Assembly: GCF_026151205.1 (NCBI RefSeq) | Contig: NC_087078.1 | Span: 9,688,675-9,752,674 of the forward strand | Direction: 5' to 3' | Source: Bolinopsis microptera | Taxonomy: Eukaryota > Ctenophora > Tentaculata > Lobata > Bolinopsidae | DNA length: 64,000 nt | Part shown: positions 1 to 64,000 of the stretch, one piece after another | How positions within the stretch are numbered: position 1 is the stretch's first letter | How the letters are laid out: each line of letters begins with the position of its first letter | Notes under the pieces: generated by a model | The model's input: only the letters and a program-made list of their open reading frames with translations | The model's database searches: none | What the model was told of the DNA's origin: nothing | Position numbers and translations under genes: made by a program

Positions 1-1084
1 TTTGTCAAATGTGCTATTAGGGTGTCGTCTATTTGATGGCCATCAAACTCTGCAAGAAGCTCCAATCTCTCTCTCAAGTCTTGAAGCATTTCCTTCTCGA
101 TTGTCTGAAATGATGTGACAATATTATTTTACTACCTAGTTTAATCTAGTATGGACATGATAAGTTGATTTAAAATTTACTTTAGCAATCGTCATCACAA
201 ACATGATTGGTTGTCTTAATTTCATTCATACAAGATCAAATTGACCTAAGCAGGTTGTTTCTTTAATTTATCTCCACCTTATTGTAAATGTCGGATAAGC
301 GTAGGAAAGCCCAGCGATTGTTGCAACCCCCCTCTTCTGTAGGTCTTACAGTGGTGGGTATCCCAGTGGTTGGCTCGTGTGTGTGTGTAGGACAAGTTAA
401 GTTCAACTTTACAATATTCCCATGTTTTTCAGTGTCATCTGACAGCAGCGTCTCCCAAGAGAGGTGGATGTGGTTTTCTAGCGTGTCTTCGTAGTTGGAA
501 CATACTCCTGACTTATACATTTGTGCTACCTCTTGGTCGGAGACTTTCCGTTTCAGGATGTTCAGCTTGGTTAATTCTCCACCAAACGAATAACCACTGC
601 TAAAGGTAGCCTCCATCTTGTAGGTTGAATGCCATTGTCCAATAACAAGGGAGCCAGTAGAGACAGAGAACTTTCTACTGGTGCTGCGAGACCCTATCTG
701 CACACCGTTGTAGTAAAGCGTTACTGTACCACTGCTAAATGACCAAGCTAGGCATACATGAAACCACTGAGAATGTACTGGTGTCTGGCTGTGCGGAGTA
801 TTGCCATATAGTAGCCAAGCCCAGGAGAGGTTATCAGAGAGAGTAATCTCATCGCTATAATCCTGAGTCTTGTAGTGCATCCAGGCTCCATTGCGTGAAG
901 TAGGGCTGAGTTGTTTTACCCAACTGCAAACCGACACTGCCTCCTCCAGAGGTGACATGTCGGGGTTTATCATAATGTAGCTGCGGAGGTCATCTCCAAA
1001 CTTCAGAGCAACGTGTGGCTTGTGAGAGAGGACAGATGTCAGGAAGGGAAGCAAGAGGAGCGAGATTCTGTATGCGAACATCAT
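1..1084 (-). CDS. Pentraxin-like secreted protein, partial (5' exons)
   Basis: Two exons can be read on the minus strand. Exon 1 runs from the ATG at 1084 down to about 278; it begins with a hydrophobic signal peptide (residues 1-20, rich in Leu) and then a pentraxin/LamG-like jelly-roll region to about residue 195. The pentraxin signature is nearly present: HVCLAWS at residues 109-115, with Ala where Ser or Thr is usual, and C53 plus C111 are placed to form the conserved disulfide. The motif IGQW and the GGELTKLNILKR stretch match the late strands of the fold. A Thr/Pro-rich linker follows. An AAG|GTGGAG donor at 278/277 joins in phase 0 to an acceptor before 104, and the second exon (104 down to 1) is open to the window edge and encodes a charged helical, possibly coiled-coil segment. 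Without splicing the frame stops at 263. The calcium-binding residues were not checked, so ligand binding is not inferred. Confidence 0.7.
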
Positions 1085-1610
1085 GGTGGTATGGTTGCTG
1101 ACTGCAATGCGTAGAACAGTGCGGCGAAATTTGGTTCGGCTGAGAGGAAGCTTAAGAGCACAAAATCTAGAACACAGTTGCGAAATTGTGCGGCTCTGTG
1201 GAATTAAGGCCTACGTGGTAACGTGGGGTAACTAAACGTGGTAATGAATAAGTTTCATCTCACGATGTGCTAACTATAGCTTCCGCGGGAATTTTGTTCT
1301 TTAGTTATACTTTCTACCCGATAACATGTTATCAGTTATAAATATAAGAGGTGTCATTATCATTCGCCATGATTGGGGGAAAAAGTACGGGTTTTTACCA
1401 TTGGGGAGAAGCCAAACTGTCATTTGTTAGCTAAGGTTGGGGTGTTGCATAATCTACGTTTCCAGAATAATCTTGATCCAATGCGCATGTTCGATTAGTT
1501 CCAGAACAATCTTGGTTCTTGCGCTTGCGGCACGTACGATCCTATTATTATGACGATAGAAATTATGAAGTACTTGTAGAAAACATTGAAAAGTACGTAT
1601 CTTACAGGCG
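1085..1610. other. Upstream region of the pentraxin-like gene
   Basis: This stretch holds the presumptive 5' flank of the minus-strand pentraxin-like gene. I see no coding exon and no clear TATA box at the expected distance. Confidence 0.4.
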
Positions 1611-1619
1611 GTTTTATAA

Positions 1620-1797
1620 GTACGTACGATACGTATTTCTCATCTTAGCACATGATAACCAGTTCTCGCGAGGTTTACCTCTAGACCTTTTGCCATGCTT
1701 ATTAGAATCCAACGCAGAAGATAGTTGGGTATTCTATCTTCTGGCATCCTCACCACATGACCAAATTCAAACCATCTGAGCCTTGCTGCTTGTACAA
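1620..1797 (-). pseudogene. LINE reverse transcriptase C-terminal remnant
   Basis: On the minus strand the sequence reads RLRWFEFGHVVRMPEDRIP, which is the tail found after the reverse transcriptase domain of many non-LTR retrotransposons (consensus R-W-x-G-H-V-x-R-M-P). Further on, in a different frame, it reads GKRSRGKPRENWL, the next conserved block. The two blocks are separated by a frameshift, so this is a decayed fragment. The plus-strand open frame over the same bases is a shadow. Confidence 0.65.
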
Positions 1798-1799
1798 TA

Positions 1800-3130
1800 T
1801 ATCAACAGGGGCGATGTTGGTGATTTAGCACGCTCGCAGATGATCCCCGTAACAGCCTATACTAATTTTTATATAATTATTATTATTATAAAACAGGATC
1901 TTACTGACAATGCGGAAAACTGTACCCTTGAAACAAATTTCCCCAAAATCTGTTGCATGCATTTATTTTTATATCATATAATAATTTATTGAATTTTCAA
2001 ATTGAAAGAAAGAAGATCCGATAAAGTGTATTTACACGAAACTCTGGCATGGTTTAGTTACGATGAAATTGTTTTTATTTTTGTCACAACTTTAATTGCT
2101 TCTCAGAATAGATATGTATCATGAAATGGGGATAACCTGAGCGATGCTGTTATGGAGGTAACCATGACTACTGTAACCATTCTAATCGGAGTCCTATATT
2201 TGAGAGCAGGTTTATTTAATTGTCAGTTAATCATTCAAATATCTTGCTAAGACACGAAAAACCAACAAATTTAATACATTCACAATTTTAATTTTTATGG
2301 CAAAGAGGGCTAACGAAATATTTTACATTTCAAGTCTCAGTTCTGTTTATAAAAATTTGAGTGCCAAATTCAACTTCTAATATTTAATAAATTTCCAATC
2401 AATTTTGACATATATGTATATTCAATTAATATTCAATAAATTTTTAACTAATATTTGATCTATTTGTGATTAATATTCTAGTAATACGTTACGTTACCTT
2501 TTGTTTTAGTAGTTTCTCTGCTAACTGTATTTCTATTCAGTGACGGGATTAATACCCAATAAGGATATTACGACACTTATGGAAGTGGAAACAAACAGCA
2601 CGATTCGACCAACAGTCTCTCCTACTGAACTTTACATTACAAGAAGTTAGTAGAGTGTTCATTTCTATCAAACAAGTGAAAAAGTCGGAAAATGCACCTA
2701 TGATTGTTCTATCTTTAGCCACACCATAAAATGATTCGCCTGTCCGCCTATTCCGAGAGTTTCACTTGTTTGATATTTCATAGTCCTGCTAATTATTAAC
2801 TTAATATGTTTCATGGTCTAGTCCCACTCTTTCTCCGTCTCAAACTCTCCTAGATGCAGTTACTATAGCTATAAAGGCTTAAAATTATCGACTAAGTCGC
2901 ACTCATGGCTGATGCCGGTGGGTGATTGCATTTTCAAATAATAAGCAATTTCTTGATCGCGGCCGGTTTTTCGTTGCTATGAATGTTGAAAACTGTGAAG
3001 CTTTAAAAACCGGCGGGCCCCTGTTGGATATATCCCATACCCACCTCACATCGCGGGCGGAAGTATCGTATAGCCCTTAGTGGACGATGAGTCTGCGTGA
3101 TATATTCGCTTCAGGCTATAGCGCCTTCGG
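1800..3130. other. Intergenic, no recognised gene
   Basis: AT-rich DNA with no supported gene. One weak candidate exon starts after a CAG at about 2541 and is open for about 34 codons to a TAG near 2650 (Thr/Ser-rich); it has no recognisable domain and is not called. Confidence 0.4.
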
Positions 3131-3135
3131 GGTTA

Positions 3136-3236
3136 CTGGGCCGTGCTCAGCCTGTCATTCCGCCGTGCTCAGCCTGTCATTCCGCCATATCTTCATTGTT
3201 TTTATGAACACAAAGCCTGGGGTCCCCAAATAACTT
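3136..3236 (+). repeat. Short interspersed repeat, family A
   Basis: This copy contains the core CAGCCTGTCATTCCGCC and the end GCCTGGGGTCCCC. The first part is duplicated in tandem here (about 25 bp). Other copies lie near 30455, 30677, 37283, 48723 and 48958, on both strands. No coding capacity; a MITE or SINE-like element. Confidence 0.6.
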
Positions 3237-3617
3237 CGGGGTACATCATACCCCGCTAGGCTGCGTGGATATGTATTTTATGTCAGATTCGATAATCTAA
3301 AAACTCATCAGATCACCGAAACAGGCGAAACATCGATTGTTTCACAGCCGATATAAGAGCATTTGGATCAGTTTTGACGCAGGTGGAGTACTCTTCTGAC
3401 GAATCTTGCATTGAACTCTGCCTCATAACCGAGGGGTAAGTTTTAAATTTAATCTCTTGTTACTTGCCTACCATGAATGAATATTATAAGTAAGTGATCT
3501 AATGACCAATTTTTCATTCCATGCACAAATTCAAGATATTGTCATCTTCCGACAATGTACCTCTCAACATGTTATCTTCCGAATGTGACTACCCCGGATT
3601 AAGACGTTAACAGCTAG

Positions 3618-3738
3618 CGTAACCTTGGTAACCTGGTAACCTTGTAACCTGGTAACCTTGTAACCTGGTAACCTTGTAACCTTGTAACCTTGTAACCTTG
3701 TAACCTGGTAACCTTGTAACCTTGTAACCTTGGTGCGT
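3618..3738. repeat. 8-bp minisatellite (GTAACCTK)n
   Basis: About 14 units of the 8-mer GTAACCTT or GTAACCTG. The same motif on the opposite strand makes a second array at 57989-58105. Confidence 0.85.
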
Positions 3739-3878
3739 AACCCAATTACTAAACTAATCCCTGACACTTACCATAACCTCATAACCCTAGATGATTAAGA
3801 ACAGTAAAAGTAATATCTTAATATGCAAAAGTTAATATCAACCATCTAACTATAATAGTGCTGATACAAATTTCCTAG

Positions 3879-5003
3879 ATGTGCGTCAGTTGTAATCAGC
3901 CCGAGGAGTTGGTTATATACCGAATGTTTTATTATTGGGGATTACACCCTTGGCACAACTGGTGGATACACATGGAAGACAGCAGAAAGAAAATGCTTTG
4001 ATGTCCACTCAGGTAATCGTTAATAGAATTAAGACTCAGGTATGATTACCTAATTAGATAATTACTCAGGTAATCGTTAATAGAATTAACACTCAGGTAT
4101 GATTACCTAATTAGATAATTACTCAGGTAATCGTTAATAGAATTAACACTCAGGTATGATTACCTAATTAGATAATTACTCAGGTATGGATCGTTAATAG
4201 AATTAAGACTCAGGTATGATTACCTAATTAGATAATTACTCAGGTAATCGTTAATAGAATTAACACTCAGGTATGATTACCTAATTAGAATTAGATAATT
4301 ACTCAGGTAATCGTTAATAGAATTAACACGGAGTAAATTGTTAACTTCTACTTAAAACAATTTACAATTGCTCCGGAATTGTTTAATTCAAAAAGATAAT
4401 CTTATCTCTCAAAATCTCTTTATTAACCTCCGCAAGCTTTCTCAAAATCTCTTTATCCAACTGAACTCACTCAATTTCGTCGCATTTTTTTTTCAGAATT
4501 CCCTGTAGTTGCTGGTGATGCTACTATACTACGCGTATTCAATTTTCATAAATTTGTCTCGATTCTGAAGGATACCCAGACGATCGTTTAGTCTGAAAAT
4601 ATTATTGATGGTTGTAGACTTCAGTGAGAATTAATAGTTAGGAAATTATCAATATTATCGGGGAAGTAATTTGCCACTTAATATAAACACGAAAAGTATC
4701 ATTCTTTAAAAACACATCCAATAGAATCACTTCCACCACTTGTTAAACCTAAGCTTATAAATCCCTACACAATATCACACTAAACTTAAAGTTAACGTAA
4801 TATCGCACACCACATTTCAGAACCATGTACAAGTTTACCGGCTGAATGGGTTTCTGTGTTAACCTCCGCAAGCTTTCCTATTGGCACAGAAGAAGTTATA
4901 TTAGTGTCTTGTCTTCCTGGCTATCTAAACACAGGAGACACTTACGTTACCTGTCACACAGAAAACAACTTCACCTTCAACGTCGAGCCTCGCTGTAAAA
5001 ATG
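3879..5003 (+). CDS. Sushi (CCP) domain protein, two internal exons of a gene fragment
   Basis: Two plus-strand exons join in frame. Exon 3879-4012 follows a TTTCCTAG acceptor and ends CACTCAG|GTAATC in phase 1; it encodes a CCP C-terminal half with GDYTLGTTGGYTWKTAERKC. Exon 4821-5003 follows CACATTTCAG, starts in phase 1 and ends AAATG|GTAAAA in phase 1, as expected for a symmetrical sushi exon. It encodes a whole module with four Cys: CTSLPAEW, VSCLPGYLNTGD, VTCHTE and EPRC. Sushi modules mediate protein binding in complement regulators, adhesion proteins and receptors. I could not find the flanking exons; the foldback repeat from 5.1 kb lies directly downstream, so the gene may be disrupted or may continue with a long intron. 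Confidence 0.65.
4013..4328 (+). repeat. 57-bp minisatellite starting at a splice donor
   Basis: About six units, most of 57 bp. The first begins at the first intron base after the sushi exon ending at 4012. Each unit ends ACTCAG and the next starts GTAATC (once GTATGG), so most units recreate the same CAG|GT donor; an internal CAG|GTATGA occurs as well. One unit carries a small duplication of ATTAGA. Confidence 0.85.
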
Positions 5004-5099
5004 GTAAAATTAAAATAGAAATATCACAATGCTGGCAAGCATAACCGTTGCCCTTATATTCACAACACTATGTACCCCCTATACTATTATATCCCCTTT

Positions 5100-5450
5100 A
5101 TTGTTTTCCAGGCATTAAGACTCATCGAAAGTAGTTCAGCAGGTATATTTAAGTTCAAAACATTCTAATTCAATGTTAAAGATGACAGGAATAAGAAATA
5201 GTTATGTGGAAGTTTTTAAGAAATTTGCGCAAAATACGCGCCAGCATGTTATACGAAATTAGGTAAAAAACCCAAAATCGCCATATTCAGGTGCCTTAAA
5301 AACCATGTTAAAATTGAGTTAGAGATCTGAAACTTTGCAGAGCGTCTAGACCTTGTCCAAATCGACTGTAAAAAAAATTTCATGTTGCAGGAGTATCGGG
5401 AAGTGGGTTTTCTGGAACCCCTGTTTTACAACAGATTGTCGTGAAGCTAT
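5100..5450 (+). repeat. Interspersed repeat shared with the Penelope 5' flank
   Basis: From the GGCATTAAGACTCATCG block to the GAGTATCGGGAAG block this sequence matches the core of the foldback at about 7245-7560 (opposite strand) and the segment at 27400-27686 just upstream of and into the Penelope ORF. It has no coding capacity. It may be a 5' or non-autonomous part of a retroelement. Confidence 0.6.
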
Positions 5451-5472
5451 ATATATATATATGTATATATGT

Positions 5473-5982
5473 ATTTTACCAAAACCCATAATCATGGGTA
5501 GAGTGGACCGCTGCCAGTGTCTCTCTTTCCCAAACAAAAGGAAATGATATTAATTTGATTGACCGTTCTCAAATGCAAAATGATACCGAGAATGAAATCG
5601 GTCGCTCGCTTTTCCCATTCATTCACGGCTTACGAATTGTAATAATTTTCGATTGATTACATGTCAATCAGATGCTGTAAAAATCTCTTTGGGTTGCGTT
5701 CGGGTCGATACCTAGTATTTCGGGGTAAGGGTGGTAGTTATCACTTATTGCATTAGCTGAAGTTTATTGAATCTTTATTGCCGAGTACAGCTGCCTTTGG
5801 GTAGTTCTTCTTAAAATCTATTACAATTGTAAATGAATGGGAAAAGCGAGCGACCGATTTCATTCTCGGTATCATTTTGCATTTGAGAACGGTCAATCAA
5901 ATTAATATCATTTCCTTTTGTTTGGGAAAGAGAGACACTGGCAGCGGTCCACTCTACCCATGATTATGGGTTTTGGTAAAAT
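5473..5982. repeat. Inverted-repeat hairpin element, family B
   Basis: Arms of about 155 bp (5473-5640 and 5826-5982) are near-perfect reverse complements; the outer ends read ATTTTACCAAAACCC and its complement. About 185 bp of unpaired DNA separates them. The same arm occurs at 8768-9100 (paired), 25936-26068 and 31007-31118 (single), and as a short palindromic form near 38821 and 39052. Confidence 0.85.
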
Positions 5983-5984
5983 AT

Positions 5985-8780
5985 CATCTCTTTTTGATTA
6001 TAATGTCAGGATACTTTATAAAGTCGAAATATAAACTGATATCTTCATTATAATAAGGAGGAAGTTTCAACGATTTCGAAATTTTTCCTTTAAAAACATT
6101 TCCTTGTGTTTAGGTAAGCATATCGGTCCATCACTGACTGAATATACCACTTAATACTCATTCAAGTTGACATTAAATTCATATATAATGACATTAAACT
6201 GTCGTGGCAAAGCAGAATTTGTTGGAAATCACGAATGAGCAAAATTCTCACCTTTCGCACGTGCAAACTTTGAGCGGACGTTGCATGCGCATCCAATATT
6301 GAATCGCCGTAAATTTTTGCATGTAATTGTTTTATATATAGCTTGATAAGCATGCAAAGTTTCAAAGTATTTCAAGAAGAACTGTAATCAGAACGGCACT
6401 CTAAAGTTGACAGAAAATGACGAAAACAGCAATTTTCAGTGATTTTAGCAATTTTCTATCAATTTGGGCGTGTCCCCACGTGTGCAACTTTTCGATTTTC
6501 AACTTTAAAACTAACCTAATGCACAATTTATACCTATAGGAAGCATAACTGAGCTCCACAACCCAAGGCATGGCCCAACACCAAAGAATACTAAATCGCA
6601 AAATTAACGTTTTTATAAAATAATTCTTCAAAAAAGCACAAACTTCAATGACAAATATCTTTATGAAGGAGCAAGCTAGAAAAACTTTCCGGTAGATTTT
6701 TTTTACCCACTCCTCATTTCTTAAGATGTCCACTACATGATGTTGCTCTACCAATTTGACTTATGTCCCTTAAGCGCTTTTAACTACCGTTCACCGAACC
6801 TTGACTGCGGCTTTGTTAACAAGGTTTGGCCGGTAGAGGGTCCGCAGTAGTCCCATTACCTTAGTATTGCTGTTCCACTACTAAAGATTTTCAGAATGCT
6901 TGAACAATTATCTAAGGTAAAAATTTCCTCAGATTTTGAATAAAATTACTCCTTAATGGGTTAAAATTAATTTTAAAAGTTATTACTTTGTCAAAAATCA
7001 AGTTTTAAAAACGGTTAACTTGATGACGTCATCAAGGGGTGTTTATGACGTCAAATAAATTTTTTATACAATGTAAACTAAAGTGTAAACAATTATTTGC
7101 AAGACCTGTGGTCGGAAATGGCTGTATCTTTTATACTTTTGAATCTATGGACACTTAAATACAGGCTACAATTGACTGGCAAAGCGTCTATCCCTGAATA
7201 TATATGTATGTACCTATATCTGTATGTATATGTCCCGACAATCTGTTGTAAAACAGGGGTTCTAGAAAACCCATTTCCCGATGCTCCTGAAACCTGAAAC
7301 TTTTTTTGCAGTCAATTTGGTCAACGTCTAGACGCCCTGAAAAATTTCAGATCTCTAACTCAATTTTAACATGGTTTTTAGGGCACCTGAATATGGCGAT
7401 TTTGGGTTTTTTACCGAATTTCGTATAACAGTGCTGGCAAGTATTTTATGAAAATTTCTTAAAAATCTGAACATAACTATTTTTTATTCTTGTCATCTTT
7501 GACATCAAATTAGAATGTTTTGAACTAAAAATAAATCTGCTGAACGACTTCCGATGAGTCTTAATGCCTGGAAAACTCCTGCCGGAGGCGGCGGCCTTCG
7601 GCCGCCGCCTCCGGCCGGAGTGCACGCTTCGCGTGCACAAAAGAGGCTTGTAACGTGTACCAAAGGGGGTATAATAGTAAAAGGGGTATAATAGTAAAGG
7701 GGGTATAATAGTAAATGGGGAACATAGTATACCCACAATAAATGCAACGGTCGTGCTTGCCAGCACTGTGATAAGACGCTTTTGCAGTAAATTGTAGCCT
7801 ACATTTAAGTGTCCGTAGATTCAAAAGTATAAAAGATACAGTCATTTCGAACCACAGGTTTTAAAGATAATTGTTTATACTTTAGTTTACATTATATCGA
7901 AAAATAATTTATCGTCATCATCATCACTTGATGACGTCATCAATTTAAGTGTTTTTAAAACTTGATTTTTGACAAAATAACAACTTTTCAAATCGATTTT
8001 AAAGCATTAAGGAGTAATTTTATTCAAAATCTGAGGACATTTTCATCTTAGATAATTGTTCAAGCATTCTGAAAATCTACCGGAAAGTTTTCCTACCTTG
8101 CTCCTTCATAAAGATATTCGCTATTGAAGTTTGTGCTTTTTTGAAGAATAATTTTATAAAAACACAAAAGTTGTGAATTAGTATTCTCTGGTGTTGGGCC
8201 ATCCCTTGGGTTGTGGAGCTCAATTTTGCTTCCTAAAGGTCTAAATTGTGTTATAGGCTAGTTTTAAAGTTGAAAATCGAAAAGTTGCACACGTGGGGAC
8301 ACGCCCAAATTCATTTAAAATAGCTAAAATCACTGAAAATTGTTATTTTCACGATTTTTACCAACTTTGGAGTCCCGTTGTGATCCAAGTTCTTTTTGAA
8401 ATCTTCTGAAACTTTTCATGCTTATCAAACTATATATTAAATAACACTATGCAAAAATTTATGGTGATTCAATATTTTATGCGCACGCAACGTCCGCTCA
8501 AAGTTTGCACGTGCGAAAGGTGAGAATTTTGCTCATTCGTGATTTCGAATATATTCTGCTTTCCCACGATATTAAAATGGCATTATATATGAATTTAATG
8601 CCAACTTGAATGAGTAAAAAGTGCTATATTCAGTCTGTTATTGACAGATATGCCTACCTAAACACAAGGAAACGTTTTCAAAGGTAAAATTTCGAAATCG
8701 TTGAAATTACCTCCTTATTAAGTTTCGACTGTGTAAATTATCCTGACATTATAATCAAAAAGAGATGATATTTGACCAAA
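5985..8780. mobile_element. Long foldback element with 0.7-1.2 kb diverged arms
   Basis: The left arm (about 5985-7195) and right arm (about 7795-8767) are diverged reverse complements, recognisable by shared blocks such as CACGTGTGCAAC, GCAACGTCCGCTC and TGATGACGTCATCA. The core (about 7245-7770) carries the repeat also seen at 5100 and 27400, in the opposite orientation to those. The family B hairpins at 5473 and 8768 flank the whole structure. No transposase is encoded; the open frames inside are short and not conserved between the arms. Confidence 0.65.
7581..7638. other. Two adjacent GC-rich perfect hairpins
   Basis: Positions 7581-7615 form a 15-bp perfect stem with the 5-base loop CTTCG; positions 7620-7638 form an 8-bp perfect stem with the loop TTC. 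Both are nearly pure G+C apart from the loops, inside very AT-rich DNA. They are followed by three copies of a GGTATAATAGTAAA-type motif (about 7668-7715). The related copy at 5100 lacks the hairpins. Confidence 0.7.
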
Positions 8781-9100
8781 ACCCATAATCATGGGTAGAG
8801 TGAACCGCTGCCAGTGTCTCTCTTTTCCAAACAAAAGAAAATGATATTAATTTGAGGAACCGTCCGCAAATGCAAATTGATACCGAGAATGAAATCGGTC
8901 GCTCGCTTTTCCCATTCATTCACGGCTTACGTATTGTAATAAAGCTTATTGAATGAGAAAAGCGAGCGACCGATTTCATTCTCGGTATCAATTTGCATTT
9001 GCGGACGGTTCCTCAAATTAATATCATTTTCTTTTGTTTGGAAAAGAGAGACACTGGCAGCGGTTCACTCTACCCATGATTATGGGTTTTGGTCAAATAT
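8768..9100. repeat. Inverted-repeat hairpin element, family B, second copy
   Basis: Left arm 8768 to about 8935 and right arm about 8953-9100 are near-perfect reverse complements, with only a short spacer compared with the copy at 5473. The outer ends read ATATTTGACCAAAACCC and its complement. Confidence 0.85.
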
Positions 9101-11700
9101 ATTCATAGTTGTTTAATTATCCTGCTAAACGATAGCCACTGTCAATCGACCGTCAATCGACACGATTGCTTACGGATTTGAGATTGTGCTCGCCTCCTTC
9201 AGTGAAACTGTGAAAGCTGTACCGAAATTAGACGGGGTAATCGGCTTCAGCTGACCGCGGTCGACCAGATAATTATTATTAATTTACTATGTAGTAACCG
9301 TTAGAATATATAGATACTTATATATTTATAAAATATATACCAAAACGTTACAAGTCCCATGTTTTATATCTCTAACTTTAAACGACTGGTTATTCTAACC
9401 GTAACTCTAACCTAACCCAATTTGAAACTTGGGGAAAAGAGTTCATCAGAATAAATCAGGAGGAATAAAATTGGTTGTAGGTGAGGTATAAATGGTAAAT
9501 CTAATACAATGTAACTTAACAAGCAAGGTACAGTAAGATGAGGAGAAAGGTATACATATTAACAAACAAATTTGGATATGATCTGATCTCAACCTCTAAC
9601 TCAAAACTTAACTAAGATATCTAATGCTGTTAAGATTATTCAGGCATAGTGATATGTTCAGAACAACAAGAAATACTTGCACGGAGATGTGGTAAGTCAA
9701 TCATTTTATTAATTTACTAGAATCATCAACAGTGGTCTATTTATTGTTAAAATCAAAGACCTGCACTGAACTAGTAGACAACAGCGGGACTAAATGAGTA
9801 AAAAACTTAACAGTTTTCAAAAATATTCGATTAGCACAGGCTTTCACTACATAAATAATAAAATATTTTTAAATAATCACAGTTACATTTAATATAATCA
9901 AAATAACGACTGCAACAAATTATTTTGTGTCGTTACTTTAGTACTTTGTATATTCCTGAGACGCAGTAAGAGACTTAATGTTGACTCTGTGTAACTGCGC
10001 TAAACTTGTTGTTTTTACTCGTCAGTTCCTCGTTAACTCCATAATTAGATGCTCACAACTGTAGTTGTCATGACAACTATATCGAGTATTCATCACTCAT
10101 GCAATAACTATGATGCTGTCAAATACATTTTCATGGCGCACACCGCACAGATGTAGCTTTACAATAAATGCACAAAGTAATTATTCTCGTGAAAAAAAAA
10201 GTTTTTAGCCAACAGCTAAGAACAATTCTGATAAGATAATTAATCAAATTTTAGATTAACAAAGGCAATCGAAACGGACCTGCAGTCTGTACCTTCAGAC
10301 GAGAAGGACAAATTGTATCGATTTAGGCGTCTTATCGCCGATAAGTTATCGGGCGTTCAATAAACTTCAATGACCTACTTCATCCTACTTCATTACATTT
10401 TATGTAATCTGATTATTGATGAAATGATGTAACGTAATTTCTGTGTTGCCTGATTGAATAACAGCTGCTTATCTTTAGCCATGAAATTTACCTCAAGTGC
10501 AAGCTCTTAGCCACTTCAATGTTTCTAAAATTTTACCGGTCACCTTCACTAGGTTTTCTTTATCCTTAGTTGAGCCTTTGCAGGGATTTTCAGGTGAATG
10601 GTATTTAGCTAAGACAATAAACTAATAAACTATAAATAAAGTAAGTTAGATCCATTCCGTTAAACGGCACATGTAGAAATTCGTGGTTTTATTCAAATTC
10701 CTATTTAGATTCCTATTCCTATTTCTATCGTAGCTAGTAATAAATTGCTTTTTTGTCTATCTTGTAAGTTTGCTATAGTCGGTAAATTTTGCGTAAGCCT
10801 TCTTTTCAATTTTGTTAGTATTACAATGTATTGTATATTTGTTGGACTAAATTATAGAGCTTCACTTGTGACACTCATTTATGATTATCTAAATCGCTAT
10901 AATCCAAAAATCTTCGATCACTTATTATTGAAGATAAGCAGTGCTAACGCTGACTGTTCACTATGTTGAGTAACGTTGCTTCCCGACCAGAGACTCAGAG
11001 AGAGTATTTGGGCGGCGCCAGCCTGTCTCTCTCTCCGCCTAATCGTCGGTTATATAACAACTAAGCCTGAAGATTCTAGTCAAGGGAGGGAACGCTGGCA
11101 TATATTTATATCAATTGGGCCTCAATCATGATAAAGTCGAACGCGAGGTCATAATGTTCATAGCATCTTAACATACCAAGGGTCATTGATATCGACTTTA
11201 ACTCTAAAATAAGTACAATGACCGGTCTTTCTTTTACAAATCACATACTAACAAATTCTAGATCAAATTTTAAAACCTTGAACCACGATTGAGATGCCGT
11301 CTGAAATGATCAGTCAAAAATTGGAATTAATTTAATGTGAAAGTGTGAACATGCAAGGTACCGAAATGAACTCTATGATAATAACCATTCAACTTTGAAA
11401 CATCAATGGAGATTAAACAGCAATCATGAAATCTAATATCTAACCTCTGCTCCAGCGTTTCTCAAGATAATTCTTCACACATCATCCACCCAATGGCTCT
11501 TGAATCAAAGTCTCATGATTGTCATCATTATTAGTTTGTTGCCTTGGTATTTGCGCTCAAACTCTTCAGCGAAACATCTCTACAATCGTGTAAAAGTTGG
11601 AAATCATCACGAGCTCTGAAACATTCGCCTCTAGTTTTGCCAACAAAGATTTACTTCCTTTTGTGTCCTTGAAGACCACTTTAAGACTGATAAAGAACCG
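9101..11700. other. Intergenic, no recognised gene
   Basis: AT-rich DNA with stops in all frames. I find no domain, RNA gene or clear repeat. The open frame at about 10745-10969 is short, AT-rich and unlike any family I know. Confidence 0.4.
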
Positions 11701-11781
11701 GAATAAGACCGCTAAAAGACCGCTAAAAGACCGCTAAAAGACCGCTAGAAATCACTAGAAAACCGGAATAAGACCGCTGAA

Positions 11782-12045
11782 ATGCAACGTCTAAGCATAG
11801 TCCACGACCCCATGATCAGGCGAATCAGCAGGATAGAGGAACCAGTCATGACGGAGGCGGTGAGGAGGGTCAGCAGAGCGGGGAATGTAGCGGTGAGAAG
11901 AGTGAGTCATGTTGGTGGGGAGGCGGTGAGAAGGGTGAGTCATGCTGGTGGGGAGGCGGTGAGAAGGGTGAGCACGGCGACTGTACGGAGGGCAGGGAGA
12001 ATGAGTACCGTGAAGACGCCTGACCTGCAAGAATCTCCTGCCGAG
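11782..12045 (+). CDS. Candidate first exon with RRxS array
   Basis: An 88-codon open stretch from the ATG at 11782 to a GAG|GTTTGT donor (phase 0). It encodes a basic N-terminus with RRIS once and RRVS four times, plus RRAG and RMS, built partly from an 11-residue (33-bp) repeat with the core EAVRRVSHAGG. RRxS is the consensus for protein kinase A and related basophilic kinases, so a regulated cytosolic tail is plausible. A phase-0 acceptor before 15312 would join it in frame to the exon at 15315-15388 and so to the transporter gene. That link is inference; it could instead belong to another gene, or be a non-coding minisatellite that is open by chance. Four copies of GACCGCTAAAA lie just upstream (11708-11752). 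Confidence 0.4.
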
Positions 12046-14150
12046 GTTTGTTATTTTTATTGTTCTACTTTTTTGGTTTTCTGCAGGTTCTGAGAGGGAA
12101 TGTAAAAATGTTTTTTTTTTCGGAGCACTATGAAAATCATCTGATTGTCATCATCGTTAGATTTTCAACTTCTTATTGCTGCCTCAATGTTCGGTGTAGC
12201 ACCTCAACTCAGAGCAGCCCAGATTTAAGTTTAGCTCTTAAGGTTTATCAATTTTATTTTGTTATTGTAAGCAAGGAGTGCTCTCAAATTCTGGAACATT
12301 CAGAAATTTCGAAATTAGAAACAAACATTTCTCACATGATATAAGGCGTAATCAAAGCACCTGCTTATCGAATATCGGCCTATCCGATAATGTCCATTAC
12401 CCAATTTATTTAACAATCGAATTAACTGTATCAGGTTCCAAGCTTGTCTTTGGCAGACTTAATTCCCAACACGTTAATAGAGTTCCAACTCGTGGTCCAA
12501 ACACGTGACCATGAACACGTGATAGGGGCGTGAACTGAGTACTTAATCCTAATCCTGTATAACCCTAGACATTGAGGTACTTCAGCTACCAGAAGTTTAA
12601 AAGAAACTGACGTAACTTCAGTTTTAACATGAGTCAAAAGCCTACTCAAGGAGACAGACTGTAGATTAGTAGATACTCAGGATTTTAAACTGTCGTGTAT
12701 GTCGTGTATGTTAAAATGAAAAAGAGACTAACCTTAACTTCCATGGAACAATTGACGAATATGAAATTAATCCTATTTTGTTCTCACGTCAATATTCTAA
12801 AGACCCTTTGTTTCAATTTGGCACTCGAAGCAGTTGTTTGAACGGATTTTAATTTTGTTATTTAAAAATGTAGTCAAAACTCCCATTCAGTTAAGACAAA
12901 CACTAAAATAAAAGTCAATCTAAGTTATAGGATGGTCACAGTAAGTTGGGACAGTCCTTCATATTAATAACAGCTTGTACTAATACGGAATTGTATTCGT
13001 ACGATCGATTAAATGATCTCAGCTCTAATAAAGTAACAATAAGCTATTAAACATGACCAATCCATTAGACATATGATACCACATGATTATCACATGACAC
13101 TGGCACACACGTGAAACTTTAACCCGTTCCACCAATATGGATTAGCCTATTAATTTCATCAAATGATTGCTTGATAAACATAAAGTACAGGTTAATCGGC
13201 TTGATATCAAGTTTACGCAGATTGCTTCCTAAACGTCGAGCCTCATCACTATTCTGGAGTTAAGAGGATTATTTGCTTTGTGCTTTTACAATTAACTTGA
13301 TTTTGTCACGCTTTTAATGGCAAGTTGAGGCTCTCTTGTTTTAGATTTGTTTCGTTGTGGTATTTGATTTTTAGTAGTTATTAAGTTAATCTAACTAAAC
13401 TAAAACTCTTATCTCGCTTAATGAAATGTCCATCATGACCGTGCACCCCCTCCCTTGTCGGCTGATTTTGTAATATATGTGATCGACCCTTATAATACCG
13501 TCATTTCATTAGTATTCGGCGACCTGATTCGGGCTTCTTGGATACTACCTCAATTGATAACCATTCTAAATTTTGTTCGTGTGTCGTTTTGTACGCTTCA
13601 AGTTCATTTCTTCGTGCCCCCAGATAAACCAGTCATTTTAACTCGTCCTAACCTTGTAATTAAACAACAGCAACATTTACAACAATCAATACTTATTACT
13701 TATCTTCAATACTTTAATTAACATATTGCTTTATTTAAATTTAAAGACAATCGCCAAAATATCAGCTGAGTTTGCAGAGGTTAAAAACAGGCTTGGAAGT
13801 TCTAATTACAAACTTCAAGATAAGGTTAATATAGCTTCAAAATTCTATCATTCTATTTATCACTTTAAAATTAGGTACAGGATCAGCTGTCCTAGATTGG
13901 GATGGACCATTTTTAGAGTATTTAATGATTCAACCAGGCTATTTATCAAATATTGAGATAAAGTGTCGTTCGGAATATTATTTAAAATTCGTATGATCAA
14001 GGCTGGGAGTATGGCATATTGTAACCGTATGTAAGGGTTCAAGGATTATCTTCAGAGATTTAGGGTCAAGTTAAAGCTTGCTGGCTAACGACCTAGGAAT
14101 CAAACAAGATAAAGTGATGAGGGCCGTGGTAATTTGTTGTAAACCCTATA
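12046..14150. other. Intergenic or long first intron
   Basis: I see no supported exon. A possible acceptor (TTTAAAG at about 13745) precedes a short open stretch to about 13825, but it matches no family and was not called. Confidence 0.35.
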
Positions 14151-14154
14151 ATAA

Positions 14155-14606
14155 TCTTACTATATATAAAGCGAGACAATAGGGTTCCGTACCATTTTAC
14201 TGACACCATGGCATCAACTTTAACGCGACTTTCCGCAAAAACCGTAAAAGAAATACAACTTTTTTGGCTGGGCCAAATGCTTTAATGACCTTCACATCAG
14301 CATAAAAAAGTAACAATTTTGCCAAGGAATAAGAATTTTAGTGCCCAAAATTTGGGCCCCCAAGTAGTGTCAAAAACGCGAATTAAATAGGTAATAATTG
14401 TTTTAGTCTCTCCGGTCTTGACACCACTTTAGGGTTAGACGGGTTCCTGCTAGTTAATTATAATTTCTTGGCCAATTTTTTATTTTTTCATGCTGATTTG
14501 GAGGCCATTAAAGCATTTGACCCAGTCAAAAAAGTTTCAGTTGACTGGTTTTTGCAGAAATTCGCGTTAAAGTTGATATATCGTCTCGCTTTATATATAG
14601 TAAGAT
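14155..14606. mobile_element. MITE with about 23-bp terminal inverted repeats
   Basis: The ends read TCTTACTATATATAAAGCGA and its reverse complement. Inner blocks (GCATCAACTTTAACGCG, CAAATGCTTTAATG) are also inverted between the halves, so the roughly 450-bp element folds back along most of its length. No coding capacity. I could not fix the target-site duplication. Confidence 0.75.
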
Positions 14607-15314
14607 GCCTGATAAACAGCCGAAAGTACATTGCAAGGATCTTCTGAAGTAGATGTGCAGTGCACTATAATTTAGTGTCCTAGCCAAAGTTATGGCTGAC
14701 TTTGGTTAAAATATAAATGAAAGGAGGTAGATTAAAATTTGAAACATCAATATCAAGCTGAATGCTGAGCTATTTTAATTCAAAATGAACCTAAAGTAAG
14801 TATATCGATATTCACACTTTATCTTCATTCTTCGGAAAAATGTCGATAAAATCGAAATCAGCGAAATAAATACGGGCATAAGACTAAAACAAGTGCCATG
14901 AAAAACGTAATCGAAAAGTTCATTAGTCGAAAATTTGAAATAAAAATCATACACACAATTCTATTTACTTGTAATTTAAATTTGTCAGATTCTTTAATTC
15001 TGTTTAACTCTGTTTTGGTTAAAGTTATCGTTTTTTACTGTTGGATATGAGATAACCAAGCTATTATAGTTAACGATTCTAAACTGCAGAAGCTTAAAAT
15101 CGTCGAAGCGAAGGAATTTGTCCCTCTTTCAATTCCGATATCAACAACAAAAATTGTTAGTTTAAAACAAGTTAAAGTTACAACAAAACTAATAAACTAG
15201 ATAATATACAACTTAAACTTTTTTGACTGGTTCAAATGCTTTAGTGGCCTAGTGACGGACGCCTGAAAACCTAACAAAGTCAAGGCTCTTAAAAAACCTA
15301 ATATCTTTAAGGAA

Positions 15315-15388
15315 ATGGGGAAAGGTTTGGAGGACGGTGTTGTTATCCGTAACGAAGCTGTATCTGACGTTAAAGATCTCGCTCACAT
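15315..15388 (+). CDS. OATP alternative first exon 1a
   Basis: ATG at 15315, 24 codons plus two bases, then AT|GTAAGT, a strong donor. The peptide is acidic (MGKGLEDGVVIRNEAV...). The exon ends in phase 2, the phase required by the common exon 2 at 18250, where the split codon becomes Ile. A CTTTAAG acceptor directly upstream (exon start 15312) would also allow it to be an internal exon entered in phase 0. Confidence 0.5.
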
Positions 15389-16806
15389 GTAAGTTTTTAT
15401 AATTATTGTACGAATCAATCAATCAACTTTTTCAGCTTGAAATAAAATTAAATGAAATTAAAAAATTAAAGCTTGTAATCTTTCGTTTAATTTTTAGCAT
15501 GAAGTAAACTAAATTTTAGAGGAAATAATAGTCGGTACTTGAAAACTGGATTGATTTTTATCATCATATTTTATGCTAAATATGCGTTTCTCACTTTTAA
15601 GAAGTTAATGACGAAGGATCTAATAATAACAGCTGACCATATTATACAGCTTTCGCAGATTCCATGTCTTATCAACATCTTATCAATTACAAGAACTGTG
15701 CGCCATTAACAAGTTAACATATCCAACAACGCTCACGTCTGGCATATAATATAGTATGGGGATAAATACCAATTCAGATTTCTAGTATCGATCAGACGTT
15801 TTATACTGATGGCCACAAACCCATTATCGGGGCGAGAGTCCTTAAGCTTTCAAGTGTGTCCATTATATACTTATAGTGATTATTAATTTAAGTTCAGCTT
15901 ACAAAAACTGATAACAACCTTATCTTTTATCTTTAAATTAAGGCTGATTGTTGCGATTAATTTGCTTTGATTGTGTTGCATCAATGAATTAAATTGCATG
16001 ATGGATTTAATGATTGCTGTCACAAATAACCAGTTGCAAATTTGGTGTTGTATCACGAACACGACTCCTATAATTCGTTTTACTTTTACCAGCAGGTGTT
16101 CCTTTTTTTCATAACTTCTGAACAACGTAGCTAACATGTAGGTAGTTAATTTAGTAACGTAAGATGAGAGAGTCTGAAAATTGTGATGTTGTTTATAACG
16201 AATTTTTGCTATATTCACATCGCTCTCGTGTAATAAGATCACCAGTTGTATTGATGGGTTAACGTTGTTGTTGTACATAATATGCACATAATATGCTAGT
16301 ATGCACACGTACCATCACTTAAAAACAACGTTGTTAAAATGTAATTTGTAGGTAATACTCTGCCAATAATAATCTTTATTACTGTGAGATTTAAAGCTGC
16401 AAATAAGCTTTGGAGACTTGGATAAATGCCATAGTGTTAAATAATGATTGCAGCTCAGGACTAAAACTCATTATTCTTGGCGATGCTAATAATTAAAGGA
16501 TCTTAATATAATATAATTAATGTTTCAATTGTATCGATTAACGTTTACTGTGACTTAATAGGCCATTAATTTCTAGCTTAACATAACCCCGATATTGCTA
16601 GGTAAATAATGATTAAATTAGTAGGTGAAGTCTAAGATGTCCAATCAGTCTATCAAAAACATTTAAGTTTGCACAGTCAATTATAACGATGCACTTTTGA
16701 TTGATCTTGCAATTATTTTTGTTCTTTTCCCTGATAAATCTTATTTACTATTTTCCCGCAAGTAATTCCCGATTAACCTTTCTTTGCTTGTTTGTTAAAG
16801 TTCGCT

Positions 16807-16910
16807 ATGAGCTCCAACAAAGTTAAGTTCTCCATCGACTCCAGTAAGGTCCATCACAACAGAGCTGCACAAGATTTCAGCACAGATCCGGAGGCCCCAA
16901 AGATGACATA
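16807..16910 (+). CDS. OATP alternative first exon 1b
   Basis: ATG at 16807, 34 codons plus two bases, donor TA|GTAAGT. The peptide begins MSSNKVKFSIDSSKVHHN and is cytosolic in character. It splices in phase 2 to 18250, completing a Tyr codon. I used it as the reference start because the context and donor are the best of the four. Confidence 0.6.
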
Positions 16911-19900
16911 GTAAGTTGTTCTCTAAATTCAGAATAATTCATTTACGAAGCTAGTGGTAATTGACATGTCATAGGAAGGTGAACTGAACCAACATGAATG
17001 ACAATCTAGACTCTAAGATGCGTTCAATCGTACAACATTTCATTTAATTATAATCAATATATGTGCGAGGTTGCACCTTCCTTGATTCCCGCTAAATTCC
17101 TAATCCGTGTTCATTGAATGGATGTGAAGTTTATCAGAACCTTATCAGAACTTGTAAGATAAAACCGTTTACAGCTCATGTATTAACCTCTTAATTTGGA
17201 GCCTTTAGGTATCCTCATTTGAGTAGCAAAAAATTGGTGCCTGATTTCGTTCTTTGATTTGACGCGTCCATTTCCAGTCTATTTCCTGCCCATTTCTATT
17301 TCGATCTGTTTTTGGCTCGTACTAGAACATGGAGTTTAACATGGATCAGCCTGAAAGCTCGTATCATCCTTTACAAACTACAGATGAAGGGTATGGCGAA
17401 CAACTTGTTGATAAGACAGTTTTTAACCTTGGTTTTAGACCAATATGGTAACCTTATACGTGCAGGAGGATCCTGAACGGTGCCCGTTTTCTTGAATTTC
17501 TCTCAAACGCGACCCTTTCTCGTTCATTTCTTGTCCATTTCCTGCATATTTCTAATTCAATCTGTGTTTTTTTTGATTTATTGGGTGGTATAGAACATGG
17601 AATTTGACAGGGAACAGCCTGAGAGCTCGTATCGTCCTTTACAAACTACAGATGAATGGTGTGGTTAATAATTTGTTGATAAACCTTGAACGTGCTGCAG
17701 GATCCCTCCCGGCTACCTTACCTCTGTAACCCTAACAGCTAACACATAAACTGTAGATTCTAGCCTTTACTCTAACCTTAACACCCTTTACTCTTACCTT
17801 AACACCCTTTACTCTTACCTTAACACCCTTTACTCTAACCTTAACACCCTTTACTCTAACCTTAACACCCTTTACTCTAACCTTAACACCCTTTACTCTA
17901 ACCTTAACACCCTTTACTCTAACCTTAACACCCTTTACTCTAACCTTAACACCCTTTACTCTAACCTTAACACCCTTAACACCCTTTACTCTTACCTTAA
18001 CACCCTTTACTCTAACCTTAACACCCTTTACTCTTACCTTAACACCCTTTACTCTTACCTTAACACCCTTTACTCTTACCTTAACACCCTTTACTCTTAC
18101 CTTAACACCCTTTACTCTTACCTTCACACCCTAATGACACACTATCTAAATCTTAATCCATAAGAGAGAACTTTATATCTGTATATGCAGTGTTTCGATC
18201 CTTAAGGGTTCAAACCCGGGCTGTTAATAAAGCGTTGGTTTACTTTCAGTGAGGTAGAAGAGAAGGATGACCGCAAAACCTCTCAAATGGGTGTGTTTGG
18301 GTGGAGACCCAGGTTTCTTGAGGTGAGCAGAATTTGTTTTTGTTTCTGTTTACATTTTGCGATCGTATCAAGGAACGACAATATCCTTTTCAAGGAAGCG
18401 CCCAGTTTGACGCCCAGTTTGACTCTAACCTCTCCTCAATTTCAGTGTCTTAACCAGCCGGTCATATTTGTTGTATTCTTTGGTATTGGTAATCTGTTTA
18501 CCGTGATGTCGTTTGGAGTCCTCAGCGTATACCTTACAACCTTAGAGAAAACATTCAACTTGAACTCTAAAGAAACAGGTTAGACTGTAAGCTTCACTTT
18601 CAAACCGCATAAAGTATAAAATTAATTTATATTTGTCGGTCAACCATTTAAACTTCTCGTTAAATCAACTCCCATTTTGATTATGGTCTAATGATTTGAT
18701 TAAAATCGATCAACTGCCAAGTTTCAACAAATTGATTTGATTTGGCAGGAAATAATTGAGAAATATGGTCCATGGTGCAAATGATAATTTGACGACAATA
18801 GCGAATATTTAGACAACTGACCAATTGAATTTGATTTTGCTTCGGGCATGTTCTCCAGCTGCACAATTTGTCTTTGTGAATAACAGCTGGGTTCATGCTA
18901 CTGGACAAAGCATGATTTTAATGATAATTTATCGTTTTCAGGAGTAATCCTCCTTGGGAACGACATATCTGGACTCTTCGCCTCACTTATCCTAGCCAAC
19001 TACTGCAGCTCTAAGAAAATCCGGTGGATAGCTATTGGCATGTTTGCTGTTGTATTGTCGTGTCTTCTACCAGCCATGGCTACTCTATTTGCAGAGGTTT
19101 CTATAACTAAGTGACTAAATTACTTCAATACGGTATTTCCAAGCTTGAAATATAAGACTTTTATAAAAACTATGACGATTAGACTAAGAGACAGGGAACT
19201 ACATACAATGGGCTACAAGAGAAATCAACTTGTCTGATAAGCAAAGGTTTTAATCAATCTAGCAAAGGTTTTAATCAATCTAGCAAAGGTTTTAATCAAT
19301 CTAGCAAAGGTTTTAATCAATCTAGCAAAGGTTTTAATCAATCTAGCAAAGGTTTTAATCAATCTAACAAATGTTTTAATCAACCTAGCAAAGGTTTTAA
19401 TCAACCTAGCAAAGGTTTTAATCAATCTAACAAAGGTTTTAATCAATCTAACAAAGGTTTTAATCAATCTAGCAAAGGTTTTAATCAATCTAGCAAAGGT
19501 TTTAATCAATCTAGCAAAGGTTTTAATCAATCTAGCAAAGGTTTTAATCAATCTAACAAAGGTTTTAATCAATCTAGCAAAGGTTTTAATCAATCTAGCA
19601 AAGGTTTTAATCAATCTAACAAAGGTTTTAATCAATCTAGCAAAGGTTTTAATCAATCTAACAAAGGTTTTAATCAATCTAGCAAAGGTTTTAGTCAATC
19701 TAGCAAAGGTTTTAATCAATCTAGCAAAGGTTTTAATCAACCTAGCAAAGGTTTTAATCAATCTAGCAAAAGTTTTAATCAATCTAGCAAAGGTTTTAAT
19801 CAATCTAGCAAAGGTTTTAATCAATCTAGCAAAGGTTTTAATCAATCTAGCAAAGGTTTTAATCAATCTAGCAAAGGTTTTAATCAATCTAGCAAAGGTT

Positions 19901-22900
19901 TTAATCAATCTAACAAAGGTTTTAATCAATCTAGCAAAGGTTTTAATCAATCTAGCAAAGGTTTTAATCAGTCTAGCAAAGGTTTTAATCAATCTAGTAA
20001 AGGTTTTAATCAATCTAGCAAAAGTTTTAATCAATCTAGCAAAGGTTTTAATCAATCTAGCAAAGGTTTTAATCAATCTAGCAAAGGTTTTAATCAAACA
20101 AACTGCCTGATTTCAGTATCCTGAAATGAACAAGGACGCCTTTGTACCGAGTATGGAGGGTATCAGAGGTTTATGTGACCTTAGTGAAAAGGGGTTCGGT
20201 CCACCGCCTCAGACAGATGGTAGCTATGCAGTTCGGAACCACGGGCTGTTCTGGCTCTTTGTTGCTGGATCTCTTGTCTTGGTAAATAGAGACGGGAAAT
20301 TTTATTTGAAATTGTGTATGATTGAAAAACATTTTATGGGTTTATTTGCTAGCAAGGACATTAATTCAATTTCCGTCTGAGTTAATACCAGATTGATTCA
20401 TATTGAACAAACGGTAATTCATACAATCCTTCTAAAACAATGTTAACACAGGGTATAGGTGGCTCACCCCCGGGTATAGCTGGCCCCACCTACATGGACG
20501 AAATGTACACACAGAAAGAGTTTGGTATCGCTATCTCCCTCCTGTACATAATCACCTTTGTAGGTAGGGTTCATTTCCATTGTTCTTCTTTTTAGGAACT
20601 GATATTAACCGAGTTTCTGATTCAGGATGTTACTGAAGATAGTATTGAAAATGTTTTAACACCTCAGAACTGCATGTATGACTACAGCTCAACCTGCTCA
20701 GTCTGACCAATTGGGAAATTTAAACCCACCTTTGTAGGGTTCCCCATCTCAGTGCTGTTCGCGGGGGCCTCCCTTGACATGTACGTGACTCTGGACCCCC
20801 CGGAGGGAATGAACCCCAGCAGACCCGAGTGGGTGGGGGCCTGGTGGTTAGGGTTCCTGGTGCCGGCTGTGGTGATCTTCTTTGTGAGCTTCATTGTCAT
20901 GTTGTTTCCTACTCAGATGCCTGCTGCTAAGGTCAGTGGTATAGTGTGTTTTGTAATTCAAAGCAAGCTTGTTTCTTTTTTCTCATTATTAGACTAGATT
21001 ATAGTCTTGCAGACATTCAATATCACATTATTGTAGATTATAGTTACACCAGATTATGCCATTTTATATTCCAACCATTGCAGAGGGTGTTATCAGACAA
21101 GATAAAAAAGGGTATCACAACTGCAGTGGAAAAGAAGAACGAACTCCATCGTTCGATATTGGATATAACCAGAGATACGATCCCTGTAGCGAAGAGGATA
21201 CTGAAGAACAAGTCCCTGAACTGCCTTGTGTTTGGGGACGCACTTGTTTTCTTACAGATTGGATCTATAAGTTACCTTCCAAAGATGTATGCCATAGCTT
21301 TTAGGTGAGTTGAATACAGGATCGTCCGAGCTCGATCATAAATTTACCAGGGTGTGGATCACAGAACTTCTTGTCTTATAACTTCTTGTCTTATAACTCC
21401 TTCTTAACTTCTTCTTAATCCCTTCAATTTTATCATTTCCAATGACAAACCAAGCAGAAGATATATATATTTCCCATTAGCAGTCAAGGACAAAAAAGTC
21501 ATACACCAAATGGACATTATATGTTATGAATTGTTTTACATCTTTTTAATAAAAAGATGTAAAACAATTCATAACACATAAAAAAGTTTTTATTCTGTAA
21601 AATGTGCTTAAATTAAATTTCTTGTTTCATTGATTTTACTTCAGACTAGGGTTCTCTGAGGTTGGAACAGTTATTGGAGTAACAAACGTGGTTGCTTTTG
21701 TTTTGGGTCTTGTCCTGGGTGGAGCTATCATGAGGATCAAAGATTGGCATCGTGAGTTATAGATTTAAACTAGTCTTATCAATTTCTTTCTTTATGTTTC
21801 TGAGTTATAGCCTTCATCATTAGTCCATTTTTACCTTACAAATATCATTCGTGCCATATTTACTTCTTATTTAAGATTTTCAGTCTTGGTTTCCTATCAA
21901 ATTCATTCACTGATCTCATTAACGGATCATCAGGTATCATGTAATCATCTTCTAAATCGTTCTCACTCAAACTTCAATATTTCAGCTAAAAAGTTGCTGC
22001 TAATTTACGCGGTAGCAGTCCTAGTGTCCACCCCCTTTACAGCAAGTCTTTTCTACCGTTGTGACTCAAATACAGTGGGAGGAGTCGACATTATATATCC
22101 CAACAGCAATGCCAGGTCAGACTAATCCCTTTGTTGAAGTCAACCTAATACCTTTCTTGAAGTTAGACGAAATTGTTGTATGGTCATATTGGCAGTTGCA
22201 GTTCCAACTGTTTATATTCTGATCTTGATTAATTTTGTTTTCTATACTTTACGTTTTTATGTATGTCAGTATTCGAGTATTTGTTCAGTATTTTAGCGCA
22301 GTATTTTAGGGCGGATTTTAGCGCACGATATTTAGTGCAGTAAGGTAGAGTTTTTGGTGATCAGGAGTTTTTTGTTTATTGTTTTGGATATTGGAGTGAG
22401 GGTTGAGAAATATTGAGATTGTACTTGCAAATAACAATTTTACAGTGATCAAGCTGATCTTATGTCCAATTTTCGATTTCAATTCAGTTGTTAAATGGCC
22501 ACTAGTTTTTAACATGAAACATTTTCAGTACCCCGGCGTTCCTAGACACATGTAACGAAGACTGTAAATGCAACACAGTATTCCCCTCTTTCGTGTGTGA
22601 CACCTCAGATCAAACCACCTACTTCTCCCAGTGTCATGCTGGCTGTTTGGGAGGAGAGCTTAACGACCCTGCTGACATCAAATCAGTGAGTCTTACCCCA
22701 CAAATCTGGAATCACCATAGTTACCATAGTGTTATATGTGAATTCTTAGTCGAAATCCTTGAAATCAAATTTTTCAACAAAAATCGATATGAAGTACGTT
22801 TGATCGGTTTTGTTGTGTTGGCTGGTTACAGTTACACCGGGTGCAAAAAATTTAACTACAGGGAGTAAAAGAGTACTCAGAATGTGGGTGTACAGCAGGG

Positions 22901-24734
22901 AAGACAGTGGTGCCAGGAGAGTGTATAACATATTTAACTACAGGGAGTAAAAGAGTACTCAGAATGTGGGTGTACATCAGGGAAGACAGTGGTGCCAGGA
23001 GAGTGTATAACATATTTAACTACAGGGAGTAAAAGAGTACTCAGAATGTGGGTGTACAGCAGGGAAGACAGTGGTGCCAGGAGAGTGTATAACATATTTA
23101 ACTACAGGGAGTAAAAGAGTACTCAGAATGTGGGTGTACAGCAGGGAAAACACTAAACAGTGGTGCCAGGAGAGTGTATAACATATTTAACTACAGGGAG
23201 TAAAAGAGTACTCAGAATGTGGGTGTACAGCAGGGAAGACAGTGGTGCCAGGAGAGTGTATAACATATTTAACTACAGGGAGTAAAAGAGTACTCAGAAT
23301 GTGGGTGTACAGCAGGGAAGACAGTGGTGCCGGGAGAGTGTATAACATATTTAACTACAGGGAGTAAAAGAGTACTCAGAATGTGGGTGTACAGCAGGGA
23401 AGACAGTGGTGCCGGGAGAGTGTATAACATATTTAACTACAGGGAGTAAAAGAGTACTCAGAATGTGGGTGTACAGCAGGGAAGACAGTGGTGCCGGGAG
23501 AGTGTATAACATATTTAACTACAGGGAGTAAAAGAGTACTCAGAATGTGGGTGTACAGCAGGGAAGACAGTGGTGCCGGGAGAGTGTATAACATATTTAA
23601 CTACAGGGAGTAAAAGAGTACTCAGAATGTGGGTGTACAGCAGGGAAGACAGTGGTGCCGGGAGAGTGTGGTTCCAGGTGTCAGACCCGGCTCTACATCT
23701 CGCTAACTCTGTCAGTCATAGGAACTATGATTAATTTCTCTGGGTACGCGGCTCATGCTACTGTTTATCAGGTATATTTACTTTTAATTTTACTTTTATT
23801 TAAACACTTATGCTAATATAATCGAGGCGATATCAAGAGCAAATTACCGTTTGTATTTTTGGTTTTATTTCACCAACAGTTTCCCTTTTTTAACTATACA
23901 GAGAGTGGTGACGACAACGTGAATATTGTTATTGTTGGATACAAAAATATTGTTCATGGGTTTACAAAAATATTCGTTTTAACCAGGCATTTGAAAATTT
24001 ACAAAAAGGGGCAATGTGGATATCAACAAGGTGATTCTACGCATCTACATGGTTCACCCTAATTAATCTTTTTAAATTTAAACAAGTATTTATAAATTTG
24101 CAGAGAGTTGTAGGCGAGGTGGATAGAACGGTGGCTCAGGGCTGGAGACAGTTTATCACCAGAGTGCTAGGAACCCTCCCAGCACCCATCCTATTCGGGT
24201 ACATCATAGACAACGCCTGTACTATCTGGAGGACTAACTTTGATGGGAAACAGGGAAATTGTTGGGTGTACGATTTGGATAGGTGAGACTTGTACAAAAG
24301 TATAAAGAATAGAAAAATGTCTATGTTGTTGAAATTTAATATAGTTTGTGCAACCTTCTTCGTATGATTCCAAAAAGGAATAATGAGTGAAAAACGTACG
24401 CCAAAAACTTTAACATATTGTTTTTGAGCAACATAATTGATTAAAAAGCAATTAATTAATAAGCAATTAATTAATAAGCAACATAATTAATAAATCACGA
24501 TACCGCTCATAGTGCATATGCCACGATTAATTTGTGTCCTTATAACCCAATAATCGTTACAGTTTGCTGGTTTGGTTTGTTTGGGTGCAGATAATTCTCC
24601 GTATTGGATCATCTATACTTTACTTTGCTGGCTGGTACCTATACCCTGAACCTACTCAAGAAGAATTAGAACGATACGAGGGACGGGCAGGTAGTAATGG
24701 ATACGAAATGGAAAGGACAGATTTGAAATCTTAG
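16807..24734 (+). CDS. Organic anion transporter polypeptide (OATP/SLCO family)
   Basis: Fourteen exons join without a frame error: 16807-16910, 18250-18322, 18446-18578, 18942-19096, 20117-20281, 20452-20563, 20738-20931, 21084-21304, 21645-21751, 21986-22115, 22529-22685, 23607-23771, 24104-24282 and 24563-24734 (TAG). The product is 688 residues, the usual OATP length. The family signature is intact as PEWVGAWWLGFL (residues 277-288). A Cys-rich Kazal-type extracellular loop follows (about 474-540, with CHAGC), then LGTLPAPILFG and the late C-x-W motif typical of transmembrane helices 11-12. Twelve membrane helices fit the hydrophobic pattern. OATPs move amphipathic organic anions across the plasma membrane; the substrate here cannot be told. 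The ATG at 16807 is one of four candidate starts. Introns carry three minisatellites, and the acceptor of exon 12 lies in one of them. Confidence 0.9.
17329..17390 (+). CDS. OATP alternative first exon 1c
   Basis: ATG at 17329, 20 codons plus two bases, donor GG|GTATGG. It encodes MEFNMDQPESSYHPLQTTDE and ends in phase 2; joining to 18250 completes a Gly codon. It is one of two diverged tandem copies of the same unit, the other being at 17597. Confidence 0.5.
17597..17658 (+). CDS. OATP alternative first exon 1d
   Basis: ATG at 17597, 20 codons plus two bases, encoding MEFDREQPESSYRPLQTTDE. It is a tandem duplicate of exon 1c with four substitutions in the first twenty residues. The donor TG|GTGTGG is weaker than that of 1c, so it may be decaying. 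Phase 2 is kept; joining to 18250 completes a Cys codon. Confidence 0.45.
17765..18131. repeat. 21-bp minisatellite in OATP intron 1
   Basis: About 17 units of CTTTACTCTAACCTTAACAC plus one base, with TCT/CTT variants and one short internal deletion. It lies between the first exons and common exon 2. The period is a multiple of three, which explains the long minus-strand open frame. Confidence 0.9.
19241..20096. repeat. 21-bp minisatellite in OATP intron 4
   Basis: About 41 units of GCAAAGGTTTTAATCAATCT plus one base, with few substitutions (AGC/AAC, AAT/AGT). It ends 20 bp before the acceptor of exon 5 at 20117. The 290-codon minus-strand open frame through it is a by-product of the period. 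Confidence 0.9.
21522..21576 (+). other. Perfect 26-bp hairpin in an OATP intron
   Basis: Arms 21522-21547 and 21551-21576 are perfect reverse complements with the loop AAT. It lies in the intron between the exons ending at 21304 and starting at 21645. It could be a young MITE remnant or a small-RNA precursor; nothing decides between these. Confidence 0.7.
22862..23667 (+). repeat. 82-bp minisatellite containing a splice acceptor and exon start
   Basis: Ten copies start at 22862, 22944, 23026, 23108, 23197, 23279, 23361, 23443, 23525 and 23607. All are spaced 82 bp except one of 89 bp (a 7-bp insertion in the fourth). Each holds the acceptor TTTAACTACAG, about 60 bp of the exon encoding SECGCTAGKTVVPGEC, and a junction GTGTATAACATA. 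Only the last copy runs on into the rest of the real exon 12 (23607-23771). Confidence 0.9.
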
Positions 24735-25935
24735 GAGTTAGAGCGTGATGTTTTAGTTTCATATCTCTAATACAGACTTGAAGATTCTTCTAGGCGCGCA
24801 GAGGGTTCGTTCGAAATGGTTAGATTAACGCATTCTGATCTAATCTATAGAGAGAACGAGGCCGACACACAGCTCAACGGCTGTGATTTGAGAGATAAGA
24901 CTTGAAGTATGTGTTCATAAGGGTATGAGATTGTAATGGTTATATATACTTGAAGTGAAAGGATCAAAGGGAATTCAAAAGACAAAGATTTTAAATTGAA
25001 CCTGCGGTTAGTTTTGATAAATTTTATTCTAGGATAATATTAATCTGGTCAAAGACTCATCAATGCTGCAAATTTGGTTCATGACATGAGTAGTCATTAC
25101 ATGAGTTAGCACAGAATTTTGTCTCCTATGTTGATAAATTTGGTGCCAAAAATATAAATAACATAAATGCACTGGGAAGCACGTTTTAAAAAACTGTTAG
25201 TCAAAATTTATTTTCAAATTCTTAAACCTGTACACAAGCGAATTTATTAACACTTATAACAAGCAACTTTCGGTACCAAATATATCAAGATTGGATTCGG
25301 AGACAACAAAATTCTCAGCCAACTTTACTCACGGCATTTATTACACTGACCACAGACGATAAGAGCCAGACGAGCAGAAATAAAATGCGTTTTTAGTTTT
25401 AGGATATAGTATCGATGCAACAGTACATTTTTACTGGGTAGAACTAAAACTCAAAATTGACAGTTTGAACTTGTAATTTATTTATTATGATGTTAACATC
25501 ATTTGAAATATTATTGTTAAGATCAAAATATTTTCCGTGTACGTCAAGATCAGAATGATACATTTAAGTTGATACTTTTGTACACAGTTAATGTTATTGT
25601 TTAATTTTTCATGCAGCACTTAAAATTAAAATGGTTACTTATTCTCTTTCTAAACAATGCTATCATTGTGTTCATAACGAGGTAACGTACTATTGTACGG
25701 GTTTCCGTTTAGCATTTTGAAATTGAATCAATAATAATAATATAATTACATCAATTTTCAAGTTACATTAAAAATGGATCTTGATAATGGAAATTTATTT
25801 ATACTTTTCAGGCTTTTATTCATGTTCTAAAAATATTTCTATCAAAACGTAACATAAATCTGAGGCAAAATTAGTGTATAATTATTTACTTTTAATTCAA
25901 CCAACTTTATCAACTTGTATCGCATTTTTGTTTTT
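24735..25935. other. OATP 3' region and intergenic DNA
   Basis: AT-rich, without coding signal. It includes the presumptive 3' UTR; an AATAAA occurs at about 25379, too far downstream to assign with confidence. Confidence 0.35.
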
Positions 25936-26068
25936 GGGAAAAGCGAGCGTTCTCGGTATCATTTTGCATTTGCGGACGGTTATTCAAATTAATATCATTT
26001 CCTTTTGTTTGTGAAAGAGAGACACTGGCAGCGGTCCACTCTACCCATGATTATGGGTTTTGGTAAAT
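25936..26068 (-). repeat. Single arm of repeat family B
   Basis: One arm of the hairpin family seen at 5473, with the TACCCATGATTATGGGTTTT end intact and no partner arm nearby. Confidence 0.75.
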
Positions 26069-26279
26069 ATATCTATACTAATAATCCCAAGGTGCGTGTG
26101 TGTCTGTCTGTCCGTGGGAAATTTCCGAACGGTTAAATCAAGAAAACGGTAAGAGATATGCGACTGGTTTTTTCGGTATAGTGCCGACAAAACTATGATG
26201 AAGCAAAATTATTAAGTTTTTTAAATCTGTCGGTAGTAAGTGGTTTAATTGATCATTTTGTGACTCAAATGTGATACTA

Positions 26280-26877
<598 letters not shown>

Positions 26878-27004
26878 CTTGGCTGTTGCAGTTGAGCAGT
26901 TGAGTGCTACGGGCGATATAAATGCCCGACGCTTTAGCGAGCCCGGCACGTAACTAAGCCTTATTTGTTATAATTATTTCCGGGCTCTGAATGAAAGAAT
27001 GTGA

Positions 27005-27220
27005 AATATTTATACAATATTTATATAGTGTGTAATATATAGTTCGCAATCAAAACCATGATATCATGGTTTTGTATCATGATTGAAGCATTTGTCTGAC
27101 TCAACCGGTCGTTTCAATTTGTATCTAGCTCTCGGCCTGCTGACAGTGCTCAATGAGCACTGTCAGCAGACGACGCCACCCACAATTATATATTGTGTAA
27201 TATATAGTTCGCAGACTGTT
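27005..27220. repeat. Palindrome cluster between direct repeats
   Basis: A perfect 24-bp palindrome (27050-27073, centred on ATGATATCAT) and a 15-bp stem with a 3-base loop (27137-27169) lie between two copies of TGTGTAATATATAGTTCGCA. The arrangement resembles a small transposon remnant. Confidence 0.55.
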
Positions 27221-27399
27221 TGGACTGAGCGAGTTCATAATTTCGCACCGTTTTAACTACGAAAATATAATGCGTGCTTTCGAATATAATAGGCGGGTTT
27301 ATACTTTTGCATTTCAACTGCGATAGTGAAGTCCCGGCCGTAGGCACAGGTTACACTAGTACATACATATATAGATATATTATATACTTCACTACAATT

Positions 27400-27686
27400 T
27401 GTTACAATCATCGAAAATCGTTCAGAAAGTTTATTTTTAGTTCAAAACATTCTCATTCAATGTCAAAGATGACAGGAATAAGAAATATTTATGTAGAGAT
27501 TTTTAAGAAATTTGCATAGAATACGCGCCAGCACTGTTATACGAAATTCGGGAAAAAACCCAAAATCGCCATATTCAGGTGCCTTAAAAACCACGTTAAA
27601 ATTGAGTTAGAGATCTGAAATGTTGCAGAGCGTCTAGATGTTGACCAAATCAGCTGCAAAAAAGTTTCAAGTTTCAAGAGTATCGG
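27400..27686 (+). repeat. Interspersed repeat fused to the Penelope ORF
   Basis: It matches 5160-5400 and the reverse strand of about 7290-7500. Similarity ends after GAGTATCG, where the Penelope coding sequence begins to diverge from the other copies. Confidence 0.65.
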
Positions 27687-29806
27687 TTAGAAAAACGCTC
27701 GACATACCCTCTCCCACATTTCATGGTCCCCTCCTCAAGACCTCACCTACCCCCAAGAAAGACACCACAGCCAAAACAGTGATCAACCTCTCTGGACAGA
27801 CCCTCTCCACAGCTGAAACTGACGTACTCTCCCTTGGACTGAAGTTCGTCCCGACACCCACCTCAGATCCTACCCCCGACCTGGCTCCCCTCATACAGAA
27901 TATCACTAAACAACTAGGAGAAGGCATGGAAGCCTCAGCCACATATCAGGTCACCTCTGTATTATCTAAATTTGACAATAAACGTGACATGACCACCGAC
28001 AATTTGACTCCACAACAACGTACCGCTCTTAAATCTTTAAAATCTAAGAAATCTGAATTGAAATTTCTTCCTGCTTATAAGGGCAACGCCACTGTTGTAC
28101 TTACTCACGATCAATACATAACCAAAGTTACCGACCACTTATCCTCAGGTAGTTACACCCTCTTAACGAAAGACCCCACTCAATCCGTTACCACTAAACT
28201 ACAGAAAGTCCTCAAGAAACTACACACCGACAAGAAGATCACGACCGACCTATACCACAAGATGCGCAACCTACATCCTAGATGGCCTCAACTTTACGGA
28301 CAACCTAAGATACACAAACCCGGCGCACCTATCCGTCCCGTAGTCAGCTTCTACAACACCCCCCTCCAAGCCCTCCACAAAGTCCTCGCATCTTTCCTCA
28401 AACCCCTAGCCCAGAACCCCTTACGCCTCAAAGACTCTTCCGACTTCAAACATCGCTTCGACTCCTCTCTCAATCCCTCCTTCCACTACCACGCCTCCTT
28501 AGACGTCCAATCCTTGTACACCTCCTGTGACATGCGCCTAGCCCTCAAAACTGTCATCTCCTCCTTTGAACAGAACCCCTCTCGTCTTCCCTCCAATGTC
28601 ACCACCACCACCATAGGCTCCCTTATCAACTTTTGCCTTGACAACTCATACCTTGAATTCAACGGCTCCTTCTACTCCCAAGACGAAGGTGGTACAATGG
28701 GATCCCCCCTCATTGTTGAACTAGCTGAAATCCGCCTTGCTGAAATCGAGACCTTAGCTTTATCCTCATGTCCTGACCCTCCGAACACTTACTCCCATTT
28801 CGTTGACGACGGCCTTGGATCTTTCAGAGACAGAAACCACGCAGAATCCTTCCTTACATTCCTTAACTCCCTTACTGAAGACCTCAACTTTACCCAAGAA
28901 CATCCCTCTACAGACGGAACTATACCCTTCCTTGACGTTCTCATCCACCCTGACAAATCCACATCAGTCTACAGAAAACCCACCCACACCAACCTCTACA
29001 CCAAGTACTCCTCCTGCACCACCAACTCATCTAAGAACGCAGTTATCCGATCACTGACCAGAAGAGCCCACAACATCTGCTCACCCCAACACCTTGACGA
29101 CGAACTCCAGACAGTACGACACGTTTGCCTCCAGAACGGCTTCCCTCCTCACCGCATCACCACCATCATGGACGAAGTACAACGGAAATTCACCAACCCC
29201 TCTCGCCACCAATCCCTAGCCTCATTCAACCGACAGACCCGTGAACATGCCCTTAGTGTTTCTCTTCCTTTCCATCCCTCCCTATCCAAACCCATCTCCA
29301 AGATACTCGGACAACACGACATCAAAGTCACCCACTCCTCTGCTACCTCCCTCCGCAACCTCCTCACCAAAACGAAGACCACACCCCCTACTCACCTCAC
29401 TCCCAACACCATCTACGAAATTTCCTGCTCACAGTGCCCCTCCAAATACGCCGGACAGACCTACAGACCCTTGGTCCACCGCATGAAAGAACACGAACGA
29501 TGTTACAGACTCAACAACGCCATCGACGAATCCACAGACAGAATCAAATCAGCCCCTGCACATCATGCCCTGACCACCGGCCACACCATCTCCTGGAACA
29601 ACATCGAAGTCCTCAAATCCCTCACCTCACGCTCCCAACTTGACCTCACAGAACACGCAGCTATACAAATACGACAACCAGCTATGAACAGAACAGACCG
29701 CGCACCCAAATGTAGTTCCCTCTGGGACCCCATTCTTCCTAAAATTGCCAAATCCTTAAAGTCCAGACCATCTGGCATTTCCTTCTCAACCTCAACAGAA
29801 GACTAA
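27638..29806 (+). CDS. Penelope-like retroelement polyprotein (RT plus GIY-YIG endonuclease)
   Basis: A 722-codon uninterrupted ORF. After a Thr/Pro-rich N-terminus, INLSGQTLSTAE and LGLKFVPTP are the conserved block found ahead of Penelope reverse transcriptases. The RT core shows GQPKIHKPGAPIRPVVS, GTMGSPL (about residue 351) and the catalytic FVDD (388-391; Phe in place of the usual Tyr). The C-terminus carries the endonuclease: IYEISCSQC (about 592), YAGQT, then RMKEH, that is the GIY-YIG fold with Cys residues typical of Penelope elements. It would copy its RNA at a nicked target. Codon use is strongly C-rich in third positions, unlike the AT-rich host exons. The first 17 or so codons, including the only early ATG, lie in an unrelated repeat, so the insertion is either 5' truncated or chimeric. 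Whether it is active is unknown. Confidence 0.9.
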   Translation: MLTKSAAKKFQVSRVSVRKTLDIPSPTFHGPLLKTSPTPKKDTTAKTVINLSGQTLSTAETDVLSLGLKFVPTPTSDPTPDLAPLIQNITKQLGEGMEASATYQVTSVLSKFDNKRDMTTDNLTPQQRTALKSLKSKKSELKFLPAYKGNATVVLTHDQYITKVTDHLSSGSYTLLTKDPTQSVTTKLQKVLKKLHTDKKITTDLYHKMRNLHPRWPQLYGQPKIHKPGAPIRPVVSFYNTPLQALHKVLASFLKPLAQNPLRLKDSSDFKHRFDSSLNPSFHYHASLDVQSLYTSCDMRLALKTVISSFEQNPSRLPSNVTTTTIGSLINFCLDNSYLEFNGSFYSQDEGGTMGSPLIVELAEIRLAEIETLALSSCPDPPNTYSHFVDDGLGSFRDRNHAESFLTFLNSLTEDLNFTQEHPSTDGTIPFLDVLIHPDKSTSVYRKPTHTNLYTKYSSCTTNSSKNAVIRSLTRRAHNICSPQHLDDELQTVRHVCLQNGFPPHRITTIMDEVQRKFTNPSRHQSLASFNRQTREHALSVSLPFHPSLSKPISKILGQHDIKVTHSSATSLRNLLTKTKTTPPTHLTPNTIYEISCSQCPSKYAGQTYRPLVHRMKEHERCYRLNNAIDESTDRIKSAPAHHALTTGHTISWNNIEVLKSLTSRSQLDLTEHAAIQIRQPAMNRTDRAPKCSSLWDPILPKIAKSLKSRPSGISFSTSTED

Positions 29807-29990
29807 ATTTTTATTGACATTGTACTGTAATTTTCACTTTCCCACCCACACCTCCCCCACCCTCCATCCCTGACACCACTCAATCACATATAAGCATTGT
29901 CCACCACATCACATTCAGCTGACGACGATTAACACATGTTTATTGAAAGCTTCTACAAGTTAAATCATCGTATCTCTTATATGTTTTTAA
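29807..29990 (+). other. Penelope 3' region with hammerhead-like motif
   Basis: A C-rich stretch after the stop is followed by CTGACGA (29919-29925), a short imperfect stem and GAAA (29945-29948). CTGANGA...GAAA is the hammerhead ribozyme core that many Penelope-like elements carry in their terminal repeats. Stem II here has one T-T mismatch and extra bases, and I could not build stems I and III convincingly. Confidence 0.35.
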
Positions 29991-31006
29991 CCCAACTCCA
30001 CTCAGAATCGGTTAGTACTTTTTTTTTGTAAACCCCTTGACAAATTATTGTTTTTTTCGATATTACCAGTACTTGATACAAGCAGCCAAGGAGCACGTGG
30101 TAGTTTCGAGCGCTACTGCAAGCGAGAGGGCTCTGGTCAGAGCACGTGGTGGTATTAAGCCTTCTGATTGGTAAAATCAGGATCTTTAATAATGTTACTG
30201 CATACTGCTTATTATTTATGCGCAAAGCTATAATATCTTTAATAATGCTACTGCATACTTTTTATTATTTATGCGCAAAGCTATAAATGTACAATATAAT
30301 AGATTGTTTGTGAATTTAGTCACCGATATCTCAATGATTTTATTAACCTAAAGATGTTAAGACATTAATCAATGCAATCATTCCCAAACTTCTTGAACTG
30401 CAAATATTCGCAAAAACAATGGTATTCTATATCGTCATGTCAGCTCAGGGAGTTCCTTACCTGAGGACCCCAGGCTATTATGTTCATTAACATAATATAG
30501 ATTTGGCGGAATGACAGGCTGAGCGCGGCCCAGTAAGCAGTTCCAACTTTTTCATTGGTTGGATATTGGGAGTCATTATTTTACAATAGGTCCTGACTTG
30601 GTCACGTGGTGAATGGTAATGTTTAGTTGCCAGTCACGTGAAATATCCAAGCAACACAGCGTAGGATCAACCTTACTGGGCGGCGATCAGCCTGTCATTC
30701 CGCCAAATCACTATATGTTTATGAACATGATAGCCTGGGGTCCCCAGGTAAGATCAACCTGTAATCATTTCGATCAAATCATCATTCATTTCAAGCCAGT
30801 CTCATCATGGTTCTTGGTATAACTAAATTTGTTTGCTTTGAACCTCATCATACAAATTTGTGACTTATTATTCATCGCGCTAAAATTTATATGTTTATTT
30901 GCTACACTTTGTCCACCTTTTATCTTTTCTTAGCGGCCTTCGGCTGATGATTAATCATAAATCACTCTACACTCGACTTTCACGTGACTTTTTCAAAATA
31001 TCTGCA
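29991..31006. repeat. Repeat-rich spacer with two family A copies
   Basis: Contains family A copies at about 30455-30535 (minus) and 30677-30748 (plus). A further short repeat at about 30107-30148 (CTACTGCAAGCGAGAGGGCT) recurs near 38199 and 48826 and, reversed, near 47252. No gene is seen. Confidence 0.6.
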
Positions 31007-31118
31007 AATCTCGGTATCATTTTTCATTTGCAGACGGTCAATCAAACTAATATCATTTCTTTTTGTTTGGGAAAGAGAAACACCGGCAACGGTCCACTCT
31101 ACCCATGGTAATGGGTTT
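31007..31118 (-). repeat. Single arm of repeat family B
   Basis: One diverged arm ending in GGGTTTTGGTGAAATCACAA. The sequence just after it is shared with 39090-39150 and marks the left limit of the receptor duplication. Confidence 0.7.
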
Positions 31119-31209
31119 TGGTGAAATCACAAATCAAAAATTTTTGAAATTGATCTCGGATATCCCTCCCTCGTACGGAAGAAACCATGAATTTATGAAA
31201 ACACAATAT

Positions 31210-31215
31210 TATAAA
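31210..31215 (+). promoter_or_regulatory. TATA box of receptor copy 1
   Basis: TATAAA in the block ACACAATATTATAAAG, conserved in copy 2 (39452-39457). A conserved GCTTCTTTGCAAGAATT block 25-45 bp downstream is a plausible start region. Confidence 0.45.
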
Positions 31216-31475
31216 GTAGGTAGCAGGTTTGGGCGTGCTTCTTTGCAAGAATTCACTTTACTGCAGTCGCACTCGCACAATGAATACAATCAGCCCATTT
31301 ATTAGCCTTTATACTGGAGAAGCAACCAACTGTAACAATTGCTCCCCTAACACGTTTCTTGTCACAGCCGCACGCATATGCTTACTATTTAAACCTACAC
31401 TTTTATCACAAGATACGTTATTTGAACTGACAGCACTCCGTCTGCCCACTGAAGAGTTACGAAATTGTGCTACTG

Positions 31476-34400
31476 ATGAGGATGCTACTGATGAGGATGC
31501 TACTGATGAGGATGCTACTGATACTGCTAATCTCTTCTCCCACTGTATCCAGCAGTAAGTATACCTTATTATTTTTTATATTAAGACCCAAGTTGGTTTT
31601 GACCTCCATTCACCCTCCCGCTTTTGCATATGATTTATACTACCAACATGTTATCGGGAGTAAATTTGAGTAATCCGACCTTCTTTTTATCGTGCAGAAA
31701 TAGAGAACGAAATCAATTTCCAAAAACCTCTTCGCTCAGGCAACGCAAAGTTCTATTTGCTTAACGGCAAGGAGCTCCAAACAACGAACGGTTTTGGCAT
31801 GCTGATCGTTCAGATGGACCAAAGCTGGGGGCCTGTTCTGAACGGCCTTGAAGCATACGGAGAGGACTGTTTGCCTGACCACCTCTGCAGAACAATGGGA
31901 TACAACCACGCAATCAGCTGGCTGGCACATCCAAACTCTACGCCAGGTAACTCCATGTTCACTTTCAACGACATCTCCTGCCCAGCGGACCATAATGTTA
32001 ACCACAATGTTAACCGCAATGCAAGCCACAATGTTAACCACAATGTTGACTGCAATGCAAGCACGCTGTATAGCATTAACAAGATAGAACACAAGATAGA
32101 ACACACTATTAACAAACAGGTAGAACGAACTATACATTTGTTTTGCGGTACATTTAGCGGATCATGTCCGATAGTTGAGAGGAATAACTTCCTTAAGAGA
32201 GTGTGCTTTGAAGATCTGGGTCTGACAGTACTCCAGTGCCCCTACTCTGACACTCTCTACATAACCCTTGATCAAGCTATCAACTACGCTAATTTCAATA
32301 AAGTCTGTGACAATGACCTTCATTTCTACCAAGGCTGTGGTTTTGGGAAATCCCAGGATATAGTAATGGACTCCGCAACATTTTGCAACAAATATATTTG
32401 TACAACTGAACAGAAAGTGAAAGAGAAAGTGTGGTACACTGGAGATCTCCCCGTCTGCACGATGTCATCTGACAGGATTTGTTTTGATCGACCATGTTAC
32501 CAGTCAATATCAATACATGATCAATCGAAATCTAGACTAGGCTGTTATAATCTAGATCTACCAGAGGAGTTGTGTGCTGGTACGAATGAAGCAAGAACCA
32601 CAGTGCAGCTGAGGAGCGGCCAGGTAGTGTACCAGTCTACTGTATGCAATGGTAAGTGTGATGCCCACTACAGATGTGAAGACGAAGCTTTCTGTGGCGG
32701 TTACCTGTACGGTGTGTACTGTGTTGGTCACCGTCACAACTTTAATTACGTTAAACCAAGTGAAGTGTACGAATATGTCTGCAACAGGCAGGACTCTCAC
32801 CTGTGCTTAACAAATGAGGTAGAAATAAAGTGTCCAGATCTTGAGTCCTTGCCAAGCCACGAAAAATGCCACAAGTTTACCGGTTCATTTAGAGAACTGA
32901 CTGGTTCCAGTTGGGTGGTGTCCATTCTGAACAGGACGAGATGTACTGCCCTCTAGGGAATCGACCTTTACGCTGATCCATACATGATCCCAGTGTGTAA
33001 TAACTTCCTGGACCAGACAAACTGCACAGATCCCAACCGGTCAAAAGTGACGTGTGAAGTGGGCGGGTATATCTCAACCATATCCGAATATTTTGTATGC
33101 CATGGCCAACTGAAGATCCCCTCGTTATGTGACAGTGGTATAGACCAAATCTGTGAAACATTATCTGCAACTTGTGAGATACATAAACACAGGATATGTG
33201 ATAAAATTGAGGATTGTCTTGATGGGACTGATGAGACATTAGCCATCTGCCGCACCATGACAAAGAAGGTGTGTCATAGAGCCTACAAGCACGAGCAGGC
33301 ACTGCAAATACCTCTTGAGTGGGTGGGGGACGGGGTGGAGGACTGTTTAGACGGGATTGATGAGGAGGATGGGTGGCAAACTTGTGGTATTGGTCGGACT
33401 GAGCGCAATGTAGTGTCAGTTAATCAACCCTGTGAGGAGGTCCTTCTTTGCAGGAATGACCAGACAGCCTTCGTAGAGTTTAAAGATCTCTGTGATGGTA
33501 TTGATACCTGTGGGCACGAGCAAGGGATCTGTAAGAGCTCACATCTTATCACATCCACATTTAACAACGCATTAACTGTTAATAAAGCAGCGGGAATTGA
33601 GAAGGTTTTCTTGTATTGCTTGCCTGGTCTTGAGAGCCTGCAGGAGATTGCAGGGCAATGCGTTGTCACTTGTCAGTGAAGTAAATCTATCAGGCATGGA
33701 GGTCTTCGGAGTCGAATCAGTTTTAACAATTTTCCGTCCTAATAAAACCATCAACTGCGATCATACCTTTGGAGAAATCTACGTGACACTGAGTTGTGCA
33801 GGGTATTACTATTGTGAAGACTCTATTTGCCCCTTGAAAAACAAGATCCAATACAATTCTTGTCCTCAGCAATATCTTAACAGAATATACACCGTGGCTG
33901 ACAATTCTTTCATTTCGTTCGTCACTAAATCAGGTGCTCATTACAAAAACGATTACTTCCGCTGTGATAATAACATTTGCTTAAACTATAACCAAGTCTG
34001 CAATGTGGTGAATGATTGTGGGGACGGCTCTGATGAAGAGAACTGCACTAACGTGTTTCAGTGTAAATCTAAAGAACAGCTGATCCCCATTACTGAGAAG
34101 TGTGATGGAAACACAGATTGTCAGGACTTCTCTGATGAATGTAACTCTGACTGCGGGAAAGATATCCTGCAGAACATGTTTCTCAAGGTCCTATGTTGGG
34201 TTCTAGCTCTTCTGGCCATAGTTCTCAACCTCACTACAATATTCAAAGCTTTAACTGATTTCAATGATAAAATGTCAAAAGCAGCTCTAAACAGCAAAAT
34301 GCTGATACTTCTCATAAACATAGGAGATCTGCTAACAGGAGTTTACCTGATGAATATAGCGGTAATGGACACGATAGTGTACGGGAGTAGCTACTGCATT

Positions 34401-35407
34401 GAGAGACTGGAATGGCTCACTAGTGCGCATTGTTCCTTGATTGGTGTTATCAGCACTGTTGGTTACCAGATCTCTCTGGTTACCATGACAAATCTCGGTC
34501 TAGCTAGATTGGCGGAGATAAAGAATGGGTCTATGATCAGTTATAGAGTGAACAAGCGAGCCATCCTTAGAATCTTCCTCCTTGTATCTATCATCGTTCT
34601 GATGTCAATCATCATAGCTGTAGCGCCGCTGCTAGAACAGTTTGAAGACTTCTTTGTCAATGGTATACCTATGACCCTTCAGCGAGATTGTTCATTGGAG
34701 CTCCTAGAAAATAAATCCATCTGAGCGTGTTGCAAGGGTACTACGGGAATATAAAGGGGGATTCTCTCAAGTGGGCAGCTATAAATGACCTTGTGAACGG
34801 AATGTTTTCTAATGATTACGGAGGTGATACACTCGGCCGGAGGAAGCTTGAATTCTACGGAAATGAAGGAGTCTGCCTCTTTAAATTCCTAGTTAAAGAG
34901 GATGACCCTCAGCGTATCTACACGTGGACTATCTTAACAATGAACATAATCTGCTTTGTTATAATCTCTGTGTGTTATATTCTGATAAACACGATCACTA
35001 AAGCTTCTTCCAGGGTCCTTACCCAGGATACATCCCATACAGGACAAAAGGTAAGGAAACGGAACAGACGGTTGCAGCAGAAAATATCCGTCATTATTGC
35101 CACGAATCTGCTGTGCTGGTTACCAGTAACCATAGTTTGCTGTCTCCATTCTGGTGCTATTATTGACGCAACCCCCCACTATCCTATCATATCAATAGTA
35201 TTTCTACCCATCAACTCTGTAATTAACCCTGTGTTATACAGTGAGTTTTTCAGTGGCTTGTGGAGTAGATCCTGCAGGAATGTGGCATGGATTTTCACGA
35301 GAAATAGAAAGGACCCGAGAATATTGCCTAATCAACTATCTACCAAACCGAAGGGGATCGTCGTTGAAATTGAAATGAGTAACATGAACACTATTCAAAA
35401 GAAGTAG
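31476..35407 (+). pseudogene. LDLa-repeat GPCR, tandem copy 1 (broken)
   Basis: Two exons: 31476-31554 (signal peptide, donor CA|GTAAGT, phase 1) and 31698-35407. After the signal peptide comes an SRCR-like module (SWGPVLNGLEAYGEDCLPDH...CRTMGYNHAIS), a long Cys-rich region, about five LDL-receptor class A modules (for example CLDGTDE, CGDGSDEENC) and seven membrane helices with CWLP in helix 6 and NPVLY in helix 7. The helix 2 sequence NIGDLLTGVYL resembles LRR/relaxin-type receptors such as GRL101, but no leucine-rich repeats are seen. Against copy 2 it has three lesions: TAG at 32954-32956 where copy 2 has Trp, a 7-bp insertion at 33668-33674, and a missing G after 34666. A 6-bp in-frame insertion lies near 33807. 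The C-terminal part is intact here, unlike in copy 2. Confidence 0.85.
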
Positions 35408-36200
35408 AACTGAAATGAACTTGACTAAATGAGTTTACTTTCCTCAAACTTACATAATGATGCACGTTTATAAGACCGATCAAAAAGTTCGTAAGATATT
35501 TTTTTGTTACACTAAATCGTTCAGCTGCGTTGAAAAAAGTTTCGTAAATATTTTTCTTTGCTGTTTTTTTTGGAAATATACTTAATTCATGTACAGTGGG
35601 GTGAGTGGTGACATATGTTTTCGTCATTTTCTGATAATGATAATACAAACAGTGTTACTGACTAACTAAATCAGACTCCCTACGATCTTCCTCACTTGAG
35701 TTTTAAAATTAGTAACCATGGTAACAACTGTTTTAATACTTTCAACTATATTACAAATAATTTGATATCATGAAAATGATGTTGTTACATTGAAATGTAG
35801 AACATTTCCTTATCCTGAAAAGGGTCGTTCAGTAGAAACCAAAGTTGTAGCGGATTATTTTGCTATGTCACAGTTACACTTCGTGTATAATTGATCTTGA
35901 TGGTGTTATTATTTTAGTACATATAGTTATGATGTCTATCAAATTGTAAAGATCTGCAAGATAGAAACGAATTGAATTTAAGCTTGGATAAGATATGAAA
36001 CGGTTGGCAACTGCTAAATCTGATCAAAGGAAGACACGAGGGCGTAGGACACGATAATGTTAATTGTATAACTATAAATTATATTTCAATAATTTTGGCA
36101 ATCTTGACTTTGAACTTGTTATAACTTTAATTACAAAACATACAGAAAACTATATAATACTACTTTTCAAATTATTATTATTACAAAACTTTATTCAAAT
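35408..36200. other. 3' flank of receptor copy 1
   Basis: Shared with the 3' flank of copy 2 up to about 35836 (TTCCTTATCCTGA), where the duplication ends next to the motif GGGTCGTTCA. The rest is AT-rich without features. Confidence 0.6.
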
Positions 36201-36218
36201 AAATAGGCACGGTGGACA

Positions 36219-36497
36219 ATGCTAGGTCATGTTCTACGCAGTGACAACGACACGCCTGCCTACCAGTCTCTGTTATTTGCTACACTAGGATGTCAAACAC
36301 TAAAGGGACGAGTGGGTAGACACAGGACTAATTTGCATGATATTATTGTGAAAAAGGACCTATTTAAGAGACAAATTTATTTGAAAAATGAAGATGATTT
36401 TACCAACTTAGTGAACTTAGCAAGAGATAGAGTAGGATGGAGGAGTTTATTTACTTTGAGACATATTGAACGAATGAGTCTTCGTAAGCGTAAATAG
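36219..36497 (+). pseudogene. LINE RT C-terminal fragment
   Basis: MLGHVLRSDNDTPAYQSLLF followed by KGRVGRHRTNL is the post-RT tail of a non-LTR retrotransposon. Only this end is present (93 codons with the stop). Confidence 0.7.
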
Positions 36498-36634
36498 GCC
36501 AGCACTTTGCTGAGCCTCTTTAGGTGCTCTTTTGTTTATAGATGTTATTATATATTCAAATAAATAAATTGTATAAACAAATTAAAAATCTGATAAGTAA
36601 CCTACTAAAACTAAAATAACTTTCTCCACTTAGG

Positions 36635-36844
36635 TCAGTCTTGGGCTAAAAAAATCAAATTATAAATGTCTTCTGTATTTACAAGTTTAATGTCTCTATC
36701 TGATAAGTCATTTTTAAGAGTTTTTAATAAATTACATTGGTGTCTCCCGACACGACCCTTCATATCCCTCATACTCTCAACTGCAAAAAATAAAGAACGT
36801 AATTCTGGGGAGTTGCTGGCACTACGAAGTATATGACCAAACAT
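36635..36844 (-). pseudogene. LINE RT C-terminal fragment, inverted
   Basis: MFGHILRSASNSPELRSLFF with KGRVGRHQCNL: the same family as the fragment at 36219 but a different, diverged copy on the other strand. The two tails face each other about 140 bp apart. Confidence 0.7.
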
Positions 36845-36965
36845 TTTCCAACGTGAGTAAGCAACTCTCTCACTAAGTGGTCTACTGTTACATTTCTTAT
36901 ACAGAGCTACTTGTCAAAACCAAAATAAAATGATATCATTTACAATTACATTACATAAATATTTC

Positions 36966-37282
36966 CGCTCCTACTAAATCGCTCGCCCAAATTTAAAGAA
37001 AATTCTTGTGAAAAGGCCCTTTGAGTAACCTACTTTGGGGATGAAATTAATCTGCATCGGTGTATTTTTGGTCACGTTACGTGACAGGCTAGTAAAACAT
37101 GAATTCGATTGTTTAGGGCTCGGGTTAGGGTTAGGGTTGTGATAAGGGTTATGGATAGCTTCGGGGTTATGGTTAGGGTTAGGGTTGGGATTAGGGTTTA
37201 TGTAAAAACCGTTTCGTACGGCTGCAAAACCATAAAAACCAAAGTCACGTGAAATTTTTGGGCGAGCGAATCAGTAAGAGCC
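36966..37282. mobile_element. MITE family C with internal telomere-like repeats
   Basis: Terminal inverted repeats contain CTACTAAATCGCTCGCCCAA. The middle holds several GGGTTAGGGTTAGGGTT-type runs. Other copies lie at 46383-47034 (interrupted) and 49274-49660 (opposite strand). Confidence 0.75.
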
Positions 37283-37362
37283 TTACTAGACTGGGCGGCA
37301 ATCAGCCAGTCATTCCGCCAAATCTCTGTATGATAGCCGGCCTGGGGTCCCCAGGTAACGTA
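37283..37362 (+). repeat. Repeat family A
   Basis: Directly abuts the MITE before it; it holds TCAGCCAGTCATTCCGCC and GCCTGGGGTCCCCAGGTAA. Confidence 0.65.
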
Positions 37363-38690
37363 TATCCATGTTCTATGTTCTACTTCCTTTAATGGCCATG
37401 TCACGTGATTTATATCTTAACAGCCTTTTCGCTGATAACTTGTCACTGTCAGTAAAGTGTATTTAACCCTATTTCATGCATGTAGGGTGACTCGGAATCT
37501 GCTGAGCGCGAGTGCTAAATCACTCTACCATATACATGACTTGATCTTCAATATTTTTCTAAAAGGGCCCCCGCGCCCGCGCGCCGACAGTTAAAACCAA
37601 CCTGTATCGATGTATTTTCTAACGCTGATCCCGAATAACCCCCATGACATTGACAAATAGTTAAATTGTTCCCCTGGCAAGATATTGGCGAAAAACTGTC
37701 TCGATCACGAGATATGACCGTATATAAGAAAGTTGGTACAATTTTTTTCGAAGGCAAAAAGATCGTAGGAAATAAGTAATCGGGTTTGGATATATGAAGT
37801 GGCCCGACGGTCCTACGGTTCACATAAACGGATTAAACGGATTAAACGATTCAAAAGTCAAATTACAATGGTAATGTCTGACCAGATATAAAAAATTAAA
37901 TTTACCCAAAAGTCATAAAGTATATATACAGTTATTAAGAGGTTGCGTGTGGGTAGTCACTTTTGGGCCACCCTGTATATATATACAATGAACCCCGTAA
38001 ATCTTAAGAGTGAGATTCAAAATACTTAATAATTTAAATGAACTTATCTGAAAGTGTTCCGAGTCATAGATTATAATTTGGCAATATTGTTAATGTTAGG
38101 AATTTGTTTGGAGGACGCTTTAGGGAATCTTCGTTCATGAGCTTTGGTAAGGAACCTTCCTAGGTCTCCGATGGGCTATGACATAGCCATGTGTATACGC
38201 GCGCTACTGCAAGCGAGAGGGCTCTGGTTAGAGCAATTCCTACGGTGACGACAATTAAAGTCTGCTCCTTCGCAATATAGACCACTCCCCTATAATTATG
38301 CATGTATTGGAAGCATCTGTTATGCTGCGCGCTGCGCGCGACGCTAGCCAATGAGTAGCCATGTGTTAATTAGTTACAGTGAAGTTCCTCAGCTTCGCAA
38401 AGTTATTTTTCGCAATTTTCTGTATTCATTTATCGATGGTGCGCGCGGCGCTACATTGGTCAAATAAATTTTCAATTTTACCATGCGCGAATCTCACTCA
38501 TTTATTATTTTTTCCAGTCACACTTTTCACTCGAAAGAATTAATGGCACAAAATACAAATACATCGTAGGGAACATTGATCGTACGTGGTTTAACAGCGG
38601 CGAAATTCTTGTTAGTTAAAGTTAGGGTTTAAACATATGCTTTTTAGGGATTGGGTTAGGGTTAGGGTTAGTATTAATTGACGATGTCAA
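37363..38690. other. Repeat-rich spacer
   Basis: No gene. Contains the short repeat CTACTGCAAGCGAGAGGGCT at about 38199-38243, GCGC-rich short palindromes and one GGGTTAGGGTTAGGGTTAG run near 38650. Confidence 0.5.
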
Positions 38691-38699
38691 TTCATGGCA

Positions 38700-39335
38700 G
38701 CTCGGCGCGGCACAGTAGCGCATCGCGCCACAAGGTTAGTAAAGTAAATTCTTTAGCGCGGCCCAGTAGGACTAAGACTAAGAATATACGTTACTTTCGT
38801 GTTTTATTATGTATATTGTATTTGACCAAAACCCATAATCAAAACCCATAATGGTTACAGGTTATGGGTTTTGGTGAAATCACAAATCTCGCCGATCTAG
38901 CCAGTGTCGCTGTGAGAAGCCTTATTGAGTGCGCGGCGCGGCACAGTAACGCATCGCGCTACAAGGTTAGTAAAGTAAATTCTTTAGCGCGGCCCAGTAA
39001 AACTAAGACTAAGAATATACGTTACTTTCGTGTTTTATTATGTATATTGTATTTGACCAAAACCCATAATCAAAACCCATAATGGTTACAGGTTATGGGT
39101 TTTGGTGAAATCACAAATCAAAAATTTTTGAAATTGATCTCGGACATCCCCCAACCCCCCTAACCCCCCTACCCCCCCCCCCCCTCTTATTGCAGATCTA
39201 CCTTTTAATTGACGATGTCAATTTATGGCAGCTCGGCGCGGCACAGTAGCGCATCTCGCCGATCTAGCCAGTGTCGCTGTGAGAAGCCTCATTGAGTGCG
39301 CGGCGCGGCACAGTAACGCATCGCGCTACAAATCT
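38700..39335. repeat. Tandem duplication, about 231 bp, of repeat family D plus B
   Basis: The unit holds GGCGCGGCACAGTA, TTCTTTAGCGCGGCCCAGTA and the palindromic ACCCATAATGG block of family B; it occurs at about 38703-38885 and 38934-39115. A further family D piece follows a C-rich stretch at 39220-39335. Family D also lies inside the nested MITE at 46761-46876. Confidence 0.75.
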
Positions 39336-39451
39336 ACCTTATACATGATCCGGGTATAGCTCAATCACGCAGGTTATTGTTCAATGTCCCCATTGTCATT
39401 AAATAGATCTCATCGCACGGAAGAAACCATGTATTTATAAAAACACAATAT

Positions 39452-39457
39452 TATAAA
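39452..39457 (+). promoter_or_regulatory. TATA box of receptor copy 2
   Basis: TATAAA in the same context as in copy 1 (31210), about 20 bp before the conserved CTTCTTTGCAAGAATT block. Confidence 0.45.
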
Positions 39458-39738
39458 GGAGCAGGTTTGGACGTGCTTCTTTGCAAGAATTTACTTTACT
39501 GCACTCGCACTCGCACAATGAATGCAACCAGCCCATTTATTAGCCTTTATACTTATAGTTCCATCACTCATTCATCTGGGAGCTGGAGAAACAACCAGCT
39601 GTAACAATAGCTCCTCTAACTCGTTTCTTGTCACAGCCGCACGCATATGCTTACTATTTAAACCTACACTTTTATCACAAGATACGTTATTTGAACTGAC
39701 AGCACTCCCTCTGCTGATCACTGAAGAATTACGGAATT

Positions 39739-42700
39739 ATGCTACTGATGAGGATGCTACTGATGAGGATGCTACTGATGAGGATGCTACTGATGAGGAT
39801 GCTACTGATACTGCTAAACTCTTCTCCCACTGTATCCAGCAGTAAGTATACCTTATTATTGTTTTATATTTGTGTAGCCATATAATACCAAATTTCGGTT
39901 ATTTTAGACCCTAGTTGGTTTTGACCTCCATTCCCCCTCCCGCATCTGCATATCATTTAGCATAAAGCTGTTGTGTAGATATAAAAAACCTAGGATGGCT
40001 TCTAATCGGTAACCGATTAGTACTGATTTTATGATATTTGAAGAACAAAATGTTTTGAAAATTTTGAAAACGTATAGAAGGGGGGACAAATTAAGTGGCA
40101 TAAATTTCAATGGAGAAAAAATAAAAACCTTTGGGTAAATTTACATTTATGCTATTTTATGACACCCCCCCCCCCCCCCCCCCCCCCCCCAGCCTCATCG
40201 GCATGTTACTCTAACGTATACTCACCAGTGGCGTAACGTTGCCTGTTGGCGCCCCCTGCCAAAAAAAGCGCCCCCCTGTTGGCGCCCCCCTCCCCTTTTG
40301 GTGCCCCTCCCTAAAATTGAACAAATTAGGTGATTTTAGAGAATACGCCGGTAAAATCTCTAAAAAAGTGTGTATCTAGAGCAAAACGCGCAGTTTTGCT
40401 AGTACTTTAGTTAAGTTTTCGAAATTGTCCCACATTCAAACGACGATTTGGCGCCCCCCTAAGACGGCGCCCCCCTGCACAGCGGGGTCAGCAGGGCCTT
40501 TCGTTACGCCACTGATACTCACCTACAATCTGCTGTTAGAACATGAGTAGTATATGATGCATTTACTACTAATATACTACTAACATGTTATCGGGAGTAA
40601 ATTTCAGTAATCCGACCTTCTTTTTATCTTGCAGAAAAAGAGAACGAAATCAATTTCCAAAAACCTCTTCACTCAGGCAACGCAAAGTTCTATTTGCTTA
40701 ACGGCAAGGGGCTCCAAACAACAAACGGTTTTGGCATGCTGATCGTTCAGATGGACCAAAGCTGGGGCCTGTTCTGAACGGCCTTGAAGCATACGGAGAG
40801 GACTGTTTGCCTGACCACCTCTGCCGAACAATGGGATACAACCACGCAATCAGCTGGCTGGCACAACCCAGCCCCTACTCTAACTCTAAGTCTACGCTAG
40901 GTAACTCCATGTTCACTTTCAACAACATCTCCTGCCCAGCGGACCATAATGTAAGCTACAATGTTAACCACAATGTTAGTAACAATGCAAGCACGCTGTA
41001 TACCATTAACAAGATAGAACACACTAATACTATTAACAACCAGGTAAAACGAACTACACATTTGTTTTGCGGTACATTTAGCGGATCATGTCCGATAGTT
41101 GAGAGGAATAACTTCCTTAAGAGAGTGTGCTTTGAAGATCTGGGTATGACAGTACTCCAGTGCCCCTACTCTCACACTCTCTACATAACCCTTGATGAAA
41201 CTACCAACTTCGCTAATTTCGATAAGGTCTGTGACAACGACCCTCATTTCTACCAAGGCTGTGGTTTTGGGAAATCCCAGGATATAGTAATGGACTCCGC
41301 AACATTTTGCAACAAATATATTTGTACAACTGAACAGGAAGTGAAAGAGAAAGTAAAAGAGAAAGAGAAAGAGAAAGCGAAAGAGAAAGTGAAAGAGAAA
41401 GTGTGGTACACTGGAGATCTCCCCGTCTGCACGATCTCATCTGACAGGATTTGTTTTGATCAACCATGTTACAATTCAATATCGATACATGACCAATCGA
41501 AATCTAGACTAGGATGTTATAATCTAGATCTACCAGAGGAGTTGTGTGCTGGTACGAATGAAGCAAGAACCACAGTGCAGCTGAGGAGCGGCCAGGTAGT
41601 GTACCAGTCTACTGTATGCAATGGTAAGTGTGATGCCCACTACAATAACAGATGTGAAGACGAAGCTTTCTGTGGCGGTTACCTGTACGGTGTTTACTGT
41701 GTTGGTCACCGTCACAACTTGAATTACGTTAATCCAAGTGATGTGTACGAATATGTCTGCAACGGGCAGGACTCTCACCTGTGGTTAACAAATGAGGTAA
41801 AAATAAAGTGTCCAGATCTTGAGTCCTTGCCAAGCCACGAAAAATGCCACAAGTTTACCCGTTCATTTAGAGAACAGACTGCTTCCAGATGGGTGGTGTC
41901 CATTCTGAACAGGACGAGATGTACCGCCCTCTGGGGAATCGACATTTACGATGATCCATACATTATCCCAGTGTGTAGTAACTTCCTGGACCAGACAAAC
42001 TGCACAGATCCCAACCGGTCAAAAGTGACGTGTGAAGTAGGCGGGTATATCTCAACCATATCCGAATATTTTGTATGCCATGGCCAACTGAGGGTCCCCT
42101 CGTTATGTGACAGTGGCATAGACCAAATATGTGAAACATTATCTGCAACTTGTGAGATACATAAACACAAAATGTGTGATACAATTGAGGATTGTCTTGA
42201 TGGGACTGATGAGACATTAGCCATCTGCCGCACCATGACAAAGAAGGTGTGTCACAGAGCCTACAAGCACGAGCAGGCAGTGCAAATACCTCTGGAGTGG
42301 GTGGGGGACGGGGTGGAGGACTGTTTAGACGGGATTGATGAGGAGGATGGGTGGCAAACTTGTGGTATTGGTCGGACTAAGCGCAATGTAGTGTCAGTTA
42401 ATCAACCCTGTGAGGAGGTCCTCCTTTGCAAGAACGACCAGACAGCCTTCGTAGAGTTTAAAGATCTCTGTGATGGTATTGATACCTGTGGGCACGAGGA
42501 AGGGATCTGTAAGAGCTCACATCTTATCACATCCACATTTAACAACGCATTAACTGTTAATAAAGCAGCGGGAATTGAGAAGGTTTTCTTGTATTGCTTG
42601 CCTGGTCTTGAGAGCCTGCAGGAGATTGCAGGGCAATGCGTTGTCAGTGAAGTAAATCTATCAGGCATGGAGGTCTTCGGAGTCGAATCAGTTTTAACAA

Positions 42701-44350
42701 TTTTCCGTCCTAATAAAACCATCAACTGCGATCATACCTTTGGAGAAATCTACGTGACACTGAGTTGTGCAGGGTATTGTGAAGACTCTATTTGCCCCTT
42801 GAAAAACAAGATCCAATACAATTCTTGTCCTCAGCAATATCTTAACAGAATATACACCGTGGCTGACAATTCTTTCATTTCTTTCGTCACTAAATCAGGT
42901 GCTCATTACAAAAACGATTACTTCCGCTGTGATAATAACATTTGCTTAAACTATAACCAAGTCTGCAATGTGGTGAATGATTGTGGGGACGGCTCTGATG
43001 AAGAGAACTGCACTAACGTGTTTCAGTGTAAATCTAAAGAACAGCTGATCCCCATTACTGAGAAGTGTGATGGAAACACAGATTGTCAGGACTTCTCTGA
43101 TGAATGTAACTCTGACTGCGGAAAGGATATCCTACAGAACATGTTTCTCAAGGTCCTATGTTGGGTTCTAGCTCTCCTGGCCATAGTTCTGAACCTCACT
43201 ACAATATTCAAAACTTCAACTGATTTCAATGATAAAATGTCAAAAGCAGCTCTAAACAACAAAATGCTGATGCTTCTCATAAACATAGGAGATCTGCTAA
43301 CAGGAGTTTACCTGATGAATATAGCGGTAATGGACACGATAGTGTACGGGAATAGCTACTGTATTGAGAGACTGGAATGGCTCACTAGTGCTCATTGTTC
43401 CTTGATCGGTGTTATCAGCACTGTTGGTTACCAGATCTCTCTGGTTACCATGACAAATCTCGGTCTAGCTAGATTGGCGGAGATAAAGAATGGGTCTATG
43501 ATTAGTTATAGAGCGAACAAGCGAGCCATCCTCAGAATCTTCTTCCTTGTATCTATCATCGTTCTGATGTCAGTCATCATAGCTGTAGCGCCGCTGCTAG
43601 AACAGTTTGAAGACTTCTTTGTCAATGGTATGACCTATGACCCTTCAGCGAGATTGTTTATTGGAGCTCCTAGAAAAGAAATCCATCTGAGCGTGTTGCA
43701 AGGGTACTACGGGAATATAAAGGGGGATTCTCTCAAGTGGGCAGCTATAAATGACCTTGTGAACGGAATGTTTTCTAATGATTACGGAGGTGATACACTA
43801 CGGAAATGAAGGAGTCTGCCTCTTTAAATTCCTAGTTAAAGAGGATGACCCTCAGCGTATCTACACGTGGACTATTTTAACAATGAACATAATCTGCTTT
43901 GTTATAATCTCTGTGTGTTATATTCTGATAAACACGATCACTAAAGCTTCTTCCAGGGTCCTTACCCAGGATACATCCCATACAGGACAAAAGGTAAGGA
44001 AACGGAACAGACGGTTGCAGCAGAAAATATCCGTCATTATTTGCACGAATCTGCTGTGCTGGTTACCAGTAACCATAGTTTGCTGTCTGCATTCTGGTGC
44101 TATTATTGACGCAACCCCCCACTATCCTATCATATCAATAGTATTTCTACCCATCAACTCTGTAATTAACCCTGTGTTATACAGTGAGTTTTTCAGTGGC
44201 TTGTGGAGTAGATCCTGCAGAAATGTGGCATGGATTTTCATCAGAAATAGAAAGGACCCTAGGATATTGCCTATTCAACTATCTACCAAACCGAAGGGGA
44301 GGGTTGTTGAAATTGAAATGAGTAACTTGAACACTATTCAAAAGAAGTAG
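39739..44350 (+). pseudogene. LDLa-repeat GPCR, tandem copy 2 (two frame breaks)
   Basis: Exon 1 (39739-39841) encodes four MLLMR units, a hydrophobic LLILL core and SSPTVSS, and ends in phase 1; exon 2 (40635-44350) carries the rest. Domain order matches copy 1: SRCR-like, Cys-rich, LDLa modules at about 42165-43108 and seven membrane helices from about 43138. The main block is open for 1000 codons from 40807. Breaks relative to copy 1 are a G lost from the run at 40764-40767, and 23 bp lost at 43799/43800 just before helix 4-6 coding sequence resumes. The two losses total 24 bp, so the frame before the first and after the second is the same. The single G could be a sequencing error; the 23-bp loss is unlikely to be. 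Helix 3 ends in ARL, not DRY. Ligand unknown. Confidence 0.85.
40226..40514. mobile_element. hAT-type MITE in the copy 2 intron
   Basis: Terminal inverted repeats CAGTGGCGTAACG and complement, flanked by the 8-bp target duplication ATACTCAC (40218-40225 and 40515-40522), as hAT elements make. It is 289 bp, rich in GCGCCCCCC runs and non-coding. Copy 1 of the receptor lacks it. Confidence 0.92.
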
Positions 44351-44767
44351 AACTGAAATGAACTTGACTAAATGAGTTTACTTTCCTCAAACTTACATAA
44401 TGATGCACGTTTATTAGACCGATCAAAGAGTTCGTAAGATATTTATTTGTTATACTAAATTGTTTGCAGCTGCTTTGAAAAAACATTTCGTAGATATTTT
44501 TCTTAATTGTTTTTTTTTTGGAATATACTTCATTCATGTACAGTGGGGTGACGTATACATGTTTTCGTCATTTCTGATAATGATAATACAAACAGTGTTA
44601 CTAACTAACTAGATCAGACTCCCTACGATCGTCCTCACTTGAGTTTTTTAAATTAGTAACCATGGTAACAACTGTTCTAATACTTTCAACTATATTACAA
44701 ATAATTTGATATCATGAATACGATGTTGTTACATTGAAACGTAGAACATTTCCTTATCCTGATAAGG

Positions 44768-44856
44768 GGTCGTTCACATATTACGTAATCAGCCGAGGGG
44801 GGGGGGGAAGGGGGTAAAAATTGCTAAAATATTGTTTACGTAATATGTGAACGACC
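44768..44856. mobile_element. Short MITE, 21-bp perfect TIRs
   Basis: The ends read GGTCGTTCACATATTACGTA(A) and its complement, with a poly-G centre. An interrupted relative lies at 46597-46902. It sits at the right limit of the receptor duplication. Confidence 0.85.
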
Positions 44857-46380
44857 TATAATACGTTAGATGGTTACTGTGATAGCGCAATGCTTTGTCA
44901 GATTCATAAATTTTACTTTACTTTACTTTACTTTAGCTAAATCTCGTATTATAATTCCTAAAGTAACTTTACTTTCATTAGAGTCCTCCTATAAAGGAAA
45001 GCTCGCCAGAACATGTGAAGCGTGCTCTTCTCGTAGGAGAAAGTGCACACAGGTTGACTTTCTGCTCCATCGCCGACTGCAGGTACGTCAATCAAATTGA
45101 CCTGCAGAATGTGAGGTGTCTTGCCTATTTTATACTCAAACAATGTGGTGCCACGTGACGCAGTGCTGTTAGTGCTCGCTTGCCCCGTTAGAGTTAGTTC
45201 TTCGAGTAGCATTTGAGGTTACGGTTATAAAAGTTACCGCTGCCAAGAACACTGTCACGTGGCCGACGAGCCACTATAGTTTGATTTGTTGATGAAAATT
45301 GATTATTCTTACTTTCGAGACTTATTGTTCGAATATTCTGTTTCCTTTGTACATCCCTTACTTAGGATTCAAGTTATAGTCACTCGATCAAATTGAAAGT
45401 AATATAACTGCACCTCACTCGATCGAATTGAAAGTAATATAACTGCACATAATTGTGTATAAGAGTTGAGAGCGATACCCGTTTATCGTGTTCATAATCC
45501 CGATACACTTACAGTACTGACTGCTTGTGAAGTTTTGTGGTTCCATTATTGTACGATACTTCATATCGTACCTTTGTATTTAACTCCTTACGATACTACA
45601 TATCGTATCTTCCTGTTGTACTAGCTTATATAACTATATAACTATATAAGTATTGAGTAATCACATGGATGGCCTTAATGGATCTTTCAGCTCAGCCTGA
45701 TTGATTTTATAGCATATTACATTGCTTCTATAAATACAACTCCGTTGCTCTAACTTGCCATGTATTATTGAACAATATCGAGCTCGTTATTCTCTTATAT
45801 TGGTTGTTAAAATACCACTCACAAATTATGTGCACTTTAATCATTTCCATCATTTTACATGCACAGAAACAATGGATTCTCATACAAATAGTAAAGTTAT
45901 ATAATAAATTGTTGTAATGTAATCAGGAGACAAATACAAAATATAAACAATCCACATACACAATCACTCAGCGAACTGAAATACTTCAGTTGTGACAAGT
46001 GCAGTTCAATGTCTCTTGACAAGTGATCAGGTGCTGTAGCTCTCGGTTTCAACCCGTTCACTATTTTTCATAAAAATTCCTGAAAACATGTATCCTTGAT
46101 ATTGATAATGATGTGATATTGCGTAATGTCTACTTACATTGTGCCTTAAGAGTAATGACGTAATGAAAAGGAGGGGGGCTTTCCAACCATACATTGATCA
46201 CAATAGGTTATTAAGTTATATTGTTAAGTTATATTATTAAGTTATATTATTAAGTTATGTTATTAAGTTATTAGAGGAATCAGAATTAGATATAAAAGGG
46301 GGTACTTCAAGAGAAACATTATATTTTTGTTTGTAAGTCCGACGTTTATATATTACGTAAGCCAGAGTTTGACCGGATTC
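44857..46380. other. Intergenic, small repeats only
   Basis: Holds a 48-bp tandem duplication (about 45382-45448, TTGAAAGTAATATAACTGCAC), short palindromes around ATACTTCATATCGTA (45545-45612), and four units of AAGTTATATTATT (46207-46275). No gene is supported. Confidence 0.5.
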
Positions 46381-46382
46381 TA

Positions 46383-47034
46383 CCGCTCCTACTAAATCGC
46401 TTATCGCCCAAATTTTAAGAAAATTCTTGAGAAAAGGCCCTGCAAAACCATAAAAACCAAAGTCACGTGAAATTTTTGGGCGAGCGAATTAGTAATAGCC
46501 GTTTTGGTCAAGTGACAGGCTAGTAAAACACGAATTTGATTGTTTAGGGCTCGGGTTAGGGTTAAGGTTAAGGATAGCTTTGGGGTTATGGTTAGGGGTC
46601 GTTCATATATTACGTAATCAGCCGAGGGGCCGGGGGGTTTCCAAACGATTACGCTAGTGTAATTTTGACACAATAGCTAATAGCTATGTGTAAAACTGAT
46701 TACGGAGCTGGGGGGGGGGGGGGGGGTAAAAATTGCCAACAAATTTATTACGTAATACATTTAATTGACGATGTCAATTCATGGCAGCTCGGCGCAGCAC
46801 AGTAGCATCTCGCCGATCTAGCTGTGAGAAGCCTCATTGAGTGCGCGGCGCAGCACAGTAACGCATCGCGCTACAAGTAATACATAATATGTGAACGACC
46901 CCTTACTCTTAGCTTAGGGTTAGGCCTAGGGTTGGGATTAGGGTTTAAATGTAAAACCGTTTTGTTCGGCTGCAAAACCGTAAAAACCAAAGTCACGTGA
47001 TAATTTTTGGGCGAGCGAATTAGTAAAAGCCGGA
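46383..47034. mobile_element. Nested MITEs: family C interrupted by two insertions
   Basis: Outer family C ends lie near 46383 and 47034. Inside, a GGTCGTTCA-type MITE spans 46597-46902, and within that a family D piece (46761-46876). The 46438-46505 segment looks like an extra family C end, so a recombination or a second copy is also involved. Confidence 0.65.
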
Positions 47035-49260
47035 TTGTTCACATGTGAGTATTACACACATTCAATGCAGATATTGGTAGGGACGCGATCAGATTTGGCT
47101 TCCCTCGACTGCACGATTAAGACGTTTGTCTAGTTAACTGCAGTTGAGGACATTTAGATGTTCAAACTCAAAGTTTCTAATAGTAATACGAAGTTTTTTA
47201 GGTAGCAGCTAGAGATGTTCAATGTTGAGCAGCATTGCCATTATTCTTTTCCTTGCTCTATCCAGAGCCCTTGCGCTTGCAGTAGCGCGCGCCCGCCTCA
47301 CGGCGGTAAAAAGGGCTCTAGCCATGAACCCACCCAACGATTTTGGCACCACTCTACAGTGGTGCCAAAATTACCCGCGCTTTTGTCCTCATATGCGACG
47401 TGTGTAGCCTTTCAGACGTTGATTGCGTAAACGAGGTGTCGTACGTCACCTCAAGATCGGGTGACAGGGGGCTGACCATGCCCAAACCTAATTGATCATT
47501 GATTGGGTCTGAGGTCACGTGATTATGAGCCTATGAGGTCACGTGACTATGACCTTGTCCTCCGTTTCCCGCTCATTAGACCAGGTGAGCTTGCATGCTT
47601 GTGAATGTAGGTGTAAGTACAGCTGTACTGTAGTTTATACCTAATTAACCCCTATACACTGTCACTATGCACTATAGAAATCTGAAAAGTGGTTACTGCA
47701 TACTGGAGGGAGAAGTGCCAAGACTACCTGTGCTACATAGACGCTGTTGTAAGCACTGCGCACGCGCGCACGAACCTTCCCATCGGGGTTCGTGGATAGG
47801 TGCTTTTCTTGACTTGTGAAACAAGCGCGCCCGAAGTGGTGCGAAAGCACATGGTTAGGTGAATTCTTTTCCTAAAGCTATTAGATAGTATGTAGTCAAA
47901 GATGTTGCCGTTTCCTTGACCGAAATTTAACACCTTTTTGATTCAATTTTTGATCACCGACACTGGACACCAGTGACAAATCAGTAACTATAAGATCAGT
48001 ATGAGACATGAGTGACACAAGTCAATTTGCGTGGGGCATTGAAAGCGCCACCCAATAATTATTATTAGGCCGTGCGCCATAGACCGTCACCGTAAGACGC
48101 GCGCACTGACCATTGAATGGTTTTTAGCTCGTATTTCGGCCAGTACATTATTTCGGAAACAATCAAAAAGTTAAATATTATTATGCCTTCTTTGCTTGGT
48201 GAGATTTTCCGCGATGCAATGTCCATTGTTAATATAATACTATATAATGGACTGACCAGGCTTGTGCGCTACTTTGCATGGCATATTATTATGCAGCATT
48301 TGCGCGCCTCTTATCTAGTCATATTACGAAAAGAACAAAGAAAGCAGTGCGCGCTATTTCATATTTCGAAGAAATGATTAAAAACGAATATCATCCGTCA
48401 ATTGGTAAAATCGCATGTGAGTTGTACATTATAGATTTATAACCTACCAATTAAACGCGCGCCGAGTTGAACTCGTCGACGGTCTAATATTTGAAACAAC
48501 TATTTTACGAGTATCACCCGGCCGTTAACGTACATGTGAGTTAACTATTTTTTGTCTCACTTTCACGTCATGACCCGATACGGCCGCGCATTGGTCCGCG
48601 GCGGGCCTACAACCAACAACATGCATGTGCAGTGGTGCACAAGTACGTATAAGCATTGAGCATGTACACAGAACGGTCAAAATCGCACCCTTGGCCTGGG
48701 CGCCACTATTATAGCGAGCCCTTACCTGGGGACCCCGAGCTATTATGTTCATTAACAATAGAGATTAGGCGGAATGACAGGCTGAGCGTTCACATAGCCA
48801 TGTGCCTACGCGTACTGCGGTCGCGCGCTACTGCAAGCGAGAGGGCTCTGGTTAGAGCAAGGCTGAGCGCGGCCCAGTAAAGCGAGCCCATACACCATAT
48901 TGCATATCGAGATCTATCCCACTTCAAGTACAAAGTTGAAAGTAATACCCATTACTTTACCTGGGGACCTCTGGCTATTATAATTATGTTCATAAATGAC
49001 AGGCTGAGTAGAGCGCCGCCCAGTATCCGTTACTTTGATTGCCTAACCTTAACCCTAACCATAGCCCTAGTCAGCCACGGTCAAAATTTAATTGCACTCG
49101 CTAGGCTCCGGGCGACCGGGCGAGCTACCTTCAAATTTACTTGTATCACGTCTACTCCTAACTCCAACAAATAACTAAACTGGTGTGGGCCCATATTATA
49201 TATATATATTTGATTTTAGTGTTTCTTGCTAAATCATAAATGTTTGGTTTTTTTTTCTCG
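47035..49260. repeat. Repeat-rich spacer
   Basis: Contains a reversed CTACTGCAAGCG-type repeat (47252-47320), a direct copy at 48826-48862, and family A copies at 48723-48789 and 48958-49023. CACGTG boxes are frequent because the repeat families carry them. No gene seen. Confidence 0.55.
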
Positions 49261-49273
49261 AAATATTATGACC

Positions 49274-49660
49274 CGAAATATTAGGCTTTTACTAAATCGC
49301 TCGCCCAAAAATTTCACGTGACTTTTGTTTTTTGGTTTTGCAGCCGTACAAAACGGTTTTACATAAACCCTAATCCCAACCCTAACCCTAACCATAACCC
49401 CGAAGCTATCCATAACCCTTATCACAACCCTAACCCTAACCCGAGCCCTAAATAATCGAATTCACGTTTTACTAGCCTGTCACGTGACCAAAACGGTTTT
49501 TTGCCCATAACTCTCCAGGGAAGCATTTTAACCTTACGTCATGGGGGTGATTCGGAATCAGCGTCAAAAATACACCGATCTAGATCACTTTCATGCCTAA
49601 AGCTAGGGCCTTTTCACAAGAATTTTCTTAAAATTTGGGCGAGCGATTTAGTAGGAGTGG
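49274..49660 (-). mobile_element. MITE family C, complete copy
   Basis: Terminal inverted repeats with CTAAATCGCTCGCCCAA, internal CCCTAACCCTAACC runs, and a 13-bp direct repeat AAATATTATGACC on each side (49261-49273 and 49661-49673) that looks like a target duplication. Confidence 0.75.
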
Positions 49661-49673
49661 AAATATTATGACC

Positions 49674-50492
49674 AGGGTTGGAGTCAAAGTAGAGGATTCA
49701 GGTTTCAAATAATAATTTAGGACCACTTAGAGAATGTTTTTAAAAAGTCACGCGACAGTCGAGTGTAGAGTGATTAATCATATCCAAAAGTTTTACACGA
49801 TGTAAAATAAAGCGCGCCGCGCACTTTCCATTATTTACTATTGCGTATAAGACTTTGAATGTGAATCGAGCGCTATCAATGCATTCATACACATAGCGAA
49901 TGCTGAACATCTTCTGTTGGCGGCTGCATTCTTTTACTTGCGTAATTCTATCGTTGCACTATCCAGTATCCATGCAGTACGTATCCTTGCTGTATCCTTG
50001 TATCACTCCAACCTTTCCACTTTAATACGCTGCATCAACTATAATTTAGACCCTTTCGAGTGAAGCAAAAGGAATTGAGTTGTCATAAAGTATTGTTAAG
50101 GAATAGGGTTGATGTCGTTTTAGTTTATTGTCATTGACAGCTTCATCTGCGGTGCCCAACCTGATGTTAGTTTTTTATTCAATTTGATTTGATTTGACTG
50201 TGAGTTGTCTTTCTATTTATGTAGACATGATGGATAGTAACAAACACGTTTGAATTAAACCTTGATATTTTGACATCGTAAAAGATCATCTTAAAAGTTT
50301 ATCTTAGTCATGGCTATGAAACTGTTGACCTCCCATGGATCGATAAAATGTTGAACTAAATGGAATACCGCCCATTAATTGCTTGTTCCACAGACACAAA
50401 TGAATTAAACTGAATCCACCGCCTAAATTGTCACCTCTTTCTCCCCTTAGAGAGTTAACAGGCTGATTATATTTAAGTTTTGTAGATCAGTA
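49674..50492. other. Upstream region of PLK4
   Basis: No coding exon or repeat is recognised. It should hold the PLK4 promoter if the first exon at 50493 is right. Confidence 0.35.
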
Positions 50493-53400
50493 ATGCGGAA
50501 CGAAAAAAACTTACAATTCTGGGAACAGGTAACCAAGACTAATTGGGCCAGGTTTGCCAAATCAGTCTCTCAGACATGCTTTATTTTATCTTTTGAATGG
50601 AACCTCTTCGTACTGTGATGAAGCATTAAAAATTGAAATCAAATAATTCTTCAGTTAGTATAATATTGTACTATGTTTACAGTACACTATAATGTAGAAG
50701 AAGGGGTAAGCTAAGAAGATTAATGATCTTTTGGCAGGGTCCCTCCTCATTTAACCTTCAATCACGGTTTTCCGATCATTTGGCTGAGTCAACCTTGAAA
50801 GAGACATTACACAATTGGCACTTACCAAAAGTTCATATTTTCGCAAACATGTGACTGATTGACTCGATTCAGGAGTTTCTCTGTGCTGTGTTTTGATCTC
50901 ATTGCAGAATATAACTTGAAAATGTGCTTATAAATACTAAGCTATATCAATTATAGTATAACTATATTGTCTGACATTTCGGCTAGACCCATTTCAATGG
51001 CCTTTAAATATATAGAAGAAACTAAGGTACAACTAAAGGTGTAATTGAGGGATAAATTAGCTCTAGGAACTAGTTTCTTCTGGCAAAGCCCTTGGTAAAC
51101 ACAGTTTGGTGCGCACTACCTTAGCTTGGCAAAAATAAGAGATGTGTGAAATAAGAAGGATATGGCGTATTATATATAGGATATAAGGATACAAGGAAAC
51201 AAAAATTACAATTACTTAAATTGAGCTCACAATAATCGTAATCCGGAATTAATAATTTAGTTTGATAAAATTCCAATAATTAACAAATAAGTACATGTAG
51301 GAATAATTTACAAATCTTATGTTCATATACAAATAAATCCAATTTGTAGGGTTGAATTGTATCTTGTGGTCCTATAGCATTTTATAGATATTAGATATGA
51401 AAACAATTAAAGTATCCTTATCAGAGTTTCATATATCATCAACAAGTGAAGATCACTTTTAAATGGATGAAGTAACCAGAAGAGTCAACGAGAAAGGGAG
51501 GGAAAGTAAAATGTATGTCAGCAATAGCAGCAAATCTGGGGAAACTTTGAAATACACCACTTTGAAGCATTTAACCACCCCTTAAAAATCACAGAATATG
51601 AATTCTAGTAATCTGAATATTTACATAGGTTCAAAATTGTCATAGCTTTATGATAGTGCAACGAAAAAAATCTCAGAACATTTTAGTGCTGAGTTAGGTG
51701 GTTAAGTAGTCGAAATATGACTGATTTATTAGTCATATTTCATACCTCTTCTAACACCCAAACCCTTACTACAGTGAAGATATGAGTAGTACAGTTAAAA
51801 TTGATGGTCATAATTGAACAAAAATGGTTCGTTGACACATAGTTGAAGAAGGAAATTAAAAAAATTAATAAATGTGGTCTGTGGAGTGATTTATTTGTTT
51901 ATGTTATAGTGTACGCGTGCGTGCGCTTGCGCATACTTAACCATCTGTTGGCCAACATATTTAGTCTATGCTTAAATTATTTATATATTATGTCACCACT
52001 ATGGTGCCCAATACTTTTAGTGAAGGTCTGATGTAGAACAGTTAACCACCAACAGTGGTATATCAAAAAAACCATGTTTGTACGCGTGCGCACGCTTGCG
52101 CGTACTTAACCACCTGGTATGGCACAGCATTGAAATATCATCATAATTTCAAAGGCAGACATGTTTATTTTGGACTTTCGGTCAACAGAAGCCATCACAA
52201 ATTAACCATTATTCAGCAACCTCCGAACTTTTGGTGCCTTATTTTGTTTTGATATTTGATTATGAGAGATAGCTGAAGGATAATTAATGATTTTAAAGAT
52301 AATGCAACAGAATGTGTGGCCGTATGGCGGTTAAAACGACCAAAAACACTGATTTAGGTCAATTTTAGACCTTTATTAACCATGCTGGACGCAACAAAGG
52401 ACTCAGCAATGTTTCTGTGCATATAAATGAGCTGGTAGTTATATCTAGATAATGCAGCATGGCCAGCTATAGCTTTACAAAGCTAATATAATGTGCTCTA
52501 AAAATTGTTAATTAGTGCAAATATAGGGTATTTTCGAGACATTTTAACCACCTTAGCTGCACATTGATCGGAATGCATGAACTTCGGGTCAATTATGCAT
52601 TTGCAAACAAATATACACTCAATTGGATAGCAAACCATTATCTGAAGTTCATATTGTGGTTAATTTTCACTTTAATAGATGCCTTGTTCAACAGCCTAGC
52701 AAGTCATATAGCTCTTTTAACCACTTTTATGACAACATTTCTTGATAACTTTTATCAAAACCTTTCAAATGTCCTTTGTTGACCAGAAAAAGTTGACTCA
52801 AATCATTAATAATGTTTTGATTAATGGTTACCAAAAATTTTTGACGTTTTAACCATCTTTTAGCACTTTTTATGAATATTAACCACCTAAAATCAACCAT
52901 ACTATTAAATTGCACATTTGTGATGAAAAATTATCATCCATGTACAAATGAACAACCACCACTATACATCTATAATCAGAGCAATATTTATTGCTCATCT
53001 TTCATTTTCCATTTACCCACCATTAGGACCACAAAATGCCCCCAGTTAGGTTTTAAAACTTTTGTAATAGTTGCACCATGGGATGATCTCAATATAATGA
53101 CTACTCAGTTCATAATATCATATCTCAGAATGGTGGTTAACCCTAAAACTGGTATTTTAACCACTATAGTGGGCACATAGAGGATTCATTAACCACAATT
53201 ATTCAACATAACTGTACTGCAGTGTTTTGTGCACCAGAAAAGCATCACTCCAACATTTAGATTAACCACAATAAGCTGCAAAATCATGTTGAAGTCAACA
53301 TACTCAAAATGTGTGAAAAAAGTCAATGTCCACCAAGTTTCCCCAGATTTGCTGCTATTGCTGATGTCTAAAGAAGTGGATTGGCCAGAACTTTCTGCAT

Positions 53401-56400
53401 TCGATTTATAGACTCAAACAAATCAAACAATTTTTGACTGTGTGTTTTTTACTGTGTTTCGACTAAAATCTACATAGTATAATCCTTTATCAATAACTTT
53501 TCATTTTTAGCAAAGTTTAGAGTTCTGATGTGCCAATGGATGAACCATGACAACCATGTATTGTAACATAGGTCCTGGAAGTAGAAAAACGGTTGGTTAC
53601 TATGTCATAATGTTTTACTCTCCAACACTATTATTACCATACACAACAGTTTGTGATTTGCAAGCTAACTGTTATATGGCTTCAAAATATTGTACATCTT
53701 CCCCCTAAATTAGACCATTATGTTAATTGTTAATTCTAAAAGCTTCTCTTCAGGACTTCTCATTCATAAGAAAGATTGGAAGAGGTGGTTTTGGCGAAGT
53801 TTACGAAGCAAAGTGCATTTCTACTGGAGAAGTTGTTGCCTTGAAGGTTCTCGACAAAAGAAAACTAAAAAAAGAAGAATACCGGAAAGTTTGCAATGAG
53901 ATCGAAATACACAAAAACATTCAACATCCGAGCATCGTTAAGGTATTTATATTCCCTTTATGAATAGTGAAATGATTTATATATTCTCTGTATTGAACTC
54001 TAAACAAAAATTACAGACTCTAAATAATGGTCACCCTGCACTTTTTGGTTATAGTCGCTGCAGGCTTATCTTACCAAATAGATATAATAAAACCACGTAG
54101 AACTGAGACTAGAATCTCAGACAATTTTAAAACCAGAAGCTTGCAGTTGTTGTAATTTTTTACTCAATTCACTCTTCCCCAGATGTACGGATGGTTTGAG
54201 GATGTTAACTTTATGTACCTGGTTTTAGAAAAGTGTTGCAATGGAGACCTTCACCATTTCCTTAAACGAAGAGGAAATCCTTTACCTGAAAGCGAAGGTA
54301 AGTTGTGTCGGGGTAAGGTAAATGCAGGGTAGTCCAGAATGATCTTCATTTCAAGTCACTGTGAGACATCTCCGAGATTGCAGGGTACTCACAGTGATAT
54401 TGCAACATGTAACAGTTTATTGTGGGTCACCCTGTAGTAATGATCTCCCATTTTAAGGATTCTGAATTCTTAATTTTAGTGTTTTACGCTTATTATCAAC
54501 TTCATGAATCTAATATGTTTACTTTAGATTAAATACGACATGAATCTTATATGTTTACTTTAGATTAAATACGACATGAATCTAATATGTTTACTTTAGA
54601 TTAAATACGACATGAATCTAATATTTTTACTTTAGATTAAATACGACATGAATCTAATATTTTTACTTTAGATTAAATACGACATGAATCTAATATTTGT
54701 ACTTTTAATAAAGTTTGATTACACTGACAAGTGACGGTACACCCTACACTTGATTTGTAACAATTCCTATCCACAGCTCGGGAACTATTTGCACAGCTGG
54801 TAGATGGTGTTATACATCTACATAACAGTAACATAGTTCACAGAGATATCTCACTCAACAACCTGCTCTTAACTAAAGACATGACCCTGGTAAGTACCCA
54901 ACTAACAAGATGAAGTGTTTAGTATTTGACTCGAAAAATAATTTAAACAGCCATCGTTAGACTTGAAAAACAGATCAGTATTAACATTGTTTTTGTGCTG
55001 ATATAACTGAAAGAGTGAAAGTGATTTGCTCGTCAAAAAATAAGGGATCGTCCAATTATTCGTTATTACATCATAACCTTTCTTGTATCAGAAGGATACA
55101 AAATAACTCATATGAAGTCTTGCATATTTTTGGTCCCATTCTCTAAACGTCTTCCTTTCTGAAGTCTGAACCTGTCGCAGTATATTTAAGCATTTATGAG
55201 TTACAACTTACAGACATTCTGCATTAGGTGTCACGTGACCATGGTCATTCCTACCGCAAGGTTAAATTGACCTTGAGAAATTTAAATTGACCCTGAGAAA
55301 ATTAAATTGTCTTTATTAAGGAGGGCTTGGTCCCCTGCAAGGTAAACGTTTAAAATTCAAATTCCCGTCGAATTTTCTCAAAAGTACGTGTATAAAACAG
55401 TGATGCCCCGTTTAGACCGAGTGTTATGAATTGCAATTGTGCAGACAACATTAGACGTTTTATCACACTGGTGCGTGTCAATCCTTGCCCTGTTCATCAT
55501 GCTGTCCTTTCCAAATATTTGCAACAGTTTTCGTCGCCATGGCAACAAGACAAGCACCCAGTACTTCGTAAGGGTCTTGCTTGAGAGAGGCGAACAAGCA
55601 GTAACGGCTGCTCACGTGATAAAAATACTCCTCCCTTATTGGCTCCTTGCCACATTTCTTGCATTCCTATTGGTGGAAACGTTGCACTGTACTGCGAGAG
55701 GTAATGTTCAGTGGTGTGCATGACAAGGCCTCTCGATCTCTGAAGATTTTCTCGTGTTACTGGAAATATGTTTGTAAATATGGTGTAATATGGGTAATTA
55801 GGGTAATAAGGTTCCTTGTTATGTTTACCAGTAAACACTAAACATGAAACAACTTGTAATATATCCTTAATAACATGACAAATAACGTTATGATTAGTGT
55901 ATCAGCATGATGATTACCACCGTTATCTCCTACACAGTACTAACAATATATAGATACTGTGTGTCCTACACAGTTCTAACAATATATAGATGTTGTTATC
56001 TCCTACACAGTTCTAACAATATATAGATGTTGTTATCTCCTACACAGTTCTAACAATATATAGATGTTGTTATCTCCTACACAGTACTAACAATATATAG
56101 ATGTTGTTATATCTCCTACACAGTTCTAACAATATATAGATGTTGTTATCTCCTACACAGTACTAACAATATATAGATGTTGTTATCTCCTACACAGTTC
56201 TAACAATATATAGATGTTGTTATCTCCTACACAGTACTAACAATATATAGATGTTGTTATCTCCTACACAGTTCTAACAATATATAGATGTTGTTATCTC
56301 CTACACAGTACTAACAATATATAGATGTTGTTATCTCCTACACAGTTCTAACAATATATAGATGTTGTTATCTCCTACACAGTTCTAACAATATATAGAT

Positions 56401-59400
56401 GTTGTTATCTCCTACACAGTTCTAACAATATATAGATGTTGTTATCTCCTACACAGTTCTAACAATATATAGATGTTGTTATCTCCTACACAGTACTAAC
56501 AATATATAGATGTTGTTATCTCCTACACAGTTCTAACAATATATAGATGTTGTTATCTCCTACACAGTACTAACAATATATAGATGTTGTTATCTCCTAC
56601 ACAGTTCTAACAATATATAGATGTTGTTATCTCCTACACAGTACTAACAATATATAGATGTTGTTATCTCCTACACAGTTCTAACAATATATAGATGTTG
56701 TTATCTCCTACACAGTACTAACAATATATAGATGTTGTTATCTCCTACACAGTTCTAACAATATATAGATGTTGTTATCTCCTACACAGTACTAACAATA
56801 TATAGATACTGTGTGTCCTACACAGTTCTAACAATATATAGATGTTGTTATCTCCTACACAGTACTAACAATATATAGATGTTGTTATCTCCTACACAGT
56901 TCTAACAATATATAGATGTTGTTATCTCCTACACAGTTCTAACAATATATAGATGTTGTTATCTCCTACACAGTTCTAACAATATATAGATGTTGTTATC
57001 TCCTACACAGTTCTAACAATATGTTGTTCTGATAAATTATGACTCATCATGTGTGAGCCTCACTTCACTGGGGACACCAACTCATCAATAACACGTAATA
57101 ACATTGTATTGTGTACAATAGTCATGATACAATTAGGGATAATACAGTGTACTATTAGGGATAATACAGTGTTCTGTGTTCCCAATATTGTCCCACGGAT
57201 ACGAATTAGTAGCACCAGTGGTCAACTTGGACACCTGCAGTATGTCATGTGACCAGTATATCATGTGACCAGTAGTCATGTGACCATGTTAAACAGTGTG
57301 TGAACTGTGGGATCGGTCATGTTATACTAATGATTGGGGCGTCTTCCTCTCGGAGAAATCGTTATTTTTAATTAGAGATCTGTAATCAGTACTTGTTTCT
57401 AGTATGTTCAGTGATCATGAGGTACTTGTAATTTGGTTCATTTAATATAATTCAATCAGCTGGCTTGATTATAAAGTTAGATTAAAATGAGCAGAAAATG
57501 AAAAATTGAAATGATTTAATTCGATCCTGCCGGTATGCCCAAAGGTTGGGAACTTGTTCGTATTTTTGAAACACTCGGTACCTATAATCTAGGAATTAAC
57601 AGTACCGTATCTTTGCCACTTGCTCTGATCAAAGCTGAAAGCGATCTAATTAAAAACATTGAATCTTGTGTTATTGGTCAAGAGCTGATAAATTCCCAAA
57701 ATAAGACGCTTAGATGATGTTAATGTGTATTAACAAACAAAGGCTCACAGACGATGTTAATTAAATTGATAACAACAGTAAATATTGTGTACCCTCGAGC
57801 CTGTTCTAACACCTGATTAGAACGAAGCTTATCTTATATCTAACCATTTTCTTAAATATTTTTAATGATCGAATGATCGAGTTATACTGTACGCTTTAAC
57901 ATTTTAATTAGCGCAGACTTGAACCACATTTTTGTAGGATCATGTTATCTTTACTCTTATCAACCCGATCAGAGCCAGATGAGCGCATAAATTACCTGGT
58001 TACCTGGTTACCTGGTTACCTGGTTACCTGGTTACCTGGTTACCTGGTTACCTGGTTACCTGGTTACCTGGTTACCTGGTTACCTGGTCACCTGGTTACC
58101 TGGTTACATGTTATCTTTACTCTTATCAACCCGACCAGAGCCAGATGATCGCTTAAAAATTAAGTTAACAATTTTAAAAGATCTCTTATGCTAATATCAC
58201 AGTATTTTATAAACTTACAATATGGCATGGTCTGATATGAAAACCTTGAATTTAACTGTAAAGATGTAAATTCCAGTTAAATTTAAACAATTGATATCAA
58301 TTATTATAAGTATTTTCAGTATTGTAGCTAAACTAATTCTCAATTTCAGAAACTTGCTGACTTTGGTATGGCTAAGCGACTGTCCGGACCTCAAGACACT
58401 CACAGAACAATGTGTGGAACTCCTAACTTTATGTCTCCGTGAGTTAACTCCCTGGCTGTAGCAACAAGTTACAACATGTCACAGAACTGTTACACTTACA
58501 AATTTACAGTTCAACCATCAACCACTTTATTTTAACTGTCTAGAAAATGATCGTTCAACTTAATTGATTGAAGGTATTAGAAAGTAAAGAAAAGGGGATC
58601 TGTTAATTGATTTGAGCTTCATATCTCCCATATCTGTACCACTTTATATCTGTACCACTTTATATCTGGATCATTGTTAAGGATTTTCTAGGAACCATTC
58701 CGAGCTAAAGCTTTTAGCAAGGAGGTAATTTATTTTCCTGATTTAATGTCCTCTCCTTCCCCCTAGGCTATCGAATGTAGATTGTAGAATATTGCTCAAT
58801 CTAACTGATGGCAGACATTAAAATAGCTAAGTTATCAGCCATTATCAAGTCTGCTGTGCCCTAACTGCAACAGTTGCAATTCTGTCTCTCCGGTGGGTGC
58901 ACGACCTACCGCCACCTAGAGTCACCATTCTGCTGAAACCGGACTTACTCACAGCAACTCAGCTTACAATCACATTAAATACTGTTAACTAACTCTTCCT
59001 CCAATCAGAGCCTTGTGTTTCTATCACGTGGGTGTGATCAACCAATGGGGCTCTACTTTTGAGTCTCGGTTCTCGGAACGGTGTTCAGCGGGGAAGCGGC
59101 GGGAAGATTTGAATTTGTCAATATATTTATGAGTGGCTCGGTCATTAGTGAGTGAGAGATGGTGTTAATAATGTCACCTTGGAAACAGCATATTATAGTT
59201 TATATGTCAATCAGGGAATATGGGTTATGTCTAATTATCCTTAATTAACCATGCGACCTGTCCTCAGCCTGTTAGACGGATTTAATTTACTGAACTGATT
59301 TGATCACCACTCACATGAGTTGTGACCAATGATAAGGTGCATTTAGGATAATAATACGGATGACTAGTCATAGTCTACCTCTCGAAACATTTCCTGATGC

Positions 59401-62400
59401 AAGGCATTTTAGTGTGACCTGGGTCCTGATATGATTTTAAGCGCAAAGCGGGATTCGCGGTGCCGCCGCCGCCTTTTTAGCACCGTTTCATATTTTAGTA
59501 CCGTTTATATTTTAGCACCATTATATATAATACCGTCGCTATAGCGATAAATTCCTGAAATATTTACCTGTAAATACTGTAAATTCACAGTCTTCATTCC
59601 GGTTAATCAGCTCCAAAAATAACCATATATAAAAACATCACGTCTCTCCCATTACGCTCTATGTTGGGAGTGTAGGTCTGTTTGTGTTGAAGAGGGAAAT
59701 ATTATGCGCTATATAAGTATAACCAGTCAAAACACTTTTAATTGACTCTCAACTTTATAATTGACTCTCAACTTTATAATTGACTCTCAACTTTATAATT
59801 GACTGCCACAGCTCATGTCTTTAAGTAACTTGTAAGAAAGTCCCTGTTTGTAATGTTCCTGTACTTTTTCAGGGAGACGCTGAACAATGCTGGAAGAGGG
59901 TTCATGGCTGACTGCTGGGCGTTAGGGGTAGTGTTATTTCACCTACTTACGGGCGAGCTCCCGTTCGAGGTAGATATTTATTGGTATTTCTGATTGCTAT
60001 CTTTATTTCAGATTCCTGTAAAACCAACATTGTTATTTTGTTGGGAAGTTCCAAAAGCTGATGAATTCAGGTAAAAGTAAAACTGAACAGTCTCTAATTC
60101 AGTCTTCTAATCTGTCCACCGCTACAGGACACGGGGGTTAACGAGATCTTGCGGCGAGTTAAAAGTGGCAAGTTTCACATTCCGAACAGCGTGAGTGTAG
60201 ACGCACGCTCTCTCATCGGCCTTCTCCTGCAAGCGGACCCACGTAACAGAGTCAGTGCACAGGAGATTCTCAAACACTCCTTCATGATTCCTGCCCCGCA
60301 AACTGTAAGTTTAAATTATGTAAATTAATATGTTATTTATGTTATATATATTTTATTATTATGTTAAAAATCATTTTTTAACTGTTCATTAGCCAACTTT
60401 AAGGTATTCCAGTTATTTTAACATAGCTGCCCAAGTCTTTGGAAAGTTCCGGTGGTATTTATTGCAGTATAATCCGGGTAAATCCACGACACTAACCCAC
60501 ATATACCGCGGACCCCTTCTCCAACATTCTTTCCCCAACTAATAAAACATATTCCAGAATTTTCATTGAATTGGCGTTCATGGCAAATACTTGCCCTCTT
60601 ACAAAATGCGACAATATGTTTTACTAAAAATGTCCGTTATGCTTAAACACTCTTCTGCCGTTAATATGGCACACTGTACCCGAAAATAATAACCCTAACG
60701 TGACAGATAGAGTGCTTATTTGGCCTTCTCCAATGTTCTGCGAGCGTGCCCTCAACTCAATAACGGAAGATAAATACATGCGCTCTCGACTCTCTCTCCG
60801 TCTCACTCCCGCTCGCCCACTAATTGTCTCTAATAAAATCTTCCAACGGTCACCATGGCAACGGTAAAATGATCGTTACCAAATCTTTCCATTCATTCCC
60901 GCTCCCATCTTTCCTTTGCTCACCCCTGGTGATCATTTAATTAAACTTTTGGGGAATTGACAGGATTGGCTGATAAAAGTCACGTGATTTGAGTTGTTCT
61001 ATCTGATTGGTTCTGGAGATAGCAGTTGTTTTTGGATAGTAACCTGTTGTTTTGCTTTTTTGGTGCCATCATTTTAACTTTTTTTCCGGTGGGATTTTTT
61101 GAAATTATACGCCTTCTTAAGTATCAAATCATATCCAGATAATATGATCGCATCATATGAAAATGGTGTTATCTAGTGTTTGATTAGTTTAGTCCGTTGG
61201 ACTGGACTAGATTACTTTGACTCAGAATGGTATTACGTTTCAATTTGTGGGCCGTGTTTGCACCGCCTCTTGCTATGAACACTATATGCTTATGTTTCCT
61301 ATTTTTGTTGCTTGTTGATTGCCCTGTTAGATCTTTACATTGAACAGCTATTGGAATTGTTTGTTGCTTGCTTTTAATTAACTATTTTCTGTCTTTTCAT
61401 TGTGTAATGTTATTCCAATGAAAGTCATTGAAAGCAAACCAGTCAACCAACTCAACCCCAAAGAAGTACCATGACATTACACTATGTGTGACACTTACCA
61501 CGATCCTTCCTCCTGCGCAAAGCGCACGTGCTGCGCTGCCTCCTGCACAAAGCGCACGTGCTGCGCTGCGAGCGGCACAGTGCGCTCCTATTCGCACAGT
61601 CTATGTGACGAGGTGCTAAAGCGAACTGTTACTGTCGAAAAGTGCAGTAAGTGCAGTCGGGCTCGGTTTGTGGTCCTTCTGCACGACTGCAGCTCATCTA
61701 GGCAACATGTAGGTTCAAGATTTGAAGACTTTTATTGGTTTAAATTAGTTGAGTTATTTTAAAGTAGGTTTGGTGGCAGTGTCATTCGTGATTTCTGAAG
61801 TTACAATTTAGAACCACAGTGAAATTACCATAGTTTAGATACCATATAATATATTAGTTTAGTTAATTATATTGGCGTCAGAATTTGGCCTCTAAGTTAG
61901 CAAACGTTATGATATTACACCCTTTTCAGCTTCGTGAAATTAAAACCTTTTAATCTGTATTTTTATTGTAACATAAATAGTTTCGATATCAGATCACTTG
62001 ACCCTTCAGTAGTATTTTATCATCTCTCTGACTCTATGGTAGTATTTGCTGGGAATAAGAGATGGCAGATGGTAGCCATACTTCATTATATTCAGAGATA
62101 ACGGTGTCATTGGAGGTGTTGAGGGGTGCACTTTGCCCCCTTTTCAGCATGTATTCATTAAGGGTTCCACTTCAATACACTAATCATTTACTCTAATCAT
62201 TGACATGACTCTAGCATAGCTCTCAAATTACCAAAATGGGTGAAATCTCTCACTTGCCCTTTAAATTGCTCTCTCTAAACGATTTCTCAATGTACTGTGA
62301 AACTTTGTGTCAAGTTGGTCTATAACAACTATACAATTATACCTCCCTCGGGGTGTATAGTACCTCTTAGAATAATGGCTAATATCATAGTACGGTGTAT

Positions 62401-63556
62401 GATTTTCTTAACAAACTTTGGTCAAGAGCTTCAAATGTTTCACCATAATAAATAATATGTGCCTTTATACGGTCTACCTTTCCAGTTCACTTTTCAACAT
62501 TGCTGTGGTCATTAACATGTCATTAACATGCATTAGGCGAGGCTTGATAAGGTTATCTTATTTTACAGTCCTCTGGTTCTTACAAACTTTCACTGCAGCT
62601 TTCATAACTTATATATACAAAGATTTGTGTACATTGCAATAGAGGTGGTCGTAGTTGGTACAATAGGTACATAAAAGGGACAAAGGTACAAGTTGAACAG
62701 TGGTATGTTCGAAGTGGCGTTTTACATTCCACGATAAGCTAAGACAATATGTGCACATTACGGGGACTAATTAACTGTGTTCTCTACAGTGCTACTTCCA
62801 TTGTTTACTGAGTAAACGCGAGATGTCTTATGGTTCCTTGGTATTTATCGACCTTGCCCCTCGGTAACTTAGCATATACCTAGAAGTAACAGTAACGTTG
62901 ATTTGTATGGGATTGCTAGAGTTTTACAGATTAACAACGTCATGATGCTGATTAAAGCCCTGGCAATCTTGACGTGATTTAAACTGCCTGATTTCTGAAA
63001 CCCTGGAAACCCAATCATCATCGTTCAGGCCAATCGCTTCATAATTCTTGGTTAAATATTGTGACAAATTATCGCTACAGGCGTCATTTTTATTACTAAG
63101 TCATCTCGTTGCCTTGGGAACAAACTGCCAAGGATTTCACCCAATTTTCGGCGTGAAATTCGTTCAAAGACGTACGACGCCGTGTCAGAATTTACTCAAT
63201 TTTCTGCGCGCACCATCAATTTTATAAAATAAAACCGCCCAAATTTTGCTGGCACGCATTGTTGTATCTGTCGGTTAAGGAATTTTATGTATTTCCTGCT
63301 ACGTAGGTGTCAGTACCGCCTACTCTCTAGTGAGCTGATGCCAGGTCTCACCTATTTTACATTCCAACCATTATCAGTATGAGTATTCTTGTCTTACAAG
63401 TTTTCACACCCACAATTTTCAGGTGTTTTCCGGGGAATCCGCCGACAGTGGTCACGGTACCTTGGATTCCAACGAGTTTTCGGGACAGAACGACCTTTCC
63501 GATGACGAGATGAAAGTCAACCAGTTTCTACCGTCCTTTTCATTACTGCCTTCACA
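50493..63556 (+). CDS. PLK4: Polo-like kinase 4 (SAK), N-terminal part
   Basis: Exons 53754-53942, 54183-54297, 54777-54889, 58350-58438, 59873-59969, 60128-60304 and 63423-63556 join without frame error; a small first exon at 50493-50528 ([12 protein letters not shown], donor CAG|GTAACC, phase 0) is likely but less sure. The kinase has GRGGFGEV (glycine loop), VALK (Lys 43), HRDISLNN (Asp 137), DFG (155-157), SPE and [10 protein letters not shown]. After the catalytic domain comes DSGHGT (280-285), the DSGxxT phosphodegron by which SCF/beta-TrCP limits PLK4 amounts; its position matches known PLK4 proteins. PLK4 starts centriole duplication. The polo boxes lie beyond the window. The last exon ends in phase 2; a possible next acceptor is at 63982. 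Introns hold minisatellites, a TIR element and a tRNA gene. Confidence 0.9.
51519..53363. mobile_element. DNA-transposon-like element, 30-bp TIRs, TTAACCA motif array
   Basis: A 30-bp block starting CAGCAATAGCAGCAAATCTG and its reverse complement bound 1845 bp in PLK4 intron 1. The 4-bp flanks ATGT match on both sides (51515-51518, 53364-53367). Inside, TTAACCA occurs about 13 times forward and TGGTTAA three times. Two copies of GTACGCGTGCG (51911, 52080) precede such motifs. No ORF above about 100 codons and no transposase; superfamily unknown. Confidence 0.65.
54503..54705. repeat. 36-bp minisatellite in a PLK4 intron
   Basis: About 5.5 units of a 36-mer containing CATGAATCTAATATGTTTAC. 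Confidence 0.85.
55927..57021. repeat. 37-bp minisatellite in a PLK4 intron
   Basis: About 29 units of TCCTACACAGTACTAACAAT plus 17 more bases. The units come as CAGTAC and CAGTTC types, often alternating, and a variant GATACTGTGTG junction occurs twice. Confidence 0.9.
57938..58155. repeat. 8-bp minisatellite (TTACCTGG)n between direct repeats
   Basis: About 14 units (57989-58105) between two copies of a roughly 50-bp sequence starting CATGTTATCTTTACTCTTAT. The unit is the reverse complement type of the array at 3618. Confidence 0.85.
59741..59806. repeat. 19-bp tandem repeat
   Basis: Three to four units of TTGACTCTCAACTTTATAA, in the PLK4 intron before the exon at 59873. Confidence 0.8.
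60305..63422. other. Long PLK4 intron
   Basis: Apart from a GC-rich 30-bp duplication at about 61505-61570 (GCGCACGTGCTGCGCTGC) nothing is recognised. Open frames here are short and match no family. Confidence 0.5.
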
Positions 63557-63687
63557 GTGAGTAACATAAATGAATAATCAAAATTTATGAACCAATGATT
63601 CGATGTGCAAACTTACTCTGGTGCATCAGTTACAGAGATCAAGTTACCGGTCCTGAATAAATATTTGTAAAAGACTTTTTTGTCAGT

Positions 63688-63759
63688 GCGATGATGGTGT
63701 AATGGTCAGCATCGTTGCCTTCCAAGCAGTGGATCCGGGTTCGATTCCCGGTCATCGCA
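63688..63759 (+). tRNA. tRNA-Gly (TCC anticodon)
   Basis: A full cloverleaf of 72 bases. The acceptor stem pairs GCGATGA with TCATCGC and the discriminator is A. The anticodon loop CTTCCAA has TCC at 63721-63723. The A box (TGGTGTAATGG) and B box (GGTTCGATTCC) of an internal RNA polymerase III promoter are intact, and a TTTT terminator follows at 63763. It lies in the PLK4 intron after 63556, on the same strand. Confidence 0.95.
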
Positions 63760-64000
63760 GACCTTTTGGTTCATTCGAAAGCCTTCACAGTATTAAAAAC
63801 ATATGGGGCACTTTTTGAAAGGAAAAATGTTAACAGTTTTTAACTTGTCGGCTATTTGTAACTAAAGATGAATAACGCAACAAATTTATAGTGAGTCATG
63901 GTAGTTCCGTGATTAAACTTTTCTCTAAATTTGTATCTCATGAAAAATTATGTATATGTGGCTTTTCTTCTAAAGTTCTCAGGATATGTTTTCCAACTGC

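Follow-up and report, generated by a model that had tools for sequence, protein, structure and literature searches.

An OATP/SLCO transporter gene of the ctenophore Bolinopsis microptera appears to be preceded by a small bank of alternative start exons. Within the window (the whole stretch of DNA that was analysed, 64,000 nucleotides), four candidates, referred to here as a, b, c and d, could each supply a start codon and join the same exon 2. On balance, we lean towards the explanation that at least two of them (a and b, with c a probable third) are real start exons that exclude one another, each of which would be spliced to the acceptor at 18250, with d probably being a copy. This is a modest finding, drawn from sequence evidence. 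If at least two of the start exons are used, the gene would represent a compact case of OATP N-terminal diversity in an early-branching animal.

A complete OATP gene likely needs an upstream start exon

Comparisons of the predicted protein identify the window gene as an OATP/SLCO transporter gene. The protein holds a full-length Pfam OATP domain (PF03137; E 3.5e-107, residues 52-619 against profile positions 1-545 of 545), the best solved relative is SLCO2A1 (E 9e-51), and the Cys-rich loop can be aligned to SLCO2A1 as well. Start exons a, b, c and d, when joined to exon 2, give complete OATP proteins of 678, 688, 674 and 674 aa, respectively. The shared exons are the following:

18250..18322, + strand: exon 2, common to all; of its ATGs the first is out of frame and the second in frame
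18446..18578, + strand: exon 3, from spliced alignment
18942..19096, + strand: exon 4, from spliced alignment
20117..20281, + strand: exon 5, from spliced alignment
20452..20563, + strand: exon 6, from spliced alignment
20738..20931, + strand: exon 7, from spliced alignment
21084..21304, + strand: exon 8, from spliced alignment
21645..21751, + strand: exon 9, from spliced alignment
21986..22115, + strand: exon 10, from spliced alignment
22529..22685, + strand: exon 11, from spliced alignment
23607..23771, + strand: exon 12, from spliced alignment
24104..24282, + strand: exon 13, from spliced alignment
24563..24734, + strand: last exon with stop TAG, from spliced alignment

The acceptor of exon 2 at 18250 (tttactttcag/TGAGG), where the split codon is completed, lies at the 40th percentile of real acceptors. 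Exon 12 has ten repeated acceptors, and only the last one leads to the 674-aa protein. If the mRNA began at exon 2, the first ATG, which stands in a decent context, would be out of frame and would open an ORF of 38 aa; this gene therefore likely depends on a start exon further upstream.

The genome contains 64 OATP-like stretches, a number in which exons are counted singly and the window gene is included. Five intron-bearing paralogs (L033, L039, L040, L042 and L043) have an ATG within their equivalent of exon 2, and the start regions of L035, L037 and L046 are uninterrupted. The comparison covered long open frames only in the case of L036 and L038, and L045 and L047 were outside it; no start was identified in L044, and in L041 an ATG in the exon-2 equivalent is unconfirmed, as the exact string was not found. 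Unlike the paralogs read with an ATG in the exon-2 equivalent, the window OATP would carry its start codon on separate upstream exons.

Four candidate start exons fit exon 2 in phase

The candidate start exons are located as follows:

15315..15388, + strand: candidate start exon a, peptide MGKGLEDGVVIRNEAVSDVKDLAH(I), donor CAT/GTAAGT
16807..16910, + strand: candidate start exon b, peptide MSSNKVKFSIDSSKVHHNRAAQDFSTDPEAPKMT(Y), donor ATA/GTAAGT
17329..17390, + strand: candidate start exon c, peptide MEFNMDQPESSYHPLQTTDE(G), donor AGG/GTATGG
17597..17658, + strand: candidate start exon d, peptide MEFDREQPESSYRPLQTTDE(C), donor ATG/GTGTGG

From the ATGs at 15315, 16807, 17329 and 17597, the frames stay open for 74, 104, 62 and 62 nt, all of them 3n+2, and the introns begin with GTAAGT, GTAAGT, GTATGG and GTGTGG at 15389, 16911, 17391 and 17659. 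In every case a stop codon in the same frame precedes the ATG, and an AG is located 3, 6, 3 and 3 nt before the ATGs of a, b, c and d, ending at 15311, 16800, 17325 and 17593. The preliminary description of this DNA had proposed that four ATG-to-GT segments join exon 2 at 18250 in phase 2, and this was confirmed letter for letter, with full OATP proteins as the products. At the level of the sequence, at least two start exons are phase-compatible with the shared exon 2.

When the start exons were chained pairwise through the AGs nearest their ATGs, all 6 of the 6 splices tested ended after 27-48 aa, which argues that the start exons are mutually exclusive. In the explanation that we prefer, the start exons would be transcribed, each genuine one would be spliced singly to the acceptor at 18250, and the resulting proteins would have a common transporter body and 20-34 differing N-terminal residues. 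A search of the genome with peptide a (E<=10) gave no match besides itself, the same was true for peptide b, and the matches of peptide c were itself and d only.

Exons c and d align as one tandemly duplicated exon

Exons c and d are identical at 55 of 62 bases (89%), with no gaps. The similarity extends beyond the exons: identity is 83% over the 60 nt upstream (2 gap openings), 79% over the 150 nt upstream (14 gap openings), and 79%, gap-free, over the 24 nt past the donor. By this alignment c and d are one tandemly duplicated exon, and there would be at most three exon types and a copy. The donor of d (GTGTGG) scores lower than the donor of c, and d is probably a copy of c that is decaying or little used.

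Chance may account for part of the pattern

Because c and d are duplicated, the four fits to exon 2 are not independent. The preliminary description had regarded them as four independent fits, unlikely by chance, and this does not hold: by chance, a stretch of 3.72 kb should hold 1.37 segments in phase 2 with a donor score of at least 5, and 4 were seen (Poisson P 0.05). The null for this figure was 81 segments in 219,358 bases presumed non-coding, with both strands counted. There was no excess of ATGs when the phase condition was dropped (5.20 expected, 6 seen, equalled or exceeded in 43% of 54 null windows); with the phase condition, 1.73 were expected and 5 seen, one of them nested in c (equalled or exceeded in 3.7% of the 54 null windows). 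It needs to be mentioned that in the chance counts an exon was allowed to end inside an in-frame stop codon, that nested ATGs with a common donor were merged (17341 into 17329), and that the donor threshold came from an earlier donor matrix.

Other features (GTAAGT, AG distance, codon score) and their thresholds were picked after the exons had been seen, and are post hoc. A GTAAGT donor in phase 2 is expected 0.12 times and was seen twice, in a and b, by such a post hoc criterion. With a codon score of at least 0 added, the expectation is 0.017, based on a single null segment among the 219,358 bases (both strands), and a and b are seen. For an AG at most 6 nt before the ATG, 0.475 segments are expected and 4 seen (P 0.0015, with c and d counted twice). 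A donor score of at least 5 combined with a codon score of at least 0.1 leaves only a (0.17 expected, P 0.16); if an AG within 6 nt is also demanded, 0.10 are expected (P 0.097), and GTAAGT with a codon score of at least 0.1 likewise leaves only a, with 0 null cases.

Codon use and splice-site quality differ among the candidates

The codon score of exon a is equalled or exceeded by 1.5% of 200 null segments and that of exon b by 8%, strand-specificity being absent in b; exons c and d score like the null, that is, like non-coding DNA, and the coding-like windows found at c and d are in a different frame. The GC content is 0.46 in exon a versus 0.31 and 0.22 in its flanks, and 0.47 in exon b versus 0.31 and 0.31. 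When open 72-nt windows are ranked across 14700-18180, leaving aside the minisatellite, the top two fall within a and b and share their frames. The preliminary description had envisaged one OATP body with four N-termini. What stands of it is the upstream start exon, of which more than one is likely real; the number of four does not, c and d being one duplicated exon with non-coding-like codons.

Splice sites were scored with matrices built from 40 introns chosen by eye from spliced alignments (12 of the window gene, 9 of the C7 paralog, 9 of L040 and 10 of L043); L041 and L042 were omitted entirely, as were low-confidence introns at gaps or ends. An acceptor matrix with small pseudocounts was overfitted, and it was replaced before the acceptor percentiles were computed. 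The donors of a-d fall between the 17th and 28th percentile among the 40 family donors. Upstream of the start codons, a good acceptor is found before a only:

15310..15311, + strand: AG ahead of exon a, a candidate 3' splice acceptor for SL trans-splicing or a 5'UTR intron

This AG scores 6.9, which is matched by 2.9% of random AGs and corresponds to the 55th percentile of real acceptors. The AGs before b, c and d are weak, those of b and d scoring below all 40 real acceptors and that of c at the 3rd percentile. The strong form of the idea, with real acceptors ahead of all four ATGs, was rejected, as only the AG of a scores as a typical acceptor.

SL RNA genes may make separate promoters unnecessary

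SL RNA arrays of the ctenophore type are present in the genome (40 scored matches of 334 candidates). The end of the SL exon and its donor are the same across 6 aligned copies, bar one extra T in one copy, the SL 3' end being ...AAATAATTTGAG, and the fold of the SL RNA was equalled by 0 of 200 shuffles. The SL-end pattern occurs at 17 places in the genome versus 4 in a reversed control; 11 of the 17 were inspected, of which 5 (L048-L052) resemble SL RNA genes and 6 do not. The SL exon resembles the 3' part of the Hormiphora SL (CAACACTACT, then AAAT(T)AATTTGAG at the end; PMC8527503), and a search of this genome for the initial 30 nt of the Hormiphora SL, allowing up to 3 mismatches, gave 0 matches. 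In Hormiphora the leader was found on 56% of Iso-Seq reads, stated as a lower bound (PMC8527503).

Since SL RNA genes exist in the genome, a 5' end needs no promoter adjoining the exon, and the 5' ends of the window gene may come from SL addition instead of four promoters. In the C7 paralog, a strong acceptor (score 10.1) precedes the ATG by 7 nt. For the window gene, we suppose that 5' ends would be formed partly by SL trans-splicing, the good acceptor being before a only, and partly by separate transcription starts. The gene could show whether ctenophore SL trans-splicing adds protein isoforms, beyond capping.

Known systems and the possible role of the tails

Several variable first exons of matching phase, joined to common downstream exons, are found in UGT1 and the clustered protocadherins, whose variable exons code for large functional domains (large ectodomains in the protocadherins). 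The window gene is alike in that its variable first exons would share downstream exons in phase; in contrast, its variable part consists of tails of 20-34 residues, encoded within 2.4 kb.

The N-terminus of OATPs is cytosolic. Tails c and d carry a YxxL-type motif, which reads YHPL in c and is absent from a and b, and the tails could thereby alter trafficking. By eye (YxxL, TTDE), the c/d tail seemed homologous to the N-termini of paralogs, but this was rejected as evidence, the resemblance not being significant: in 2000 shuffles, with a joint score against three paralogs, shuffled tails scored as well in fractions of 0.16 (d) and 0.19 (c). The same test gave 0.155 for exon a and 0.248 for exon b.

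Such an arrangement was said in the preliminary description to be unfamiliar in OATPs, but, according to PMC10051083, human SLCO1B3 has an alternative first exon, which removes 28 N-terminal residues; the liver type is found in the plasma membrane, and the cancer type is in lysosomes instead. This OATP is thus similar in having an alternative first exon and an altered N-terminus, and it provides a precedent for relocation of an OATP by an N-terminal change. It differs in having two forms and one 28-residue truncation, whereas the window gene could draw on as many as four coding start exons that differ in sequence. Among the titles and abstract openings listed in a literature search, none dealt with first exons of SLCO2B1, and those listed for ctenophores reported no alternative first exons or OATPs, which is not a claim of absence from print; the ctenophore innexin paper PMC9949713 contains the terms SLCO and organic anion transport twice each.

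Different 5' ends or isoforms arise through the choice of trans-splice acceptor in C. elegans sma-9 (PMC2904332) and in Schistosoma mansoni genes (PMC5832876), and vertebrates are without SL trans-splicing, according to PMC7986045. Those cases of alternative SL trans-splicing are a candidate parallel only, and the SL here is of the ctenophore type. A bolder idea, which we hold to be a long shot, is that the gene has split its start exon into a bank of mutually exclusive ones, and that SL acceptor choice on one pre-mRNA decides whether the tail bears the YxxL-type sorting signal (c, d) or none (a, b). If true, SL trans-splicing would switch where a membrane protein is sent, in an animal lineage that is among the earliest to branch.

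Alternative explanations

It is possible, although rather unlikely, that there is a single real start exon, most likely either a or the c/d type, and that the rest are relics or segments open by chance. Chance alone would yield the plain pattern 1.37 times, c/d is one duplicated unit with null-like codon use, the donors of b and d are weak, a codon score of at least 0.1 leaves a alone, and five paralogs have their ATG in the exon-2 equivalent, all of which agrees with one exon. On the other hand, two GTAAGT phase-2 segments are more than the 0.12 expected, and the c/d frame is open and gap-free, in contrast to the upstream 150 nt with their 14 gap openings. A distinctly less probable scenario, which partially overlaps with our preferred one, involves one promoter and one long pre-mRNA, on which the choice of an SL trans-splice acceptor before each ATG would set the N-terminus. 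It is not favoured by the finding of a typical-scoring acceptor before a only, and the donors of upstream start exons could be expected to compete through cis-splicing; what speaks for it are the SL RNA arrays, the AGs 3, 6, 3 and 3 nt before the ATGs (4 such segments versus 0.475 expected), the acceptor (10.1) 7 nt before the ATG of the C7 paralog, and the leader on at least 56% of Hormiphora Iso-Seq reads (PMC8527503).

The original proposal of four alternative first exons, all used and each with its own promoter, receives little credence from us, as d copies c with a lower-scoring donor (GTGTGG) and the codons of c and d are non-coding-like, even though all four geometries hold and the weak acceptors before b and d suit conventional first exons, with transcription starts close by, better than SL acceptors. 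Finally, translation might start at the in-frame ATG of exon 2 (MGVFGWRPRFLE...), if SL trans-splicing to 18250 were followed by leaky scanning. This second ATG (TCTCAAATGG) would give a protein of 641 aa, and 18250 is a good acceptor (40th percentile), but the first ATG met in exon 2 has a decent context and the wrong frame, and the M belongs to a Q-M-G motif common to four paralogs, in which it is internal, so that we find such a start highly improbable.

Repeats near the start exons

Two repeats were noted around the candidate start exons:

14502..15250, no strand assigned: MITE-like element; its terminal inverted repeats measure 42 nt, and its end lies 64 nt before the exon a ATG
17764..18132, no strand assigned: 21-bp minisatellite in intron 1

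The name MITE is our tentative label for the former element. A DNA search of 15200-17760 against the genome gave, beyond the query itself, 39 scored matches (of 1080 candidates), all of them in query bases 2-52, and these fall at the repeat arm 15209-15250.

Four candidate start exons precede one OATP body

The window gene encodes an OATP/SLCO transporter: the product of its 13 shared exons covers the entire Pfam OATP profile (E 3.5e-107), its nearest solved structures are those of SLCO2A1 (best E 9e-51), and spliced alignment of this product recovered the identical exon model with GT-AG introns.

14502-15250, no strand: MITE-like element, inverted ends of 42 nt, 93% complementary
15315-15388: candidate start exon a
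16807-16910: candidate start exon b
17329-17390: candidate start exon c
17597-17658: candidate start exon d
18250-24734, + strand: 13 shared exons of the OATP gene (protein spliced alignment, GT-AG introns)

The four ATG-to-donor segments are present exactly as the preliminary description had them, an in-frame stop precedes every ATG, and their geometry is real. Joined to exon 2, a, b, c and d give proteins of 678, 688, 674 and 674 aa. The gene probably requires a start exon ahead of exon 2, since an mRNA starting there would first present an out-of-frame ATG (38-aa ORF); the second ATG, which is in frame, would yield 641 aa. When two start exons were chained via the AG nearest the second ATG, all six combinations tested ended after 27-48 aa; the start exons are thus mutually exclusive by frame.

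The genome searched (264.65 Mb, 232 contigs; nine large contigs seen, 16.4-23.6 Mb) yielded 64 scored OATP-like stretches, single exons being counted separately and the window gene included. Of the genes read, only the window gene would carry its start codon on an exon separate from exon 2: in five intron-bearing paralogs (a sixth, L041, was not confirmed) the ATG lies within the exon-2 equivalent and no intron occupies the intron-1 position. The paralog on contig C7 has a strong acceptor (score 10.1) 7 nt before its ATG. Some paralogs are long intronless open frames; those at C2:12503903 (726 aa), C6:13272796 (661 aa) and C7:11761813 (668 aa) are single ORFs and possibly retrogenes. By eye, the c and d tails resemble paralog N-termini, down to a YxxL-type motif (YHPL, YRPL against YKKL and YEKL in two paralogs and YNKV in a third), but this likeness was not significant when tested.

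Phase-2 open segments compared with chance expectation

We counted ATG-open segments of 45-160 nt with a phase 2 end and a donor score of at least 5 in presumed non-coding sequence taken from the window and paralog loci of this genome (219,358 bases, both strands counted). This null may include real exons and would therefore be conservative; the criteria were chosen post hoc, once the exons had been seen.

Table. Segments expected per 3.72 kb and segments seen
Criterion; null segments; expected; seen; P
Donor at least 5; 81; 1.37; 4; 0.05 (Poisson)
Plus AG at most 6 nt before ATG; 28; 0.475; 4; 0.0015
GTAAGT donor; 7; 0.119; 2 (a, b); about 0.0065
GTAAGT and codon score at least 0; 1; 0.017; 2; -
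Donor at least 5, codon score at least 0.1 (less favourable cut); -; 0.170; a alone; 0.16
The same with AG (less favourable cut); -; 0.102; -; 0.097
Donor at least 5, AG and codon score at least 0.2 (less favourable cut); -; 0.034; -; 0.033

In a smaller null, 1.73 phase 2 ATGs were expected and 5 seen, a level reached by 3.7% of 54 windows; for any phase, 5.20 were expected and 6 seen (reached by 43%). The ATG excess thus appears confined to phase 2.

The four candidates differ in quality

On a codon score trained on 4577 codons from OATP and other open frames, a reached 0.227 and b 0.114, levels matched by 1.5% and 8% of 200 null segments, and c and d scored -0.133 and -0.165 (matched by 52.5% and 61.5%); with the larger null the scores were 0.210, 0.071, -0.148 and -0.192. 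The score of b is not strand-specific, its reverse frames giving 0.22, 0.14 and 0.28. When open 72-nt windows across 14700-18180 are ranked with the minisatellite set aside, the top two fall in frame within a and b, and the third and fourth overlap c and d in a different frame. G+C is 0.46 in a and 0.47 in b against 0.22-0.31 in their flanks; no such contrast with flanks was found for c and d.

Against splice matrices from 40 introns of the OATP family, the donors of a, b, c and d stand at the 28th, 17th, 28th and 23rd percentile. The AG nearest the ATG of a scores 6.9 (55th percentile of real acceptors); those of b, c and d score -2.7, -0.1 and -4.0, the lowest real acceptor being -1.0, and c has another AG 51 nt upstream (4.7, 17th percentile).

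The earlier claim of four independent fits does not hold, because c and d are a tandem duplicate: their exons are identical at 55/62 positions without gaps. Identity is 79% over 150 nt upstream (14 gap openings), 83% over the nearest 60 nt (2 gap openings) and 79% over 24 nt past the donor (none); for random pairs the mean is 71% and the maximum 83%. Genome searches using the a, b and c tails returned no other site, except that c matched d. The best reading of these sequence features, which we hold at slightly better than even, is that the gene would have two or three genuine start exons.

Start-exon choice may change the N-terminal tail

A single start exon at a time would be spliced to 18250, giving a common transporter body with differing N-terminal tails. 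The 5' end of a would plausibly be made via spliced-leader (SL) addition at 15311; for b-d, separate transcription starts would fit the data no worse than SL addition. The genome does carry SL RNA gene arrays. Their SL exon (...CAACACTACTATATAACAAATAATTTGAG, then GTAAG) is constant in six aligned copies, save one extra T in one of them, and copies beyond these six vary more. Downstream of it come, in order, one stem-loop, a CATCTTTTGG stretch, which we take to be an Sm site, and another stem-loop; the fold was better than that of every one of 200 shuffles (z -3.5). The only Rfam match, to SmY RNA, was below threshold (E 0.009-0.02). The 40 matches scored among 334 first-look candidates lie on contigs C13 and C5, and the arrays (L048-L052, L059-L063) are mostly spaced by about 0.7-0.9 kb on C5 and parts of C13. 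In sequence, this SL exon is similar to the 3' portion of the Hormiphora SL, as given in an excerpt of PMC8527503.

The preliminary description likened the arrangement to UGT1 or protocadherin-type loci and not to OATPs. Alternative first exons are an already known kind of arrangement, OATPs included: according to an excerpt of PMC10051083, human SLCO1B3 has a liver form at the plasma membrane and an alternative-first-exon form that resides in lysosomes. On this precedent we infer that the N-terminal tail may alter trafficking of the window OATP.

Repeats and neighbouring features

The MITE-like element adjoins a, with 64 nt between its end and the ATG, and its right arm has 39 further copies among 40 matches scored of 1080 candidates. 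An 82-bp unit (22850-23669, about 10 copies) includes the acceptor of OATP exon 12 together with the 5' portion of that exon, and intron 11 therefore holds nine extra copies of that 3' splice site. Over the 12 nt compared (atttaactacag) the ten acceptor copies are identical; splicing to the last one leads to the 674-aa protein, and the other nine truncate it at 534-572 aa. With 21-bp minisatellites in intron 1 (17764-18132) and intron 4 (19240-20097), three introns of the gene thus carry expanded arrays.

Further downstream lie a perfect GT dinucleotide array of 595 bp (26282-26876) and a 722-aa open frame (27638-29806), which gave nothing significant in Pfam and is presumably reverse-transcriptase-like with a GIY-YIG-like end, Penelope-like. 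A receptor gene is present in two similar copies (31670-35407 and 40702-44350; translations compared by eye), both with LDL-receptor class A repeats; the first is split across four open frames, and a rhodopsin-type 7TM domain was found in the second.
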